From Aquabacterium humicola (GTDB lineage Bacteria; Pseudomonadota; Gammaproteobacteria; Burkholderiales; Burkholderiaceae_C), in NCBI RefSeq assembly GCF_030167915.1, contig NZ_JARGNB010000001.1, positions 434,001 through 498,000 on the forward strand: a stretch of DNA of 64,000 nucleotides, given 5' to 3'. A program made the position numbers and the translations under genes. Every line of letters begins with the position of its first letter. The first letter of the stretch is position 1. Positions 1 to 64,000 of the stretch are shown here, in pieces. Under the pieces are notes generated by a model. That model had not been told where the DNA came from. It did no database searches and saw nothing but the letters and a program-made list of their open reading frames with translations.

Positions 1-6
1 GACACA

Positions 7-573
7 ATGAGCGACGCCCCTCCCCGCAAGTCCGACGCCACCAAGGCGGCGATCCTCGGCGCCGCCCGCGAGCAGTTCGCGCGGCACGGCTACCAGGGCG
101 CGACGATCCGCGCGATCGCCGGCGCCGCGGCCATCGACCCGGCGATGGTGATGCGCTACTTCGGCAACAAGGAGCAGCTGTTCGCCGCCGCGGCGGAGTT
201 CGATCTGCAGCTGCCGGACCTGTCGGCGCTGCCGAGGGCGGAGGTCGGCGCCGCACTCGTCGCGCACTTCCTGCAGCGCTGGGAGGCCGACGATTCGCTG
301 ATGGCCCTGCTGCGCAGCGCGATCGCCAACGAGGCCGCGGCCGAACGCATGCGCCGGCTCTTCGCGACGCAGGTGGCGCCGGCGATCGCCGGGCTCGTCG
401 ACGAGCCGCGCGCCGGCGTCGCCGCGCGCGCCGGGCTGGTCGCGACGCAGATGCTCGGTCTGGCGCTTTGCCGCTACCTGCTGAAGCTGCCGCCCGTGGT
501 CGCCCTGTCGCGTGCCGAAGCCGCGCGGCGCATCGGCCCGACCTTGCAGGCCTACCTGTTCGAGCCGCGCTGA
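7..573 (+). CDS. TetR/AcrR family transcriptional regulator
   Basis: 188-residue one-component repressor-type protein. Residues about 10-57 form the TetR helix-turn-helix: an initial helix with AAREQFARHGYQGATIRAIA, then the recognition segment ending in MVMRYFGNKEQLF, which is the classic TetR signature. The C-terminal half is alanine-rich and helical, as expected for a ligand-binding and dimerisation domain. The ligand cannot be told from sequence. The start lies six bases from the window edge, so upstream signals and a possible divergent target are not visible. The response-regulator gene starts 20 bases downstream on the same strand, so the two may be co-transcribed. Family assignment is secure; target genes are unknown. 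Confidence 0.9.
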   Translation: MSDAPPRKSDATKAAILGAAREQFARHGYQGATIRAIAGAAAIDPAMVMRYFGNKEQLFAAAAEFDLQLPDLSALPRAEVGAALVAHFLQRWEADDSLMALLRSAIANEAAAERMRRLFATQVAPAIAGLVDEPRAGVAARAGLVATQMLGLALCRYLLKLPPVVALSRAEAARRIGPTLQAYLFEPR

Positions 574-593
574 GCCCCTATACGATCCGGACC

Positions 594-1241
594 ATGCGCA
601 TCCTGATCGCCGACGACAACGAAGCGCTCGCGCTGGGCCTGGGCCACGTCCTGGAGCAGTCCGGCCATGTCGTCGAGGCGGTCAGCGACGGTCAGGCCAC
701 GCTGGAGGCGATCGAACGCGGTCACTTCGAGCTGCTGGTGCTCGACTACGGCATGCCGCGCCTCGACGGTGCGCAGGTGCTGCGCCGGGTGCGTGCGCGC
801 ACCGACTACCTGCCGGTGCTGCTGGCCAGCGCGCACGACGACGCGGCGAGGCGCCTGGCCGACCAGGGGCTGGCGGTCGACGCGGTGCTGACCAAGCCGT
901 TCAGCATCAATGCCTTCGAGTCGCTGGTCGAGGAACTGGAGCGCGGCATCTGCCGCGAGCACGCGACCCGGCATGTCGTGCACTTCGGCCCGCTGCGGTG
1001 CGACCCGGCGACCGGCCGCACGACCATCGATGGCGCGCCGCTCGAACTCGACGACGACCAGCGGCGCGTGCTGGAGCGGCTGGCCAGCCACCACGGCGAA
1101 GCGGTGGGCGCCGACGAGCTGTCGCCGCTGGCGTCGCAGCCGCTGGAGCCGGTGATCGCCGGGCTGCAGCAGCGGCTGGACGCCACACCGCTGAAGCTGG
1201 TCGCGGTGCGCGGCATCGGCTGGTGCCTGGCGATCGGCTGA
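594..1241 (+). CDS. OmpR-like response regulator with a divergent output domain
   Basis: 215 residues. Residues 1-118 are a receiver domain: acidic pair D7/D8, phospho-acceptor D51 in LLVLDYGMP, switch residue S79 and conserved K101 in LTKPF. Residues about 128-215 look like a weakly conserved winged-helix output domain of the OmpR type (an FGPLRCDP-type strand, a central helix, and the terminal VAVRGIGWCLAIG hairpin). The wing and recognition helix are shorter than usual, so DNA binding is likely but not certain. I chose the ATG at 594 because the receiver begins directly there with MRILIADDNE; longer upstream readings overlap the TetR gene and add no domain. No cognate kinase is adjacent; the orphan PAS kinase at 6797 is one candidate. 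It may be co-transcribed with the preceding TetR gene. Confidence 0.88.
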   Translation: MRILIADDNEALALGLGHVLEQSGHVVEAVSDGQATLEAIERGHFELLVLDYGMPRLDGAQVLRRVRARTDYLPVLLASAHDDAARRLADQGLAVDAVLTKPFSINAFESLVEELERGICREHATRHVVHFGPLRCDPATGRTTIDGAPLELDDDQRRVLERLASHHGEAVGADELSPLASQPLEPVIAGLQQRLDATPLKLVAVRGIGWCLAIG

Positions 1242-1321
1242 GGGGGCCGAGCGGCTGACCCCCGGGTGGCTGACGGCCGCGTGGCGGGGTCGCCGGCACA
1301 CCGCTTGCCGCCGCTGCCGGC

Positions 1322-2311
1322 ATGGCCAGCAGCATCCAGGCGCGCAGCAGCGTCCGCATCGGCATCTCGGGCTGGCGCTACGCGCCCTGGCGCGGCGTCT
1401 TCTATCCCCCGGGCCTGCCGCAGCGGCAGGAGCTGGCCTTCGCGTCGCGCATGCTGCCGACGATCGAGATCAACGGCTCGTTCTACTCGCTGCAGAAGCC
1501 CGCGTTCTATGCCGAGTGGCACGACGCGACGCCGGAGGACTTCGTCTTCTCGGTCAAGGGGCCGAAGTACATCACGCACCTGCGCCGGCTGAAGGACGTG
1601 CGCACGCCACTGGCGAACTTCTTCGCCTCCGGCGTGTTCGCGCTCGGTGCCAAGCTAGGTCCGATCCTGTGGCAGTTCCCGCCGCAGCTGCCGTTCCTGG
1701 CCGAGCGCTTCGAGACCTTCTTCGAGATGCTGCCGCACGACACCCAGGCCGCGCTGGCGCTGGCCGAAGACCATGACCGCCGCGTCGAAGGACGCTCGCT
1801 TCTGGCGATAGACCGCAAGCGCCCGCTGCGCCATGCGGTCGAGATCCGCCATCCGAGCTTCGTCGACCCGGATTTCGTCGCGCTGCTGCGCCGCCACCGC
1901 ATCGCGCTGGTCACCGCCGACACCGCGGGCCGCTGGCCGCTGCTCGAAGACCTGACGGCCGACTTCGTCTACCTGCGGCTGCACGGCGACGTCGAGCTCT
2001 ACGCCAGCGGTTACGGCGACGAAGCGCTCGACCGCTGGGCCGAACGCATCGACGCCTGGCGGCAGGGCAGGCAGGTGCGGGATGCGCGCCTGGCATCGCC
2101 GAAGCCGCCGCCCCAGCGGGCGAAGCGCGACGTCTACGTCTACTTCGACAACGACGTGAAGGTGCACGCGCCCTACGACGCCGCGCACCTCGCGCAGCGG
2201 CTGGGCGTGCCGACCGGGCTGCGGCCGGGCGGGCGCTTCGAGCCGCCGCCGGACCTGGCGCCGCCGCGGGCGCGGGCGAGCGGCTTCGGCCGTGGCGCCC
2301 GGCCACAATGA
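1322..2311 (+). CDS. DUF72 (YecE-like) family protein
   Basis: 329-residue protein of the DUF72/YecE family, a TIM-barrel fold of unknown biochemical function. All typical blocks are present in order: GISGWRYAPWRGVFYP near residue 14, the EINGSFYS block, FVFSVKGPKYITH, LGPILWQFPP, AVEIRHPSF, a DTAGRWP block, FVYLRLHG and the terminal YVYFDNDVKVHAPYDA. The protein is a little longer than many members (about 250-300 residues), with a low-complexity Pro/Arg/Gly tail after residue 300. It is likely cytosolic. The following transporter gene starts 4 bases after its stop codon, so the two are probably co-transcribed. Confidence 0.9.
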   Translation: MASSIQARSSVRIGISGWRYAPWRGVFYPPGLPQRQELAFASRMLPTIEINGSFYSLQKPAFYAEWHDATPEDFVFSVKGPKYITHLRRLKDVRTPLANFFASGVFALGAKLGPILWQFPPQLPFLAERFETFFEMLPHDTQAALALAEDHDRRVEGRSLLAIDRKRPLRHAVEIRHPSFVDPDFVALLRRHRIALVTADTAGRWPLLEDLTADFVYLRLHGDVELYASGYGDEALDRWAERIDAWRQGRQVRDARLASPKPPPQRAKRDVYVYFDNDVKVHAPYDAAHLAQRLGVPTGLRPGGRFEPPPDLAPPRARASGFGRGARPQ

Positions 2312-2315
2312 GCCG

Positions 2316-3197
2316 ATGCCCGATCAGGTTCCTGCTTCGATGTCCCGCGCCGCGGCCTGGATGGCCGGCTGGCTCTCGCTGATGGTGGTCATCGCCGTGG
2401 CCGGCCGCGAGGCCACGCGCGAACTGGCGGTGTTCCAGATCATGGTGATGCGCTCGCTGATCGGCCTCGTCATGCTCTATCCCCTGGTGCATGCCGCCGG
2501 GGGCTTCGCCGCGATGAAGACCGCACGCTGGCCGCAGCACGCGCTGCGCAACGCGGTGCACTACGCGGCGCAGTACGGCTGGTTCGTCGCGCTGACGCTG
2601 ATCCCGCTGGCGCAGGTGGTGGCGATCGAGTTCACGATGCCGATCTGGACCGCGCTGCTGGCGGTCGCCTTGCTCGGCGAGCGCTTCAACCGCTGGAAGG
2701 CGCTGGCGGTGCTGCTGGGCCTCGTCGGCGTCGCGCTGATCGTGCGGCCGGCCGCGAGCGCGATCTCGCCGGGGCAACTGATCGCCCTGGCGGCGGCGGT
2801 CGGCTTCGCGGTGTCGGTCACGCTGACCAAGTCGCTGACGCGCACCGACAGCGCGGTGCAGATCATGTTCTGGATGCTCATCGTGCAGTCGGTGCTCGGC
2901 CTGCTGCCGGCGCTGGCGGTGTGGCGCTGGCCCTCGCCGACGGTGTGGGGCTGGGTGCTGGTGATCGCCTTCTGCGGCACCTTCTCGCACTACTGCATGT
3001 CGCGTGCGCTGCGCCATGCCGATGCCACCGTCGTCGTGCCGATGGACTTCCTGCGCGTGCCGCTGACCGCGCTGGCCGGCTGGCTGGTCTATTCGGAGCG
3101 CATCGACCTGTTGACCGTCATCGGCACCGCGCTGATCCTCGGCGGCAACCTGCTGAACCTGCGCCGGATTGACGGCGGTCAAGCGCGCACCCGGTAG
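2316..3197 (+). CDS. EamA/DMT-family inner-membrane transporter
   Basis: 293 residues with about ten hydrophobic helices and the internal duplication of the drug/metabolite transporter superfamily: two EamA repeats, roughly residues 12-145 and 155-290. FTMPIWTALLAVALLGERF and the matching late block with VYSERIDLLTVIGTALIL are the paired conserved EamA segments. It most likely exports a small metabolite or amino acid derivative; the substrate cannot be inferred. I prefer the ATG at 2316 (MPDQ) over the ATG at 2292, which would overlap the DUF72 gene by 20 bases and add only a hydrophilic leader. No strong ribosome-binding site is visible, in line with translational coupling to the preceding gene. 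Confidence 0.85.
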   Translation: MPDQVPASMSRAAAWMAGWLSLMVVIAVAGREATRELAVFQIMVMRSLIGLVMLYPLVHAAGGFAAMKTARWPQHALRNAVHYAAQYGWFVALTLIPLAQVVAIEFTMPIWTALLAVALLGERFNRWKALAVLLGLVGVALIVRPAASAISPGQLIALAAAVGFAVSVTLTKSLTRTDSAVQIMFWMLIVQSVLGLLPALAVWRWPSPTVWGWVLVIAFCGTFSHYCMSRALRHADATVVVPMDFLRVPLTALAGWLVYSERIDLLTVIGTALILGGNLLNLRRIDGGQARTR

Positions 3198-3276
3198 TTG
3201 CCGGGTGTTCCAGGGTTGGCCCGATGGACGCTGCGGCGGGGCTTGCCTAACGTCATGGCGAACAGGAGCAGCCGCC

Positions 3277-4077
3277 ATGACGCCCGTCGAACTGCACGAC
3301 TCCACCGCCGCTTCCGACTCGCCCTTCGAGATCCCGCTGCGCCGGCTGGCTTTCGGCGATCCGCTGCGCTGGCTGGCGCTGGGCTGGCGCGACTTCCGGC
3401 GCTGCCCCGGGATCGGCCTCTTCTACGGCTCGGCCTTCACCGTGATGGGCTGGGCGCTGCTGGCGGTCTTCGAGCAGGCACCGGCCTATGTGCTGGCGCT
3501 GTCGGCGGGTTTCCTGCTGATGGGGCCGTTCCTCTGCATCGGCCTCTATGACGCCAGCCGGCGGCTCGAACGCGGCGAGGCGCCGGCGCTGGGCGTCTCG
3601 CTGCGCGCGTGGCTGCCGCGCGCCAGCACGCTGGGCATCTTCGGCTTCGTGCTGCTGGTGCTGGAGATGCTGTGGGGCCGCGCATCGCTGGTCGTCTTCG
3701 CGCTGAGCTTCGACGCGATGCCGGATTTCCACGGCTCGCTGCTGGCGCTGCTGGATGCGCGCAACCTGGAGTTCATCGCCGCCTACTGCGCGGTCGGCGG
3801 CCTCTTCGCCGGGCTGATCTACGCCACCAGCGTGATCTCGATGCCGATGATCCTGGACCGCGGCACCGACGCGATCAGCGCCGCGCTGACCAGCATCCGG
3901 CTGACCCTGACGCAGACCGGCGTGATGCTGTGGTGGGGCGCGCTGATCACCGCGATCGTGGTGCTGGCGATGCTGCCGGGCTTCCTCGGGCTGCTGGTCG
4001 CCGGGCCGGTGCTCGGCCACGCGTCCTGGCATGCCTACCGCGGGGCCGTGGGCGGCGCGCCGGGGGACGGCAGCTGA
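3277..4077 (+). CDS. DUF2189 family integral membrane protein
   Basis: 266 residues. A hydrophilic N-terminus of about 25 residues is followed by roughly six transmembrane helices, with the DUF2189 hallmarks PLRWLALGWRDFRRCPGIGLFYG near residue 28 and MPMILDRGTD in the loop before the last two helices. The family is widespread in alpha- and betaproteobacteria and its function is unknown. The start at 3277 is supported by the sequence AGGAG at 3263-3267, about 9 bases upstream. The 3' end overlaps the convergent MocR-type gene by 43 bases (4035-4077), so transcripts from both strands could interfere. Confidence 0.86.
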   Translation: MTPVELHDSTAASDSPFEIPLRRLAFGDPLRWLALGWRDFRRCPGIGLFYGSAFTVMGWALLAVFEQAPAYVLALSAGFLLMGPFLCIGLYDASRRLERGEAPALGVSLRAWLPRASTLGIFGFVLLVLEMLWGRASLVVFALSFDAMPDFHGSLLALLDARNLEFIAAYCAVGGLFAGLIYATSVISMPMILDRGTDAISAALTSIRLTLTQTGVMLWWGALITAIVVLAMLPGFLGLLVAGPVLGHASWHAYRGAVGGAPGDGS

Positions 4078-5498
4078 CCCGTCATCGACGCGGCCAGCGC
4101 ACCGAGCCGGCGCAGGCCCTTCTCGATGCGCGCATCCCAGCCCCAGCCGCCGCTGAGCCGCAGGCAGTTCGCGTAGCGTCCGGCGGCGGAGAACACCACG
4201 CCCGGCGCGAAGCAGATGCGCTCCTCGAGCGCACGGTGGAACAGCGCGCGGGTGTCGACCGCCTTCGGCAGCGCCAGCCACAGCACGAAGCCGCCGGCCG
4301 GCTGGGAGACGCGGGTGCCGGCCGGGAAGTGCGCGGCGATCACCTCGGTCATGCGGCGCAGCGTGTCGGCGAAGGCCCGGCGCAGCCGGCGCAGGTGGGC
4401 GTCGTAGCCGCCGGAGGCGAGGAACTCCGCCAGCGCCAGTTGCGGCAGCACCGGTGCGGCCAGGGTCGCGGCGAACTTGGCCTCGAGCAGCTTCGGCAGG
4501 TGGCGCCGGCTGGCAACCCAGCCGACGCGGTAACCCGGCGCCAGCGTCTTCGAGAAGGACGCGCAGTAGATCGTGCGGTCGCCGGCATCCAGTGCCGAGA
4601 ACGGCCGCGGCCGCTCGGCGCCGAAGTGGATGTCGCCGTAGACATCGTCCTCGATCAGCGGCACGCGGTGCGTCGCCAGCAGGGCGAGCAGCGCCTGCTT
4701 GTCGTGCTCGGCCATCGTGCAGCCGAGTGGATTGTTGAAGCTCGACGCCAGCAGGCAGGCGGCGACCGGCTGCGCTTCGAGCGCGGCGGCCAGGGCGTCG
4801 AGCGACACGCCGCGGCGCGCATCGGTCGGCAGCTCCAGGGCCTTCAGCCGCAGTGCGCGCAGCACCTGCAGCGCGCCGAAGTAGGTCGGCGACTCGATCG
4901 CCACCGTGTCGCCGGGCTGCGTGACGGCCGACAGCGCCAGCGCCAGCGCCTCGGTGGCGCCGCAGGTGATCACGATGTCGTCCGGTGCCAGCTGCTGGCT
5001 CCACCTCAGCGCGCGGCGCGCGATCTCGATGCGCAGCGCCGCTTCGCCGCGCGGCGGCGAGTAGGTGTTGTGGGTGGCGCCGCGCACGCGCGCGGATCGC
5101 GCGAGCATGCGGTCGAGCTTCGCCGAATCGAGCAGCGCCGGGCTCGGGATCGCGCAGCCCAGCGGCACATAACGTTCATCGGACGCGTGCTCCAACATCG
5201 TCAGCATCAGCGCCGACAGCGCCACCTCGGTCGGCTGCAGGCTCGGCCGCGTCGTCGCCGGGGCCGGCAGCCTGGGCACATCGGCGACGAAGAAGCCGGA
5301 CTGCGGCCGCGCCTGCAGGATGCCGCGGTCTTCCAGCAGCCGGTAGGCCTGCAGCGCGGTGGTCAGGCTGGTGCGTTGTTGCTGCGCGATCGCGCGCAGC
5401 GACGGCGCGCGTGTGCCGGGCGCCAGCGTGCCGTCGCGCACGCCTTGCGCGATCAGCTCGGCGACAGCCTCGTAGCGAAAGCGGGCGGGCTGCGGCAT
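4035..5498 (-). CDS. MocR-type (GntR/aminotransferase chimera) transcriptional regulator
   Basis: 487 residues. Residues 1-75 are a GntR winged helix (RFRYEAVAELIAQGVRDGTL, then LRAIAQQQRTSLTTALQAYRLLEDRG). Residues about 105-480 are a fold-type I aminotransferase domain with the PLP lysine in ASFSKTLAPGYRVGW. MocR proteins use PLP or an amino-acid adduct as effector and often control a divergent metabolic gene. Here the divergent neighbour is an aminotransferase starting at 5612. The ATG at 5498 is chosen because it directly precedes the winged helix; an in-frame upstream ATG at 5561 would add 21 residues lying over the inverted repeat at 5505-5527. The amino acid or vitamin controlled is unknown. 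Confidence 0.9.
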   Translation of the reverse strand: MPQPARFRYEAVAELIAQGVRDGTLAPGTRAPSLRAIAQQQRTSLTTALQAYRLLEDRGILQARPQSGFFVADVPRLPAPATTRPSLQPTEVALSALMLTMLEHASDERYVPLGCAIPSPALLDSAKLDRMLARSARVRGATHNTYSPPRGEAALRIEIARRALRWSQQLAPDDIVITCGATEALALALSAVTQPGDTVAIESPTYFGALQVLRALRLKALELPTDARRGVSLDALAAALEAQPVAACLLASSFNNPLGCTMAEHDKQALLALLATHRVPLIEDDVYGDIHFGAERPRPFSALDAGDRTIYCASFSKTLAPGYRVGWVASRRHLPKLLEAKFAATLAAPVLPQLALAEFLASGGYDAHLRRLRRAFADTLRRMTEVIAAHFPAGTRVSQPAGGFVLWLALPKAVDTRALFHRALEERICFAPGVVFSAAGRYANCLRLSGGWGWDARIEKGLRRLGALAASMTGQLPSPGAPPTAPR

Positions 5499-5504
5499 CG
5501 CCAG

Positions 5505-5527
5505 GCAACTGTTCTGGTTGAAGTTGC
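5505..5527. promoter_or_regulatory. Candidate operator between the MocR gene and the aminotransferase
   Basis: Perfect 6-base inverted repeat GCAACT / AGTTGC separated by 11 bases that contain GTTCTGGTTG. It starts 7 bases upstream of the MocR start codon, in the shared divergent intergenic region (5499-5611). Symmetry and position fit an autoregulatory MocR binding site, but this is inference. Confidence 0.4.
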
Positions 5528-5611
5528 GCCGGATTGTGGCTGTTATCGATGCGGCCGGCACCGCACGATGGCGCCCTGCGATCCCCTTCGATGCCGCCAG
5601 GAGCTGCCGCC

Positions 5612-6763
5612 ATGAACCGCTTTCCGCCCAACGCCATCGCCTCGCTCGTCGGCGAGGCGCCGCCGCGCCACGACCTCGCCGAGAGCCTCGGCCCCGACCT
5701 GCGCTTCGGCGCGCTGTTCGACGACCCGCACGAGGCCGGTGCGCTGGCGGCGCTGCCGCTGTCCTACGCCAGCGCGGCCGGCGATCCGGCGCTGCGCGCC
5801 GCGATCGCCGCCGTGCACGGCGGCGGCGCCGACGAGGTGGTGGTCACCGTCGGCGGCATGCACGCGCTGTTCCTGCTGGCCTTCACGCTGTGCGGGCGCG
5901 GCGACGAGGCGGTGATCACCTCGCCGGTGTTCCCGCTGGCGCGCCATGCGCTGCAGGCGGTCGGTGCCGAGATCCGCACGCTGCCGCTGCACTTCGACGA
6001 CGGCTACCAGCCCGACCTCGAGGCCTTGCGCGCGCTGCTGTCGCCGCGCACGCGGCTCGTCAGCCTGGCGTCGCCGCAGAACCCGTCGGGCGTCGCGCTG
6101 CCCGAGGCGAGCCTGCGCGCGGTGCTGGCGCTGATGCAGCAGCACGCGCCCCAGGCCAGGCTGCTGGTCGACGAGACCTACCGCGAGGCGCACTACGGCG
6201 GCACGCCGGCCGCGCCGAGCGCGATCGCGCTGGATCAGCGCGTGGTCAGCGTCGCCTCGCTGTCGAAGTGCCACGGCGCGCCGGGCTTGCGCATCGGCTG
6301 GGCGATCACCCGCGACGCGGCGCTGCGCGAACAGCTGGTGACGGCCAAGTTCAACACGGTGATCTGCTGCTCGCCGCTGGACGAGGCCGCCGCGTTGCGC
6401 CTGCTGCAGCGACGCGGGCACCTGCTGGCCGAGCGCGCGGCGCACCTGGCGGCGAACCTCGCGCTGACGGCGCAATGGGCCCGCGACGAAGCGGCGCTGG
6501 TCGACTGGGTGCGGCCGGACGCCGGTGCGCTGTGCTGCGTGCGCATGAAGCCGGCCGTGTTCGACGAGGCCGCGGTCGCGCGTTTCCATGCCGCGCTGCC
6601 GGCGCTCGGCCTGCGCATCGGCGACGGGCGCTGGTTCGGCGAATCGGCGCGCGTATTCCGCCTCGGCTTCGGCCTGCCGCCGACGGCAGGGCTGGCCGAC
6701 GCGCTGCAGGCCCTGTCGAGTGCGCTGCGGCAGGCCGCGGGCGGGTACGATCGCCGCGATTGA
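5612..6763 (+). CDS. Class I/II PLP-dependent aminotransferase
   Basis: 383 residues, fold-type I. Visible landmarks are the substrate/cofactor segment with VVVTVGGMHALFLLAF near residue 90, SLASPQNPSG near 155 (the NPSG asparagine contacts PLP), the LVDETYREAHY aspartate block near 190, and the PLP lysine in SLSKCHGAPGLRIGW near 222. Substrate specificity cannot be told; short enzymes of this group include arginine- and aromatic-amino-acid-related transaminases. The start at 5612 is preceded by AGGAGC about 9 bases upstream. Its divergent arrangement with a MocR regulator suggests regulated amino-acid catabolism or modification. The next gene, a kinase, begins 33 bases downstream. Confidence 0.88.
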   Translation: MNRFPPNAIASLVGEAPPRHDLAESLGPDLRFGALFDDPHEAGALAALPLSYASAAGDPALRAAIAAVHGGGADEVVVTVGGMHALFLLAFTLCGRGDEAVITSPVFPLARHALQAVGAEIRTLPLHFDDGYQPDLEALRALLSPRTRLVSLASPQNPSGVALPEASLRAVLALMQQHAPQARLLVDETYREAHYGGTPAAPSAIALDQRVVSVASLSKCHGAPGLRIGWAITRDAALREQLVTAKFNTVICCSPLDEAAALRLLQRRGHLLAERAAHLAANLALTAQWARDEAALVDWVRPDAGALCCVRMKPAVFDEAAVARFHAALPALGLRIGDGRWFGESARVFRLGFGLPPTAGLADALQALSSALRQAAGGYDRRD

Positions 6764-6796
6764 AGCGGCCGGCGACGCGGCCGCCAACGCGCCGCG

Positions 6797-8377
6797 ATGA
6801 CCGAAGACGAACGAGAACTGCGATGGGGCGATGCCGGCTGGGGCCGGCAGGCGCCGACGCTGCCGGCGCTGGACCCCGGCCTGGCCAACCTGCTGCTGGA
6901 GCACATCGCGACGCGGGTGGCGGTGATCGGCCGCGACGGACGCTATGTCTACGCCAACCACGGCGCGCTCGAGTTCATGGCGTTGCCGGCCGAGCGGGTG
7001 ATCGGCCGCCACATGTCCGAGGTGCTCGACGAGGGCGTCTGGCACAGCTTCGCCCCGATCTTCGAGCGGCTGTACGCCGGCGAGTCGCTGCATCTGAGCG
7101 GCTGGGTGCACTACGAGAAGCAGGGCAGGCGCTACCGCGAGCAGATCCTGGTGCCCTACATGCCCGACGGCGGGCCGGTGCAGTCGGTGGTCGTGCTCGG
7201 GCTCGACCGCACCGACCAGCGCCTGTCCGAGCAGGAGCTGGCGCGGCGCGACGAGCAGCTGCAGCGCGCCGAGGCGCTGAAGTCGGCCATCGTCGACCAC
7301 GCGCAGACCGCGCTGATCTCGTCGGATGCCGAGGGCCGGATCGTCGAGTTCAATGCCGCCGCCGAGGCGATGTTCGGCCGGCCGCGCGGCGAGGCGCTGG
7401 GCCGCTCGATCGGCGAGGTGCTGGTGCCGCCGCGGCATCGCGAAGCGCACGACAACGGCCTGCGCCGCATGCAGGCGGGTGCGCCGTCGCAGATGATGGG
7501 CCGGCGCGTCGAGCTCGAGGCGCTGCGCGCCGACGGCAGCGAGTTCCCGATCGAGATGGTGCTGTGGCGCACCGACGTCGGCGGCACGGTCTTCTACACC
7601 GCGTCGATCACCGACCTGTCGGAACGCCGCCGCGCCGCACAGGAAATCGCGCGCCAGCGCGAGGCGCTGCGCCAGAGCGAACGGCTGACGGCGATGGGCA
7701 GCCTGCTGGCCGGCGTCGCGCACGAGCTGAACAACCCGCTGGCGATCGTGATGGGCCGCGCCACCTTGCTTGAAGAGCGCTGCGCCGATCGGCCCGACCT
7801 GCTGAAGGACGCGAAGCAGATCCGCGACGCTGCCGACCGCTGCGGGCGCATCGTGCGCACCTTCCTGAACATGGCGCGCAGCCGGCCTTCGAACCCGACG
7901 CGCATGTCGCTGAACGACGTCGCCCGCGCGGCGGCCGAGCTGCTGGCCTACACCTACCGCAGCCACGCGATCGAGCTGAAGCTGGAGCTCGACGGTGCGC
8001 TGCCCGCGGTGCAGGCCGACGAGGACCAGATCGCGCAGATCGTGCTGAACCTGCTGGTCAACGCCCAGCACGTGCTGTCGCAAAGCGACGGTGTCCGCCG
8101 CGTCACGCTGCGCACCGGCGTCGTGCCGGAGTCCGGCGAGCTGCCGGCGTCGGCCTGGCTGCGCGTGGTCGACACCGGCCCCGGCGTCGCGCCGGACGTG
8201 CGCGCGCGCCTCTTCGAGCCCTTCTTCACCACCAAGCCGCAAGGATCGGGAACCGGCCTCGGCCTGTCGGTGTCGCGCACGCTGGCGCGCAAGCAGGGCG
8301 GCGACCTGACGCTGGAGGACAGCGCCGCGGGCGCCGTCTTCCAGCTGCGCCTGCCGCTGCAGGACGCCGCGGGCTGA
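6797..8377 (+). CDS. PAS-containing sensor histidine kinase (soluble)
   Basis: 526 residues with no membrane segment, so probably cytosolic. A PAS domain at about 35-150 (VAVIGRDGRYVYANHGALEF) is followed by a second PAS at about 165-285 (ALISSDAEGRIVEFNAAAEAMFG) and a short coiled linker. The HisKA dimerisation domain has phospho-acceptor H309 in LAGVAHELNNPLAIVMG. The ATP-binding domain spans about 360-525: N-box VLNLLVNAQH, G1 VVDTGPGVAP and G2 SGTGLGLSVS. The HELNNPL H-box is typical of NtrB-like and PAS-linked kinases. No response regulator is adjacent; the regulator at 594 or others outside the window could be partners. The signal is unknown; PAS domains may bind haem, flavin or small ligands. 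Confidence 0.92.
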   Translation: MTEDERELRWGDAGWGRQAPTLPALDPGLANLLLEHIATRVAVIGRDGRYVYANHGALEFMALPAERVIGRHMSEVLDEGVWHSFAPIFERLYAGESLHLSGWVHYEKQGRRYREQILVPYMPDGGPVQSVVVLGLDRTDQRLSEQELARRDEQLQRAEALKSAIVDHAQTALISSDAEGRIVEFNAAAEAMFGRPRGEALGRSIGEVLVPPRHREAHDNGLRRMQAGAPSQMMGRRVELEALRADGSEFPIEMVLWRTDVGGTVFYTASITDLSERRRAAQEIARQREALRQSERLTAMGSLLAGVAHELNNPLAIVMGRATLLEERCADRPDLLKDAKQIRDAADRCGRIVRTFLNMARSRPSNPTRMSLNDVARAAAELLAYTYRSHAIELKLELDGALPAVQADEDQIAQIVLNLLVNAQHVLSQSDGVRRVTLRTGVVPESGELPASAWLRVVDTGPGVAPDVRARLFEPFFTTKPQGSGTGLGLSVSRTLARKQGGDLTLEDSAAGAVFQLRLPLQDAAG

Positions 8378-8399
8378 AGCGCTGCGGCGTCGCTCTCGC

Positions 8400-9743
8400 T
8401 TACGGCGCCGGGCAGGCCGGCGGCTTCAGGAAGGCCAGCTGCGGCACCGTGTCCCACAGCCGGGGCGTGACCTTGTCGGTGTAGGTGCAGCCGAAGTTCG
8501 GGCTGGCCACCGCGGCCGGGTCGAGGATCGCATCGCCCGCCGGCTTCGTGCCCTGCTCGACCCATTTCACGAGGTCGGTGAAGGTCTGCACCAGCTCGGT
8601 CGGCGTGAACGTGCAGTGGCCGACGTCGCGCGTCGCGCGCGAGACGAAGTTCTGCGCGTAGCCTTTCGCCGCGACGCGTCGCGCGTATTCCTGTTCCATG
8701 TGGAAGGGCACGAACAGGTCGCCCAGCGTGTGCAGCGACAGGGTCGGGATCTTCAGGGTGCCGGTGGTCGGCGTGACGTTGGCCAGGCCGTTGTTGCGGC
8801 GCGCCTGCGGATCGGCCTGAACGCGCTGGATGGCGATGTTGAAGGCGTCCTCGGCCGGCGTCAGCGCGGGCAGCGCATCGAACTGGTAGGTCACGTCGCT
8901 GTTCTGCACCGCGACGCCGGGCTGGCGCGGCAGCGTGCCGTCGCCGACGCCGAGGCCGAACAGGAAATCGCCGGCCACCGCGTTCCAGTACAGCCAGCCC
9001 TGGTCGAACAGCGGGCGCACGCCGCCGGAGCGCAGCTGCACCAGCGCCTTGAAGTTCGTGCCCGCGGCATTCAGCGCGAACGGGAAGGCCGGGCCCAGGC
9101 CGGCCTTCGTCGCCGGCACCACGCTGGTCAGGTAGTCCGGCCCGAACGGGTAGAGCTGGTTCTGTCCCGACAGCGTCTGCGCCGCGAGGTTGAAGTCCAG
9201 GAAGTAGTCGAACAGCTCGTAGTCGCCGAGCACGCCGCAGATCGGCATCGCGCCGTCGTAGCTGGCCGGCCACTGCTCGGCCACCACCGCGGTGATGTGG
9301 CCGCCCATCGACGCGCCGGTGATGTAGGTGCGCACCGGCTTGCCGAAGCGGCCATTGAAGAGCTTCGTCAGCGCATGCGTGTCCTTGGCGCCCTGCGACG
9401 GGTCGTAGGCGTTCCGGCTGTAGCTCGATGCCGCCCAGGCGTAGCCGTTGGCGAGCAGGAAGGGGCGCAGCGGATGGTTGTCGACCGTCAGCTCCAGCCC
9501 GGTGCCGCGGTAGCCGTGGGCCCACATCACCAGCTTGCCGTTCCAGTTCATCGGCACCTCGATGCGGTAGCCGGCGCCGTTGTGCACGCCCCAGGCGCGC
9601 TGCGTGTCCAGCCCGGGCAGCGCGGCGAACGGCAGCTTCGCTTCGTCGACGTAGTAGGCCGGCGGTGGCGCGGCGACGGCGGGTTGCAGTGCAGATGCGC
9701 TGAACGCCAGCGCGGCGACGATCGGGACGAGCGTCTTCTTCAC
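8400..9743 (-). CDS. Secreted alpha/beta hydrolase
   Basis: 447 residues starting at a GTG (read as Met) with a strong purine-rich site (AGGAG) about 8 bases upstream; the longer in-frame reading lacks a signal. Residues 1-25 are a Sec signal peptide ending near AVA-A. The hydrolase fold shows an oxyanion block VMWAHGYRG at 72-80, the nucleophile elbow GASMGG with S145, an acidic residue in TLGDLFVPF and the catalytic histidine in DVGHCTFTP. It resembles uncharacterised periplasmic esterase/peptidase-like hydrolases; the substrate is unknown. The convergent kinase gene ends 22 bases away. The beta-lactamase gene lies upstream on the same strand but 157 bases apart, so separate promoters are likely. 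Confidence 0.8.
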   Translation of the reverse strand: MKKTLVPIVAALAFSASALQPAVAAPPPAYYVDEAKLPFAALPGLDTQRAWGVHNGAGYRIEVPMNWNGKLVMWAHGYRGTGLELTVDNHPLRPFLLANGYAWAASSYSRNAYDPSQGAKDTHALTKLFNGRFGKPVRTYITGASMGGHITAVVAEQWPASYDGAMPICGVLGDYELFDYFLDFNLAAQTLSGQNQLYPFGPDYLTSVVPATKAGLGPAFPFALNAAGTNFKALVQLRSGGVRPLFDQGWLYWNAVAGDFLFGLGVGDGTLPRQPGVAVQNSDVTYQFDALPALTPAEDAFNIAIQRVQADPQARRNNGLANVTPTTGTLKIPTLSLHTLGDLFVPFHMEQEYARRVAAKGYAQNFVSRATRDVGHCTFTPTELVQTFTDLVKWVEQGTKPAGDAILDPAAVASPNFGCTYTDKVTPRLWDTVPQLAFLKPPACPAP

Positions 9744-9900
9744 GGTGGTCTCCTCTTGTCGGTGGTCAATGCACGGAACGGGGGGCCATTCGGCGCCGAT
9801 GCCGGTCGGCGCGCCATAGGGGCTTGACTGGAGCATCCCTGTCACCTGCGCGACGCGCGCGTGCGGCTGCGCCCGTCGAGCGTGAGGTCGAGCACGTCCA

Positions 9901-10773
9901 TCAGGCCACGCGCGCCACCACCGCGCGTCCCACCGCCGCCAGCGTCGCATTGCGGTGTTCCATCGGCCGATCGCTGCCGGTCAGGTAGGCCGCAACCACC
10001 AGCGGCGCGCGTTGCGGCGGCCAGAACACCGCGACATCGTTGCTGGTGCCGCGCTGCCCGCTGCCGGTCTTGTCGCCGGCGCGCCAGTCGGCCGGCAGCG
10101 CCGCGCGCAGCCGCGTCAGGCCGGTGCGTGCGGCTTCCAGCCACTGCACCAGCAGCGCGCGGCTGGCCGGCGACAGCACGTCGCCGAGCACCGCCCGGTT
10201 CAGCAGGCCGGCCATCGCCCGCGGGGTGGTCGTGTCGCGCGGGTCGCCGGGCCGTGCTTCGTTCAGCGCCAGCTCGCGGCGGTCGAGCCGCGTCATGCCG
10301 TCGCCGAGCGACCGTGCGAAGCGCGTCAGCGCGGCCGGCCCGCCGAAGCTGTCGAGCAGCAGGTTCGCGCCGGCGTTGTCGCTGACGGTGACGATGGCCT
10401 CGCACAGCGCGCGCACCGTGATGCCCTCGGCGCCAGCGTGCCGCTCGGTCACCGGCGAATGCGCGATCAGCACCTCGCGGCCGTAGCGGATGCGGCGCTC
10501 GAGTTGCTCCAGTGCGTGGTCGACCCGCTGCAGCACCAGCGCCGCGACCAGCCACTTGAAGGTGCTGGCCATCGGAAAGCGTTCGTCGAGGCGATGGCCG
10601 TCGAGCCGGCCGGTCGCGGTGTCCAGCACCGCGATGCCGAGGCGGCCGCCGGAGGTGGCTTCGATGCGCGCCCAGGGGTCGGCATCGGGCCTGGCGTTTT
10701 CCTGGGCCTGCAGGCCGAGCGTGGCACCGGCGAGGCCGAGCGCGAGGCCGTGCTGGAAGTGGCGTCGATTCAT
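9901..10773 (-). CDS. Class A beta-lactamase (Tat-exported)
   Basis: 290-residue serine beta-lactamase that hydrolyses penicillins and related beta-lactams in the periplasm. Class A motifs are complete: active-site S70-T-F-K73 in MASTFKW, S131-D132-N133 in TVSDNAGANLLL, the general base E167 in RRELALN, and the KTG triad in AGDKTGSG. The N-terminus MNRRHFQHG followed by a hydrophobic stretch to about residue 22 resembles a twin-arginine signal, as in several Burkholderiales class A enzymes. It is divergent from an AmpR-type LysR regulator starting 154 bases away, the arrangement known for inducible class A (PenR-PenA, NmcR-NmcA) and class C enzymes. The substrate spectrum cannot be predicted from sequence alone. 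Confidence 0.93.
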   Translation of the reverse strand: MNRRHFQHGLALGLAGATLGLQAQENARPDADPWARIEATSGGRLGIAVLDTATGRLDGHRLDERFPMASTFKWLVAALVLQRVDHALEQLERRIRYGREVLIAHSPVTERHAGAEGITVRALCEAIVTVSDNAGANLLLDSFGGPAALTRFARSLGDGMTRLDRRELALNEARPGDPRDTTTPRAMAGLLNRAVLGDVLSPASRALLVQWLEAARTGLTRLRAALPADWRAGDKTGSGQRGTSNDVAVFWPPQRAPLVVAAYLTGSDRPMEHRNATLAAVGRAVVARVA

Positions 10774-10851
10774 GCGTGTCCTTCGAGTGGCGAGGTGGCG
10801 CACGATAGGCGTCGGCGAGGCGCGCGACAAACGCGGATTCGTGCGGCGAAA

Positions 10852-10867
10852 CCCCAGAAAATTGGGG
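10852..10867. promoter_or_regulatory. Inverted repeat in the beta-lactamase/AmpR-type intergenic region
   Basis: CCCCA and TGGGG arms flank a 6-base A/T-rich centre, about midway between the divergent start codons at 10773 and 10927. This fits a LysR-family recognition site or a promoter core, but no binding evidence exists. Confidence 0.35.
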
Positions 10868-10882
10868 GCATGCGGCCCCGCC

Positions 10883-10926
10883 GCCAACCGACGCCGAACC
10901 GACGCCGAACCGACACCGAACCGACG
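10883..10926 (+). repeat. Four tandem 11-base repeats directly before the ampR-like start codon
   Basis: Units of ccgaaccgacg at 10894-10904, 10905-10915 (one mismatch) and 10916-10926, with a degenerate first copy at 10883-10893. The ATG follows the last unit with no spacer, and no Shine-Dalgarno-like sequence is visible. Confidence 0.85.
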
Positions 10927-11790
10927 ATGACATTGCCGCTGAACGCTCTGCGCGCCTTCGAGGTCGCCGCCCGCCACCTGAGCTTCACCCGCGCGGCCGA
11001 GGAGCTGTTCGTCACCCAGAACGCCGTCAGCGCGCAGGTGAAGAACCTCGAGCAGCGGCTGGGCGTGCCGCTGTTCCGCCGGCTGCCGCGCGGGCTGGCG
11101 CTGACCGACGAGGGCCAGGCGCTGCTGCCGCTGCTGCGCGACAGCTTCGAGCGCATTGCCGCGGTGCTGGGCCAGTTCGACGGCGGTCGCCATCGCGAGG
11201 TGCTGACCGTCGCCGCCGTCGGCACCTTCGCGGTGGGCTGGCTGCTGCCGCGGCTGGAGGCCTTCCGCCGCGACCATCCCTTCGTCGACCTGCGCCTGCT
11301 GACCAACAACAACCGCGTCGATCTCGCCGGCGAAGGCCTGGACTTCGCGATCCGCTTCGGCGACGGCGCATGGCACGGCACCGAGGCCGAGCCGCTGCTC
11401 GACGCACCGCTGTCGCCGGTGTGCACGCCCACCATCGCCGCGCGGCTGCGCAGGCCGGGCGACCTGCGGCCCGAGACCCTGCTGCGCTCGTACCGCGCCG
11501 ACGAATGGCCGCGTTGGTTCGATGCCGCCGGCTGCGCGCCGCCGGTGCTGCGGGGCCCGGTCTTCGACTCCTCGATCACGATGGCCGCGGCTGCGGCGAT
11601 GGGCGCCGGCATCGCGCTGCTGCCCGTCGCGCTGTTCGCCGACGACCTGCGCCGCGAGCGCCTCGTCCAGCCGTTTGCCGTGGACGTGTCGATCGGACGT
11701 TACTGGCTGACGCGGCTGAAGTCGCGCGCGCCGACCGCGGCGATGCGTGAATTCAGGACCTGGGTGCGCGGGCAGGCCGGGGCGGCTTGA
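10927..11790 (+). CDS. ampR: AmpR/GcvA-type LysR regulator of the divergent beta-lactamase
   Basis: 287 residues. The N-terminal winged helix-turn-helix is typical of the AmpR/GcvA branch: LPLNALRAFEVAARHLSFTR, then a recognition helix with VTQNAVSAQVKNLEQRLGVPLF. Residues 90-287 form the substrate-binding-like effector domain (VGTFAVGWLLPRLEAF, DFAIRFGDGAW). AmpR proteins sense muropeptides and switch from repressor to activator of the divergent beta-lactamase gene; the head-to-head arrangement at 10773 makes that role likely. The ATG at 10927 matches the family's N-terminus, yet it directly abuts tandem 11-base repeats with no ribosome-binding site, so translation may be weak or leaderless. 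AmpR is used here as the functional class, not as proven orthology. Confidence 0.85.
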   Translation: MTLPLNALRAFEVAARHLSFTRAAEELFVTQNAVSAQVKNLEQRLGVPLFRRLPRGLALTDEGQALLPLLRDSFERIAAVLGQFDGGRHREVLTVAAVGTFAVGWLLPRLEAFRRDHPFVDLRLLTNNNRVDLAGEGLDFAIRFGDGAWHGTEAEPLLDAPLSPVCTPTIAARLRRPGDLRPETLLRSYRADEWPRWFDAAGCAPPVLRGPVFDSSITMAAAAAMGAGIALLPVALFADDLRRERLVQPFAVDVSIGRYWLTRLKSRAPTAAMREFRTWVRGQAGAA

Positions 11791-11829
11791 GGGGGAGCTT
11801 TCCGGCCGAAAGCGGGGAGGACCAAAAAA

Positions 11830-11863
11830 GCGACGGCCGGGGCGCCTTCGCGCCGTGCGTCGC
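11830..11863. terminator. GC-rich hairpin with adjacent A-tract
   Basis: Outer arms GCGACG (11830-11835) and CGTCGC (11858-11863) with inner arms GGCGC (11841-11845) and GCGCC (11850-11854) around a 4-base loop. Six A residues precede it at 11824-11829, so it would read as an intrinsic terminator for leftward transcription; it could also weakly end the ampR-like transcript. Not demonstrated. Confidence 0.35.
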
Positions 11864-11893
11864 CGCTGTTCGTTCGCGTCGCCGGCCTGAACA

Positions 11894-12340
11894 ATGGCGG
11901 GCATGACGACACGCATCCGCTCCTCCCACACCATCACCCTCGAACGGCCGATCGATGCCTGCTTCCCGCTCTTCACCGCGAAAGGCGAAGAACGCTGGGT
12001 GCCCGGCTGGCGGCCGCAGTACGTTCATCCGGCGTCGGGCGAGGCCGAGCCCGGCCAGGTGTTCATCACCGGCGACGGCGACGAACGCACCTGGTGGACG
12101 GTGGTCGATTTCGATCCGGCCGCGCACCACGCCCGCTATTCGCGCGTGACGCCGGCCTCGCGCATCGGCCTCGTCGACGTGCGCTGCCGCAGCGTCGACG
12201 AGCGCGTCACCGAGGTCAAGGTCCGCTACGAGATGACCGCGCTGAATGCCGCGGGCGAAGCGGCGCTGCAGGCGTATGCCGGCGCGGCCTACGTCGCGAT
12301 GATCGAGGACTGGAAGCGGCTGATCGACGCGGCCGATTGA
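11894..12340 (+). CDS. START-like (SRPBCC) domain protein
   Basis: 148 residues covering one SRPBCC/polyketide-cyclase-like fold. It has an N-terminal strand with HTITLERPIDACFPLFTAKG, a central WVPGW element and a long C-terminal helix (YVAMIEDWKRLID) that closes the hydrophobic cavity. Members bind lipophilic ligands or act as small cyclases/hydrolases; the ligand here is unknown. Two ATGs lie close together (11894 and 11903) and neither has a clear ribosome-binding site, so the start could be three residues later. It stands alone between the ampR-like gene and the convergent transaminase, which ends 21 bases away. Confidence 0.75.
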   Translation: MAGMTTRIRSSHTITLERPIDACFPLFTAKGEERWVPGWRPQYVHPASGEAEPGQVFITGDGDERTWWTVVDFDPAAHHARYSRVTPASRIGLVDVRCRSVDERVTEVKVRYEMTALNAAGEAALQAYAGAAYVAMIEDWKRLIDAAD

Positions 12341-12361
12341 GAGGCGTTCCAGCCGGCGGTG

Positions 12362-13291
12362 TCAGCGGGCGGCGTCGCCGTAGTCCACTTCGTCCCGGTA
12401 CGCCGCCTCGTCGTGCATCGCCCAGTAGCCTTCGGTCAGGCGCTGGGTGATCGGGCCAGGGAAGTGCGGCAGCGGCACGCCGTCGAGCCGGGCGATCGGC
12501 AGGATGCCGCCGCCGGTGGAGGTGAGGAAGACCTCGTCGGCCGCGCGCATCGCGTCGACCGGCACCGGTGCGATCTTCACCGGGATGCCGAAGTGACCGC
12601 ACAGCTCGATCGCGGTGCGGCGCGAGATGCCCTCGAGCACGCCGGTGGCCGCCGTCTGCACGGTGCCGTCCTTGACCATGAAGACATTGAAGCCCGGGCC
12701 TTCGGCGACGTGGCCGTCGGCATCGACGACGCAGCTGGTGTCCCGGCCGCGGTCGTAAGCATCGAACATCGACTGCACCAGGTCGATCCAGTGGTAGTTC
12801 TTCACCGTCGGGTCGACCGAGGCCGGCGCGATGCGCTGGCGCTGGCTGATGTGCAGGTCGATGCCCTCGCGCTGCTTCTCGCGCGTCGCGATCCACACGA
12901 AGGGCACGGCATAGGCATAGAAGCGGTTCTGGGCCAGGCGCGGGTCGCGTGCGCCCCGGGGCGGCACGCCGCGGGTGCAGACCATCGCGACGTACGAATC
13001 CTTCAGCCCGCCGCCGCGCACGCAGCCGTGCAGGATCGTGCGCAGCTCGTCGCGGCTGTACGGGATGACCAGCCGCATGCGCTGCAGGCTGGTGAAGAAG
13101 CGCGAGAGGTGGTCGTCGAGCCGGAAGAACGCGCCCTGCCAGACGCTGGCGACGTCGTAGGTGGCATCGGAGCGGGTGAACCCCCAGTCGAACAGCGAGA
13201 CCTTGGCCTCGGACAGCGGCACGAAGGCGCCGTCGGCGAAGGCGCAGCCGCCGTCGAAGGCGGCGGTCGGGGGCAGGGCGGGCAGGGTCAT
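12362..13291 (-). CDS. Class IV PLP transaminase resembling (R)-selective amine transaminases
   Basis: 309 residues, fold-type IV. The PLP lysine is K164 in DPTVKNYHW and the cofactor glutamate is E197 in AEGPGFNVFMVKDG. The segment SDATYDVASVWQGAFFRLDD (41-60) is the fingerprint of fungal and bacterial (R)-amine transaminases rather than of branched-chain or D-amino-acid transaminases. Other blocks that fit are VLEGISRRT, TGGGILPIARLDG and the C-terminal GYWAMHDEAAY ending in VDYG. An active-site-loop arginine candidate is R112 in TRGVPPRGARDP. Likely reaction: pyridoxal-dependent amino transfer between a D-amino acid or (R)-amine and a keto acid; the physiological substrate is unknown. It is probably cytosolic and stands alone between the START-like gene and the redoxin gene. 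Confidence 0.85.
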   Translation of the reverse strand: MTLPALPPTAAFDGGCAFADGAFVPLSEAKVSLFDWGFTRSDATYDVASVWQGAFFRLDDHLSRFFTSLQRMRLVIPYSRDELRTILHGCVRGGGLKDSYVAMVCTRGVPPRGARDPRLAQNRFYAYAVPFVWIATREKQREGIDLHISQRQRIAPASVDPTVKNYHWIDLVQSMFDAYDRGRDTSCVVDADGHVAEGPGFNVFMVKDGTVQTAATGVLEGISRRTAIELCGHFGIPVKIAPVPVDAMRAADEVFLTSTGGGILPIARLDGVPLPHFPGPITQRLTEGYWAMHDEAAYRDEVDYGDAAR

Positions 13292-13387
13292 GGCAGTGCG
13301 GGCGTATCGGGTGTGAACACGGCGATGATGCGCCAGCCCCGGGCACCCCTCGATCGACCCAGGTCAGAAGCTCAGCACGAAGGCCGC

Positions 13388-13876
13388 TCAGCCCTCGACG
13401 GGCTCCGACAGCAGCCGGCCGATCACCGCGCCGAGCGCCAGGTCGTCGGCCGCGCCGAAGTGATTCAGCCGCACGCGGCCGGCGCGGTCGATCAGCACCA
13501 GGCTGGGCGTGCCGCGCAGGCCGTAGGCGGCCATCGTGCGCGGGATCGGCCCCTCATCGCCCGGGGCGTCGATGCCGACGGGGAAGGTCACCCGGTACTC
13601 GGACACGAAGACCCGCAGCGCCTGGGCGCCCATCACCGCGTGGTGCTCGAACACCGTGTGCAGGCCGATCACCGCGAGCTCGCTCTCGTCGAACGTGCGC
13701 TGGAGGCGCTGCGCCTGCGGCACGCCGTGCGCGACGCAGCCGGGGCACAACATCTGGAAGGCGTGCAGCGCGACCACGCGGCCACGCAAGCCGTCCAGCG
13801 TCAGCGGCGCCGGGGCATTGAGCCAGTCGCTCACCTCGAGCGGCGGCGCGGCGTGAGCGGCGGCGGCGGGGATCAT
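13388..13876 (-). CDS. Peroxiredoxin/thioredoxin-fold (redoxin) protein
   Basis: 162 residues with a thioredoxin-like fold. The strand RVVALHAFQMLCPGCVAHG carries a CPGC pair near residues 44-47. A later cis-proline-type segment GTPSLVLIDRAGRVRLNHFG matches TlpA/AhpC-TSA-like redoxins. An Ala-rich N-terminus could be a short signal or just disordered. I start at the ATG at 13876; in-frame upstream ATGs (for example 13957) would add about 27 residues without a clear domain, and translation could begin there. Likely role: thiol-disulfide exchange or peroxide reduction. It is divergent from the DUF4197 gene at 14045, so the roughly 170-base intergenic region probably holds both promoters. Confidence 0.78.
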   Translation of the reverse strand: MIPAAAAHAAPPLEVSDWLNAPAPLTLDGLRGRVVALHAFQMLCPGCVAHGVPQAQRLQRTFDESELAVIGLHTVFEHHAVMGAQALRVFVSEYRVTFPVGIDAPGDEGPIPRTMAAYGLRGTPSLVLIDRAGRVRLNHFGAADDLALGAVIGRLLSEPVEG

Positions 13877-14044
13877 GGGGTCGACGGCAGTGAGTGAACG
13901 AATGGCCAGTGTGAACCCGGCCGCGGCGTGCAGCGTGCCACCGCGTCCACGAAACATCACCTTGCGTCTGGCCAATGCCCAAGCGCCGGCGCGCGCCGCA
14001 GAATGGCGCGACGGGTGCCCTTCGCGTGCCCGAGGGGAGTGGGC

Positions 14045-14731
14045 ATGCCGACCATCCACCGACGCGAGCTGATCGTGCTGCTGGGCGCGCCTGCGCTGGG
14101 CGGCCTGGTGCAGGCCGCCTCGCTGACCGAGACCGACGCCGTGGCGGGCGTGCGCACCGCGCTCGAACGCGGCGCGGTCGCCGCGGTGAGCCTGCTCGGC
14201 CGCACCGACGGCTTCCTCGGCAACCCGAAGGTGCGCATCCCGCTGCCGCCGGCGCTGGAAGACGCCGCGAAGCTGCTGAAGGCCATCGGGCAGTCGAAGC
14301 GCATCGACGAGCTGGTCACCGCGATGAACCGCGCGGCCGAGCAGGCGGTGCCGGAAGCGAAGACCTTGCTGGTCAATGCGGTGAAGGCGATGAGCGTCGA
14401 GGACGCGCTGAAGGTCGTGCGCGGCGGCGACACGTCCGTCACCGACTTCTTCGCCGGCAAGACGCGCGAGCCGCTGTCGGTGAAGTTCCTGCCGATCGTC
14501 ACGCGCGCCACCGAGCGGGTGAAGCTGGCCGAGAAGTACAACGCGCTGGCACAGAAAGGCGCCGGCGTCGGCCTGGTCAAGCGCGAGGACGCCAACGTGC
14601 AGCAGTACGTCACCCGCAAGGCGCTCGACGGGCTCTACCTGATGATCGGCGAGGAGGAGAAGAAGATCCGCGCCGACCCGGTGGGCACCGGCAGCGCGAT
14701 CCTGAAGAAGGTGTTCGGCGCGCTGCGCTGA
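14045..14731 (+). CDS. DUF4197 family periplasmic protein
   Basis: 228 residues. The N-terminus MPTIHRRELIVLLGAPALGG looks like a Sec or Tat signal peptide, cleaved near residue 24. The mature part matches DUF4197: GFLGNPKVRIPLPPALEDA, then AMSVEDALKVVRGGDTSVTDFF, the KFLPIV block and a YVTRKALDGLY motif close to the C-terminus. The family is common in proteobacteria and its function is unknown. The start is supported by a GAGGGGAG ribosome-binding site about 6 bases upstream. It is convergent with the OsmC-type gene ending 28 bases downstream. Confidence 0.88.
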   Translation: MPTIHRRELIVLLGAPALGGLVQAASLTETDAVAGVRTALERGAVAAVSLLGRTDGFLGNPKVRIPLPPALEDAAKLLKAIGQSKRIDELVTAMNRAAEQAVPEAKTLLVNAVKAMSVEDALKVVRGGDTSVTDFFAGKTREPLSVKFLPIVTRATERVKLAEKYNALAQKGAGVGLVKREDANVQQYVTRKALDGLYLMIGEEEKKIRADPVGTGSAILKKVFGALR

Positions 14732-14737
14732 AGCGGC

Positions 14738-14772
14738 TTCAGCCCGCGGCGTCTGTCTTTCAGCCCGCGGCG
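14738..14772. repeat. 14-base direct repeat at the DUF4197/OsmC junction
   Basis: ttcagcccgcggcg occurs at 14738-14751 and 14759-14772 with 7 bases between copies. The second copy contains the stop codon and last codons of the OsmC-type gene. It is probably a local duplication; no function is apparent. Confidence 0.7.
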
Positions 14773-15170
14773 CCGGCCAGCGCGGTGGTGACCTCGGTGG
14801 TCACCTGCGTCATGAGCTTGTGCAGCGGGCACTTCTCGGCCACCGCCAGCAGCTCGCGACGCTGCGCATCGCTCAGCGGGCCGCCGAGCTGCAGCGTCAC
14901 CGCGAGGCGATAGGTGCCCTGGCGCTCGGCGCTGTCGTCGCGCGCGACCGAGACTTGAACGTCCTCCAGCGGCATGCCTTTGCGGCGCGCGTACCAGACC
15001 ACCGTCATCGCCTTGCAGGCGCCGAGCGCGGCGTCGTAGGTGTCGTGCGGCGTGAAGCCCAGGTCCTCGCCGCCGTTGGCGGGCGGTTCGTCGACGGCCA
15101 GCGTGTGGGCGCGCACGTGCACCGTGTGCTTCATCGGGTGCGGCAGGTCGCGGGTGACGGTCAAGGTCAT
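14760..15170 (-). CDS. OsmC/Ohr-family peroxidase-like protein
   Basis: 136 residues. It has the two redox cysteines of the OsmC superfamily, one in LGACKAMTVVWYARRKGMPL near residue 52 and one in EKCPLHKLM near residue 115. OsmC proteins reduce organic hydroperoxides using these thiols. Length is normal for the family. The start at 15170 directly precedes MTLTVTRDLPHP; the reading can be extended upstream to 15242 but gains nothing recognisable. Its neighbours give no further clue, apart from the thiol redoxin gene about 900 bases away on the same strand. Confidence 0.85.
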   Translation of the reverse strand: MTLTVTRDLPHPMKHTVHVRAHTLAVDEPPANGGEDLGFTPHDTYDAALGACKAMTVVWYARRKGMPLEDVQVSVARDDSAERQGTYRLAVTLQLGGPLSDAQRRELLAVAEKCPLHKLMTQVTTEVTTALAGAAG

Positions 15171-15302
15171 GGCGGGGCTCCGGTGTGGCTTCATCGCATC
15201 AAGGACGACTTGCTGGCCCTGATGCCGTTGCTGGGCTGACATCGATTGGCGACCCAGCCCTGTACGTTGCGCCCATTCTGGTGAGCGGATCGCTACTGTG
15301 CA

Positions 15303-16226
15303 CTAGCGACCCGCAGCGGCCGCGCCGTCGCCGAACAGCTCCACCACCACGCCGCGCAGCCAGCGGTTCGCCGGATCGCGGTGCACCTTGGCATGCCAGA
15401 AGGCGTTGATCGCGACATCCGGCAGCCGTGCAGGGTGCACGGCCTTCACCAGTCCGAAGGGCGCGGCGAGGCGGTCGGCCAGGCCTTCGGGCACGGTGGC
15501 GACGAGGTCCGAGCCCTGCAGGATGTGGCCGACGCTGACGAAGTGCGGCACCGTCAGCCGCACGCGGCGCGTGATGCCGGCGCGCTGCAGCACCTCGTCG
15601 ACCTTGCCGTGGCCGGTGCCGGCCGAGATCACGACGAGGTGCTCGGCCGCTGCGTATTCCGCCGCGGTCATGCGCTTCTTCGCCAGCCGGTGCCCCTGGC
15701 GCAGCAGGCAGACATAGCGTTGCATGAACAGGCGCCGCTGGTAGAAGCCGGCCTTCAGCTGCGGCAACAGGCCCAGCGCCAGGTCGACCTGGCCGGCTTC
15801 CATCTCGTCGCGCAGGTTCACCGCGGTGTTGCGCACGGTGCTCAAGGTGACGCCGGGCGCGTCGCGCCGCAGGCGCTCGAGCAGCGCGGGCAGGAAGTAG
15901 ATCTCGCCGATGTCGGTCATGCCGACCGTGAAGCCGCGCTCGGCCGTCTGCGCATCGAAGTGCGTGCGCTGGTTGATGCCGCCGTGGATCATCGCCAGCG
16001 CGACGCTGACCGACTCGGCCAGCTGCTGCGCGTGCGGCGTCGGCTCCATGCCGCGCGGCGTGCGCAGGAACAGCTCGTCGCCGAACAGGCGTCGCAGCTT
16101 GGCCAGCGAGTTGCTGACGGCCGGCTGCGTCAGGCCCAGCGACTCGGCGGCCTTCGACACCCGCCGGTCGATCAGCAGCTGGTGGAAGACCACCAGCAGG
16201 TTCAGGTCCAGCTCGTGCAGTTCCAT
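15303..16226 (-). CDS. nagR: NahR/NagR-type LysR activator
   Basis: 307 residues. The N-terminus MELHELDLNLLVVFHQLLID, with the recognition helix LTQPAVSNSLAKLR, matches the NahR/NagR/NodD branch. Effector-domain blocks MTDIGEIYFLPALLERL, VDLALGLLPQL, ISAGTGHGKVDE and AINAFWHAK are also typical of salicylate-responsive NahR. Likely role: salicylate (or a related hydroxybenzoate) activated transcription of the divergent oxygenase operon at 16340. A perfect ATC-N9-GAT element (16248-16262), the recognition pattern of this branch, lies in the shared promoter. The symbol reflects family plus context; the effector has not been proven. Confidence 0.82.
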   Translation of the reverse strand: MELHELDLNLLVVFHQLLIDRRVSKAAESLGLTQPAVSNSLAKLRRLFGDELFLRTPRGMEPTPHAQQLAESVSVALAMIHGGINQRTHFDAQTAERGFTVGMTDIGEIYFLPALLERLRRDAPGVTLSTVRNTAVNLRDEMEAGQVDLALGLLPQLKAGFYQRRLFMQRYVCLLRQGHRLAKKRMTAAEYAAAEHLVVISAGTGHGKVDEVLQRAGITRRVRLTVPHFVSVGHILQGSDLVATVPEGLADRLAAPFGLVKAVHPARLPDVAINAFWHAKVHRDPANRWLRGVVVELFGDGAAAAGR

Positions 16227-16247
16227 CGTCGCAGGCCTCTTGCGTCC

Positions 16248-16262
16248 ATCACCGGCAGTGAT
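16248..16262. promoter_or_regulatory. LysR (NahR/NodD-type) binding box
   Basis: ATCAC-CGGCA-GTGAT is a perfect interrupted palindrome with T-N11-A and ATC-N9-GAT spacing, the element bound by NahR/NodD-like regulators. It lies 22 bases upstream of the nagR-like start and about 78 bases upstream of the oxygenase start codon. Confidence 0.6.
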
Positions 16263-16339
16263 GTGCCTTATAGCCTGAATGCCCTTGGCTGATCGGCGTG
16301 TCTGGCGGACCATCGGCGGGTTCAGCCGCCGGAGCCCCG

Positions 16340-17611
16340 ATGAACCACCCCTCGCCGACGACCTTTCCCGCTGCCGCCCACTGGGAAGGCGACGGCACCC
16401 ACCGCATCCCCTTCCTCGCCTACACCAGCGACGAGCTCTACCGCCGCGAGCTCGAGCGCTTCTTCTACAAGGGCCACTGGTGCTACGTCGGCCTGGAAGC
16501 CGAGGTGCCGAACCCCGGCGACTTCAAGCGCACGTCGATCGGCGAACGCTCGGTGATCCTGACGCGCGATGCCGAAGGCGGCCTGAACGTGGTCGAGAAC
16601 GTCTGCGCGCACCGCGGCATGCGCTTCTGCCGCGAGCGCCACGGCACGCGCAAGGCCTTCGTCTGCCCGTATCACCAGTGGACCTACAACCTGAAGGGCG
16701 AGCTGCGCGGCGTGCCGCTGCGGCGCGGCGTCAAGGCGGCGGACGGGACGGTGCAGGGCGGCATGCCCGATGACTTCCGCACGGAAGACCATGGCCTGAC
16801 GAAGCTGAAGGTGGCGGTTCGCGGCGGTGTGGTCTTCGCGTCCTTCGATGCCGGCATCGAGCCTTTCGAGAACTTCCTCGGCCCCGAGATCCTGCGCTGG
16901 TTCGACCGCCTGTTCGACGGCCGCCCGCTGAAGATCCTCGGCTACAACCGCCAGCGCATCCCGGGCAACTGGAAGTTGATGCAGGAGAACATCAAGGACC
17001 CCTATCACCCGGGCCTGCTGCACACCTGGTTCGTCACGTTCGGGCTCTGGCGCGCGGACAACCGGTCGCAGCTGCGCATGGATGCGAAGCACCGGCACGC
17101 GGCGATGATCTCCACGCGCGGCAATGCCGGCAAGGCCTCCGACGTGTCGCAGGTGTCGAGCTTCAAGGCCAGCATGGAACTGAACGACCCGGGCTTCCTC
17201 GACATCGTGCCCGAGCCCTGGTGGGGCGGGCCGACCGCGGTGATGACCACGCTGTTCCCGAGCGTGATCCTGCAGCAGCAGGTCAACAGCGTGTCGACGC
17301 GCCATATCCAGCCGAACGGCCACGGCAGCTTCGACTTCGTCTGGACGCACTTCGGCTTCGCCGACGACACGCCGGAGATGACCGAGCGCCGGCTGCGCCA
17401 GGCCAACCTGTTCGGGCCGGCCGGTTTCGTCTCCGCCGACGACGGCGAAGTGATCGAGTTCTCGCAGCAGGCCTTCGAGAGCAAGCCCTTCCACCGCACG
17501 CTGGCCGAGCTGGGCGGCCACGCGGTGGAAGACACCGAGCACATGGTCACCGAGACGCTGATCCGCGGCATGTACCGCTACTGGCGCGACGTCATGGAAG
17601 CGGAGGGCTGA
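16340..17611 (+). CDS. nagG: Rieske non-haem iron oxygenase alpha subunit, salicylate 5-hydroxylase-like
   Basis: 423 residues. The Rieske [2Fe-2S] centre is C89-x-H91 and C109-x2-H112 (CAHRGMRFC and CPYHQW). The catalytic domain has the mononuclear iron ligands in ENIKDPYHPGLLH (D220, H223, H228). Overall length and the block GPTAVMTTLFPSVILQQQ fit the NagG branch, whose enzymes hydroxylate salicylate to gentisate. It is expressed with the small subunit (6 bases downstream) and is divergent from a NahR/NagR-type regulator. Electron-transfer partners (ferredoxin, reductase) are not encoded nearby and must come from elsewhere. A GGAG site precedes the ATG. Substrate assignment is inferred from family and regulator; other ortho-substituted benzoates are possible. 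Confidence 0.82.
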   Translation: MNHPSPTTFPAAAHWEGDGTHRIPFLAYTSDELYRRELERFFYKGHWCYVGLEAEVPNPGDFKRTSIGERSVILTRDAEGGLNVVENVCAHRGMRFCRERHGTRKAFVCPYHQWTYNLKGELRGVPLRRGVKAADGTVQGGMPDDFRTEDHGLTKLKVAVRGGVVFASFDAGIEPFENFLGPEILRWFDRLFDGRPLKILGYNRQRIPGNWKLMQENIKDPYHPGLLHTWFVTFGLWRADNRSQLRMDAKHRHAAMISTRGNAGKASDVSQVSSFKASMELNDPGFLDIVPEPWWGGPTAVMTTLFPSVILQQQVNSVSTRHIQPNGHGSFDFVWTHFGFADDTPEMTERRLRQANLFGPAGFVSADDGEVIEFSQQAFESKPFHRTLAELGGHAVEDTEHMVTETLIRGMYRYWRDVMEAEG

Positions 17612-17616
17612 CCGCC

Positions 17617-18099
17617 ATGGGCGCTGCACTGAACTTCGAGGACTGGCTGGCGCTGACGCAGCTGTACGCCGACTACGCCGCCGCGCTCGACGCCGGCGAC
17701 TGGGACCGCTGGCCGGACTTCTTCACCGACCCCTGCGTCTACCGGCTTCAGCCGCGCGAGAACCACGAGCGCGGCTTCCCGCTGGCGACCCTGGCCTTCA
17801 CCAGCCGCGGCATGCTGAAGGACCGCGTCTACGGCATCAAGGAGACGCTGTTCCATGACCCGTACTATCAGCGCCACGTGGTGGGCACGCCGCTGCTGCG
17901 CTCGGTGGATGCCGACGGCTTCCGCTGCGAGGCGAACTACGCGGTGTTCCGCACCAAGCTGTCGGAGCCGACGACGGTGTTCAACGTCGGCCGCACGCTC
18001 GACCATGTGGTGCGCACGCGCGAGGGCTTCAGGTTCGCGTCGCGCGAGTGCATCTACGACAGCGAGCTGATCCCGAACTCGATCATCTATCCGATCTGA
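17617..18099 (+). CDS. nagH: Ring-hydroxylating oxygenase beta subunit, NagH-like
   Basis: 160 residues with the cystatin/NTF2-like fold of Rieske oxygenase beta subunits: an N-terminal helix LTQLYADYAAALDAGDWDRW, then FFTDPCVYRLQPREN, and the strand block FRCEANYAVFRT before the terminal strand with ECIYDSELIPNSIIYPI. The beta subunit supports alpha-subunit assembly and contributes little to catalysis. It starts 6 bases after the alpha-subunit stop, which supports co-transcription and coupled translation. Its length matches NagH-type subunits of salicylate 5-hydroxylase. Confidence 0.82.
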   Translation: MGAALNFEDWLALTQLYADYAAALDAGDWDRWPDFFTDPCVYRLQPRENHERGFPLATLAFTSRGMLKDRVYGIKETLFHDPYYQRHVVGTPLLRSVDADGFRCEANYAVFRTKLSEPTTVFNVGRTLDHVVRTREGFRFASRECIYDSELIPNSIIYPI

Positions 18100-18123
18100 G
18101 CCCGGGACCGGCGCGCCGCAGGC

Positions 18124-18567
18124 TCACTTCGCGAAGAGCTTCGTGATGTCGGCGAACGCCTTGACCTCGATCGCGTTGCCGGAGGGGTCGAGGAAGAACA
18201 TCGTCGCCTGCTCGCCGGGCTCGCCCTTGAAGCGGATGTAGGGCTCGATGACGAAGTTGGTGCCGGCGGCCTTCAGCCGCGCGGCCAGCGCGTCCCAGTC
18301 GGCCATCGGCAGCACGATGCCGAAGTGGCGCACCGGCACGCCGTGGCCGTCGACGGCATTGCGGGCGCTGGGGCCGGTCTCGCCCGGCGCCAGGTGGGCG
18401 ACGATCTGGTGGCCGTAGAAGTTGAAGTCGACCCACTCGTCGGAGCTGCGGCCTTCGGGGCAGCCGAGCAGCTCGCCGTAGAAGCCGCGTGCGGCGGCGA
18501 GATCGTGGACCGGGAAGGCGAGGTGGAAGGGCGACAGCGGGCCTGGGTTGGTGGTGAGGGCTTGCAT
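18124..18567 (-). CDS. VOC/glyoxalase superfamily protein
   Basis: 147 residues with the paired beta-alpha-beta-beta-beta modules of the VOC fold. Metal-ligand candidates are H in [13 protein letters not shown] in [10 protein letters not shown] and E in [29 protein letters not shown] is the conserved terminal block. It could be a ring-cleavage dioxygenase, a glyoxalase-like isomerase or a resistance protein. The ATG at 18567 gives MQALTT; an upstream ATG would add a Pro-rich stretch. It is divergent from a LysR gene at 18672, and it is convergent with and 24 bases from the oxygenase operon, so a role in aromatic metabolism is possible but unproven. Confidence 0.8.
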
Positions 18568-18632
18568 GGCGGGGCAGGCTGGTGGAGGAGGAGGACAGCC
18601 CGCATCGTACGGTTCGCCGCTGAAAAGAAAAA

Positions 18633-18646
18633 TCAAACTATATTTG
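18633..18646. promoter_or_regulatory. Candidate LysR operator between the VOC gene and a LysR gene
   Basis: CAAA-CTATA-TTTG inverted repeat (18634-18646), preceded by T, in an A/T-rich island (18620-18662) unusual for this GC-rich window. It lies between divergent start codons at 18567 and 18672, consistent with a LysR site overlapping promoter elements. Confidence 0.4.
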
Positions 18647-18671
18647 TCTGATGCATCGATTCTGTTTGTGA

Positions 18672-19550
18672 ATGCTGCGCGAGCTGAAAACGCTGACCGC
18701 CGTGGCGCGCGAGGGCACCTTCGCCGCCGCCGGCGCGCGCATCGGGTTGACGCAGGCCGCCGTCAGCGCTCAGATGCAGCGCCTGGAGGCCGAGCTCGGC
18801 TTCGCATTGTTCGACCGCGTCGGTCGCTCGGCCCGGCTCAACGCGATGGGTCAGCGCACGCTGGCGCAGGCCGAGGAGTTGCTGCGTCTGGCGGGCCAGC
18901 TGGGCTCGCGTGCCGGCGCTGCGGAGTCCAGCCCGGTCTTCGTCAGCCTCGGCGCGATCGCGTCGGTGCAGCAGTCGCGGCTGCCGCAGGCCGTCGCCGC
19001 CTTCCACCGCCGCTTCCGCGACGCACGCAGCCGCATCGTGCCCGGCGTCTCGATGGCGCTGATGGACCAGGTGGACGCCGGCGAGGTGGAGCTGGCGGTC
19101 ATCATCCGCCCGCCCTTCGCACTGCCGGCCGACCTGCGCTGGACGCCGCTGGCGCGCGAGCCCTTCCGCCTGCTGGTGCCCAGGGCCGTGAAGGGCGACG
19201 ATGCGGCCGCGCTGCTGGCCTCCGAGCCTTTCATCCGTTACGACCACACCTCCTTCGGCGGCCGCCTCGTCGACCGCTTCCTGCGCAGCGCCCGCATCGC
19301 CGTGCGCGAGGCCTGCGAGCTCGACGAGCTCGACGCGATCGTGCAGCTGGTGGCGCTGGGCGTCGGCATCGCGCTGGTGCCGCAGGCGGCGACGCTCCGG
19401 CGCTGGCCGGCGGGCGTGCGCGCGATCGACCTCGGCGAGCAGACCTTCCACCGCGAGATCGGCCTGGTGCACCGCGGCCGGCTCGGCGAGCCGGCGCGGG
19501 TGCTGGCGGGGCTGATCGGCGACGCCTACGCGGGGGCCGGCGCTGCCTGA
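18672..19550 (+). CDS. LysR-family transcriptional regulator
   Basis: 292 residues. The winged helix-turn-helix at 1-60 includes [32 protein letters not shown], followed by the linker helix and a periplasmic-binding-protein-like effector domain (about 88-285; [15 protein letters not shown], then [13 protein letters not shown]). It is divergent from the VOC gene, its probable target. The effector is unknown. The ATG at 18672 starts exactly at the DNA-binding domain, although a purine-rich ribosome-binding site is not obvious. Confidence 0.9.
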
Positions 19551-19633
19551 TGCCCGCGCCGCGGGCTGTGCAGACGGCCGCCGCGGCGGCATAGTCCGGA
19601 GCCTGACGGACACCGGGCACGCAGGAGGAAACG

Positions 19634-20837
19634 ATGCCGATCGACAAGGTGCGCGTGATGCTCTCTAGCCGATGCAAGGACTACACCACCCTCGATGGCG
19701 CGTCCTTCCCGCTCAAGGCGCTGCGCAAGCGGCTGAAGACGCACATCGATGCGGAGCGGGTCTTCGGCCAGAAGGTCTTCCAGTGCTTCGCGAACGAGGA
19801 AGAGCCGGCGCTGTCGGCGGCGGGCGACGTCTGGTCGACCTGCCTGCGCGAGATCCGGAGCTCGCACATCGTCATCGCGCTGTACAACGGCGATGCCGGA
19901 TGGTCGGCGGAAGACGCCGATGACGGCATCTGTCATGCCGAGCTGAACGAGGCGCTCTACTCGGGGCGGGCGCGCACGTACATCGTCCAGTTGCCGCTCA
20001 CCGCCAAGGAGGTCGACGCGCGCGACCGGCGGCTGCGCGAGCGCTTCGCCTCGGAACTGCAGTTCACCGGCCCGCCGACGACCGACGAGGAGGGTGCCTT
20101 CAAGCTCGTGGTGAAGACCCTCGCGAAGGCCACGGCCGACCTGGCGCGCGGCGGTGCCGGCGTGATCCGCAAGGAGAGCTATTCGCTCGGCGAGGCGCTG
20201 GACTGGAGCCGGCTCGACTTCGCCAAGCGCAAGCAGCACATGGAGCAGGCGTGCCGCGAAGCGCTGCTCGACCGGTCGCCGCCGGCCTCGGGCGCGGCCG
20301 CGCCGGGGGCGGCGGATGGCCGGCACGCCGTCGTCAACGTCGGCGGTGCGGGCATCCTGTTCTGCGTGCATGCGATCCCGGCCGCGACCTCGCTGGCCGC
20401 CGCGCGCGAGCTCGTCGGCCGGCCCTTCCTGGCCGACCACGAGCACCTGCGCGCGGCGCCCGATGCGCACGGCCCGGTGCACGTGATCGCCTGCCACCGC
20501 GGCGCCACCGAGAAGCAGGCGACCGACCTGCTGGGCTTCCCCGACGCCACCGTGGTGGCCACGTCCTTCGGGATCTATGTGCTCGACCCGGTGCAGCGCA
20601 TCCAGATCGTGCTGCTGGCCAATTGCCGCGACCGCGCGACGACGCGCTACGCGGTGCAGCGCCTGTTCGACTGGCTGGACCGCTCCGACCAGGAAGAGGC
20701 GTTGGTCGCGCACGCCGGCTCGCGCGGGCGCATCGTGCGGGTGATCCAGCAGGAGGCGGAGGAGTCCGGCATCGCCGAAGCGTCGACGCGGCCGGCGCGG
20801 GCGATCAAGTCCACCCGCAGCCCGGCCGCGACGAAGG

Positions 20838-20842
<5 letters not shown>
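19634..20842 (+). CDS. DUF4062-type domain protein of unknown function
   Basis: 402 residues. Residues about 5-150 resemble DUF4062, a TIR-like Rossmann domain: VRVMLSSRCKDYTT at the first strand, then CLREIRSSHIVIALYNGDAGW, then DGICHAELNEALYSGRART, which corresponds to the conserved acidic helix after the third strand. Residues 210-235 are a low-complexity Ala/Gly/Pro linker. The C-terminal part (about 236-375) has alternating strands and helices (GRHAVVNVGGAGILFCVHA, IACHRGATEKQATDLLGF) that I do not recognise. DUF4062 domains often sit in front of STAND or other effector modules in signalling and defence proteins, but no P-loop is visible here. No signal peptide or membrane helix. An AGGAGG ribosome-binding site precedes the ATG. 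The gene stands alone. Confidence 0.65.
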
Positions 20843-25482
<4,640 letters not shown>

Positions 25483-25504
25483 GGGCTGGCTCCGGGTGAA
25501 TGAA

Positions 25505-25515
25505 TTGACTATACT
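25505..25515. promoter_or_regulatory. Overlapping divergent promoter core
   Basis: An A/T-rich island at 25501-25527 contains a TATACT -10-like hexamer (25510-25515) for the rightward HxlR gene and, read on the other strand, TATAGT about 26 bases from the leftward molybdoenzyme start at 25482. The two -10 boxes overlap, so one HxlR site could control both directions. No experimental basis. Confidence 0.4.
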
Positions 25516-25559
25516 TTTTATATGGCATCCTGCAACCCTCGCCTTCCGCGATCCCGCTC

Positions 25560-26078
25560 ATGAAGCGCAGCACCATCGGCGAACGCCTGTGCCCGGTGGC
25601 CCGCGCGGCCGGCCAGCTGAGCGACGCCTGGACCTTCGTGATCCTGCGCGAGCTCTTCCTCGGCAACCGCCGCTTCGAGGGCCTGCGCCTGCACACCGGC
25701 ATGTCGCCGCGCTCGCTGGCGCTGCGCCTCGCCCGGCTGGTCGACGATGAGATCCTCGAGAAGGTGCCGGTGCGCGATGCACCCGCCTTCCACGAGTACC
25801 GGCTGACGCCCAAGGGGCTCGACCTCTGGCCGGTCATCGTCACGCTGCGCCAGTGGGGCGAGCGCTGGGCCGGCCCCTGGGGCCGCGGCGGCGCGCCGCT
25901 GAAGCTGATGCACCGCGGCCATGACCACGCGCTGAAGGCGGTGCTGGCCTGCGCCGAATGCGGCGAGCCGGTCGACGCCCGGTCGGGCGAGGTGCTGCCC
26001 GCTGCCGGCGCGCTGCGCGAGCGCGAAGCCTTCGCCGCCGAAGTCGCGGCGGCCACGCCGTCGAGGAGGAAGACATGA
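25560..26078 (+). CDS. HxlR-family winged-helix regulator
   Basis: 172 residues. The HxlR domain covers about 12-105: CPVARAAGQLSDAWTFVILRELFLGNRRF, then MSPRSLALRLARLVDDEIL and FHEYRLTPKGLDLWPV. The remaining 60 residues carry a CAECG pair and an Ala/Arg-rich tail, longer than the roughly 110-residue norm. Some HxlR proteins sense aldehydes or quinones through a cysteine near the N-terminus; a Cys is present in LCPVAR. It is divergent from the molybdoenzyme gene, and its stop overlaps the MATE start by 4 bases (ATGA at 26075-26078), so the two downstream products are coupled. Confidence 0.88.
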   Translation: MKRSTIGERLCPVARAAGQLSDAWTFVILRELFLGNRRFEGLRLHTGMSPRSLALRLARLVDDEILEKVPVRDAPAFHEYRLTPKGLDLWPVIVTLRQWGERWAGPWGRGGAPLKLMHRGHDHALKAVLACAECGEPVDARSGEVLPAAGALREREAFAAEVAAATPSRRKT

Positions 26079-27472
26079 GCGTCGCAGCGATCCCGGGCGC
26101 GGCCGCGCCGGCCACGACGGCGCCCGACCTGCTGCGCCTGCAGCAGCTGCGCGAGGGCCCGATCCTGTCGACGCTGGTGCGCCTGGCCGTGCCCAACGTG
26201 CTGGCGATGGTGCTGACCGTGCTGGTGGGCATCGCCGAGACCTATTACGTCGGCCGCCTCGGCACCACGCCGCTGGCCGCGATGGCGCTGGTCTTTCCGT
26301 TCGCGATGCTGACGCAGATGATGTCGGCCGGCGCGATGGGCGGCGGCGTGTCCTCGGCGGTGAGCCGCGCGCTGGGCGCCGGCGACCGCGAGCGTGCGGC
26401 GCAGCTGGCGCGCCACGCGATGGCGATCGGCGCCGCGGCGGGCGTCGCCTACACCGCGATCTTCCTGGTCCTCGGCCCGGTCTTCTACCGCGGCCTCGGC
26501 GGCCGCGACGCGGTGCTCGGCGAGGCGGTGGGCTACGGCGCGCTGGTCTTCAGCGGCGCCTGGATGGTGTGGCTGGGCAATACGCTGGCCTCGGTGCTGC
26601 GCGGCACCGGCAACATGCGCGTGCCCTCGATCACCATCGTGCTGGCCGCGGCGCTGCAGATCGCGCTCGGCGGCCTGCTGGGCCTGGGCGCCGGGCCGGT
26701 GCCGTCCTTCGGCATGGCCGGCGTCGCGGCCGGCCACCTCGTCGCGACCGCCGCGATGGTGGGCGTGCTGTGGTGGTTCCTCGCCAGCGGGCGCGCGCGC
26801 ATCACGCTGCGCTGGCGCGGGCCGCCGCTGCAACGGTCGCTGCTGGCCGACATCCTGCGCGTCGGCGCGCTGTCCTGCGTCTCGCCGGTGATGTCGGTGC
26901 TGACGGTGCTGATCTTCACCGGGCTGATCGCGCACGTCGGCGTGCTGCCGCTGGCGGGTTACGCGATCGGGCAGCGGCTGGAGTTCCTGCTGGTGCCGAT
27001 CGCCTTCGGCATCGGTGTCGCGTCGGTGCCGATGGTCGGCATGGCGATCGGCGCCGGCGATGTCGCGCGGGCGCGCCGGATCGCGTGGACGGCGGGTGCG
27101 GTGTCGGCGCTGAACCTGGCGCTGATCGGCTTCGTCGTCGCGCTGTGGCCCGACGCGTGGGCCGGCCTCTTCACGCGCGACGAGGCGGTGCTGGCCCATG
27201 CGCGCCAGTTCCTGCGCAGCGTCGGCCCGGCGTTCCCGCTGTTCGGCCTCGGGCTCACGCTGTACTTCGCGTCGCAGGGCGCGGGGCGGGTGCTGGGGCC
27301 GGTGCTGGCGGGGGCGCTGCGGCTGGGGCTGGTTGCCGGCGTCGGCTCGTGGCTGGCCGCGCGCGGCGCGGCGCCGGCGAGCTATTTCGTGCTGGTGGCC
27401 GTCGGCATGGCCGCTTACGGCCTCGCCACCGCGTTGGCGGTGCGCTTCACGCGCTGGGGCGCGGCCTCGTGA
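26075..27472 (+). CDS. MATE-family multidrug efflux protein
   Basis: 465 residues with about twelve membrane helices arranged as two MATE repeats. Hallmarks are VPNVLAMVLTVLVGIAETYYVG, then FPFAMLTQMMSAGAMGGG at the second helix pair, and matching blocks in the second half (FGIGVASVPMVGMAIGAGDV). It expels cationic drugs or metabolites in exchange for sodium or protons; the substrate is unknown. The AGGAGGAAGAC site precedes the ATG, and the start overlaps the HxlR stop by 4 bases, which implies translational coupling. The N-terminal about 20 residues are an Ala/Pro leader in the cytosol. Confidence 0.92.
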   Translation: MSVAAIPGAAAPATTAPDLLRLQQLREGPILSTLVRLAVPNVLAMVLTVLVGIAETYYVGRLGTTPLAAMALVFPFAMLTQMMSAGAMGGGVSSAVSRALGAGDRERAAQLARHAMAIGAAAGVAYTAIFLVLGPVFYRGLGGRDAVLGEAVGYGALVFSGAWMVWLGNTLASVLRGTGNMRVPSITIVLAAALQIALGGLLGLGAGPVPSFGMAGVAAGHLVATAAMVGVLWWFLASGRARITLRWRGPPLQRSLLADILRVGALSCVSPVMSVLTVLIFTGLIAHVGVLPLAGYAIGQRLEFLLVPIAFGIGVASVPMVGMAIGAGDVARARRIAWTAGAVSALNLALIGFVVALWPDAWAGLFTRDEAVLAHARQFLRSVGPAFPLFGLGLTLYFASQGAGRVLGPVLAGALRLGLVAGVGSWLAARGAAPASYFVLVAVGMAAYGLATALAVRFTRWGAAS

Positions 27473-27490
27473 ACCGGCCGCGCCGCGCGC

Positions 27491-28264
27491 TCAGCTGAAA
27501 TCGACGAGCAGCGCCGCCGCGTCGTACTGGCGCAGCTGCGGCAGCAGCAGGCCGATCAGGTCGACGTCGTCGGCGGCCTGCGGCGGGCCGGGCAGGTGGT
27601 CGTCGTGGTTCAGCGTGCCGTCGTCGTCGGCGTCCAGCGTCGCGACCGCGGCGGCCATCTCGGCTTCGCTGATCGATTGGTCGTGGTTGCTGTCCACCGC
27701 GCCGACCAGCGAGGCCATCGCATCATCGATGCGCGGCCGCACGCCGCGCGGGTCGAGCACCGCCAGCAGCTCGGCCAGCGTGATCGCGCTGTCGTGATCG
27801 CCGTCGAAGCGCCTGAACAGCGCGTCGACCACGTCGTCCACCGTCGGGGCGCGCGGGGCCTCCGGCGGATCGGGCATCACCGGCGGCAACGGCTCGGGCA
27901 CGCCCGGCGGCGGGCCGGGCTGCAGCAGCAGCGCCAGCATCGGCAGGCGGCCGTCGTGGGCCATCGCTTCGCCCAGGTCGGCCGGCGTCAGCGAACCGTC
28001 GCCATTGCGGTCGAATGCCGCCAGCGTCGCGTCGACCTCGGCGGTCGACATCGCGCCGTCGCCGTCGTCGTCGACGAGGCCGATCACGCGCGCGACGATT
28101 GTCGCCAGGCCGTTGCCGTGCACACCCGCCGGGTCGACCACGCCGGTGACTTCGGCGACGGTGATCTTGCCGTCGTCATCGGTGTCGAAGGCGGTGAACA
28201 GGCGGTCCGAGGCCTGCTCGATCGTGGGCCAGGCGAAGGCGGGGAGGGGACGGGCGGTGCTCAT
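27491..28264 (-). CDS. EF-hand calcium-binding protein with six loops
   Basis: 257 residues. Six EF-hand-like loops occur in two groups of three separated by a Pro-rich linker (about 118-140): DTDDDGKITVAE, DDDGDGAMSTAE, DRNGDGSLTPAD, then DGDHDSAITLAE, DSNHDQSISEAE and DADDDGTLNHDD. All have acidic residues at positions 1, 3 and 5; loops 1, 2, 4 and 5 end in Glu, loops 3 and 6 in Asp, so affinities probably differ. No signal peptide or membrane segment, so it is probably cytosolic. It may buffer or sense calcium. It is convergent with the MATE gene (18 bases apart) and divergent from the cyclase-like STAND protein gene at 28347. Confidence 0.86.
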   Translation of the reverse strand: MSTARPLPAFAWPTIEQASDRLFTAFDTDDDGKITVAEVTGVVDPAGVHGNGLATIVARVIGLVDDDGDGAMSTAEVDATLAAFDRNGDGSLTPADLGEAMAHDGRLPMLALLLQPGPPPGVPEPLPPVMPDPPEAPRAPTVDDVVDALFRRFDGDHDSAITLAELLAVLDPRGVRPRIDDAMASLVGAVDSNHDQSISEAEMAAAVATLDADDDGTLNHDDHLPGPPQAADDVDLIGLLLPQLRQYDAAALLVDFS

Positions 28265-28346
28265 GAAGGTCAATCTAGCGGAGCCCGCGCGACACAGTTG
28301 CCTGAAATGGTGACAGCAGCGACGCCGCCGCTCGTCCGCCGAAACG

Positions 28347-31301
28347 ATGAACACGCACCTTGACAGCCCTGCCGCGCGGTCCGAAGGTTCGATGATGCCC
28401 ACCGATACCGCGACCGAACATGCGCTGCTGCTGACCGACGTGGTCGACAGCACGCACCTGCTGGAGACGCTGGGCGACGAGGCGATGGGCCGCTGGTGGG
28501 CGCTGCACGACCGCCTGGCGCGCGACCTGCTGCCGGCGTGGCGCGGCCGCGAGATCGACAAGACCGACGGCATGCTGCTGCTGTTTGACAGCGTGCCCGA
28601 TGCCGCCGGCTACGCGCTGGCCTACCACCGCGCGTTGAAGGCGCAGGGGCTGCCGTTCGCCGCGCGCGCGGGCCTGCACAGCGGGCGCGTGACGCTGCGC
28701 GCCAATGCGCCGGAAGACGTCGCGCGGGGCGCCAAGCCGGTCGAGGTGATCGGCCTGGCCCTGCCGCTGGCCGCGCGGGTGATGTCGGTGGCCGCCGGCG
28801 GCCAGACGCTGCTCAGTGCCGACGCCGCGCGGGCACTGCCCGAGACGCCGTGCCGCCTGCGCTCGCAGGGCCATTGGCGACTGCAGGGCGTGGCCGAACC
28901 GCTGGAGCTGTTTGCGCTGGAGGAGGAAGGCTGTGCCTACCAGGTGCCGCACGATGGCGCAAAAGCCCATCGCGTCGTGCAGCAGGGCGGCCACTGGCTG
29001 CCGGTGGCCGAGCTGCGCCACAGCCTGCCCGCGGAGCGCGACAGCTTCGTGGGCCGCTCGGCCGACCTGCATGCGCTGGCCGACAAGCTGGCGCGCGGCG
29101 TGCGGCTGGTGACCGTGTCGGGCATGGGCGGCGCCGGCAAGACCCGGCTGGCGACGCATGCCGCCTGGAGCCTGCTGGGGCTGTACCCGGGCGGCGCGTG
29201 GTTCTGCGACCTGTCGGCCGCGCGCACGCTCGAAGGCATCCACTTCGCGGTCGCCCAGGGTCTGGACCTGCCGCTGGGCCGCACCGACGCGATGCTGCAG
29301 ATCGCGCAGGCCCTGTCCGGTCGCTGTCGCTGCCTGGTCGTGCTGGACAACTTCGAGCAGGTCGCGCGCCATGCCGAGGCCACGGTCGGGCAATGGCTGG
29401 ACCGCGCACCGCAGGCGCAGTTCGTCGTGACGACGCGCGAACTGCTGGGCATCGCGGGGGAGCAGGTGCTGTCGCTGCCGCCGCTGAACCCCGACGACGC
29501 GAGCGCGCTCTTCGCGCAGCGCGCCGCCGCGGCGCGGCTGGGCTACGTGCCCGGCGAAGAAGACATCGCCGCGATCCGCCAGTTGGTCAGGGTGCTCGAC
29601 GGCCTGCCGCTGGCGATCGAGCTCGCCGCGGCGCGTGTGCGCGTGATGCCGCCGCGCACGCTGGTCGCGCGCATGCGCGACCGCTTCGACGCGCTGTTCT
29701 CGCGCAGTGCACGCCACGACCGGCAGACCACGCTGCGTGCGGCCTTCGACTGGTCGTGGGAGTTGCTGAGCGATGCCGAGAAGCAGGCGCTGGCGACGCT
29801 GTCGGTGTTCGAGGGCGGCTTCACGCTGGAGACCGCGGACGCGGTGATCACGGCCGTCGGGTGCGGTGACGCCGCGGCGGACTTCATGGTGCCCTGGCTG
29901 GTCGACAAGAGCCTCGTGCGGCAGGTGGCCGATGAACGTTTCGATCTGCTGGAGACGGTGCGCGAGTACGCGGCGAGCCGCCTGCGCGGCGAGGGCAGCT
30001 TCCCCGGCAGCGGGCCGGCGCTGGCGCAGCGCGTGCAGGCCGCGCATTGGCGGCACTTCGCCGCGCTGGACGAGCGCGGCGCCACGGCCGATCGCTGTGC
30101 CGAGGCGAACAACCTGGTGGCCGCCTGCCGTGCCGCGACGGCCGCAGGCGATACCGAGGCGGCCACGGGCTGCCTGCGCGCGGCCTGGGCGGCGCTGCGC
30201 CTGACCGGCCCGTACCGCGTCGCCAGCGAGCTGGCGGGCGTGCTGGCCGAACGGCCGGACCTGCGCGACGCGCAGCGGGCCGAGGTGCATTGGATGGCCG
30301 CTGATGCGCTCGAGCTGCTGGGCGAGACCGAACCCGCCCTGGCCAGCCTGCGGGCGGGCCTGGAGGCCGCCGTGCGCGCCGGCGCGGACGACATCCGCGT
30401 GCGACTGCTGCTGGTGCGAGGCCGCCGTGCCAACCTGGACGGTGAACTCGACGCCGCCTTGCAGGACCTCGCAGAGGCCTACCGCCTCGCCGCCGAGATC
30501 GACGACCCCCAGCTGCTGATGCTCACGCTGAACGAGTTGGGCGCCCACATGGACCGCCAATCCCGCTGGGCCGAGGCGCGCGATTGCTACGAACGGGCGC
30601 TGGCCATCTCGCGTCGCGTCGGCGATCGGCGCCTCGAAGGCGGATTGCTCGGCAACCTGGGCGGGCTTTACCACGACCGCGGCGAGTTGGAGGCGGCACG
30701 CAGCCACATCGAGCAGGCACTGGATCTGGCCGCGACGGTCGGCGATCGGCGCTGGGCTGGCAACGCCCACTGCAACCTCGGCCTGGTGCTGCAGGAGCAG
30801 GGTCACCGGGGCGCGGCCCGCGAGCAGTTCAGCCGGGCCCTGGCGATCGCCCGCGAGATCGGGCACGTTCGCCTGGCCTACACGGTCGAGTGCAACCTGG
30901 GTATCCTGGCAGCTGCGGAACAGCGCCTCGACGATGCGGACCGACACTTGCGCCAGGCGGTCGAATCGGCGCAGGCTGCAGGAGACCGCCGCGCCGAGGG
31001 GCAGTTCCGTGGCTACCTGGCGCTCAACCTTGCCCGCCGGGGGCATGGCGAAGCGGCCCGGGCGTCACTGGCCATCGGCGATCAGCTGCTGCACAACGTG
31101 GCCGATCGGCTGAGCCAGGCGCTGCTGTTGTGCGATCGGGCCGAGGTGGAGTCGCTCGCCGCCTGCCCCGCGGCGGCGGCCAAGGCGCTGGCGGCTGCGC
31201 AATGCATTGCGATCGAGCTCGATTGCACCGAGTCGTCGGAGCTGGGCCGGCGCCTGGCCGCGCTCGGCGCGCCGCTGCCGCGGCAGGCGGTCAGTTGTTG
31301 A
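28347..31301 (+). CDS. Cyclase-like / STAND ATPase / TPR signalling protein
   Basis: 984 residues. Residues 20-205 are a class III nucleotide-cyclase-like domain: metal aspartate D31 in LLTDVVDST, second acidic site near D74 in KTDGMLLLF, GLHSGRV at 109-114. In the expected transition-state position P140 (GLALPLAARV) replaces Asn, although R144 remains, so cyclase activity is doubtful. Residues about 250-520 are an AAA/NB-ARC-type STAND ATPase with Walker A GMGGAGKTRLA and Walker B LVVLDNFEQV. Residues about 570-975 are TPR-like repeats (RRLEGGLLGNLGGLYHDRGE, RRWAGNAHCNLGLVLQEQG). Likely role: regulated scaffold or sensor that oligomerises with ATP. The downstream lipoprotein gene on the other strand overlaps its last 11 bases. 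Alternative start: ATG at 28392. Confidence 0.85.
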   Translation: MNTHLDSPAARSEGSMMPTDTATEHALLLTDVVDSTHLLETLGDEAMGRWWALHDRLARDLLPAWRGREIDKTDGMLLLFDSVPDAAGYALAYHRALKAQGLPFAARAGLHSGRVTLRANAPEDVARGAKPVEVIGLALPLAARVMSVAAGGQTLLSADAARALPETPCRLRSQGHWRLQGVAEPLELFALEEEGCAYQVPHDGAKAHRVVQQGGHWLPVAELRHSLPAERDSFVGRSADLHALADKLARGVRLVTVSGMGGAGKTRLATHAAWSLLGLYPGGAWFCDLSAARTLEGIHFAVAQGLDLPLGRTDAMLQIAQALSGRCRCLVVLDNFEQVARHAEATVGQWLDRAPQAQFVVTTRELLGIAGEQVLSLPPLNPDDASALFAQRAAAARLGYVPGEEDIAAIRQLVRVLDGLPLAIELAAARVRVMPPRTLVARMRDRFDALFSRSARHDRQTTLRAAFDWSWELLSDAEKQALATLSVFEGGFTLETADAVITAVGCGDAAADFMVPWLVDKSLVRQVADERFDLLETVREYAASRLRGEGSFPGSGPALAQRVQAAHWRHFAALDERGATADRCAEANNLVAACRAATAAGDTEAATGCLRAAWAALRLTGPYRVASELAGVLAERPDLRDAQRAEVHWMAADALELLGETEPALASLRAGLEAAVRAGADDIRVRLLLVRGRRANLDGELDAALQDLAEAYRLAAEIDDPQLLMLTLNELGAHMDRQSRWAEARDCYERALAISRRVGDRRLEGGLLGNLGGLYHDRGELEAARSHIEQALDLAATVGDRRWAGNAHCNLGLVLQEQGHRGAAREQFSRALAIAREIGHVRLAYTVECNLGILAAAEQRLDDADRHLRQAVESAQAAGDRRAEGQFRGYLALNLARRGHGEAARASLAIGDQLLHNVADRLSQALLLCDRAEVESLAACPAAAAKALAAAQCIAIELDCTESSELGRRLAALGAPLPRQAVSC

Positions 31302-31947
31302 TGATCTTCGGGTCGGCGGCCGCGCAGACCGCCTCCGGCTCGTCGTCGCTGCCGCCGACCGTGTGCTGCAGGATCACCGGCAGGTAGAAGGCCTCTTCCT
31401 TCTTGCCGTCGTTGCGGACGTGGAACTGGGCGGAGTTCGTATTGCCCGGGTCGCCGTTGCCACGCTGCAGCGGCGTGATCTGGCTGTTCGGCTTGCCCCA
31501 GACCTTGATGCCGTGGGCCTTGTCGAACCGGTAGCTCACCGCGACGGCAGGGGCGGCCATCACGAGCTCGAAGACCATCATCTTCTTCTTGTTGCTCTCG
31601 CTCACCGGAAACTCGATGCGGTCGAGCAGGCGGGCCAGGCAGTACTTGCTGTTGCCGACGGTGTACGGGAAGACCTCGATCTTCACGTAGCAGCGGCTGG
31701 CGAAGCCAGAGGGCGGCGCGTCACGCACCACGCAGGCTTGTTCGCCTGGGCTCAGCGTCAGCATGGAACGCAGCGCCGCATTCCGGAACTCGCGCCCGGC
31801 CTGCTGCGCTTCCTCGAGGGTGATGTAGGCCCTGCTCTCGAACGCCGGCTTCGGCTGCACCACCACTGCCCGCGGTGGCGTTTCGCAGCCCGCCATCATC
31901 GCCAGCCCCGTCAACGCCAGAGCACGGATGCGCACACAAGAGGCCAT
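31291..31947 (-). CDS. Predicted outer-membrane lipoprotein, unknown function
   Basis: 218 residues. The N-terminus has a basic start and a hydrophobic core ending in a lipobox LAMMAGC, so Cys21 is probably lipidated and the protein anchored in the outer membrane. The mature part has strands and charged loops (VKIEVFPYTVGNSKYC, SYRFDKAHGIKVWGKPN) but no domain I recognise. Three further cysteines may form disulfides. It is convergent with the cyclase-like protein gene and overlaps it by 11 bases. The Shine-Dalgarno sequence can be locked in a hairpin (31952-31970). Confidence 0.7.
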   Translation of the reverse strand: MASCVRIRALALTGLAMMAGCETPPRAVVVQPKPAFESRAYITLEEAQQAGREFRNAALRSMLTLSPGEQACVVRDAPPSGFASRCYVKIEVFPYTVGNSKYCLARLLDRIEFPVSESNKKKMMVFELVMAAPAVAVSYRFDKAHGIKVWGKPNSQITPLQRGNGDPGNTNSAQFHVRNDGKKEEAFYLPVILQHTVGGSDDEPEAVCAAADPKIINN

Positions 31948-31951
31948 GACT

Positions 31952-31970
31952 GCTCCTCCTCGGAAGGAGC
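31952..31970 (-). promoter_or_regulatory. Hairpin sequestering the lipoprotein ribosome-binding site
   Basis: On the minus strand the 6-base arms GCTCCT and AGGAGC, with a 7-base loop, place the purine-rich AGGAGGAG Shine-Dalgarno region in the 3' part of the stem, 4 bases before the ATG at 31947. This could slow initiation or act as a thermosensor; this is inference. Confidence 0.4.
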
Positions 31971-32088
31971 GGTGAGTCTGCGCCCCGTGCCGCGACGCGG
32001 CATCCCCACAAACGAGGAGGCCGGCGCGCGGTCACCGGGCGCCGTGGTTCGCCCGTCGCCAGGCCTTCCACCCCGCCGGGCTGCGGCG

Positions 32089-32703
32089 CTACCGCGGCGA
32101 CCTGCCGCTGCGGTCCCCGTCGAGGCCGGCCCGCACCGGCTGAGCGGTGACGCGCCAATGGCGCGTTAGCCATCCTGCGCCGACCGCCACACCGCGGCAG
32201 ATGCCTGCAGCGACGAGGCCGGTGACCGCCAGCATCGCGGCCAGGTGCACGCCGATGACCGCGAGCGCCGTGGACCACGAGCTCGACCCGGACGCCGCCG
32301 GCGCGTCGCCGCCGATGCACAGCGCCAGCGTCGGCACCAGCGCGAGCCCGGCGCCGTGGCCGGTGGACATCATGAAGGACCACAGCGCCAGACCCGCCTG
32401 CCCGGCCGGCGCGCGATGCGGCTGGCGGCCCCACAGGTGCAGCAGCGCGGCCGCGACGCAGAGCACCCCGGCGAGCACCAGCAGCCGCTCCGCATCCAGC
32501 GACAGGCCGGCCGCCAGCGCGAGCGCGACCAGGCCGAGCGACGCCGCATGGCCGATGCCGATCGGCAGCAGCGCGCGCCAGACCGGCGCGGCGCTGCACG
32601 AGCGCAGGCCCCAGGCCGCGACCCATGGCCAGCCGCTGGCCGGATGCAGGCCATGCAGCGCGCCGAGGCCGGCGACGGCGATCCAAGGCCACCAGCTGCC
32701 CAT
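32089..32703 (-). CDS. Multi-pass membrane protein with His-containing helices
   Basis: 204 residues, about six hydrophobic helices. Histidines sit inside membrane segments: GALHGLHPASG near residue 16, PIGIGHAASLG near 50 and MMSTGHGAGL near 112, a pattern seen in NicO/HupE-like metal transporters and related families. The C-terminal 30 residues are Arg/Gly-rich and cytosolic. Metal (for example nickel or cobalt) transport is possible but not proven; I could not match it to a named family. A GGAG site precedes the ATG at 32703. It may follow the DUF899 gene in one transcript: that gene ends at 32732 on the same strand, 28 bases upstream of this start. Confidence 0.6.
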   Translation of the reverse strand: MGSWWPWIAVAGLGALHGLHPASGWPWVAAWGLRSCSAAPVWRALLPIGIGHAASLGLVALALAAGLSLDAERLLVLAGVLCVAAALLHLWGRQPHRAPAGQAGLALWSFMMSTGHGAGLALVPTLALCIGGDAPAASGSSSWSTALAVIGVHLAAMLAVTGLVAAGICRGVAVGAGWLTRHWRVTAQPVRAGLDGDRSGRSPR

Positions 32704-32731
32704 CGCGCGCTCCGGTGCGTCGGGTCGCGAT

Positions 32732-33559
32732 TCAGCCGCCCGAAGCGCAGCAGGACGAGGCTGTGCCGCCGGCAGCCGGTGCTGCGGGCGCGGCGGGCGC
32801 CGCGGGCGGGTTCAGCGGCGCATAGCGGTCGTGGTGCCGCACCCAGGCCATCGTGTGCGGCAGGCCTTCTTCATGCCGGCCGCGCGGCACGATGTCGAGC
32901 AGGTCGTAGGTGCCCATCATCAGCTCGACGCCGCGGCCGTAGGTCGAGTAGGCATGGAAGACGGTGCCGCCGTCGTCGCGCACGAACACGCTGATGCCGG
33001 GCGCCTCCTCGACCGGGAAGGGGCGCAGGCCGTAGTTGTAGGGGACCTGGCCGGTGGCCAGCTGCTCGGGCGTGAAGCTGACGCCGAAGTGGAAGTTGAA
33101 GTCGCTGCCGTGCGAGGACACCCACGGGAACTGCCAACCCATGCGCGTCCGGAAGCGCTGCAGGTCGGCCAGCGGCGCGCGCGATACCGCGACGAAGCTG
33201 ACGTCGCGCTGCGCGAGGTGCGGTCGCGCGCCGTCGATGTGGTCGGCCATGTACGAGCAGCTCGGGCAGCCCTGTTCCCAGCCGGGGCCGAACATGAAGT
33301 GCTGCACCACCAGCTGGCGGCGGCCGTCGAACAGGTCGGCCAGCGTGCGTGGGCCGTCGACGGTGTCGAAGACGTAGGGCTCGTCGATGCGCACCCAGGG
33401 CAGCGCCTGGCGTTCACGCGCCAGCGCGTCGTGCTCGCGCATCAGGGCCTTCTCGCGCGCCAGCAGCGCGGTGCGCTGGCTCAGCCAGCGCTCGCGGTCG
33501 ACGACCGGGTGCGTAGCGGTGGGGGTCGTGACGCCGGTGGAATCCATCGTGATGCTCAT
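32732..33559 (-). CDS. DUF899 (thioredoxin-like) family protein
   Basis: 275 residues. DUF899 proteins have a thioredoxin-like fold; here the block FMFGPGWEQGCPSCSYMADHIDG holds the CPSC pair near residue 100. Other family blocks are VSFVAVSRAPLADLQRFR, a GWQFPWVSSHGSDFNFHFGV segment and a YSTYGRGVELMMGTYDLLDI stretch. The tail is an Ala/Pro repeat ending in SSCCASGG, which could bind metal or be disordered. Likely role: disulfide or thiol chemistry in the cytosol. A GGAG site lies just before the ATG at 33559. The membrane protein gene follows on the same strand 28 bases downstream, so both may share a message. Confidence 0.85.
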   Translation of the reverse strand: MSITMDSTGVTTPTATHPVVDRERWLSQRTALLAREKALMREHDALARERQALPWVRIDEPYVFDTVDGPRTLADLFDGRRQLVVQHFMFGPGWEQGCPSCSYMADHIDGARPHLAQRDVSFVAVSRAPLADLQRFRTRMGWQFPWVSSHGSDFNFHFGVSFTPEQLATGQVPYNYGLRPFPVEEAPGISVFVRDDGGTVFHAYSTYGRGVELMMGTYDLLDIVPRGRHEEGLPHTMAWVRHHDRYAPLNPPAAPAAPAAPAAGGTASSCCASGG

Positions 33560-33691
33560 GGCAGTGCTCCTGGCTCGTGAAGCCGTCGGGTGGGGAATGC
33601 AGCGGCCGGACCGGCCTGTCGCGGCCGGTCTGCCGAGGGTTCGATAAAACGGTGGACGCGTCTTTTGGACGCTGGCGAACCGCGCCGGAGA

Positions 33692-34360
33692 TCAGGCGCT
33701 CGCGCGTCGCGGCGGCCGGCGCACCGCGCGCACCTTGCCGCTCCCGCCGCCGCCGCAGTAGAAGAGGCCGGCGCCGTCGGATTCGAGGCCGCTGACGCCG
33801 ATGCCCTGCGGCATCTGCAGCCGCTCCAGCACCGTGCCGTCTTCGGGATCGATCCGGCGCAGTTCGCTGTCGTCGCCTTCCCAGGTGGCGTGCCACAGCT
33901 CGCCGTCAACCCAGGTCACGCCGGTGACGAAGCGGTTCGATTCGATCGTGCGCAGCACGGCGCCGGTGGCGGGGTCGATCTGGTGGATGCGGCGGTCGCG
34001 GTAGCGGCCGATCCACAGGTGCCCCTCGGCCCAGGTCAGGCCCGAGGCGCCGCCGTCGCCCGGCACGGGGATCGAGGCCAGCACCACGCCGGTGGCCGGG
34101 TCGATCTTGTCGATGCGCGACTCGGCGATCTGGTACAGGTGGCGGCCGTCGAAGGCGGTGCCGGCGTCGGCAGCGCAGGCGATGCTGCGCGCCGGCTCGC
34201 CGGTGGCCGGGTCGAAGGCCAGCAGCCGGTCGCCGGCGGCCGCCCAGACATGGCGGCCGTCGTGCGTGACGCCGCCGATGCGTTCGGCGCCGTCGAACGG
34301 GCCGTACTCGCGCACCAGCTCGGCCGGGCGGGGGGCGGGGATGTCGGTGGGGCGGGTCAT
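33692..34360 (-). CDS. Beta-propeller (Vgb/glutaminyl-cyclase-like) repeat protein
   Basis: 222 residues built from about four to five propeller blades with repeats of the type IDPATGVVLASIPV (near residue 85), IDPATGAVLRTIES and IDPEDGTVLERLQM. This is the pattern of small six-bladed propellers such as virginiamycin lyase (Vgb) relatives and plant-type glutaminyl cyclases. No signal peptide; the C-terminus is Arg/Pro-rich. Specific activity is unknown. I chose the ATG at 34360 (MTRPTD); an ATG 33 bases upstream (34393) is also in frame. The regulator gene on the same strand ends 43 bases upstream, so a two-gene operon is likely. Confidence 0.75.
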   Translation of the reverse strand: MTRPTDIPAPRPAELVREYGPFDGAERIGGVTHDGRHVWAAAGDRLLAFDPATGEPARSIACAADAGTAFDGRHLYQIAESRIDKIDPATGVVLASIPVPGDGGASGLTWAEGHLWIGRYRDRRIHQIDPATGAVLRTIESNRFVTGVTWVDGELWHATWEGDDSELRRIDPEDGTVLERLQMPQGIGVSGLESDGAGLFYCGGGGSGKVRAVRRPPRRASA

Positions 34361-34403
34361 CGGGGGGTCCTTGTCCGGCGCCGGTGTCGGCATGGAGAGG
34401 ACT

Positions 34404-35645
34404 CTACGCAGGCGGCAGCGCGGCGGGGAGTAACAAGATCGTCGTGAATCCCGCCAGCGGTGGCGCCAGCCAGCGCTGCGCGCGGGCCCGGCCGATCGAC
34501 CGCACGCGGCCCTCGGCTTCCAGCGCGACCAGCGCGCGCTGCACCGTGCGCTGGCTGTCGCCGAGCGCGAGCGCCAGCGCGGAGGTCGACCAGGCGGCCC
34601 CATCGGCCAGCAGCGCCAGCAGCGAGGCCTGTTCGCCGTCGATCGGCGGCAGCAGCGTCATCACGCCGCGCGCCGCGTCGTGGGGCACCAGCGCAAAACC
34701 GCGCGCGGTGGCGTCGACGCGGGCGAGCGGCGCGACGAGCGCGCGCAGCCGGCCGATCTCGACGCGCAGCCGCGCGCGGTGCGTCTCGTCGGCATCGCGC
34801 TGGCGAAAGGCCTGCAGGATCAGCTCGGCCCGGTCGACGTCGCCCGGCCAGGCATCGGCCAACGCGCGCACCAGCGCGAACAGCAGCGGCCGGCGGGCCA
34901 GCGACAGCGACACGTTGCCCGCGCGCACGCTGCGCCGGCAGGCATCGATCACCAGCGTGCCGGCCTCGCGCAGCGCGGCGACCTCGTCCAGGCGCAGCGG
35001 GGCCTCGCCGGCAGCGTCACTGTCGCGTCCGCGCTGACGCCGGCGCGCCGCCGGCCGCTGCAGCGTGTCGCGCAGTTCGGCCACCTCGGCCTGCAGCGCC
35101 GGGACCTTCGCGCGCGCCGCCGCGTCCTGGGCCTGCGCCAGCGCCGCGCGGGCATCGTCCACGCGCAGCGAACGCAGCGCCAGCTCGGCCGCGGCCAGCG
35201 CGGCCACCGCCGCCAGCAGCGGCGGCAGCGACGGGTGCTGCAGCGCCGCCAGCGCGGCGCCCGCGTCGTCGAGCCGGCCCAGCAGCAGCAGGCGCCGCAC
35301 GGCGATCAGGCGCGCGTGCAGCGCGTTGGCGCGGTCGGCGTGGGCGTCGAGCGTTGCGACGGCCGCGTCCAGCGCGCGCGGCGAAGCGCCGAAGTCGCGC
35401 ATCGCCAGCGCAACCTCCGCCTCGGCGATCACGCAGCGGGCCCGCGCCAGGGCCTCGTGCGCCCCGAAGCCGCGCGCGGCGCGTTTGAGCAGCTCGCGTG
35501 CGCGGGCATGCTCGCCCAGCTGCGCCATCGCGATGCCGCGCAGCGCCAGCGCCGGCGGATCGTCGCGCAGCGCGATGCGCTTCAGCGCACCCAGCGGATC
35601 GCCGGTGGCCAGCGCGCGGGCGGCGGCGCTGGTCAGCGAGTCCAT
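34404..35645 (-). CDS. TPR-like protein with C-terminal winged-helix domain
   Basis: 413 residues. Residues 1-200 are Ala/Leu-rich helical pairs typical of TPR-like arrays (ALALRGIAMAQLGEHARARELL). The central part (about 235-335) has the hairpin signature of a transcriptional-regulator output domain: RRPLLFALVRALADAWPGDV, then ETHRARLRVEIGRLRALVAPL. The C-terminal part has a second helix-turn-helix (SALALALGDSQRTVQRALVALE). Probably a transcriptional regulator; effector and targets are unknown. It lies 43 bases upstream of the beta-propeller gene on the same strand and probably precedes it in one operon. Confidence 0.7.
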   Translation of the reverse strand: MDSLTSAAARALATGDPLGALKRIALRDDPPALALRGIAMAQLGEHARARELLKRAARGFGAHEALARARCVIAEAEVALAMRDFGASPRALDAAVATLDAHADRANALHARLIAVRRLLLLGRLDDAGAALAALQHPSLPPLLAAVAALAAAELALRSLRVDDARAALAQAQDAAARAKVPALQAEVAELRDTLQRPAARRRQRGRDSDAAGEAPLRLDEVAALREAGTLVIDACRRSVRAGNVSLSLARRPLLFALVRALADAWPGDVDRAELILQAFRQRDADETHRARLRVEIGRLRALVAPLARVDATARGFALVPHDAARGVMTLLPPIDGEQASLLALLADGAAWSTSALALALGDSQRTVQRALVALEAEGRVRSIGRARAQRWLAPPLAGFTTILLLPAALPPA

Positions 35646-35709
35646 GGCCTAGTTCGCATGGTGAGCGGCCTCCGGCCGCGTCACGTGAAGACGCAGTCGG
35701 ACATCGGGC

Positions 35710-36186
35710 TCACGCCGCGGGCTTGCGCTCGGTCAGCCGGATCGGCGTGCCGTCGCCGAGGCCGTCGTGTACCGAGACTTCGACCGGCACCGCATACGTC
35801 CAGCCGCCGGCCTTCCACCAGCATTCCGCGATCCAGCGCTTGACCAGGTCGGCGATCAGCGCGCCGCCGTCGAACTTCTCGCCGAAGTAGCGCTCGTCGA
35901 ATTCGCCGAAGGCCTCGAGCCCGAGCTCGAGCTTCAGCGACCGGCCGGGAAAGAGGCCGGGGTCCTGCGAATCGACCTTCCTGTCCCGGCCGTCGAAGCT
36001 GATCCAGGCGTCGAGGCCGGCATCGTCATCGCCGACGAAGAGCTCGACGGACGCGGCGGTGACCGTCGGCGGCAACTCGCGCGCGAACAGGTCGCGCAGC
36101 GTGCCGATCGCCTGTGGCGCGCACTTGTCGAGCAGGCGCGTGCAGCGGGTGACGAAGGCGTCCTTCTTCAGGCCGAACGGGATCAT
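35710..36186 (-). CDS. Uncharacterised small protein coupled to a fatty-acid hydroxylase
   Basis: 158 residues with no signal peptide or membrane helix. It has a helical N-terminus (LKKDAFVTRCTRLLDKCAPQ) and an acidic, aromatic C-terminal half (LVKRWIAECWWKAGGWTY and SVHDGLGDGTPIRLTER). I do not recognise the family. Its ATG overlaps the stop of the desaturase-like gene by 4 bases (36183-36186), so the two are translationally coupled and probably act together. Confidence 0.65.
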   Translation of the reverse strand: MIPFGLKKDAFVTRCTRLLDKCAPQAIGTLRDLFARELPPTVTAASVELFVGDDDAGLDAWISFDGRDRKVDSQDPGLFPGRSLKLELGLEAFGEFDERYFGEKFDGGALIADLVKRWIAECWWKAGGWTYAVPVEVSVHDGLGDGTPIRLTERKPAA

Positions 36187-37085
36187 CGGGCGGTGGTCGG
36201 GGGCGGCTCGGGGCAGTGTGCCACGGGCGCGGCGTCGTCGTAGGGCCGCCCGCCCGGCCGCAGCGCGGTGTGCGCGCGCTTCGAATGCGACAGCGGGTAG
36301 AACATCTGGTCGACCCAGTGCTCGTCGCCGAAAAGCAGGTCGTCCTGCAGGCCGACGGCCGGCGGGTAATGACGCGTGATGTGAGCGGAGCCGAACAGCA
36401 CGTCCCAGAAGAACAGCAGGTTGCCGAAGTTGCCCTTGTAGTGGCCGATGCCGTCGGCGTTGCTCAGCGCGTGGTGCGCCCAATGCGTGGCCGGCGTCGA
36501 GACCGTGCGCTCGACCAGCCACATCAGCGGCCGCAGCGCACGCACGCGATAAAGCGGCTCGTCCCAGCGCCACGCGCAGTGCGCGCCCAGGATCACCGCG
36601 ATCTTGACGACGATGTAGCCGGTGTAGACCGGCCCGAAGCCCAGGTACAGCAGCACGCCGGCGAGCCACAGCCCGGGCATCAGCAGGTAGTAGAAGAAGT
36701 TGTTGCGGTAGGTGATGCGGATGCTCATGTAGCGCGCCGAGTGGTGCGCGCGGTGCAGCGGCCACAGCAGCGGCGTGTGCGAGAGGCGGTGCCACCAGTA
36801 CTGCGTCATGTCGTCGGCCACCAGCAGGATGCCGACCATCGCCCACCACGGCAGGTGCGCCCACGCGCCGCGCTGGCCGGGCATCAGCCACGCGGCCAGC
36901 GCATCCGATCCGAGCAGCGCCACCGGCTGGGCCACGGCGAGCAGGCTGACGAACATCAGCAGTTCGAGCCGGGTGTCGTTGGCCGTCGCGTGCACGGTGT
37001 CGCGGTAGCGCCGCGACACCCATTCCATGCCGGCGAAGCCGAGGATCAGGCTGACGATCAGCACGTTCTGGAGCAGGGGATTCAT
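36183..37085 (-). CDS. Sterol desaturase / fatty acid hydroxylase superfamily membrane enzyme
   Basis: 300 residues with four to five membrane helices and the histidine boxes of di-iron membrane hydroxylases: WHRLSH near residue 98, HRAHHS near 112, and THWAHHALSN near 203. A further His in FGDEHWVDQ may complete the iron site. Such enzymes hydroxylate or desaturate sterol-like lipids, fatty acids, carotenoids or hopanoids; the substrate is unknown. Its stop overlaps the start of the small uncharacterised gene (ATGA), showing an operon. It is divergent from a LysR gene at 37217, the likely regulator. Confidence 0.88.
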   Translation of the reverse strand: MNPLLQNVLIVSLILGFAGMEWVSRRYRDTVHATANDTRLELLMFVSLLAVAQPVALLGSDALAAWLMPGQRGAWAHLPWWAMVGILLVADDMTQYWWHRLSHTPLLWPLHRAHHSARYMSIRITYRNNFFYYLLMPGLWLAGVLLYLGFGPVYTGYIVVKIAVILGAHCAWRWDEPLYRVRALRPLMWLVERTVSTPATHWAHHALSNADGIGHYKGNFGNLLFFWDVLFGSAHITRHYPPAVGLQDDLLFGDEHWVDQMFYPLSHSKRAHTALRPGGRPYDDAAPVAHCPEPPPTTAR

Positions 37086-37170
37086 CGCGGTTTGTCTCCG
37101 TGGCGCCGGTGCGATGCCGGCGCCGGTGGTCGGCGGGTGCGTGGTTTATCGGCGCCCGCAAGCGATGTGT

Positions 37171-37213
37171 CCAATGCAATGTTGACAACGTCTCAATGCA
37201 TGGCGAGCATTGG
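37171..37213. promoter_or_regulatory. Nested inverted repeats between the hydroxylase and a LysR gene
   Basis: GTTG-A-CAAC (37181-37189) lies inside a wider CCAATG (37171-37176) / CATTGG (37208-37213) pair, just upstream of the LysR start at 37217 and about 90 bases from the divergent hydroxylase start. Consistent with a LysR autoregulatory region; inference only. Confidence 0.35.
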
Positions 37214-37216
37214 GCG

Positions 37217-38149
37217 ATGGCAGAACCGACGGTGGACCTGAAGCGGCTGGGCCATCTGGTGGCCCTGGCCGACGAGTGCCATTTCGCGCGCGCCGCCGAG
37301 CGCGTGCACCTGAGCCAGCCGGCGTTCAGCCGCAGCATCCAGTCGATAGAGCGCGACGTCGGCCTGCAGCTGTTCGACCGCGCGGCCGGGGACGTGAAAC
37401 CGACGCCCGCCGGGCTGTTCCTGATCGAACGTGCCCGCCGCCTGCTGTTCGACGCGCGTTGCCTGCAGCGTGATGCGCTGCTGTACCGCGACAGCGCGCT
37501 GGGCGACACGGCCTTCGGCGCAGGGCCGTTCCCGGCCGCGACGATCATGCCGCGCGTGCTGTCGATGCTGCGGCGCCGCTATCCCGGCGTCGGCCTGCGG
37601 CTGGAGACCAGCAACTGGCAGCTGTTGTACGAGCGCCTGCTGGCCGAAGACATCGAGTTCTTCGTCGCCGACGTGCGCGACCTGCCGGACAACCCGGCGA
37701 TCGAGGTGTCGCCGCTGGGCCGCCATGCCGCGCACCTGTACGTGCGCGCGGGCCATCCGCTGGCCGGCCAGCGCTGCCGCTTCGCGCAGGCCTGGGCCTT
37801 CGGCCTCGCGGCCACCCGGCTGCCGCTGCCGATGAAGACGCTGGTCGCGAAGCTCGCCGGACTGCCGCCCGGTGCCGAGCCGGTGCTGGCGCTGGAATGC
37901 GACGACACCGCGCTGCTGCGCGGGCTGGCGCTGGACACCGACACGGTGATCGCCGCGTCGGCGGTCGGGCTGCGCGACGACGTCGCCGCCGGCCGGCTGG
38001 TGCAGCTGACGGTGCCGGACCTGCCGGCGGTCTACGCGGAGATGGGCATCGTCGGCCTGCTCAACCGCACGCCGTCGCCGATCGCGCAGCGCGCGATCGC
38101 CTGCGTGCGCGAGGTGGCGGCCGAGGTCAACGCGCCGGTGGCCGGCTGA
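37217..38149 (+). CDS. LysR-family transcriptional regulator
   Basis: 310 residues. The DNA-binding domain has LVALADECHFARAAERVHLS and QPAFSRSIQSIERDVGLQLF; the effector domain follows from about 90 (PAATIMPRVLSMLRRRYPGV, then CDDTALLRGLALDTDTVIAAS). It is divergent from the fatty-acid hydroxylase operon, its likely target. I use the ATG at 37217; an in-frame ATG at 37196 would add MHGEHWA and lies within the presumed operator region. The effector is unknown. Confidence 0.88.
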   Translation: MAEPTVDLKRLGHLVALADECHFARAAERVHLSQPAFSRSIQSIERDVGLQLFDRAAGDVKPTPAGLFLIERARRLLFDARCLQRDALLYRDSALGDTAFGAGPFPAATIMPRVLSMLRRRYPGVGLRLETSNWQLLYERLLAEDIEFFVADVRDLPDNPAIEVSPLGRHAAHLYVRAGHPLAGQRCRFAQAWAFGLAATRLPLPMKTLVAKLAGLPPGAEPVLALECDDTALLRGLALDTDTVIAASAVGLRDDVAAGRLVQLTVPDLPAVYAEMGIVGLLNRTPSPIAQRAIACVREVAAEVNAPVAG

Positions 38150-38301
38150 GCCGCGCGGACCGCGCCGTTCGCGATGGCCCGAGCGGGCCACGCGGCCGCG
38201 CAGGCGCCGCATCAAGTGGCTCCTCGTGGGCGATGCGCGCGCGGGACGCGATCGGGACACTGGCCAGCGTCACGAACCCCGTCGCATCACGAAGGACCCG
38301 C

Positions 38302-39333
38302 ATGAACCCCGCTACCCCGCTCACCCCCGACCACCTGCTGCAGACCGGCCTGGCCTTCTTCAAGTCGAAGACCGTGCTGTCGGCCGTCGAGCTCGGCCTG
38401 TTCGATGCGCTGGCCGATGGGCCGCTGACGGCCGAGCAACTGCGCGAGCGGCTGCAGCTGCACCCGCGCGCGGTGCCCGACTTCACCGACGCGCTGGTGG
38501 CGCTGGGCCTGCTGGAGCGCGAAGGCGACGGCCCGCTCGCCGCCTACCGCAATACGCCCGAGACCCAGGCCTTCGCGGTGCGGCGCGACCCGCGCTATGT
38601 AGGGGGCATCCTCGAGATGGCGAACGCGCGCCTGTATCCGTTCTGGGGCGACCTGACGAATGCGCTGCGCACCGGCCAGCCGCAGAACGAGGTGCGCCAC
38701 GGCGGCGCATCGATGTTCGCGAAGCTCTACGAGGACCCCGCGCGGCTGGAGCAGTTCATGGCCGCGATGAGCGGCATCTCCGCCGGCAACTTCCAGCTGC
38801 TGGCGGAGAAGTTCGACTGGGCCAGCGTGCGCACGATGGCCGACGTCGGCGGCGCGACGGCGCAGCTGTCGCGCATCCTGGCCAAGCGCCATCCGCACCT
38901 GTGGTGCACGTCGCTGGACCTGCCCGAGGTCACGAAGATCGCGCAGCGCCACATCGATGCCGACGGCCTGACGCACCGCGTCGGCGCCTGGCCGCTCGAC
39001 TTCTTCGCCGACCCGTTCCCCACCGTCGACGTGATCACGATGGGCATGGTGCTGCACGACTGGAACCTGGAGAAGAAGCTCGCGCTGATGCGCAAGGCCT
39101 ACGACGCTCTGCCCGACGGCGGCTGCCTGATCGCCATCGACAACCTGATCGACGATCAGCGCCGCACCAATGACTTCGGCCTGCTGATGTCGCTGAACAT
39201 GCTGATCGAGTTCGGCGACGCGTTCGACTACAGCGGCGCGGACTTCGACGGCTGGGCGAAGGAGGTCGGCTTCACGCGCACCGAGGTGATCCCGCTCGCC
39301 GGGCCGGGGGCGGCGGCGGTGGCATGGAAGTGA
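38302..39333 (+). CDS. SAM-dependent O-methyltransferase (class I)
   Basis: 343 residues. An N-terminal winged-helix dimerisation domain (AVELGLFDALADGPLTAEQL near residue 28) precedes a Rossmann SAM-binding domain. Motif I is TMADVGGATAQLSRIL near residue 177, in which Ala replaces the usual Gly of DVGGG; acidic motif II is around LDLPEVTKIA, and HDWNLEKKLALMRKAYDALP is the catalytic-region motif typical of plant-type and polyketide O-methyltransferases. It probably methylates a small phenol or quinone. The adjacent protease is convergent and unrelated. No operon partner is visible, so its own promoter should lie in 38150-38301. Confidence 0.87.
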   Translation: MNPATPLTPDHLLQTGLAFFKSKTVLSAVELGLFDALADGPLTAEQLRERLQLHPRAVPDFTDALVALGLLEREGDGPLAAYRNTPETQAFAVRRDPRYVGGILEMANARLYPFWGDLTNALRTGQPQNEVRHGGASMFAKLYEDPARLEQFMAAMSGISAGNFQLLAEKFDWASVRTMADVGGATAQLSRILAKRHPHLWCTSLDLPEVTKIAQRHIDADGLTHRVGAWPLDFFADPFPTVDVITMGMVLHDWNLEKKLALMRKAYDALPDGGCLIAIDNLIDDQRRTNDFGLLMSLNMLIEFGDAFDYSGADFDGWAKEVGFTRTEVIPLAGPGAAAVAWK

Positions 39334-39343
39334 CCATCCTGCG

Positions 39344-40123
39344 TTAAGGCAGGGTCACGAACTGCGAGAGGAACGCGCGCACGGCGGGCGTGTCGACACG
39401 CAGGTTGGCGCTCATCGTCTCGCAGTTGGAGTCGCCCCCGATCCCGATGCCGACGATCAGGCGGCTATCGCCGAGGAAGTTCGGCGCGCCAGAGTCGCCC
39501 GTGCAGGCGCGGGCGTCCTGCATGTCGAAGCGCACCCAGTCCGGCGTGACCGACATCAGGCGCCAGTCACCGGTCTTGCGAGTGCCGGCGGAACTGCGGT
39601 CGATGTCGCGTGGACCGCCGCCGTCGCGGCCACCCAGCAGCCGCGAAATGCCGAACCCGACCACGGGGTAGGCCTGCGGGCGCAGCGCGTTGGGTCCCAG
39701 CGCATCGAGCAGGCCGGCGGCAGGTAGGGCCGCCGGTGTCACTCCGGCGACCGCTTGGCCGAACACGATCACCGCCACGTCATGCGAGTCCTGGCGCCGG
39801 TTCGACGCCGGATCGCTGCGGTAGCCGGGGTGCAGGTGGATGGTGCCGGTGTGGAACGTGGCCAGATCGCTGAAGACCGGATCGAAGCTCACGCTGGCCT
39901 GCGTGATGCCCAGCGACAGGAAGAAGTCAGCGCAGTGTCCGGCCGTCAGGAAGACGGTCGGCGCAATCAGCGTGCCGGTGCACGGGATCGTGCGGCCGGT
40001 GGGGCGCACGTCGATGGCGCCGACGAAGGGATGTCGGTTGCCGTCCGCTTCGCCGCCGATGATCCCGAAAGCGGGCGCGGCGAAAAGCGAGAAGGCCAGG
40101 GCGCAGGCGAGACGGTACAACAT
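39344..40123 (-). CDS. Secreted trypsin-like serine protease
   Basis: 259 residues. Residues 1-19 form a signal peptide ending near AFG-I, directly followed by IIGGEADGNRHPFVG, which resembles the mature N-terminus of trypsin-like enzymes. The catalytic triad is visible: H in FLTAGHCADF, D in QDSHDVAVIVF and S in ACTGDSGAPNF. Cysteine pairs fit disulfide bonds. Likely function: extracellular or periplasmic proteolysis; the primary specificity is unclear. The start at 40123 gives the signal peptide; upstream in-frame sequence is Arg-rich and was rejected. Convergent with the methyltransferase gene. Confidence 0.9.
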   Translation of the reverse strand: MLYRLACALAFSLFAAPAFGIIGGEADGNRHPFVGAIDVRPTGRTIPCTGTLIAPTVFLTAGHCADFFLSLGITQASVSFDPVFSDLATFHTGTIHLHPGYRSDPASNRRQDSHDVAVIVFGQAVAGVTPAALPAAGLLDALGPNALRPQAYPVVGFGISRLLGGRDGGGPRDIDRSSAGTRKTGDWRLMSVTPDWVRFDMQDARACTGDSGAPNFLGDSRLIVGIGIGGDSNCETMSANLRVDTPAVRAFLSQFVTLP

Positions 40124-40205
40124 GCCGCACCTCCGTGGAGACTGCTGGCGCGCATTGTTCGACTTGCCGCGCGCCGGGTCAATCGCCCGTACCCCCGCGA
40201 TCACG

Positions 40206-41171
40206 TCATGCCGCGGTGCCCTGCCGGGCCTCGGCGCCGGTACGGGCCGCCTCTTCGCGCAACCACGCCACGAGGTCCTGCACCTCCGGCACGGTGGCCG
40301 CATGCCGGCTGACCTCGACGAAGTAGCCGCGCTGCGATTTCGCGCCGGCCTTGAACGGTGCGGCCAGCTCGCCGGCGGCGATCTTCGGCGCCAGCAGCGG
40401 CAGGCGGCCGATCACCACGCCCTGGCCCGCGACGGCGGCGGCCAGCGCATCGGTGTACTGCGAGAAGCGCAGCGCATTGCGCATGCGCAGCTCGGGCAGG
40501 CCCATCGCCACCAGCCACGGCGCCCAGTCGGTCATCAGCGATTCGTCGACATAGGCCTCCACCGCCAGCAGCGTGTGGTTCTCCAGGTCGGCCGGCACCT
40601 TCAGCGGCCGCGAGCGGTCGCGCAGCAGCGAGGGCGCGCACACCGGCAGCAGCGTCTCCTCGAACAGCGGCTTGCCCTGGCCCTGGGCCACCGGGATGAA
40701 GCGCACGGCCACGTCGATGCCGCTGCGTTCGAGGTCCATCATCTCGTGCGTGGCCGACACGCGCACATCGATCGCCGGGTGCGCGGCAGTGAAGCGCGCC
40801 AGCCGCGGGATCAGCCACAGCGACGCGAAGCCGGCGGTGCAGGTGATCGACAGCGGCTCGCGGCGTTGTGCGTTGCGGATGCGCGCGGTGGCATCGCGCA
40901 GGCGCTCCATCACGTCGTCCACCGCGCGCTGCATCACGCGGCCGGCCTCGGTGAGCTCGATCGCGCGGTGGCGGCGGGTGAACAGCGTCACGCCCAGGCC
41001 CTCTTCCAGCAGCTGGACCTGGCGGCTGACGGCCGATTGCGTCAGCGCCAGTTCGTCGGCCGCGCGCGTGAAGCTGGCATGGCGCGCGGCCGCTTCAAAG
41101 GTGCGCAACAGGTCCAGGCGGGGCAGTTCGGAGCGGTGCACGGCGAGGGGCCTCCGGGAAGGGGCTTGCAT
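40206..41171 (-). CDS. LysR-family (GcvA-like) regulator with palindrome at its start
   Basis: 321 residues. The N-terminal winged helix belongs to the GcvA-like branch: RLDLLRTFEAAARHASFTRA and LTQSAVSRQVQLLEEGLGV. The effector domain spans about 110-305 (ITCTAGFASLWLIPRLARF, then ISGIDVAVRF-like DLERSGIDVAVRFI). It is divergent from the DUF2917 gene, whose start is 97 bases away. A perfect 25-base palindrome (41165-41189) covers its start codon, so tight autoregulation and control of the DUF2917 gene are likely. Confidence 0.88.
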   Translation of the reverse strand: MQAPSRRPLAVHRSELPRLDLLRTFEAAARHASFTRAADELALTQSAVSRQVQLLEEGLGVTLFTRRHRAIELTEAGRVMQRAVDDVMERLRDATARIRNAQRREPLSITCTAGFASLWLIPRLARFTAAHPAIDVRVSATHEMMDLERSGIDVAVRFIPVAQGQGKPLFEETLLPVCAPSLLRDRSRPLKVPADLENHTLLAVEAYVDESLMTDWAPWLVAMGLPELRMRNALRFSQYTDALAAAVAGQGVVIGRLPLLAPKIAAGELAAPFKAGAKSQRGYFVEVSRHAATVPEVQDLVAWLREEAARTGAEARQGTAA

Positions 41172-41189
41172 GCTGCTGCAGCATGCAAG
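41165..41189. promoter_or_regulatory. Perfect 25-base palindrome covering the LysR start codon
   Basis: CTTGCATGCTGC-T-GCAGCATGCAAG has two exact 12-base arms around one central base. It includes the LysR ATG (41169-41171, minus strand) and sits 79 bases before the DUF2917 start. Probably an operator, most likely for the LysR protein itself. Confidence 0.6.
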
Positions 41190-41267
41190 GCATTCGATCT
41201 TAGCGTTTGAGCCCTGCGGGCCGGATTCCTACAGTCATGCCATCGACGAATGCCAGAGGTTTCCATC

Positions 41268-41570
41268 ATGACTGCTGCTGCCACCACTTCCGCCGCCCCG
41301 CGCCACCTGCCGCGGCGTGGCCTGTTCAAGCTGCCGGACGCCGCCGGCGTGCAGATCGAATGCCGCAGCGGTTCGCTGTGGATCACGCTCGACGACGACC
41401 CGCGCGACTTCGTGATCGAGGCCGGCGAGCGCTTCGTCACGGACGAGCACAAGCCGGTGATCGTCTATGCGCTGCGGGCCGCCGAGTTGCAGGTTCAGGC
41501 GCGCGACGAGGGCCCGTCGCGCGCACGCTGGACGCCGCGGCCGGGTCCGGCCCGCACGGCCGCGGCCTGA
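41268..41570 (+). CDS. DUF2917 family protein
   Basis: 100 residues. The DUF2917 core has the strands RGLFKLPDAAGVQIECRSGS then LWITLDDDPRDFVIEAGERF. These small cupin-like proteins are typical of betaproteobacteria and their function is unknown. The start at 41268 follows AGAGG about 8 bases upstream; an in-frame ATG at 41250 was rejected because it has no such site. It is divergent from a GcvA-like LysR gene, which probably controls it. Confidence 0.85.
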   Translation: MTAAATTSAAPRHLPRRGLFKLPDAAGVQIECRSGSLWITLDDDPRDFVIEAGERFVTDEHKPVIVYALRAAELQVQARDEGPSRARWTPRPGPARTAAA

Positions 41571-41582
41571 GCGCGGTGCGGC

Positions 41583-41951
41583 TCAGCCCCCCGGTTCGTG
41601 GCAGACCACCTCGATGTTGTGGCCGTCCGGGTCGATGACGAAGGCCGCGTAGTAGTTCGGGTGGTACTTCGGTCGCAGGCCCGGCCCGCCGTTGTCCTTG
41701 CCACCGGCTGCCAGCGCCGCGCAGTGGAAGTCGTCGACCTGCTCGCGGCGCTCGGCGCGGAACGCGATGTGCAGGTGGGCGGGTTTCTCGTCGGTGGGCG
41801 CGAGGCAGAGCGAGGTCTTGCCGTCGGCGCTCATCTCGATGCCGAGCGGGCCTTCCAGCACCACCTCGATGCCCAGCGGCTGCAGCGCCCGAAGGTAGAA
41901 GGCCTTGCTGGCTTCGTAGTCGCGGACGCCGAAGACGACGTGGTCGAACAT
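41583..41951 (-). CDS. VOC/glyoxalase superfamily protein at the end of the catabolic operon
   Basis: 122 residues, one VOC unit: FDHVVFGVRDYEASKAFYLRAL, then AHLHIAFRAERREQVDDFH and AFVIDPDGHNIEVVCHEP. Histidine and glutamate metal-ligand candidates (H4, H-L-H pair, E in NIEVV) are present, but the chemistry is unknown. It starts 35 bases after the stop of the NicB-like gene on the same strand and may be the last gene of that operon, although many such proteins are general. Confidence 0.75.
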   Translation of the reverse strand: MFDHVVFGVRDYEASKAFYLRALQPLGIEVVLEGPLGIEMSADGKTSLCLAPTDEKPAHLHIAFRAERREQVDDFHCAALAAGGKDNGGPGLRPKYHPNYYAAFVIDPDGHNIEVVCHEPGG

Positions 41952-41986
41952 GAGGGCCCTCGGAAGCTGGCTGCGGGATGGGTCGG

Positions 41987-44900
41987 TCAGTCTAGCGAGG
42001 GAATGACGCGCCACGCGGCGCGCGCCGGCGCGAACCTCGAGCGCATGTAACGCGCGAGCTCGCCGACCTGTTGCGCGTCGAGCGCATCGGCAAAGCTGGC
42101 CATGTTTCCGATGTCGCGATGTGCCGGATCGCGCACGCCCTCGCGGATCAGCCGCACCAGGTTGTCCGGGCGATCACTGTGCAGCTTGGTGCTGAGGCTC
42201 AGCGGGATGTTGCGACCGAACACGGCGGGACCGTCGCCGTCGTGGTGGCAGGCGCCGCAGGCCTGGTCGAAGAGGCGCTGGCCGGCGGAGGCCAGCGGTG
42301 CCGATGCGGCGGCGCGTGCGATCACCTGGGCGGCGGTCGGCGTCAGCGATGTCGGCGCCGGGTTGAAGCTGGCGAGGTAGTGGGCCATCGCACGGATGTC
42401 GTCGTCGGGCAGCGTGGCGAGCTCGCGGATCACCGGCGCCATCGGCCCGGTCGCGACGCCATGCTCGGCGCTGTAGCCGCGGCGCAGGTAGTCGTAGAAG
42501 CCCTGCTCGTTCCAGGGCACCGGCGCGCGCGACAGCGCGGTCAGCGCCGGCGCTTCCCAGCCGTCGACCATCCCGCCGCCGAGGAAGGCTTGCGCATCGG
42601 TCTTCTCGGCGCCGAAGGCATTGCGTTCGGTGTGGCAGGCGCCGCAATGGCCGAGGCCGTTGACGAGGTAGGCGCCGCGGTTCCACTGCGGGCTGCGCGT
42701 CGGCTCGGGGCGGTACGGCGCCGGGTCGTGGAAGAGTGGGTTCCACAACGCCATCAGCGGGCGGATGTTGAACGGGAAGCTCAGCTCGGCGGGCGGCGTG
42801 GCGCTGCTCACCGCGGGTTGGCTCATCAGGAAGGCGTACAGCGCCTGCAGGTCGTCGTCGCTGGTCTTCGCGAATGCGGTGTACGGGAACGCGGGGTAGA
42901 GGTGGCGGCCGTCGCGGCTGATGCCTTCGCGCATCGCGCGCTGGAAGGCGCTGAAGGACCACGCGCCGATGCCGGTGGCCGGGTCGGGCGTCAGGTTGGT
43001 GCTGACGATGCGGCCGAAGGGCGTTTCGAGCCAGCGGCCGCCGGCGTTCGGCGCGCCGCCCTCGGCGGTATGGCAGGTGGCGCAGTTGCCTAACGCAGCC
43101 AGTTGGCGGCCACGTTCCAAGGTGTCGGCGGTGTAGACCGACGCGGCCGAACCCGTCGTCGTCACCGGCGCGATGGCCGGTCGCCAGCCGAGCAGCGCGC
43201 CGGCCGCGGCGACGAGGCCGGCGGCGAGCGCACCGGCGCGCGCGACGAGACTGCGGCGGCGCGGCAGGCGGGCTGTCGCGGGCAGGGCGGGGGGCGGCTC
43301 GGGTGTCAGCGTCGGCAGTGGCGCCGTCGCGGCCGGTGAACCGGCGGCGCTGTCCCCCGGCGCCGGCAGCGGATGCAGCGCCGCCCGCACCACCTCCGAC
43401 GTGAACGGCGGCTGGCGGAAGCGCACGCCGGTGGCATCGAAGATCGCGTTGGCGATCGCCGCGGTGCCGGGCACCGACGACGACTCACCCGCGCCCAGCG
43501 GCGGCTCGCCGGGGCGCGGCATCAGCAGCACGTCGATCACCGGCACGTCGCGGAAGTTCAGGATCGGGTACGCGCCCCATTCCCGCGCCGCGGGCAGTTG
43601 CGTCTTCTCGTCGACGGCCAGACGCTCCTTCAGCGCGCGGCTGGTGGTCTGCAGCACGTTGCCATGCACCTGCTGCTGCACGCCGGCCGGGTTGACCATC
43701 ATGCCGGCGTCGTGGCCGACGACGATCCGCCGGACGTTGACCTCGCCGGTCTCGCGGTGCACCTCGACATCGGCCACCCACGCGGCCCACGCGGCGCCGA
43801 AGCCGGGCCACTTGCTGTGCACGTAGCGCGCATACGCCACGCCCTGGCCTTGCAGCCAGTCGCCTTGGGCCGGCTGCAGCTGCGGCGCGGTGTGCGGCTT
43901 CCAGCCGGCGCGGTCGGCGGTGGCGCGCAGCAGCTCGGCGGCGCGAGCATCGGTCAGGTACTTCAGGCGATAGGCGACCGGGTCCTGCCCGGCGGCGGTG
44001 GCCAGCTCGTCGATGTAGCTCTCGTGCGCGAAGCTGTTCGGCAGCGCCGACACGCCGCGCAGCCACGACGCGCGCAGGATCGGCGCCATGTCGCGCGCGA
44101 CGATGCGTTGCGACGCGTACGCGTAGGGCGGCCGCGCGGTGCGGTCGCCCATCTGGTAGGCGTCGGCGCTGGGCGCGATCGTGCGCGTCAGCAGCAGTGC
44201 CAGGGTCGGCGCGCCGTTGGACGGGTAGGCGGTGCGGAAGTGGTAGCCGACCGGCTCGCCGTTCGCATCGAGGCCACCGTCCACCTGCATCAGCTGCGCG
44301 GCGCCCTTGGGCTCCCACAGGTGTTCCTGCTCGCGCGTCAGCTGCACGCGCACCGGCCGGCCGACCGCGCGCGCCAGCAGCGCGGCATCGGCGGCCACGT
44401 CGTCGGCGCCGTTGCGGCCGTAGCAGCCGGCGGCTTCCATGCGGATGACGTCGACCTGCACGTCGGCCAGGCCGGTCAGCCGCGCCAGGTCCGCGCGCAG
44501 CACGTGCGGGTTCTGCGTGCCGGCCCAGACCTGCAGGCGCGGGGCGGTGTCACCCTTCGCGCCCGCTTCGTGGGACTCTCGCCATAGCGCCAGCGCACAG
44601 GACGGGCCGATCGACGCATGCAGCTGGTAGGGCCACACGTACTCGCGCTGCAGGCGCTGCGCCGCGCCGTCGAGCGCGGCATCGAGGTCGCCTTCGTTCA
44701 CCAGCACGCGTTCGCTCGCCGGCTGGTCGCGCAGTGCCTGCGCCAGGTCGTGCAGCGGCGGCAGCGTCGGCGTGCCGGGCTTCCAGCGCACCTGCAGCGC
44801 GGCCTGCGCGGCCTCGGCCTGGTCCTCGCGCTCGGCGACGATGCCGATGAAGTCGCCTTGAATCACCACGGCGACGATGCCGGGGATGTGCGCGATCGAC

Positions 44901-45655
44901 GATTCGTCCACCGCCTCCAGGCTGGTGCCGACGAAGTCGCCGGCATCGACGCCGGCATACGGCGGCCGCACGACCCGGCCGTGCAGCATGCCGGGCAGGC
45001 GCATGTCGTGCACGAACACCGCCTCGCCGCGCACCTTCGCGGGGATGTCGATGCGCGGCACGGACCGGCCGACGAGCTGGTGATCGGCCGCGGGCTTCAG
45101 CGGGGTCGATGGATCGAGCATCAACTCGACATGCCGGCCCTGCAGCAGCGCGCCGTACGGCATCGCCAACGTGTCATCGGAGCGGCCGCGCACGACGCCG
45201 TTCGCCGCGATCAGTTCCTCGACCGGCCTCTGCCAGCGCGACGCTGCTTCCGCCAGCAGCCAGGCGCGGGCCTGCGCAGCAGCCTGGCGCAGCGGCGCGG
45301 CGTGGATCTGGATCGACGCGCTGGCGATCGTCGGGCCCTGGTTGGGCACCGCGGCGGTGTGGCCCAGCTGCATCGCGACGCAGCGCAAGGGCAGGTCGAG
45401 CTCCTCGGCGGCCAGCTGCGCCAGCGCGGTCTGCAGCCCCGTGCCCAGGTCGACATGGCCGGCCAGTGCGGTGGCGCTGCCGTCGTCCCACACGGCGAGC
45501 AGGATCTCGGGGCCTTCGGCCGGGTTGCCCGGCACGATCGCCGGCTGGCCAGGTGCGGGTGGCGGCGGCGCTGGCGGATCGCGCAGCACCAGCAGCACCC
45601 CGTCGGCCGTTCGGAAGTCGGCGCGGGTGCGCGGCGAATCCGCGCGGCGCGTCAT
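41987..45655 (-). CDS. nicB: NicB-like molybdenum dehydrogenase large subunit fused to a tri-haem cytochrome c region
   Basis: 1222 residues. Residues 1-about 790 are the xanthine-dehydrogenase-type molybdenum-cytosine-dinucleotide subunit (GHVDLGTGLQTALAQLAAEE, then RGEAVFVHDMRLPGMLHGRV, and GAGESSSVPGTAAIANAI near the Moco site). After a basic plus hydrophobic stretch (about 820-850, SLVARAGALAAGLVAAAGA) come three CxxCH haem sites: GNCATCHT, GHCGACHT and QACGACHH. The same organisation occurs in nicotinate hydroxylase NicB (about 1190 residues) and in isoquinoline oxidoreductases. Predicted reaction: 6-hydroxylation of nicotinate with electrons passed to the respiratory chain. The ATG overlaps the [2Fe-2S] subunit stop (ATGA). 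Another N-heterocycle could be the substrate. Confidence 0.85.
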   Translation of the reverse strand: MTRRADSPRTRADFRTADGVLLVLRDPPAPPPPAPGQPAIVPGNPAEGPEILLAVWDDGSATALAGHVDLGTGLQTALAQLAAEELDLPLRCVAMQLGHTAAVPNQGPTIASASIQIHAAPLRQAAAQARAWLLAEAASRWQRPVEELIAANGVVRGRSDDTLAMPYGALLQGRHVELMLDPSTPLKPAADHQLVGRSVPRIDIPAKVRGEAVFVHDMRLPGMLHGRVVRPPYAGVDAGDFVGTSLEAVDESSIAHIPGIVAVVIQGDFIGIVAEREDQAEAAQAALQVRWKPGTPTLPPLHDLAQALRDQPASERVLVNEGDLDAALDGAAQRLQREYVWPYQLHASIGPSCALALWRESHEAGAKGDTAPRLQVWAGTQNPHVLRADLARLTGLADVQVDVIRMEAAGCYGRNGADDVAADAALLARAVGRPVRVQLTREQEHLWEPKGAAQLMQVDGGLDANGEPVGYHFRTAYPSNGAPTLALLLTRTIAPSADAYQMGDRTARPPYAYASQRIVARDMAPILRASWLRGVSALPNSFAHESYIDELATAAGQDPVAYRLKYLTDARAAELLRATADRAGWKPHTAPQLQPAQGDWLQGQGVAYARYVHSKWPGFGAAWAAWVADVEVHRETGEVNVRRIVVGHDAGMMVNPAGVQQQVHGNVLQTTSRALKERLAVDEKTQLPAAREWGAYPILNFRDVPVIDVLLMPRPGEPPLGAGESSSVPGTAAIANAIFDATGVRFRQPPFTSEVVRAALHPLPAPGDSAAGSPAATAPLPTLTPEPPPALPATARLPRRRSLVARAGALAAGLVAAAGALLGWRPAIAPVTTTGSAASVYTADTLERGRQLAALGNCATCHTAEGGAPNAGGRWLETPFGRIVSTNLTPDPATGIGAWSFSAFQRAMREGISRDGRHLYPAFPYTAFAKTSDDDLQALYAFLMSQPAVSSATPPAELSFPFNIRPLMALWNPLFHDPAPYRPEPTRSPQWNRGAYLVNGLGHCGACHTERNAFGAEKTDAQAFLGGGMVDGWEAPALTALSRAPVPWNEQGFYDYLRRGYSAEHGVATGPMAPVIRELATLPDDDIRAMAHYLASFNPAPTSLTPTAAQVIARAAASAPLASAGQRLFDQACGACHHDGDGPAVFGRNIPLSLSTKLHSDRPDNLVRLIREGVRDPAHRDIGNMASFADALDAQQVGELARYMRSRFAPARAAWRVIPSLD

Positions 45656-46245
45656 GGCGCGATCAGATCCGCGGCGCGCCGCACGGCGTCCAGGATCTCC
45701 AGGTGCGTGCCGCAGCGGCAGAGGTTGTGCGACAGCGCGGCGCGCACCTGCACGTCGCTGGGGCACGGGTGGCGCTCCAGCAGCGCCACGGTGGCGATGA
45801 CCATGCCGTTGAGGCAGTAGCCGCACTGCGCGGCCTGCGCGTCGATGAAGGCCTGCTGCACCGGGTGCAGGGCGTCGCCTTCAGCCTGGGCCCGCGCGGG
45901 CAGGCCTTCCAGCGTCGTCACCGCGCGGCCTTCGGCCACCCGCACCGGGATCACGCAGGACCGCGCCGGCGTGCCGTCGATCAGCACCAGGCAGGCGCCA
46001 CATTCGCCCAGGCCGCAGCCGTACTTCGGGCCGTTGAGCGCCAGGTCGTTGCGCAGCACCTGCAGCAGCGGCGCGTCGGGCGGCACGGCCAGCGTGTGCG
46101 GCTGGCCGTTCACGTCGAGCGTTAGCTTTGTTTCGTGGCAGGTGCTCGGATGGTCCAGCGGCCGCCGCGGAACCGGCTTTGCCGGGCCGCTGGCGGCGCC
46201 CCCCTGGGGGGGAGGCGACCGCAGGTCGCTCCGGGGGGGGGTCAT
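45652..46245 (-). CDS. nicA: NicA-like [2Fe-2S] subunit of the molybdenum dehydrogenase
   Basis: Two [2Fe-2S] clusters are visible: plant-ferredoxin-type CGLGECGACLVLIDGTPARSC and helical CGYCLNGM...CRCGTH. Normal members have about 155 residues. The start is uncertain. The conserved first strand TKLTLDVNGQ has no ATG, GTG or TTG just before it. The only ATG in frame downstream of livF is at 46245, overlapping the livF stop (ATGA), and gives 197 residues with a Pro-rich 40-residue leader read from a palindromic intergenic element. A GTG at 46113 or a CTG at 46158 are alternatives. The subunit shuttles electrons from the Moco to the haem part of NicB. Confidence 0.8.
   Translation of the reverse strand: MTPPRSDLRSPPPQGGAASGPAKPVPRRPLDHPSTCHETKLTLDVNGQPHTLAVPPDAPLLQVLRNDLALNGPKYGCGLGECGACLVLIDGTPARSCVIPVRVAEGRAVTTLEGLPARAQAEGDALHPVQQAFIDAQAAQCGYCLNGMVIATVALLERHPCPSDVQVRAALSHNLCRCGTHLEILDAVRRAADLIAP
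46160..46245. repeat. REP-like intergenic element with three GC-rich hairpins
   Basis: CCGGC-TTT-GCCGG (46173-46185), CCCCCC-T-GGGGGG (46199-46211) and GCGACC-GCA-GGTCGC (46215-46229) follow each other between livF and the NicA-like gene, next to a nine-G run (46233-46241 region). Such palindromic intergenic repeats are common in related Burkholderiales; in mRNA they could end or stabilise the livF part of the transcript. Confidence 0.6.
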
Positions 46246-47003
46246 ACACTCAAGTACGCGCGCCGCACCTCGTCGTTGCGCGCCAGTTCGGCCATCGTCG
46301 CGTGGTAGCGGATCTGGCCCTTCTCCAGCACGTAGGCGCGGTCGGACACCAGCTCGGCGAAGTGCATGTTCTGCTCGGACAGCAGGATGCTGACGCCATG
46401 GCCCTTGAGCTCCAGGATCATGTGGGCCATCTGCTCGACGATGACCGGCGCGACACCTTCGCTGGGTTCGTCGAGCAGCACCAGGTAGGGGTTGCCCATC
46501 AGGGTGCGCGCGACGGTCAGCATCTGCTGCTCGCCGCCGCTCATGCGGCCGCCGGGCCGGTCGGGCATCTCGCCGAGGTTGGGGAAGAGCTTGAACAGGC
46601 GCTCCGGGGTCCAGGCGGGCGCTTCGCTGCCGTCGGCCCAGCGGCGCGGCGGCTGGCGGCCGACCTCCAGGTTTTCCATGACTGTCAGGTCGCTGAAGAT
46701 GCGGCGGTCCTCGGGCACGTAGCCCAGGCCCAGACTCGCGATCTGGTGCGGCTCGGCCTGGCTGATGTCGCGGTCCATGAACTGGATGCTGCCGCGGTGG
46801 CGGTCCAGCAGGCCCATCACCGCCTTCAAGGTGGTCGACTTGCCCGCGCCGTTGCGGCCCATCAGCGCGACGACCTCGCCGCGCTTCACCTCGAGATCGA
46901 CGTCGAACAGGATGTGCGCGGCGCCGTACCAGGCGTTCAGCGCCTTGGCACGCAGCAGGGCCGGCGCCTCCGGCGGCATCGCAGCGGGTTCGGGGTGCCT
47001 CAT
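46242..47003 (-). CDS. livF: Branched-chain-type ABC transporter ATPase LivF
   Basis: 253 residues. Walker A GRNGAGKST near residue 51, Q-loop in GYVPEDRRIFSDLTV, ABC signature MSGGEQQMLTVART and Walker B LVLLDEPSEG. Short LivF-like C-terminus (EVRRAYLSV). It energises import through the LivHM permease with LivG. It starts by 4-base overlap with livG stop. In this operon it probably serves uptake of nicotinate or a related heterocycle rather than branched-chain amino acids; that is inferred from neighbours. No substrate-binding protein gene is nearby. Confidence 0.92.
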   Translation of the reverse strand: MRHPEPAAMPPEAPALLRAKALNAWYGAAHILFDVDLEVKRGEVVALMGRNGAGKSTTLKAVMGLLDRHRGSIQFMDRDISQAEPHQIASLGLGYVPEDRRIFSDLTVMENLEVGRQPPRRWADGSEAPAWTPERLFKLFPNLGEMPDRPGGRMSGGEQQMLTVARTLMGNPYLVLLDEPSEGVAPVIVEQMAHMILELKGHGVSILLSEQNMHFAELVSDRAYVLEKGQIRYHATMAELARNDEVRRAYLSV

Positions 47004-47788
47004 CGCGCGGTCTCCGCGGCCACCGGCTTCTCGAAGGTCCTGCCGCTGCCGAAGTAGACCTCCTGCACCTTGGCATGGTCGCGGATCGCCTGCGGCGGGC
47101 CTTCGGCGATCAGCTTGCCGCGCGCCAGCACGATCAGCCGGTCGGCGTAGGCGAAGACCACGTCCATGCTGTGCTCGGTGAACAGCACGCTCAAGCCGCG
47201 GTCCTTCACCAGCTGCTTGGTCAATGCCATGAGTTCGTTGCGTTCCTTGGGCGCCATGCCGGCGGTGGGTTCATCCATCAGCAGCAGCTTGGGGTCGTTG
47301 GCCAGCGCGATGGCCAGTTCCACGCGCTTGATGTCGCCGTAGGCCAGCACGCTGCACGGGCGATCGGCCTGCGCGCGCATGCCCACCTGTTCCAGCAGGG
47401 CCAGCGCATCGTCGCGCCGATGGTCCGCTGCGCGGTGCCAGAACGAGAATACGCGGTGATCGGCCGACAGCAGCGCCAACTGCACGTTCTGCACCACGGT
47501 CATCGAACCGAAGGTCTCGGCGATCTGGAAGGTGCGGCCCACGCCCAGGCGCCAGATGCGGCGCGGCGCCAGGCCCACCAGCTCGCGGCCGGCCAGCTGG
47601 ATCGAGCCGGCATCGGCCCGCAGCTGGCCGTTGACCATGTTGAAGGTGGTGGACTTGCCCGCGCCGTTGGGGCCGATCAGCGCCAGCAGCTCGCCGGCGT
47701 GCAGCGAGAAGTTCACGTCGTCGACGGCGCGGTTGCCGCCGAAGTTCTTCGTCAGGCCGCGCACCTCGAGCAGCGGAGTCGAGGCCAT
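47000..47788 (-). CDS. livG: Branched-chain-type ABC transporter ATPase LivG
   Basis: 262 residues. Walker A GPNGAGKSTTFNM near residue 42, the long LivG insert SADHRVFSFWHRAADHRRDD, the degenerate signature LAYGDIKRVELAIAL in place of LSGGQ, and Walker B LLLMDEPTAGM. The AETFGSMTVVQNV block is the Q-loop region. Its start (47788) shares one base with the permease stop, so translation is coupled. Works with LivF and the fused permease. Confidence 0.92.
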   Translation of the reverse strand: MASTPLLEVRGLTKNFGGNRAVDDVNFSLHAGELLALIGPNGAGKSTTFNMVNGQLRADAGSIQLAGRELVGLAPRRIWRLGVGRTFQIAETFGSMTVVQNVQLALLSADHRVFSFWHRAADHRRDDALALLEQVGMRAQADRPCSVLAYGDIKRVELAIALANDPKLLLMDEPTAGMAPKERNELMALTKQLVKDRGLSVLFTEHSMDVVFAYADRLIVLARGKLIAEGPPQAIRDHAKVQEVYFGSGRTFEKPVAAETAR

Positions 47789-49668
47789 CAGGTCGCCTCC
47801 TCGCGCTGGAAGCGCTGCTTGACGAAGCCGGCCAGCCCCATCGGGAACACCAGCACCAGCAGCAGCACGATGCCGCCCAGCAGCGCACGCCAGTAGTCGG
47901 TGTTGCGCGCGACGGTGTCCTGCAGCCAGGTGAAGGTGACCGCGCCCACCAGTGGGCCGGACAGCGTCTGCAGCCCGCCCAGCAGCACCATCACCAGCCC
48001 GTCGACCGAGCGGCCGACGGCGAGCGCGTCGGGCGAGATGCTGCCCTTGGAGAATCCGAACAGCGCGCCGGCCAGGCCCGCGAAGAGCCCCGCGGCGATG
48101 AAGGCGACCCATTGAACGCGCTTGACGTCGATGCCGATCGCGTCGCTACGCAGCACCGAGTCGCGTGCGGCGCGCATCGCGAAGCCGAAGGGGGCGAACA
48201 GCATGCGGCGCAGGGCGAGCACGGCGATGACGACCAAAGTGAGCGTCAGGCCATAGTACATGCGTTTGTCGGCGAGCCATTCCGAGGGCCACACGCCGGT
48301 CAGCCCGTTGCTGCCGCCGGTGACTTCGTCCCACTGGAAGACGACGGACCAGACGATCTGCGCGAAGGCCAGCGTCAGCATCGCGAGGTAGACGCCCGAC
48401 AGGCGCACGCAGAACCAGCCGAAGAGCAGCGCGCCCGCCGCGGCGGCCAGCGGCGCGGCGATCAGCGCCACCTCCATCGGCAGGTGCAGCGAGCGCACCA
48501 GCAGTGCCGCGCCGTACGCGCCGAGGCCGAAGTAGGCCGCATGGCCGAAGGAATGCATGCCCGCCGGGCCCATGATGAAGTGCAGGCTGGCGGCGAAGAG
48601 CGCGGCGGTGAGCAGGTCGATCGCCAGCACGGTGAGGTAGGGCGAGCCGCTGGTGACCAGCGGCAGCAGCACCAGCGCGGCCAGCAGCGCCGCGCCGGCG
48701 ATCTTGAGGCCCTTGCCGGCCGGGTGCAGCGGCGCTTCGATCGGCCCGGCATGGCGGCTCGGCGCCTGCGGGCGACCCAGCAGGCCCCAGGGCCGCACGA
48801 CCAGCACGACCGCCATCACGAGGAATTCGGCCACCAGCGTCAGCTTCGAGAAGTTGAAGGTCAGGCCGAACAGTTCCACGTTGCCGAGGCCGACGCACAT
48901 CGCGTTGATCTCGGCGATCAACAACGCGGCGACGTAGGCGCCGGGGATCGAGCCCATGCCGCCGACCACGACGACCACGAACGCGTTGCCGATCGTCACC
49001 AGGTCCAGCCCCAGGTTGGCTGGCTCCCGCGGCAACTGCAGCGCACCGCCCAGCCCCGCGAGCAGCGCGCCGAGCGTGAACACGCCGGTGAACAGCCACG
49101 CCTGGTTGACGCCCAGCGCGCTGACCATCTCGCGGTCCTGCGTGGCGGCGCGCACGAGGGTGCCGAAGCGCGTGCGTGTCAGCAGCAGCCACATCAGGCC
49201 GAGCACGATCGGGCCGACGGCGATCAGCAGCAGGTCGTAGCTCGGGAAGCGCCGGCCCAGGATCTCGACCGAGCCGGTGAAGCCGGGGGCGCGCGGGCCG
49301 AGCAGGTCTTCCGGCCCCCACAGCCACAGCGCGGCATCCTTGATCACCAGCACCAGCGCGAAGGTGGCCAGCAGCTGGAAGAGCTCGGGCGCGCGGTAGA
49401 TGCGGCGCAGCAGCAGCACCTCCACCAGCGCGCCGAGCACGCCGACCCCGATCGCCGCCAGCGCCAGGCCGGGCCAGAACCAGCCGGGGCCGAGCTTGTC
49501 GACGATCGCGTAGGCGACGTAGATGCCCAGCATGAAGAACGAGCCGTGCGCGAAGTTGACGATGCGCGTCACGCCGAAGATCAGCGACAGCCCCGCGGCG
49601 ACGAGGAACAGCGACGACGCGCCGGCCAGGCCGTTGAGCAGTTGGACGACGAAGCCGGACAGGTCCAT
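47788..49668 (-). CDS. livHM: Fused LivH-LivM permease of the ABC importer
   Basis: 626 residues. The N-terminal half (about 1-295) is LivH-like: SLIFGVTRIVNFAHGSFFML near the start and FVVVVVGGMGSIPGAYVAALLIAE later. The C-terminal half (about 320-610) is LivM-like: FIMGPAGMHSFGHAAYFGLGAYG, RLSGVYLAMLTLAFAQIVW, then LGGLQTLSGPLVGA. About seventeen transmembrane helices. In most bacteria the two permeases are separate genes; the fusion is in one uninterrupted frame. It forms the membrane pore with LivG and LivF. Confidence 0.9.
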   Translation of the reverse strand: MDLSGFVVQLLNGLAGASSLFLVAAGLSLIFGVTRIVNFAHGSFFMLGIYVAYAIVDKLGPGWFWPGLALAAIGVGVLGALVEVLLLRRIYRAPELFQLLATFALVLVIKDAALWLWGPEDLLGPRAPGFTGSVEILGRRFPSYDLLLIAVGPIVLGLMWLLLTRTRFGTLVRAATQDREMVSALGVNQAWLFTGVFTLGALLAGLGGALQLPREPANLGLDLVTIGNAFVVVVVGGMGSIPGAYVAALLIAEINAMCVGLGNVELFGLTFNFSKLTLVAEFLVMAVVLVVRPWGLLGRPQAPSRHAGPIEAPLHPAGKGLKIAGAALLAALVLLPLVTSGSPYLTVLAIDLLTAALFAASLHFIMGPAGMHSFGHAAYFGLGAYGAALLVRSLHLPMEVALIAAPLAAAAGALLFGWFCVRLSGVYLAMLTLAFAQIVWSVVFQWDEVTGGSNGLTGVWPSEWLADKRMYYGLTLTLVVIAVLALRRMLFAPFGFAMRAARDSVLRSDAIGIDVKRVQWVAFIAAGLFAGLAGALFGFSKGSISPDALAVGRSVDGLVMVLLGGLQTLSGPLVGAVTFTWLQDTVARNTDYWRALLGGIVLLLVLVFPMGLAGFVKQRFQREEAT

Positions 49669-49671
49669 GGG

Positions 49672-50256
49672 TCAGCGCAGCCCGTCTTCGCCCTTGATTT
49701 CCGAGGCCTGCAGGCCGCCCACCCGCGGCAGCGGCCGCCCGCTGGCGGTCACCGCCACCGCGACGACGATCTCGTTCGCCCGCGGCGCATCGGCCACGCG
49801 GGCCTCGATCGCATCGAAGTGGCTGCGCACGAAAGCCGCGTCCTTGTGGCCCAGCGGCACGTCGATCGCGGTGCCCAGCGTGCCGATCTTCTTGGCCGAC
49901 GGCACCAGCGCGGCGCCTTTCTCGACCGCCTTGCGCAGCGGCGCGCCGAGCTTCGGATGCAGGATCGCCGCGGCATGCTCCAGCTCGCCGGCCTCGCCGA
50001 CGATCGCCGCCTTGCCGTAGCTCTGCGCTTCGGCGGGCGCGATGCCCAGCGCTCGCACGCACTTCTCGCCGAGCAGGCCGCCCAGCTCCTCGCCGATGCC
50101 GATCAGCTCGTCCAGGTTCTCCACGTACTTTCCGGCACAGGGATTGGCGATCACCGCGATCGCGACGGCGCGGCGCGTGGGTGGATCGACCGGGCGGCCC
50201 ATCTCGATGCGGGTCTCGTCGACCTGCACGATCAGCTTGCGGATGTTGGCAGTCAT
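49672..50256 (-). CDS. Amino acid synthesis family protein (PF06684-like), paralogue 2
   Basis: 194 residues. It shows the family blocks KLIVQVDETRIEMGRPVDPP, then IANPCAGKYVENLDEL, GYGKAAIVGEAGELEHAAA-like sequence (SYGKAAIVGEAGELEH), and IDVPLGHKDAAFVRSHFDA. The biochemical function of this family is not established; despite its name, a catabolic role is likely here because it sits between the 6-hydroxynicotinate reductase and the transporter in one operon. It is about 40% similar by eye to the neighbouring 213-residue paralogue. Three bases separate it from the permease start. Confidence 0.8.
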   Translation of the reverse strand: MTANIRKLIVQVDETRIEMGRPVDPPTRRAVAIAVIANPCAGKYVENLDELIGIGEELGGLLGEKCVRALGIAPAEAQSYGKAAIVGEAGELEHAAAILHPKLGAPLRKAVEKGAALVPSAKKIGTLGTAIDVPLGHKDAAFVRSHFDAIEARVADAPRANEIVVAVAVTASGRPLPRVGGLQASEIKGEDGLR

Positions 50257-50276
50257 TCGGGTGTCCTCGGGGATGG

Positions 50277-50918
50277 TCAGCGCAGTCCGTTCCACTGGGT
50301 GATCTCGGAAGCCTTCAGCCCGCCGACGCGGCTGTGCACGCGCGGCCCGGTGCTCATCACCAGGATGAAGACGATCTCGTCGGCGGCCGGTGCGCCGGGC
50401 ACGCGCACCTCGATGGCGTCGAAATGGCTGCGCACGTAGCTGGCGTTGATGTGGGTCAGCGGCACGTCCAGTGCGGCGCCGGGCGGGCCGACCTTCTTGG
50501 TCGACGGCACGATGGCCAGCGCATTGCCGGGTTGTCCTGACTTCTCTTCGGGCTTGCCGGCCACATAGGCCGCCCGGTCACCCTTCCAGCCCAGCAGCTC
50601 GCGCATCGCGTAGCCGCCGGGCACGTGCCACAGCGCGCCGTGTTCCAGCTCGCCGCCGGCGCCGACGATCGCACCCTTGCCATAACCTTCGATGCGCTCG
50701 GCCGGCACGTCCATCGCGGCCAGCAGGCGCTGCGCCATGTCGATGCCCACCGGCTGCAGCGCATCCATCATCGGCAGGATCTGCGGTTCGTAGCGGCCGG
50801 CGAAGGGGTTCGTCAGCACCGCGGCGATCGCGCCGCGCTTCAGCGGCGTGGCGGCCGGCGGGCCGAATTCATGGTGGATGTCCTCGACCTGCGTCAGGAC
50901 GCGGCGGATCTGGATCAT
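50277..50918 (-). CDS. Amino acid synthesis family protein (PF06684-like), paralogue 1
   Basis: 213 residues, same family and layout as the next gene: RRVLTQVEDIHHEFGPPAA, VLTNPFAGRYEPQILPM, EGYGKGAIVGAGGELEHGA and DVPLTHINASYVRSHFDAIE. A roughly 25-residue insert (AMRELLGWKGDRAAYVAGKP) distinguishes it from paralogue 2, so the pair may form a heteromer. The start overlaps the UPF0280 stop by 4 bases (ATGA). Function unknown; the context suggests ring-opening or downstream steps of N-heterocycle breakdown. Confidence 0.8.
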   Translation of the reverse strand: MIQIRRVLTQVEDIHHEFGPPAATPLKRGAIAAVLTNPFAGRYEPQILPMMDALQPVGIDMAQRLLAAMDVPAERIEGYGKGAIVGAGGELEHGALWHVPGGYAMRELLGWKGDRAAYVAGKPEEKSGQPGNALAIVPSTKKVGPPGAALDVPLTHINASYVRSHFDAIEVRVPGAPAADEIVFILVMSTGPRVHSRVGGLKASEITQWNGLR

Positions 50919-51820
50919 GTCGGCGTGCTTTCCGCGGCGATGGCGGGCTGGGGTTCGGGAGGGTGGACCGGCTCGACGCGCGCGAGGCGGCTCTGGCAGA
51001 CCAACGCGGCCGACCAGATCAGGGCGCGCGACTGCAGCGCGCGTGCGCACTTCGCGCCGGCGCGCAGCGCATCCAGCACCTGGGCATGCGCGAGCGGCGG
51101 CACGTCGACGGTGACCGGGATGTCGCCCAGGTCGCTGTCGTCCTTCAGCGTGTTCGCGGGGCGGCGCACGATGCGGGGGTCGTCGCTGTTCACCGCGTTG
51201 GCGATCATCGTCGCCGCCGCGTCCGCTTCGGCCGCCGTGCGCGCGAGCACCGTCACGCTGTCGGCGATGCCTAGCGAGAAGCTGCGGCCGCGCCAGCCGC
51301 TGGTGGCGATGCCGCGCACCGGCATCGCGGCGGTGATCGCGAAACGGCCGTCGAGCGCCAGGCCCCCGTGCCCTTCCAGCAGCTGCCGCGCATCGAGCTT
51401 CGCGATGTCGGCGAACAGGCCCACGCGCAGCGATTCCCCGGGCGCCAGGTGCAAGGCGATGTCGCCGCCGTTGTTCACCCACGCGCGGCGGATGCCCGGC
51501 TGGCGGTAGAAGCCGATCAGTTCCTGTGCCACCGCGCCGGCCACAGCGGCCATCGGCGTGATGAAGGCCTCATGGTGCGGCCGGCAGGCCAGCCACATGC
51601 GGCGCGCGATGTCGCCGCGCAGCGGGCAGGGCCCGCGCACCGGGCGCTTCAGCAGCGGCAGCTCGGCCACCAGTTCGTCGAGGATGGTCTCGAAGCGCCG
51701 CCACGCCGCTTCGTGCGCGGCTTCGACGGCGTCGTGCTCGCCGTCGGCGCCGATCAGCACGTCGATCGGGCCGTGCTGGAAGTGACGGCCGTCGCGCCAT
51801 TGGGTGCGGATCGCGGGCAT
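50915..51820 (-). CDS. UPF0280 family (ApbE-like fold) protein
   Basis: 301 residues. Family blocks seen are GPIDVLIGADGEHDAVEAAH near residue 17, the NNGGDIALHL core near 115 and SDSVTVLARTA-like sequence (ADSVTVLARTAAEADAAATM). The fold is related to the flavin transferase ApbE, but the flavinylation residues are not clearly kept. Function unknown. It follows the reductase gene by 9 bases and overlaps the next gene by 4, so it belongs to the same operon; a role in reductase maturation or flavin attachment is a plausible guess. Confidence 0.78.
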   Translation of the reverse strand: MPAIRTQWRDGRHFQHGPIDVLIGADGEHDAVEAAHEAAWRRFETILDELVAELPLLKRPVRGPCPLRGDIARRMWLACRPHHEAFITPMAAVAGAVAQELIGFYRQPGIRRAWVNNGGDIALHLAPGESLRVGLFADIAKLDARQLLEGHGGLALDGRFAITAAMPVRGIATSGWRGRSFSLGIADSVTVLARTAAEADAAATMIANAVNSDDPRIVRRPANTLKDDSDLGDIPVTVDVPPLAHAQVLDALRAGAKCARALQSRALIWSAALVCQSRLARVEPVHPPEPQPAIAAESTPT

Positions 51821-51829
51821 GCGGGCGTC

Positions 51830-53458
51830 CTAACCGAGCATCGGACCGTGGCCCAGCGGCCACGGGTTGTTCGTCGAACCGACCGCCCAGCGCCGCGCGG
51901 TCGGTGCGCCGTCGTTGTGCCAGGCACCGGTCTTCAGCACCTGCGCCAGCGGCCGCACATGGTCGAGGTGGCCGCCGAGCGCGGCGTAGTCCTCGAGCCG
52001 CATGCTGAACTCGATCGGCGCGACGATGGCCGGCGTCGGCACGGTGCCGAAGCTGTGCTCGGGCATGCGCAGCACGTCGGCCATCACGGTGATGCCGCCG
52101 CCCGGCCACACGTAGGCCGGCGCGCCGCCGCAGGTGACGTTGACCAGCGCGTTCTTGATCGAGCGTGTGAGGCGAACCGGGTTGTCGGTGACACCGGCGC
52201 GCAGGCTGCCGCCGGCACCCCCGAGGAACAGCACGGAGCACAGCGAAGGCTCGCAGTTCTCGCCGATGCGCTCGACGACCGCGCGCACCGGGGCCGGCAT
52301 GTCCTGCTCCACCGGCCGCAGCTGTTCGTCGAGCACGTACCACGCGGCATGTTCGCCGGTGGTCGAGGTCATCAGGAGGCGCAGGCCCGGCCACGCGAGC
52401 TCGGGGTCCCAGCCCTCGACGATGGCCAGCGGCTCGGTCAGGTCGGTGCCGCCCCAGCCGGTGCCGGGGTTCGCCACCTGGAACCAGCGCCCCGGCGTGG
52501 ACTTGCGTCCGCGCATCTTCACGCCCGAGCGCCGCATGTCGAGGCAGCGGCCGGCCTGGTGCTCGGTCAGCACGCCGGTGATGTGGTCGTCGACGACGAT
52601 CACCTCGTCGGCCTGGCCGTAGAGCTGCTTCGCGAAGATGCCGATCGTCGCCGAGCCGCAGCCGACGCGCATGCGCTGTTCCTCGACGCCGTTGACGATC
52701 GGCGCGCGGCCGGCCTGCACGATGACCTGCGAGCCGCCGTCGATGTGCAGTTCCACCGCGCCGCGGTTGCCGAGCGTCTCCATCACCTCCAGCGTGACGC
52801 GGCCTTCCTTCTTGCTGCCGCCGGTCAGGTGGTGCACGCCGCCGAGCGACAGCATCTGCGAGCCGTATTCCATCGTCGTGACATGGCCCACGACCTCGCC
52901 CTTGCAGCGCACGTTGGCCTGCTCGGGGCCGAGGAAGCGGTCGGTGTCGATCTTCAGCTTGAAGCTGCAGTAGCTGAAGATGCCTTCGGTGACGACGGTC
53001 ACCACGTCGACGCCGTTCACCTGCGAGCCGACGATGAAGGGCGCGGGCTTGTAGTCGGGATAGGTGGTGGACGAACCGACGCCGGTGACGAAGACCTCGT
53101 TGGCATGCAGCAGGTCGCCGTTCCAGTCGGCGCTGTCGTTCGGCGCCGGCGCCCCGGCCGCGGCGTCGGCCGGCGGCTGCACGCGGCCTTCGAAGGCGAC
53201 CAGCGGCACCGCGCCGGCCTCGACCGTGCGGCGCAGCAGCAGCACCGGGTCGACGCGGATCAGCGTGCCCTCGTGGTTCGCATAGCGGTCGCAGGCGCCG
53301 CTCTTGCCTTCGCTGATCTGGCACAGCACCGGGCAGGCGTTGCACTCGATCTTGTCGCCGGCCATGCGCTCGTTGCGCGGCCGCGAGCGCTCGAGCACCT
53401 GCGGCGCGGCCGGCATGTCCAGTGCTGGCAAACCATCGGTCTTGCTGTGCTCCGTCAT
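51830..53458 (-). CDS. hnr: 6-hydroxynicotinate reductase homologue (iron-sulfur flavoprotein)
   Basis: 542 residues. An N-terminal cysteine cluster C-x2-C-x3-C-x9-C (IECNACPVLCQISEGKSGAC, near residues 38-57) probably binds a [4Fe-4S] cluster. Long glycine-rich blocks follow: VTEGIFSYCSFKLKIDTDRF, VVGHVTTMEYGSQMLSLGGV, MRVGCGSATIGIFAKQLYG, and a terminal GSTNNPWPLGHGPM. Predicted reaction: two-electron reduction of 6-hydroxynicotinate to 1,4,5,6-tetrahydro-6-oxonicotinate, as in the nicotinate fermentation of Eubacterium barkeri and in Azorhizobium. It is the first gene of a leftward operon and is divergent from the TetR/enamidase pair. Assignment rests on family recognition and on co-location with an enamidase homologue. 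Confidence 0.82.
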   Translation of the reverse strand: MTEHSKTDGLPALDMPAAPQVLERSRPRNERMAGDKIECNACPVLCQISEGKSGACDRYANHEGTLIRVDPVLLLRRTVEAGAVPLVAFEGRVQPPADAAAGAPAPNDSADWNGDLLHANEVFVTGVGSSTTYPDYKPAPFIVGSQVNGVDVVTVVTEGIFSYCSFKLKIDTDRFLGPEQANVRCKGEVVGHVTTMEYGSQMLSLGGVHHLTGGSKKEGRVTLEVMETLGNRGAVELHIDGGSQVIVQAGRAPIVNGVEEQRMRVGCGSATIGIFAKQLYGQADEVIVVDDHITGVLTEHQAGRCLDMRRSGVKMRGRKSTPGRWFQVANPGTGWGGTDLTEPLAIVEGWDPELAWPGLRLLMTSTTGEHAAWYVLDEQLRPVEQDMPAPVRAVVERIGENCEPSLCSVLFLGGAGGSLRAGVTDNPVRLTRSIKNALVNVTCGGAPAYVWPGGGITVMADVLRMPEHSFGTVPTPAIVAPIEFSMRLEDYAALGGHLDHVRPLAQVLKTGAWHNDGAPTARRWAVGSTNNPWPLGHGPMLG

Positions 53459-53494
53459 CGGGATCTTCCGCGCTTGTCGGGCTCGATGGGTTCA

Positions 53495-53512
53495 ATGTAG
53501 CATTCACTACAT
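53495..53512. promoter_or_regulatory. Candidate operator controlling both arms of the catabolic cluster
   Basis: ATGTAG-CATTCA-CTACAT, with imperfect extension by TTCA/TGAA outside, lies in the 91-base intergenic region between the divergent hnr (53458) and TetR (53550) starts. It is A/T-rich in a GC-rich genome and is a good TetR-type operator candidate. Confidence 0.5.
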
Positions 53513-53549
53513 GAACTGAGAAATCGGGCCGAACCCGACTCGTCGAAAA

Positions 53550-54275
53550 ATGCAGTCCGGAGACAACAGCAGCGCGGTGATCGAACGCAAGCCCGGCGTG
53601 CGCGAGCTGGCCGCGCAGGCCACGCGCGACGGCATCCTGCGCGCGGCGATCAAGGTGTTCGCGAAGCACGGTTTCGCCGGCGGCCGCATCGAGCAGATCA
53701 GCAAGGCCGCGAAGTCCTACGACCGCATGATCTACTACTACTTCGGCAGCAAGGAGGCGCTGTACATCGCCGTGCTGGAGGAGATCTACCGGCGCTTCAA
53801 CGAGGCCGAGTCCGAACTGCAGCTCGACCACCTGCCGCCGCCGGAGGCGCTGCGCGCGGTGATCCGCTTCATGTGGTCCTATTACCTGAAGCACCCGGAG
53901 TTCATCACGCTGCTGAACACCGAGAACCTGCACCGCGGCAAGCACATCGCGAAGTCGCCGACCGCGCGCGAATACTCGTCGCCGGCCGTCGGCGTGCTGG
54001 ACCATGTGCTGAAGCAGGGCGCCGCGCAAGGCCTGTTCCGCGCCGACCTGTCCGCGCGCGACCTGTACCTGACGATCGCCGCGCTGTGCTACTTCTACCT
54101 GTCGAACCGCTTCACGCTGTCGGCCTTCCTGGGCGAAGACCTGGAAGCGCCGGAAGCGCTCGCGCAGTGGCAGGCCCATGTCATCGAGACCGTCGAACGC
54201 AGCGTCGTGCGGAACCACGGCGATGCTGCAAACGTGCCGAGTCCGGCCAGCAAGAGGAACCATCACCATGGCTGA
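53550..54275 (+). CDS. TetR-family regulator of the N-heterocycle cluster
   Basis: 241 residues. An N-terminal extension of about 25 residues precedes the TetR helix-turn-helix (RDGILRAAIKVFAKHGFAGG, then YYYFGSKEALYIAVLEEIY). The C-terminal ligand domain includes TENLHRGKHIAKSPTAREYS, as in TetR proteins that sense heterocyclic or aromatic compounds. It overlaps the enamidase start by 8 bases (54268-54275), so they are co-expressed and the regulator is probably autoregulated. It is likely to repress the divergent hnr operon in the absence of the pathway substrate or intermediate. Confidence 0.88.
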   Translation: MQSGDNSSAVIERKPGVRELAAQATRDGILRAAIKVFAKHGFAGGRIEQISKAAKSYDRMIYYYFGSKEALYIAVLEEIYRRFNEAESELQLDHLPPPEALRAVIRFMWSYYLKHPEFITLLNTENLHRGKHIAKSPTAREYSSPAVGVLDHVLKQGAAQGLFRADLSARDLYLTIAALCYFYLSNRFTLSAFLGEDLEAPEALAQWQAHVIETVERSVVRNHGDAANVPSPASKRNHHHG

Positions 54276-55461
54276 TGCCGCCGTCGCCGGGAAGTCCGGC
54301 AAGGTCGTGATCCGCAACATCGGCCTGCTGCTGTCGGGCGACATCGACCGGCCGATCCTCGATGCCGACTGCATCGTGATCGACGACGGCGTGATCGTCG
54401 CGGTCGGCCGCGAGAAGGACCTGGATGCCGCGCAGCCGAAGACGCTGATCGACGCCAAGGGCACCTGCGTCTGCCCGGGGCTCATCGACAGCCACGTGCA
54501 CCCGGTCTTCGGCGACTGGACGCCGCGGCAGAACCAGCTCGGCTGGATCGACTCGACGATGAACGGCGGCGTGACGACGATGGTCTCCGCCGGCGAGGTG
54601 CACCTGCCGGGGCGGCCGAAGGACATCGTCGGCCTGAAGGCACTGGCCATCACCGCGCAGCGCGCGTTCGACAACTTCCGCCCCGGCGGCGTCAAGGTGA
54701 TCGCCGGTGCGCCGGTGATCGAGAAGGGCATGGTCGAGCAGGACTTCGCCGACCTCGCGGCCGCGGGCGTCAAGCTGCTCGGCGAGGTCGGCCTCGGTTC
54801 GGTGAAGGCGGGCTACGAGGCGCAGCAGATGGTCGCCTGGGCGCGCCGGCACGGCATCCAGAGCACCATCCACACCGGCGGCCCGTCGATCCCGGGCTCC
54901 GGGTTGATCGACAAGGACGTGGTGCTCGAAGCCGATGCCGACGTCATCGGCCACATCAACGGCGGCCACACGGCGCTGCCCGAACGCGATGTCTGCACGC
55001 TGTGCGAGAAGAGCAGCCGCGCCATCGAGATCGTGCACAACGGCAACGAGAAGATCGCCATCGCCGCTGCCCAGGCAGCAATGCTGCTGAAATGCCCGCA
55101 CCGGGTGATCCTGGGCACCGACGGGCCGGCGGGCTCGGGCGTGCAGCCCTTGGGCATCCTGCGCATGATTTCGCTCTTGTCGAGCCTGGGCAACATCCCC
55201 GCCGAGCTGGTGTTCTGCTTCGCCACCGGCAACACCGCGCGCATCCGCGGCCTCAACGGCGGGCTGGTCGAACCCGGCCGCGACGCGGACTTCGTCTTCC
55301 TGGACCGCGCGCAGCACACCGCCGGCCGCACGCTGCTGGAGAGCGTGCAACTGGGCGACATTCCCGGGGTCGGCATGGTGATGATCGACGGCCTCGTGCG
55401 CTGCGGTCGCAGCCGCAATACGCCGCCGGCGACCGAGGTGCCGGTGGTGGTGGGCGGCTGA
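54268..55461 (+). CDS. ena: Enamidase homologue (amidohydrolase)
   Basis: 397 residues, amidohydrolase superfamily. Metal-site motif H-x-H in GLIDSHVHPVFGDW (near residue 77), GGVTTMVSAGEVHLPGRPKD, the MHTGG-like HTGGPSIPGSGLI block, HINGGHTALP and LGTDGPAGSGVQPLGILRMI. The C-terminus GRSRNTPPATEV and the blocks above match the enamidase of Eubacterium barkeri (about 385 residues), which hydrolyses 1,4,5,6-tetrahydro-6-oxonicotinate to 2-formylglutarate and ammonia. Adjacent to the reductase homologue, it would open the ring. The ATG at 54268 is supported by AAGAGGAA about 7 bases upstream. Confidence 0.85.
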   Translation: MADAAVAGKSGKVVIRNIGLLLSGDIDRPILDADCIVIDDGVIVAVGREKDLDAAQPKTLIDAKGTCVCPGLIDSHVHPVFGDWTPRQNQLGWIDSTMNGGVTTMVSAGEVHLPGRPKDIVGLKALAITAQRAFDNFRPGGVKVIAGAPVIEKGMVEQDFADLAAAGVKLLGEVGLGSVKAGYEAQQMVAWARRHGIQSTIHTGGPSIPGSGLIDKDVVLEADADVIGHINGGHTALPERDVCTLCEKSSRAIEIVHNGNEKIAIAAAQAAMLLKCPHRVILGTDGPAGSGVQPLGILRMISLLSSLGNIPAELVFCFATGNTARIRGLNGGLVEPGRDADFVFLDRAQHTAGRTLLESVQLGDIPGVGMVMIDGLVRCGRSRNTPPATEVPVVVGG

Positions 55462-55639
55462 CGGTCGCCAGAGCGCGCGTTCGTCGCCCTGGGCCTGGTC
55501 GACAGGCGGCCGTTTTTCGCGCAGGCGACCACCAATTCATCATTTGATCGATTGCGGCCGCTGGGAACGGCGCCTGGATCAGCATTGCCCTAAAGTGGTT
55601 CCCACTCGGCAGTGCCCGTCGTTTGCAGTAGGAGGCGGC

Positions 55640-56413
55640 ATGGACAGCGTCATCTTCGAGCGGGAGTTCCAGGCAACCGAGCTCGACGTCCAGTTCGAGC
55701 GGGCGCTGGCGCGGCGCACCGAAATGCTGCAGGAACGCGTGCAGTGCCTCGAGCGCTTCTGCGCGCAGGTGGCACACGACCTGCGCGACGTGCTCGGCGG
55801 CATCGCCGGGCTGGCGGAGGTCACGCACGTGGCGCTGCGCGAGCAGCACGACGACGCGTCGGCTCTGCGCGCGCTGCCGTTGATCGCGCAGCAGGCGCAT
55901 CGTTCGGCGCAGATGCTGCGCGGGCTGCTGCGGCTGGCGCAGACGCGCGAGGCGCCGCTGCGCAGCGAGCCGGTGGACCTCGGCGTGCTGGCCGAGACGG
56001 TGGCGCAGGAGGTCGCGCTGTGCCAGGGCCTGCTGCGGCCGCCGGTGTTGTGCGTTCAGCCGCTGCCGCCCGTGACGGCCGATCCGGACCTGCTACACGC
56101 GGTGCTGCACAACCTGATCAACAACGCCGTCAAGTTCACCCGTGGTCGTGACGACGCCTGCATCCACATCGACGGCATCGCGGACGGCGGCGAGCTGATC
56201 ATCTGCGTGCGCGACAACGGCGTCGGCTTCGATCGTGCACGGGCCGACAGGCTGTTCCAGCCGCTGGTGCGCCTGCACGGGCGGCGCTACGAAGGCTGCG
56301 GCATCGGGCTGAGCATCGTGCGCAGCGCGGTGGAGCGCCACGGCGGCCGGGTGTGGGCCGACGCGTCGCCGGGCGAGGGCGCGCGCTTCTACTTCACGCT
56401 GCCGCTGCGTTGA
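55640..56413 (+). CDS. Small sensor histidine kinase without a sensor domain
   Basis: 257 residues. A short coiled N-terminus leads to the phospho-acceptor H46 in QVAHDLRDVLGG and a helix pair, then an ATP-binding domain (about 130-257): N-box HAVLHNLINNAVKFTRG, G1 CVRDNGVGFDRAR and G2 EGCGIGLSIVRSA. The F-box region is partly altered (LFQPLVRLHGR). There is no transmembrane helix or PAS domain, so input may come from a partner protein. An AGGAGG site precedes the ATG. It starts a run of signalling genes on the same strand. Confidence 0.88.
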   Translation: MDSVIFEREFQATELDVQFERALARRTEMLQERVQCLERFCAQVAHDLRDVLGGIAGLAEVTHVALREQHDDASALRALPLIAQQAHRSAQMLRGLLRLAQTREAPLRSEPVDLGVLAETVAQEVALCQGLLRPPVLCVQPLPPVTADPDLLHAVLHNLINNAVKFTRGRDDACIHIDGIADGGELIICVRDNGVGFDRARADRLFQPLVRLHGRRYEGCGIGLSIVRSAVERHGGRVWADASPGEGARFYFTLPLR

Positions 56414-56441
56414 ACCAAGCCGCGCGCGGCGACGGGCGCGC

Positions 56442-56534
56442 CTCGAGTCGGCTTCCTGCCGCTGCTACGGGCTGGTGCGCGAGGACTACGAGCGCATGAT
56501 CGGCGGGATGGACCCCGAGACCGCCGACGCGTGA
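56442..56534 (+). pseudogene. Possible remnant of a coding sequence
   Basis: A 30-codon frame ends in TGA with a protein-like tail (YGLVREDYERMIGGMDPETA) but lacks a start and upstream part. It lies in the 184-base gap between two signalling genes. It may be the C-terminal end of a deleted gene or chance; there is no close match I can name. Confidence 0.2.
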
Positions 56535-56597
56535 GGCGGCTGGCTCGCAGCGTGCGGCCCGGCTGCGCTACCCTATGCCCGATGTTGGGATGCACGC

Positions 56598-58727
56598 ATG
56601 CACGCACCGGCGGGTGACACCGGCAAACCCCCGCCGCCGGCGCGGCCGCGGCCGAGCGCGGCGGACGTCGTCGGCAGCGTGCTCGAGAACTCGCCCGACA
56701 TCATCGTGCGCTATGACCTCGAGCTGCGGCGCATCTACGCGAACCCGCGCTTCGAGGAGCTCAACGGCCTGAAGCCCGAGCAGTACCTCGGCCGACGCCT
56801 GAGCGAGGTCTCGCGCATGGGCGGCCTGGCCGAACGGCTCGAGCAGTGCATGCGGCGCGCCATCGAGACCGGCCAGCTGCAGGAGCTGGACTTCGAGTGG
56901 CGCACGGTCGACGGCCGGATGCTGTGGCATGCGGTGCGCATCACCGTCGAGCGCGATGCCGAGGGCAAGCCGGCCAGCGTGCTGACCATCGCCACCGACA
57001 TCACCGCGCGCAAGCGCGCCGAAGCGGCGCTGGCCACGCGCGAACGCGAGTTCCGCCTGCTCGCCGAAACCTCGCCGGACTTCATCATCCGCTACGACGT
57101 CCAGGCGCGCGTGCGCTACACCAATCCGGCCTTCCTGGTGCATCTGGGGCGGCCCGCCCACTGGTTCATCGGCCTGACGCCGGCCGAGAGCGCGCTGCCC
57201 GGCCACGAAGCGACGATGGCCGCCTACGAGGCGGTGCTGCGCGACGTGCTCAGCTCCGGCGAACCGGCGCAGCTGGAGCTGGTGCTGCCGGCGCCGAACA
57301 CCGCCGGCGGCACCGAGACGCACCATGTGCGCATCGTCGCGATCCGGGGCGAGGACGGCCGCATCGAAGGGGCGCTGGGGCTGGCCCGCGACATCACGCA
57401 GGGCGTCGAGCAGCGCGAGCGCATCCGCGCGCTGGCGCTGTCCGACCCGCTGACGCGGCTGCACAACCGCCAGGCGCTGCACGACTACGCGCCGGGCCTG
57501 ATCGCCGAGGCGCAGCGGCACCGCCGTCGGCTGGGCGTGATGATCCTGGACATCGACCGCTTCAAGGACGTCAACGACTCGATGGGCCATCCGCTCGGCG
57601 ACGAACTGCTGCGCGAGGTCGCCCAGCGCATCGCCGGCTGCATCCGGAGCTCCGACCTGCTGGTGCGGCTGGGCGGCGACGAGTTCGCGATCGTCGCGAC
57701 CAACCTCGAGGACGACCTCGACATGGCGGCGATCGCCGGAAAGGTGGAGCGCGCGCTGTTCGCGCCGATGCAGCTCGGGGGCCGCCAGCTGGTGGTCAGC
57801 GCGAGCATGGGCATGGCGCTGTATCCGGCCGACGGTGCGCTGCTCGAGGACCTGATGGCGCATGCCGACGCCGCGATGTACCACGCCAAGCGCGGCGGCG
57901 GCAGCCGCTATGCGTTCTACCGCAGCGAGTTCAGCGAACGCGCGCGCGAACGCATGGCGCTGGAGCAGGCGCTGCGCGCCGCCCAGCACGGCGAGGGCCT
58001 GGAGCTGCACTACCAGCCGCTGGTGGCGCTGGACGAGGGCCGCCGCATCGTCGGTGCCGAGGCGCTGCTGCGCTGGCGCCATCCCGAGCGCGGCCTGCTG
58101 GCGCCGGACCGGTTCATCGGCATCGCCGAGGACACCGGGCTGATCGTGCCGATCGGTGGCTGGGTGATCGACGAGGTGGCCCGCGTGGCCAGCCGCTGGA
58201 ATGCCGGGCGCCTAACCTCAGGTCAGCCGCCGCTGCGGCTGTCGTTCAACGCCTCGACGCGGCAGTTCCTGCGTGACGACCTGCCGGCCGTGGTGAACGC
58301 CGCACTGCAGCGGCACGGCTGCGATCCGCGCTGGCTGACGATGGAAGTCACGGAGAGCCTGCTGCTCGAGGACAGCGACAGCGTGCGCGACGCGCTGCGT
58401 GCGCTGGGCGCCATCGGGATCGAGATCGCGATCGACGACTTCGGTACCGGCTATTCGGCGCTCGGCTACCTGAGCAAGTTCGACGTGCACTGCCTGAAGG
58501 TCGACCGCGTCTTCGTGCGCGACATCGAGAGCGACCCGCGCCAGGCCGAACTGGTGAAAGCCTTCCTGGCGATCGCGCGGGCGCTGAACCTGCGCGTCGT
58601 CGCCGAAGGCATCGAGACCGAGGCGCAGGCCGCGTTCCTCGCCGGGCAGGGCTGCCGCCTCGCGCAGGGCTACCTGTTCTGCCGGCCGGTGCCGCGCGAC
58701 GAGTTCGAGCAGCGCCTGCAGGCCTGA
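56598..58727 (+). CDS. PAS-PAS-GGDEF-EAL cyclic-di-GMP enzyme
   Basis: 709 residues, no membrane helix. Two PAS domains (about 25-135, PDIIVRYDLELRRIYANPRF; about 150-270, FIIRYDVQARVRYTNPAFL) precede a diguanylate cyclase domain with intact GGDEF (near residue 359, RLGGDEFAIVA). A RSSD I-site five residues before it signals product inhibition. The EAL phosphodiesterase domain (about 450-705) has GAEALLRWRHPE, MEVTESLL, IDDFGTGYSAL and KVDRVFV, so the metal residues look complete. Both activities may be regulated oppositely by the PAS domains. Probably part of the neighbouring histidine-kinase signalling block, although it has its own start region. Confidence 0.95.
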   Translation: MHAPAGDTGKPPPPARPRPSAADVVGSVLENSPDIIVRYDLELRRIYANPRFEELNGLKPEQYLGRRLSEVSRMGGLAERLEQCMRRAIETGQLQELDFEWRTVDGRMLWHAVRITVERDAEGKPASVLTIATDITARKRAEAALATREREFRLLAETSPDFIIRYDVQARVRYTNPAFLVHLGRPAHWFIGLTPAESALPGHEATMAAYEAVLRDVLSSGEPAQLELVLPAPNTAGGTETHHVRIVAIRGEDGRIEGALGLARDITQGVEQRERIRALALSDPLTRLHNRQALHDYAPGLIAEAQRHRRRLGVMILDIDRFKDVNDSMGHPLGDELLREVAQRIAGCIRSSDLLVRLGGDEFAIVATNLEDDLDMAAIAGKVERALFAPMQLGGRQLVVSASMGMALYPADGALLEDLMAHADAAMYHAKRGGGSRYAFYRSEFSERARERMALEQALRAAQHGEGLELHYQPLVALDEGRRIVGAEALLRWRHPERGLLAPDRFIGIAEDTGLIVPIGGWVIDEVARVASRWNAGRLTSGQPPLRLSFNASTRQFLRDDLPAVVNAALQRHGCDPRWLTMEVTESLLLEDSDSVRDALRALGAIGIEIAIDDFGTGYSALGYLSKFDVHCLKVDRVFVRDIESDPRQAELVKAFLAIARALNLRVVAEGIETEAQAAFLAGQGCRLAQGYLFCRPVPRDEFEQRLQA

Positions 58728-58860
58728 CGGCCCGCGGCCGGGTCTGCGATGGCGCAGCGCGCGCCGGCGGCGATCTCTACCCCCACGAATGAGTGGGTTG
58801 TGCGAGGATCGGTCATCGGATAGCGCCAGGGTCTGAAGGCCTCGGCAGGGGGGTGGCGCG

Positions 58861-61800
58861 ATGGACGCTCTCGAATCGCTGTTGGCCCGCAACGGTTACT
58901 TGCCGCATGGCTATTGCTTCCAGTGGTCGCCGGGCCTTCTGTGGACGATGGTCGGCGCCGACCTGCTGATCGCGCTGGCGTATTTCTCGATCCCGCTGGC
59001 GATCATCAGCTTCGTGCGCAAGCGGCCGCAGCAGAACTTCGGCGGCGTGCCCTGGCTGTTCTCGGCCTTCATCTTCGGCTGCGGCCTGACCCACGTGATG
59101 GACCTGTGGGTCGTCTGGCAGCCGGTGTATCCGCTGCAGGCGGCGGTGAAGGCCGGCACGGCGGCGATCTCGGCCTACACGGCGCTGGCGCTGTGGCCGC
59201 TGATCCCGCGGGCGCTGAGGATCCCGACGGTCGGCGCGCTGCAGTCGGTGATCACGGCGCTGCAGGCCGAGGTCGCGCGCCGGCGCAGCGCCGAGGAGCA
59301 ACTGCAGGAGATCGAGCAGCGCCTGGCGACGACGCTGGGCAGCATTGGCGCGGGTTTCATCGCCACCGATGCCGCCGGCCTGGTCACGCGCATGAACGCC
59401 GTGGCCGAGCGCGTCACCGGCTGGGCCGAGGGCGATGCGCAGGGCCAGTCGCTGTGGCGGGTGTTCGAGCGCGAAGGCGAACCGCCCGACGAACGCGACC
59501 CGGTGTTCGCGCTGCTGTCGCGCCCGGGGCCGGCGCCGGAGGCGCTGTCGGCGGTCTGCGTCGCGCGCGACGGCCGCCGCACCGCGATCGAGCTCAACGC
59601 CGACCTGACGCGTGCTGCGGACGGCAGCGCCCGCGGCCTGACGCTGGTGCTGCGCGACGTGACCCGCCTGTCGCAGGCCGAGAGCGCGGTGCGCCGGCTG
59701 GCCGCGGTGGTCGAATCGTCGGCCGACGCGATCATCGCCGGCTCGCTCGACGGCCGCATCACCGACTGGAACGCCGCCGCCGAGCGCATGTTCGGCTATA
59801 CCGCGGACGAGGCCGTCGGCCAGCCGATGCAAGTGCTGGTGCCGCCGGCGCAGCGCGCCGAGCAGGCGTCGCTGTTCGCGCAGATCGTCGCCGGCCGCGG
59901 CGGCGTGTCGCTGCGCAGCGTGCGCTGCGCGAAGGACGGCCGGCAGATCGAGGTGTCGCTGACGATCTCGCCGATCCGCGACGCGCTGGGCCAGGTGGCC
60001 GGCGTCGCGAAGACCATGCGCGACCTGACGCACCAGCGGCTGATCGAGGCCGCGCTGCGGCGCAGCGAGGCGCGCATCCGTTTTGCGCTGGAATCGGCGC
60101 TGATCGGCGACTGGGAGATGGAGCTCGACGGCGGCGAGGTCTGGCGTTCGCCGCGGCACGACCGCTGCTTCGGCCACGACGAGCCGCTGCTGGTGTGGAC
60201 GCGGCGCACGCTGCTGGAGCACGTTCATCCGGACGACCGGCCGGCGGTCGAGCAGAGCCTGCGCACGGCGATCGACGGGCGCGCCGAATGGCATGCCGAG
60301 TTCCGCGCGCTGTGGCCGGATGGCAGCGAACACTGGCTGCGCATGGATGGCCGCGTGCTGCCCGGCGAGCCGGAAGCCACCGCGCGCATGGTCGGCATCG
60401 TGGCCGACATCACCCCGCTGCGGCAGGCGGAAGAGGCGCGGCTGCTGGCGCAGAAGCTGCAGCAGGAGAACCTGCAGATCATCGCGTCGAGCCGGCTGAA
60501 GAGCCAGTTCCTCGCCAACATGTCGCACGAACTGCGCACGCCGCTGAACGCGATCATCGGCTTCGCCGACGTGCTGCGCGAACGCCGCGTCGCGCCCGAC
60601 TCGCCGCGACACCACGAGTTCGTCAGCCACATCGCCAGCAGCGGCCGCCACCTGCTCCAGGTGATCAACGACATCCTCGACCTGTCGCGCATCGAGGGCG
60701 GCAGGCTCGAGCTGCATCCCGCGCCGGTCGACCTGGCACAGGCCATCGACAAGGTCATCGGCGCGCTCGCCGAGCCCGCGGCGGCCAAGGCGCTGCGCGT
60801 GACGGCCAGTGTCGACCCGGCGCTGCACGACGTGGTGCTCGATCCGGCGCGCATCGAACAGGTGCTGTTCAACTTCGTCTCCAACGCGGTGAAGTTCACG
60901 CCGGCCGGCGGCCACATCGCGGTGCGTGCGCTGGCCGAGGATGACGCGACCTTCCGGCTCGAGGTCGAGGACACCGGCGTCGGCATCGCCGCGGACGACC
61001 TGCCGCGGCTGTTCGTCAACATCCAGCAGCTCGACGGCGGTTATGCCAAGCGGCACCAGGGCGTCGGGCTCGGCCTGACGCTGACGCGCCAGCTCGTCGA
61101 GGCGCAGGGCGGCGAGGTCGGCGCGCGCAGCGTGCCCGGGCAGGGCAGCACCTTCTTCGCGCGGCTGCCGCGCCGTGCGCCCGGCCTGCCGCGCATGCTG
61201 CTGGCGCAGCAGGCGAAGCCGCTCGGCGATCACATCGCGCGCGAGCTGGCCGAAGGCGGCATCCCGGTCGATGCGCCGGGCAGCACCGCCGAGGTCATCC
61301 GGCTGACCCGCACCCGCCGCTACGACGGCCTGGCGCTGGCGCTGAACCGCGAAGGCGGCGGGCTCGACGCGCTGGCGCAGCTGCGCCGGGGCGATGCCGA
61401 GGCGCCGCCGGTGCGCGCGCTGGCGGCCTCCAGCGGCGACGGGCGCTTGGCGACCTTCGCGGTCAGCGACGTCATCGCCAAGCCGCTGCGCGCCGACGAG
61501 GTGTCCGACGCGCTGCGGCCGCTGCGGCCGGCGATCGGCGGCGGCGGCGTGGTGCTGGTGGTCGACGACGATCCGCTGGCGCGCGACCTGATGCAGGCGA
61601 CGCTGGAAGGCTTCGGCCTGCGCACCGCGGGCGCCGGCGGCGGCCTGGAGGCATTGAAATTGCTCCCGACCCTGAAGCCCGCCGCGATGGTGCTGGACCT
61701 GATGATGCCGGAGGTCGATGGCTTCCAGGTGCTGCACCGGTTGCGGGCCGACCCGGCCTGGCGCGACCTGCCGGTGCTGGTGTGGACCAGCATGGCGCTG

Positions 61801-61953
61801 ACCGAGGACGAGTACGCGGTGCTGGCTCGCTCGGCCCAGGGCATCGTGGACAAGGGCGGCGGTGGCGTGGCCGAGGTGCTGGAGGCCTTGCAACGATGGG
61901 CGCCGACAACCGACGCGCCCGATGCGATCGGGCGATCAACGGGGGATCGATGA
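58861..61953 (+). CDS. Hybrid histidine kinase with an ETR1-like ethylene-binding membrane domain
   Basis: 1030 residues. Residues 28-118 hold three membrane helices with the ethylene-binding pattern: D34, Y41, I44-P45, C74-G-L-T-H78 and K97 match ETR1 D25, Y32, I35-P36, C65-x3-H69 and K91 in order. Three PAS-like segments follow (about 150-285, 288-405, 410-525), then HisKA with H556 in NMSHELRTPLNAI, and the ATP-binding domain (NFVSNAVKFTPAGG, GVGLGLTLTRQL). A degenerate receiver-like part without acceptor Asp (about 775-885) precedes a full receiver with D946 in VLDLMMPEVDG. Predicted ethylene- or other-signal sensor. The next response-regulator gene overlaps it by 4 bases. Confidence 0.88.
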   Translation: MDALESLLARNGYLPHGYCFQWSPGLLWTMVGADLLIALAYFSIPLAIISFVRKRPQQNFGGVPWLFSAFIFGCGLTHVMDLWVVWQPVYPLQAAVKAGTAAISAYTALALWPLIPRALRIPTVGALQSVITALQAEVARRRSAEEQLQEIEQRLATTLGSIGAGFIATDAAGLVTRMNAVAERVTGWAEGDAQGQSLWRVFEREGEPPDERDPVFALLSRPGPAPEALSAVCVARDGRRTAIELNADLTRAADGSARGLTLVLRDVTRLSQAESAVRRLAAVVESSADAIIAGSLDGRITDWNAAAERMFGYTADEAVGQPMQVLVPPAQRAEQASLFAQIVAGRGGVSLRSVRCAKDGRQIEVSLTISPIRDALGQVAGVAKTMRDLTHQRLIEAALRRSEARIRFALESALIGDWEMELDGGEVWRSPRHDRCFGHDEPLLVWTRRTLLEHVHPDDRPAVEQSLRTAIDGRAEWHAEFRALWPDGSEHWLRMDGRVLPGEPEATARMVGIVADITPLRQAEEARLLAQKLQQENLQIIASSRLKSQFLANMSHELRTPLNAIIGFADVLRERRVAPDSPRHHEFVSHIASSGRHLLQVINDILDLSRIEGGRLELHPAPVDLAQAIDKVIGALAEPAAAKALRVTASVDPALHDVVLDPARIEQVLFNFVSNAVKFTPAGGHIAVRALAEDDATFRLEVEDTGVGIAADDLPRLFVNIQQLDGGYAKRHQGVGLGLTLTRQLVEAQGGEVGARSVPGQGSTFFARLPRRAPGLPRMLLAQQAKPLGDHIARELAEGGIPVDAPGSTAEVIRLTRTRRYDGLALALNREGGGLDALAQLRRGDAEAPPVRALAASSGDGRLATFAVSDVIAKPLRADEVSDALRPLRPAIGGGGVVLVVDDDPLARDLMQATLEGFGLRTAGAGGGLEALKLLPTLKPAAMVLDLMMPEVDGFQVLHRLRADPAWRDLPVLVWTSMALTEDEYAVLARSAQGIVDKGGGGVAEVLEALQRWAPTTDAPDAIGRSTGDR

Positions 61954-62330
61954 ACCGACCTTACGTCCTGGTGGTGGACGACCAGCCGCTGAACCTGGAG
62001 CTGGCGCGGCTGGTGCTCGAGGATGCCGGTTTCGAGGTCGAGACCGCGCCCGACGGCGAAGCCGCGCGCCAGTGCATCGCCGGGCGACGGCCGGACCTGG
62101 TGCTGATGGACATCCAGATGCCGGGCGTCGACGGCCTCACGCTCACCGTCGAGCTGAAGGCCCAGCCGCCGACCGCCGACCTGGTGATCGTCGCCTTCAC
62201 CGCCTATGCGGTGGCCGGCGACGAGCAGCGCTTCCTGGACGCCGGCTTCGACGGTTACCTCAGCAAGCCGATCGACGTGCCGACCTTCGCCGGCCAGGTG
62301 CGTGCAATGCTGCCCGCGGCGGCCGGGTGA
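61950..62330 (+). CDS. Single-domain response regulator (CheY-like)
   Basis: 126 residues, one receiver domain: acidic D10-D11, phospho-acceptor D54 in VLMDIQMPGVDG, switch Thr in IVAFTAYA and K107 in YLSKPIDVP. It lacks an output domain and probably relays phosphate or docks to effectors such as flagellar or c-di-GMP proteins. The ATG overlaps the stop of the ETR1-like kinase (ATGA), so the kinase is its likely partner. Confidence 0.93.
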   Translation: MNRPYVLVVDDQPLNLELARLVLEDAGFEVETAPDGEAARQCIAGRRPDLVLMDIQMPGVDGLTLTVELKAQPPTADLVIVAFTAYAVAGDEQRFLDAGFDGYLSKPIDVPTFAGQVRAMLPAAAG

Positions 62331-62400
62331 TCACCCGCGATACGGCGCCGCCTTGCGCGGCGTCAACGGGGCCCGCGGCCCGCGGTGCGGCAATGGCCGG

Positions 62401-63093
62401 ATGGACTTTCCCGCCTTCTTCGACGAGGTGCCGGCGCTGCGTGTGCACGATGCGCTGGCCGAGACGCTCGGCAGCGCCACCGACGGCATCCTCGAGTTCC
62501 GGTATGCCGATGCGGTACGGTTGACCGGTCATTCCTGCCCGACGGTCGCGTCGGCCTACTGGCTCACCTGGCTCGCGCTGCGGCAGCTGTACGGCGACGA
62601 CCTGCCCGAACGCGGCGGCTTGAGCGTCGAATTCCGCGAGGACGCCCGCAGCGGCAGCACCGGCGTCGTGGCCACCGTCGTGCAGATGCTCACCGGCGCC
62701 GCCGGCCGCAGCGGCTTCAAGGGCCTGGGCGGACGCTTCGCGCGCGCCGGCCTGCAGCGCTTCGTGCCGGAGCTGCCGTTGACGATGCGCTACACGCGGC
62801 TCGACAACCGGGCGGCGATCGATGCCACTGCCGACCTGAGCCTGTTGCCGTGCGATGCGCGGCTCGACGAACTGGTGGATGGCCTGCAGCGCCGCCATGT
62901 CGACGGCGCCGACCTGCGCGAACTGGGCGAACGCTGGCAGCGGCGCGTGAAGACGCTGCTGATCGACCTGCGCGACGACCCGGCGGTGTTCATCGTGCGG
63001 CCGGTGGAGCGGCGCGCGCTCGCGCTGCTCGTGCCGCCGCCGGCGCGTTCGCCGCTGCGCGGCGCCATGCCCATGCCGCAGCGGCGATCGTGA
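62401..63093 (+). CDS. FmdE-like (HxCP motif) protein
   Basis: 230 residues. The motif VRLTGHSCPTVASAYWLTWL (H44, C46) resembles the FmdE family, associated with molybdenum formylmethanofuran dehydrogenase operons but widespread, with metal-binding capacity. No signal peptide or membrane helix. Function in this organism is unknown. It overlaps the downstream, oppositely oriented membrane protein by 104 bases (62990-63093), which is long for two real genes; the overlapped part encodes the Arg/Pro-rich tail here. The start at 62401 follows CAATGGCCGG without a clear ribosome-binding site. Confidence 0.65.
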   Translation: MDFPAFFDEVPALRVHDALAETLGSATDGILEFRYADAVRLTGHSCPTVASAYWLTWLALRQLYGDDLPERGGLSVEFREDARSGSTGVVATVVQMLTGAAGRSGFKGLGGRFARAGLQRFVPELPLTMRYTRLDNRAAIDATADLSLLPCDARLDELVDGLQRRHVDGADLRELGERWQRRVKTLLIDLRDDPAVFIVRPVERRALALLVPPPARSPLRGAMPMPQRRS

Positions 63094-64000
63094 GCGCGAA
63101 CAGCACGATCGCCGCGACGTTCAGCAGCGTGCCGGCCCGGCGCAGCCCGTCGTCGGCGAGGCCGCCTGCCAGCCGTAGCAGCAGCGAGACCTGCAGCAGC
63201 GCGAGCGGCGCGTAGAAGGCCCGCGACCACGCGAGCCGGATGCCGGTGACCGCCGGCAGGATCACCGGCGCGTGCGCCATCACCATGCCGAAGACGAAGC
63301 CGAGGCCGATCGCATGCAGCGCGAGGTCGCGCGTCGGCGCACCGGCGGCCATCGCGGCCCACGCGGCGCCGCCGGCGGCGAGCCACGCGTACCCGGCGAG
63401 CAGGCACACGGCCATGTAACGGCTCAGGCCGGCCGCGTGCACCGTGCGCCGCGCGACGTCGAACAGCACCAGCCACAGCGCCAGCGCCACCAGCGCGGCA
63501 CCGAAGCCGATGCCGGCCGCGCGCGGCGCCAGCGCGGTGCACGCGCTGGCCACCAGCAGCGCGGCCAGCACCAGCAGCAGCAGCGGCCGCGCGGCCGGGT
63601 GCGGCCGCATCAGGCGCGCCATCTCCAGCCGCTCGGCGGCGATCGTCAGCACCAGGAAGTCGAACCACCACGGCAGCACCAGCGGTGCATCCACCCCGAG
63701 CGCGAACAGCCCGTTGCCGGCGAGCAGCGCGAGCGCGCCGGCCAGCAGCAGCGCGGTGTGCGGTGCCGCCTGGCGCTTGAGCACGACGAGGTTGACCGCG
63801 ACGAACGCGAGCGACGCGGCCAGCCACAAGGCCTGCGCCGGCGCGGCCAGCCCCGCCAGCCAGGCCAGCGTGCCGAGCGCCGAGGTCAACGGCGCGACGA
63901 AGACCGCGGTCCGTCCGGCGGTCGATGCGCCGTGCGACAACGCCACCGCCCGCTCGACGCCGATCACCGTGCCGAGGAAGCCGACCATCATCAGCGCCGC
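62990..64000 (-). CDS. NnrS-like multi-pass membrane protein (incomplete at the window edge)
   Basis: At least 333 residues visible; the N-terminus runs off the window. About twelve hydrophobic helices with His residues in HAIGLGFVFGMVMAHAPVIL and in GFVFGMVMAHAPVILPAV. This resembles NnrS/haem-copper-type membrane proteins linked to nitric-oxide stress, but the match is loose. Its 3' end overlaps the FmdE-like gene by 104 bases. The C-terminal about 30 residues are an Ala/Arg-rich tail. An FmdE-like gene next to such a membrane protein suggests a metal or redox role; unproven. Confidence 0.5.
   Translation of the reverse strand, partial: AALMMVGFLGTVIGVERAVALSHGASTAGRTAVFVAPLTSALGTLAWLAGLAAPAQALWLAASLAFVAVNLVVLKRQAAPHTALLLAGALALLAGNGLFALGVDAPLVLPWWFDFLVLTIAAERLEMARLMRPHPAARPLLLLVLAALLVASACTALAPRAAGIGFGAALVALALWLVLFDVARRTVHAAGLSRYMAVCLLAGYAWLAAGGAAWAAMAAGAPTRDLALHAIGLGFVFGMVMAHAPVILPAVTGIRLAWSRAFYAPLALLQVSLLLRLAGGLADDGLRRAGTLLNVAAIVLFALTIAAAAWAWRRAAANAPAAARAARARAAPPAAR

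Follow-up and report, generated by a model that had tools for sequence, protein, structure and literature searches.

Gene content and layout of the locus

The window, a 64,000-nucleotide stretch of DNA from Aquabacterium humicola, contains a gene cluster at positions 41987-55461 (Table 1), in which domain searches and structure-sequence searches recovered every gene named in the initial annotation with the expected domains. The cluster had been taken to start at 41583, which was corrected to 41987, as the segment before this position is a separate glyoxalase-like gene. This gene was considered as a cluster member and rejected, since it was found in 0 of the 123 related loci, though many of these stop before or just past nicB. 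The Liv transporter genes annotated as livHMGF are present, but livH and livM are not separate and form a single ORF. No gene for a substrate-binding protein was found within the cluster.

Table 1. Genes of the cluster and its flank, with positions in the window and the matches on which each assignment is based
Feature	Position	Strand	Basis or remark
Glyoxalase-like gene, outside the cluster	41583-41951		Separate ORF
nicB-like gene, Mo hydroxylase large subunit with fused triheme cytochrome c domain	41987..45655	-	Pfam MoCoBD_1/2, Cytochrom_C
nicA-like gene, 2x[2Fe-2S] subunit	45652..46245	-	Pfam Fer2_2 (1e-25), Fer2; start codon unsure
livF-type ABC ATPase	46242..47003	-	Pfam ABC_tran
livG-type ABC ATPase	47000..47788	-	Pfam ABC_tran and BCA_ABC_TP_C
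Fused livH-livM permease, 626 aa	47788..49668	-	BPD_transp_2 x2; single frame
PF06684 paralogue 2 (AAS2)	49672..50256	-	PF06684, 239 bits; PDB 2qtp, 3e-87
PF06684 paralogue 1 (AAS1)	50277..50918	-	PF06684, 227 bits
UPF0280 protein, ApbE-like fold	50915..51820	-	NCBIfam NF003322, 380.8 bits (cut-off 290)
hnr, 6-hydroxynicotinate reductase homologue	51830..53458	-	Homology; N-terminal four-Cys motif
TetR-family regulator	53550..54275	+	TetR_N, TetR_C_29
Enamidase, amidohydrolase superfamily, ring opener	54268..55461	+	2vun_A, 8.2e-110

The genes had also been described as tightly coupled. With ATG starts, neighbouring genes overlap by 1-8 bases (4 at nicB/nicA, 4 at livF/livG, 1 at livG/livHM, 4 between PF06684 paralogue 1 and UPF0280, and 8 at tetR/ena) or are separated by 3-20 bases (3 between livHM and PF06684 paralogue 2, 20 between the two PF06684 genes, and 9 between UPF0280 and hnr), while the divergent hnr and tetR genes are spaced by 91 bases. 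The livF/nicA junction is complex. The frame of nicA and the stop of livF overlap by 4 bases, the frame crosses a dispersed repeat of ~80 bases (46162-46242) that matches 37 places across the genome, its own included, and the conserved part of nicA begins near 46130; because the frame passes through the repeat, the true start of nicA is unsure. Among the 74 loci in which both genes could be measured, the distance between livF and nicA has a median of ~1000 bases and is at most 150 bases in 11. As this distance is usually large in relatives, nicAB may form its own transcription unit. Chance grouping of the cluster can be excluded, because the distance between UPF0280 and hnr is below 300 bases in 116 of 121 loci holding both and the wider gene order is found again in most untruncated Burkholderiales loci.

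A satellite locus in the same genome

Genes for a binding protein, a ferredoxin-NADP reductase, and a nicotinamidase lie together ~154 kb from the cluster (C1:319-322 kb), and many relatives hold these three genes inside the cluster. The one close fpr copy of the genome (83% identity) adjoins a livK that shares 79% identity with the cluster binding protein; the second best of the 28 livK matches in the genome reached 27%. The nicotinamidase of this satellite locus scored 187.6 bits against an NCBIfam cut-off of 174. We also considered whether the cluster in the window had decayed for want of a binding protein and fpr, which was rejected as both are found at the satellite locus. Across the 123 Hnr loci, ferredoxin-NADP reductase was present in 79 and an FdxA-type ferredoxin in 19, and 45 have a nicotinamidase-like gene within the cluster or next to it (one of these matches being only 27% identical).

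The reductase and the first enzyme

Of 398 genomes sampled across the phylum, 32 encode Hnr. The protein from the window is 64-80% identical to proteins of 80 loci, chiefly Burkholderiales, and 56-75% identical to 26 plasmid homologues, 17 of which are annotated as 6-hydroxynicotinate reductase; this homology of 56-80% is to annotated or clustered Hnr proteins. Four cysteines (C39, C42, C46, and C56) are kept in 41 of 42 aligned rows. Searching PDB sequences with Hnr gave a sole match at E 0.19 with the single sequence and none with the profile, and a fold search with its AlphaFold model (pLDDT 77.7) returned no match at E <= 0.001. A scan of viral contigs for Hnr yielded 18 pattern matches, of which 0 were confirmed. 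On the Hnr tree, long branches lead to three loci (L137, L129, and L140), and in L137 hnr is split over two frames.

The NicB-like protein carries three CxxCH motifs, at residues 858, 1004, and 1133. Among solved structures it is closest to aldehyde dehydrogenase 8gy3 (cytochrome and large subunits), and the nicotinate dehydrogenase of Eubacterium barkeri (3hrd) scores lower; the first substrate is therefore not fixed by sequence. Furthermore, the first enzyme is exchanged among Hnr loci, being of the NicAB type in some and of the FAD/XDH type in others, with none in reach in still others. Given such loci, the substrates of Hnr homologues may include other 2-pyridones. The nearest structures of NicB and the swapping of the first enzyme around a constant Hnr would both suit a cluster that degrades another N-heterocycle, such as a 6-substituted nicotinate or a different pyridine carboxylate, through the same chemistry, nicotinate being only related to its substrate; Bradyrhizobiaceae SG-6C, as described in PMC3511419, feeds 6-chloronicotinate into the same route. 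We consider this quite improbable, given the nicotinamidase genes at the satellite locus and in or beside 45 of the 123 related clusters, and a gene set that equals the one described for nicotinate users.

Ring openers and the exchangeable modules

The amidohydrolase had been annotated as an enamidase homologue, and alignment to the characterised enamidase bears this out with a near full-length match to 2VUN covering residues 11-390 of 397. The HVH, E (EVGLG), H (HTGG), H (HINGG), and D (GTDGP/GNDAP) positions, which we take to be metal ligands, are kept. Enamidase and a HyuAB pair occur together in 0 of the 123 loci, one locus having a distant HyuAB, and the comparison predicts an ATP-dependent lactamase as a second ring opener. 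Neorhizobium NCHU2750 is among the strains that encode HyuAB, and cultured relatives with the cluster include Variovorax. Literature searches found no HyuAB-type opening of 1,4,5,6-tetrahydro-6-oxonicotinate (THON). The usual core of these loci is Hnr-UPF0280-PF06684, with the entry enzyme and the ring opener exchangeable.

One PF06684 paralogue accompanies the enamidase in 81 of 81 loci and HyuAB in 3 of 13. A statistical proof of this link was attempted and given up: the raw contrast is strong, but the ring opener changes only 4 times on the Hnr tree (54 rows of the 120 available), leaving 3 pairs on supported branches for an independent-pairs test, too few for significance. The opener table excludes five truncated loci (L027, L048, L052, L066, and L083). 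ORF-based and tblastn counts of the paralogues disagree in 8 loci, so that AAS1 totals 70 of 81 loci by tblastn and 67 of 81 in the tree and pairs analysis; the difference bears on how L008 and L118 were labelled (A1/A2) in the latter, and the AAS2 calls of L009 and L043 were corrected.

A flavin-related role proposed for UPF0280

A Foldseek search with the predicted UPF0280 model (pLDDT 93.8) placed DUF375 (2o34) first at 1e-10, followed by FmnB/ApbE proteins at 1e-4 to 1e-3. Eight FmnB/ApbE chains matched at E values of 1.1e-4 to 9.8e-4 with modest TM-scores (TMq 0.34-0.50), and it is at this level of similarity that UPF0280 shares the ApbE fold. These are the sole proteins of known function among the ten matches at E <= 0.001. 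Together with the position of the gene directly after hnr, and with the covalent flavin that Hnr of E. barkeri reportedly carries, this would be consistent with an ApbE-like activity by which UPF0280 links a flavin covalently to Hnr. We regard that activity as rather doubtful. The H-[VI]-L-D-P segment, which holds the catalytic His of ApbE, is absent from UPF0280 and present in both ApbE proteins of the genome when compared by eye, and a profile comparison of UPF0280 with ApbE reached only 25% probability. The idea that Hnr bears a canonical ApbE flavinylation site was likewise rejected: the DxxSGAT-type motif, presumably the target of the enzyme, occurs in 0 of 42 Hnr rows, and 3 of 42 contain SGAS or SGAT but lack the upstream Asp. 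Finally, in one genome (G190) hnr (L140) is accompanied by neither UPF0280 nor PF06684, which both stand with XDH-type genes on another contig (L185). In L139, UPF0280 is kept 12 kb from hnr. We propose more broadly that UPF0280, as an ApbE-fold protein, serves the flavin of Hnr.

Possible roles of the PF06684 proteins

Both PF06684 proteins far exceed the curated cut-off of 27 bits, and they are 39% identical to each other. The structure matched by paralogue 2 is, judged from its single chain, probably SPO0826. The literature found assigns no reaction to PF06684 and no step to the conserved 'unknown' families of the cluster. A decarboxylation step reportedly follows ring opening, and we propose that PF06684 handles the decarboxylation of 2-formylglutarate. 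An alternative is that PF06684 and UPF0280 are accessory to the transporter or to regulation and are not pathway catalysts. PMC2954203 and the name of the family, 'amino acid synthesis', point that way, PF06684 genes often adjoin Liv transporters (BB2672 and SPO0826 in PMC2954203, and a third copy in this genome that adjoins GntR, Liv, and amidase genes), and the PF06684-like HcdD had no observed effect according to PMC7913881. However, PF06684 also occurs beside hnr without adjoining close Liv homologues (e.g., L127 and L155), and away from hnr it adjoins flavin reductase, luciferase-like monooxygenase, hydrolase, or aldehyde dehydrogenase genes (six contexts outside hnr loci, with L185 and a partial match in G265 left out). 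Moreover, which paralogue occurs tracks the ring opener. An accessory role thus seems to us unlikely. In L129, PF06684 is absent from the stretch examined.

The proposed catalytic roles can be combined into a single tentative scheme, itself rather unlikely. PF06684 would use a conserved lysine, K95 in paralogue 2 when counted from the GTG at 50295, to decarboxylate the unstable 2-formylglutarate or would first hydrolyse the enamine, with one paralogue matched to the enamidase and the other to a caprolactamase-like HyuAB, both of which would open THON; TgnF would do the same for 2-formylsuccinate, and UPF0280 would handle flavin specifically for Hnr.

A candidate pathway for nicotinate degradation

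We interpret the cluster, from its gene content, as catabolic, and it probably uses the reductive THON route described for aerobic proteobacteria to degrade nicotinate, with a probability of roughly 0.8. The route first suggested for this DNA, from nicotinate through 6-hydroxynicotinate and THON to 2-formylglutarate, remains the best reading because of the enamidase match, the Hnr homology, the nicotinamidase genes, and the SG-6C cluster of like description. Nicotinate would be imported by the Liv-type ABC transporter with the binding protein encoded at the satellite locus and hydroxylated at C6 by NicAB, which would use its own cytochrome c domain to hand electrons on to the respiratory chain. 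Hnr would then reduce 6-hydroxynicotinate to THON, probably with NADPH electrons delivered by ferredoxin-NADP reductase and ferredoxin, and UPF0280 may serve its flavin. The enamidase would hydrolyse the THON ring to 2-formylglutarate and ammonia, PF06684 proteins perhaps acting at the ring-opening or decarboxylation step, and decarboxylation and oxidation would yield glutarate and then, further along, acetyl-CoA.

None of the genes in the cluster was recognised as encoding a glutarate-semialdehyde or glutaryl-CoA enzyme, and the genome encodes two candidate acyl-CoA dehydrogenases at 54-55%. On a Sulfitobacter plasmid (L157), genes for AMP-binding, 3-hydroxyacyl-CoA dehydrogenase, enoyl-CoA hydratase, and acyl-CoA dehydrogenase proteins adjoin the hnr cluster, which is what a glutaryl-CoA/crotonyl-CoA route would need. 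None of these acyl-CoA genes exceeded a curated NCBIfam cut-off; the best model for the acyl-CoA dehydrogenase was acryloyl-CoA reductase, at 152 of 640 bits.

Comparison with known systems

The reductive vitamin B3 route in aerobes is already known biochemically. No passage found in PMC12746152 or PMC10331938 alters the present reading. Added here are the satellite locus, the Hnr-UPF0280-PF06684 core with its exchangeable entry and ring-opening modules, and proposed roles for two protein families, for which the comparison of core and modules offers direct and cheap tests. The satellite locus is also a warning for annotation, as the binding protein, electron donor, and nicotinamidase of such clusters can lie far off in the same genome.

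The nicotinate fermentation of E. barkeri reportedly employs an Hnr-type reductase and an enamidase (2VUN), as proposed here. Its nicotinate dehydrogenase (3hrd), unlike NicB of the window, is not known to contain a cytochrome domain, and E. barkeri reduces 2-formylglutarate. The nic cluster of Pseudomonas putida is said to include a NicAB-type first enzyme with a cytochrome c domain, as found here. In contrast to the fermentation, the aerobic route past ring opening is described as proceeding via glutarate (PMC3511419), and P. putida is described as opening the ring via 2,5-dihydroxypyridine, unlike the THON route (PMC3511419, PMC9304392). TgnF of trigonelline degradation, described in PMC7913881 as a homologue of HcdD, itself assigned to the PF06684 (DUF1185) fold family, resembles the PF06684 proteins of the window in belonging to an N-heterocycle pathway and differs in the ring chemistry; PMC7913881 says only that it stimulates TgnE-dependent succinic semialdehyde oxidation.

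The closest likeness, by description, is to the clusters drawn in PMC3511419 for four Alphaproteobacteria (Bradyrhizobiaceae SG-6C, Azorhizobium caulinodans ORS571, Bradyrhizobium USDA110, and Rhodopseudomonas HaA2), which combine a hydroxylase, Hnr, a ring opener, and an ABC transporter. Cultured SG-6C degrades nicotinate, via THON by its authors' inference, and the THON route is reported there for aerobic Azorhizobium; the use of a respiratory first step ahead of ring reduction by an aerobe, singled out as remarkable in the initial annotation, had thus been described in 2012 (PMC3511419). The conserved proteins of unknown function in those clusters are probably UPF0280 and PF06684, both of which, like the liv genes, lie in the cluster described here, with the binding protein at the satellite locus. 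Unlike the SG-6C-type clusters, the present cluster has a betaproteobacterial host, two PF06684 genes, and a satellite locus for its binding protein, fpr, and nicotinamidase, and it carries a TetR regulator where many non-Burkholderiales loci in our comparison have MarR.

Gene content of the hnr cluster

The genes named in the initial annotation are all present as described, with leftward hnr, UPF0280, two PF06684, liv and NicA/NicB-type genes and a divergent TetR gene and enamidase homologue. The proposed extent of 41583–55461 holds for these genes (41987–55461), while the glyoxalase at its left end has no counterpart in any of the 123 hnr loci compared; many of these loci, however, stop close to nicB. 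The amidohydrolase matched the enamidase 2VUN with an E-value of 8.2e-110 (residues 11–390 of 397 aligned). Among solved structures, NicB is closest to the aldehyde dehydrogenase 8gy3 (its cytochrome and large subunits), which means that the substrate does not follow from NicB by itself. Hnr had no match among Pfam families, NCBIfam families or solved structures. At the livF-nicA junction (46162–46242), within the nicA reading frame, lies a G+C-rich dispersed repeat of about 80 bases which, its own site counted, is matched at 37 genomic sites (40 of 144 candidates scored). Elsewhere in the window, a hybrid sensor kinase (58861–61953, plus strand) with an N-terminal, ethylene-receptor-like ETR1_N domain, PAS domains and a receiver adjoins a PAS-GGDEF-EAL protein (56598–58727).

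Genes of the hnr cluster (window coordinates)
Gene	Position	Strand	Remarks
hnr	51830–53458	minus	first in transcription order
UPF0280	50915–51820	minus	after hnr
PF06684 paralogue 1	50277–50918	minus	after UPF0280
PF06684 paralogue 2	49672–50256	minus	after paralogue 1
livH-livM, fused	47788–49668	minus	after the PF06684 pair
livG, then livF		minus	between livH-livM and nicA-type gene
nicA-type, 2x[2Fe-2S]		minus	between livF and nicB-type gene
nicB-type	41987–45655	minus	molybdopterin domain and three cytochrome c motifs
TetR	53550–54275		divergent from the minus-strand genes
amidohydrolase	54268–55461		divergent, with the TetR gene; enamidase match
glyoxalase	41583–41951		leftmost gene

A conserved core with exchangeable ends

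Of 398 genomes sampled across the phylum, 32 carry an Hnr homologue, as do 4 of 369 from the class (the window's own genome counted in both). Homologues also occur in 26 plasmid records (17 annotated as '6-hydroxynicotinate reductase') and in at least 558 stretches of a species-level genome collection. The best 80 of the latter, chiefly Burkholderiales, were combined with all 31 other loci from the phylum, the 3 others from the class and 9 loci drawn from the 26 on plasmids; because these 80 are close relatives of the window, counts over the resulting 123 loci are not independent. UPF0280 is encoded at 121 of the 123, and in 116 of those 121 no more than 300 bases separate it from hnr. UPF0280 is missing from L027, a 3-kb contig, and from L140, whose genome carries UPF0280 and both PF06684 genes beside XDH-type genes on another contig. 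The first enzyme varies (NicAB-type, FAD/XDH-type or none in reach), as does the ring opener in reach: enamidase at 84 loci, a HyuAB pair at 13 (L117, L119, L120, L128, L130, L155, L159 and others), none at 26 and both at 0, with L156 exceptional in having an enamidase and a distant HyuAB (38–42%). The one HyuAB pair tested, from L120, had its best score with the caprolactamase CapA/CapB, though far short of the equivalog cut-offs; such an enzyme would suit ATP-dependent lactam opening. The cluster is real and well conserved, and hnr loci have a usual core with exchangeable ends.

Near four of the 123 clusters (L138, L139, L156 and L157) a Rieske-type ring-hydroxylating oxygenase alpha subunit is encoded. 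At L157:1-5794, on a Sulfitobacter pontiacus plasmid, the cluster is adjoined by genes for an acyl-CoA ligase, 3-hydroxyacyl-CoA dehydrogenase, enoyl-CoA hydratase and acyl-CoA dehydrogenase, none of which reached the cut-off of any curated model; these are perhaps a glutarate branch.

A satellite locus

In the stretches examined around the 123 loci, 79 encode a ferredoxin-NADP reductase, 92 a Liv-type binding protein, 45 a nicotinamidase-like protein and 19 an FdxA-type ferredoxin; the window cluster has none of these four genes. In the same genome, fpr, livK and a nicotinamidase gene stand side by side at C1:319483-322398 (L179:7484-10399), about 112 kb ahead of the window (C1:434001-498000); its distance to the cluster is about 154 kb. 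The fpr matches at 83%, the livK at 79% (the runner-up among 28 matches reaching 27%, and shorter pieces up to 35%) and the nicotinamidase at 72% (187.6 bits versus a cut-off of 174). This locus supports nicotinate or nicotinamide as the substrate and, by inference, NADPH-Fpr(-ferredoxin) as the source of electrons for Hnr.

Proposed roles of UPF0280 and PF06684

Hnr of E. barkeri is said, from the work of Alhapel in 2006, to carry covalent flavin. The predicted model of UPF0280 (pLDDT 93.8) matched DUF375 first and then the FmnB/ApbE flavin transferases. The canonical catalytic segment and target motif, sought in UPF0280 and Hnr, are both missing and profile similarity to ApbE is weak, and the modeled fold therefore makes a flavin-related role for Hnr only plausible.

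The PF06684 proteins split into two deep paralogue clades. Paralogue 2 is present at 81 of the 81 untruncated loci with enamidase and at 3 of the 13 with HyuAB; the corresponding counts for paralogue 1 are 70 and 12. In a tree built from 54 Hnr rows the opener changes four times, and the three independent pairs, too few for significance, are in the same direction or neutral. Across 202 PF06684 rows (values rounded to 1.00; one row is in the wrong frame), each residue of a Lys, Glu, His and Arg set is present with at most one exception. PMC7913881 reports that no effect was detected for HcdD, which is a PF06684-like protein from coumarin breakdown, and cites its homologue TgnF, of trigonelline breakdown, as said to stimulate succinic semialdehyde oxidation. 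Six other contexts, with some of their neighbor genes scanned, place PF06684 beside luciferase-like monooxygenase, flavin reductase and alpha/beta hydrolase genes (L184), with flavin reductase and aldehyde dehydrogenase (L181, L182), with aldehyde dehydrogenase and a TPP enzyme (L186), with a hydrolase and a TRAP-type binding protein (L183), and about 2 kb from a fumarylacetoacetate hydrolase, its sole such neighbor (L180). A third copy in the window's own genome (L160:8473-10436, contig C40) lies among genes for a GntR regulator, a Liv-type transporter and an amidase, which may form a further system for breaking down an amide or lactam. Decarboxylation to a semialdehyde is common to 2-formylglutarate in this route and 2-formylsuccinate in trigonelline breakdown, and we propose for that reason that PF06684 assists this step.

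Comparison with known systems

What is new is the comparative pattern and the testable roles for PF06684, UPF0280 and HyuAB; no published account of these roles was found in searches of an open-access library. Alhapel's 2006 study reportedly traced the first three genes to nine Proteobacteria. Kitts in 1992 is said to have described decarboxylation and passage through glutarate and glutaryl-CoA. PMC3511419 describes reduction to 1,4,5,6-tetrahydro-6-oxonicotinate first in anaerobic E. barkeri and then in aerobic Azorhizobium caulinodans, an Hnr homologue in strain SG-6C sharing 42% identity with the E. barkeri protein, and cluster conservation in Azorhizobium, B. japonicum USDA110, Rhodopseudomonas HaA2 and SG-6C; PMC9304392 gives this route for both E. 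barkeri and Azorhizobium, under the label 'the anaerobic pathway'. The window cluster therefore belongs to a published kind, and its predicted function stands largely as first claimed. An oxidative first step joined to ring reduction in an aerobe, the combination initially highlighted, has a precedent in aerobic Azorhizobium, as PMC3511419 recounts.
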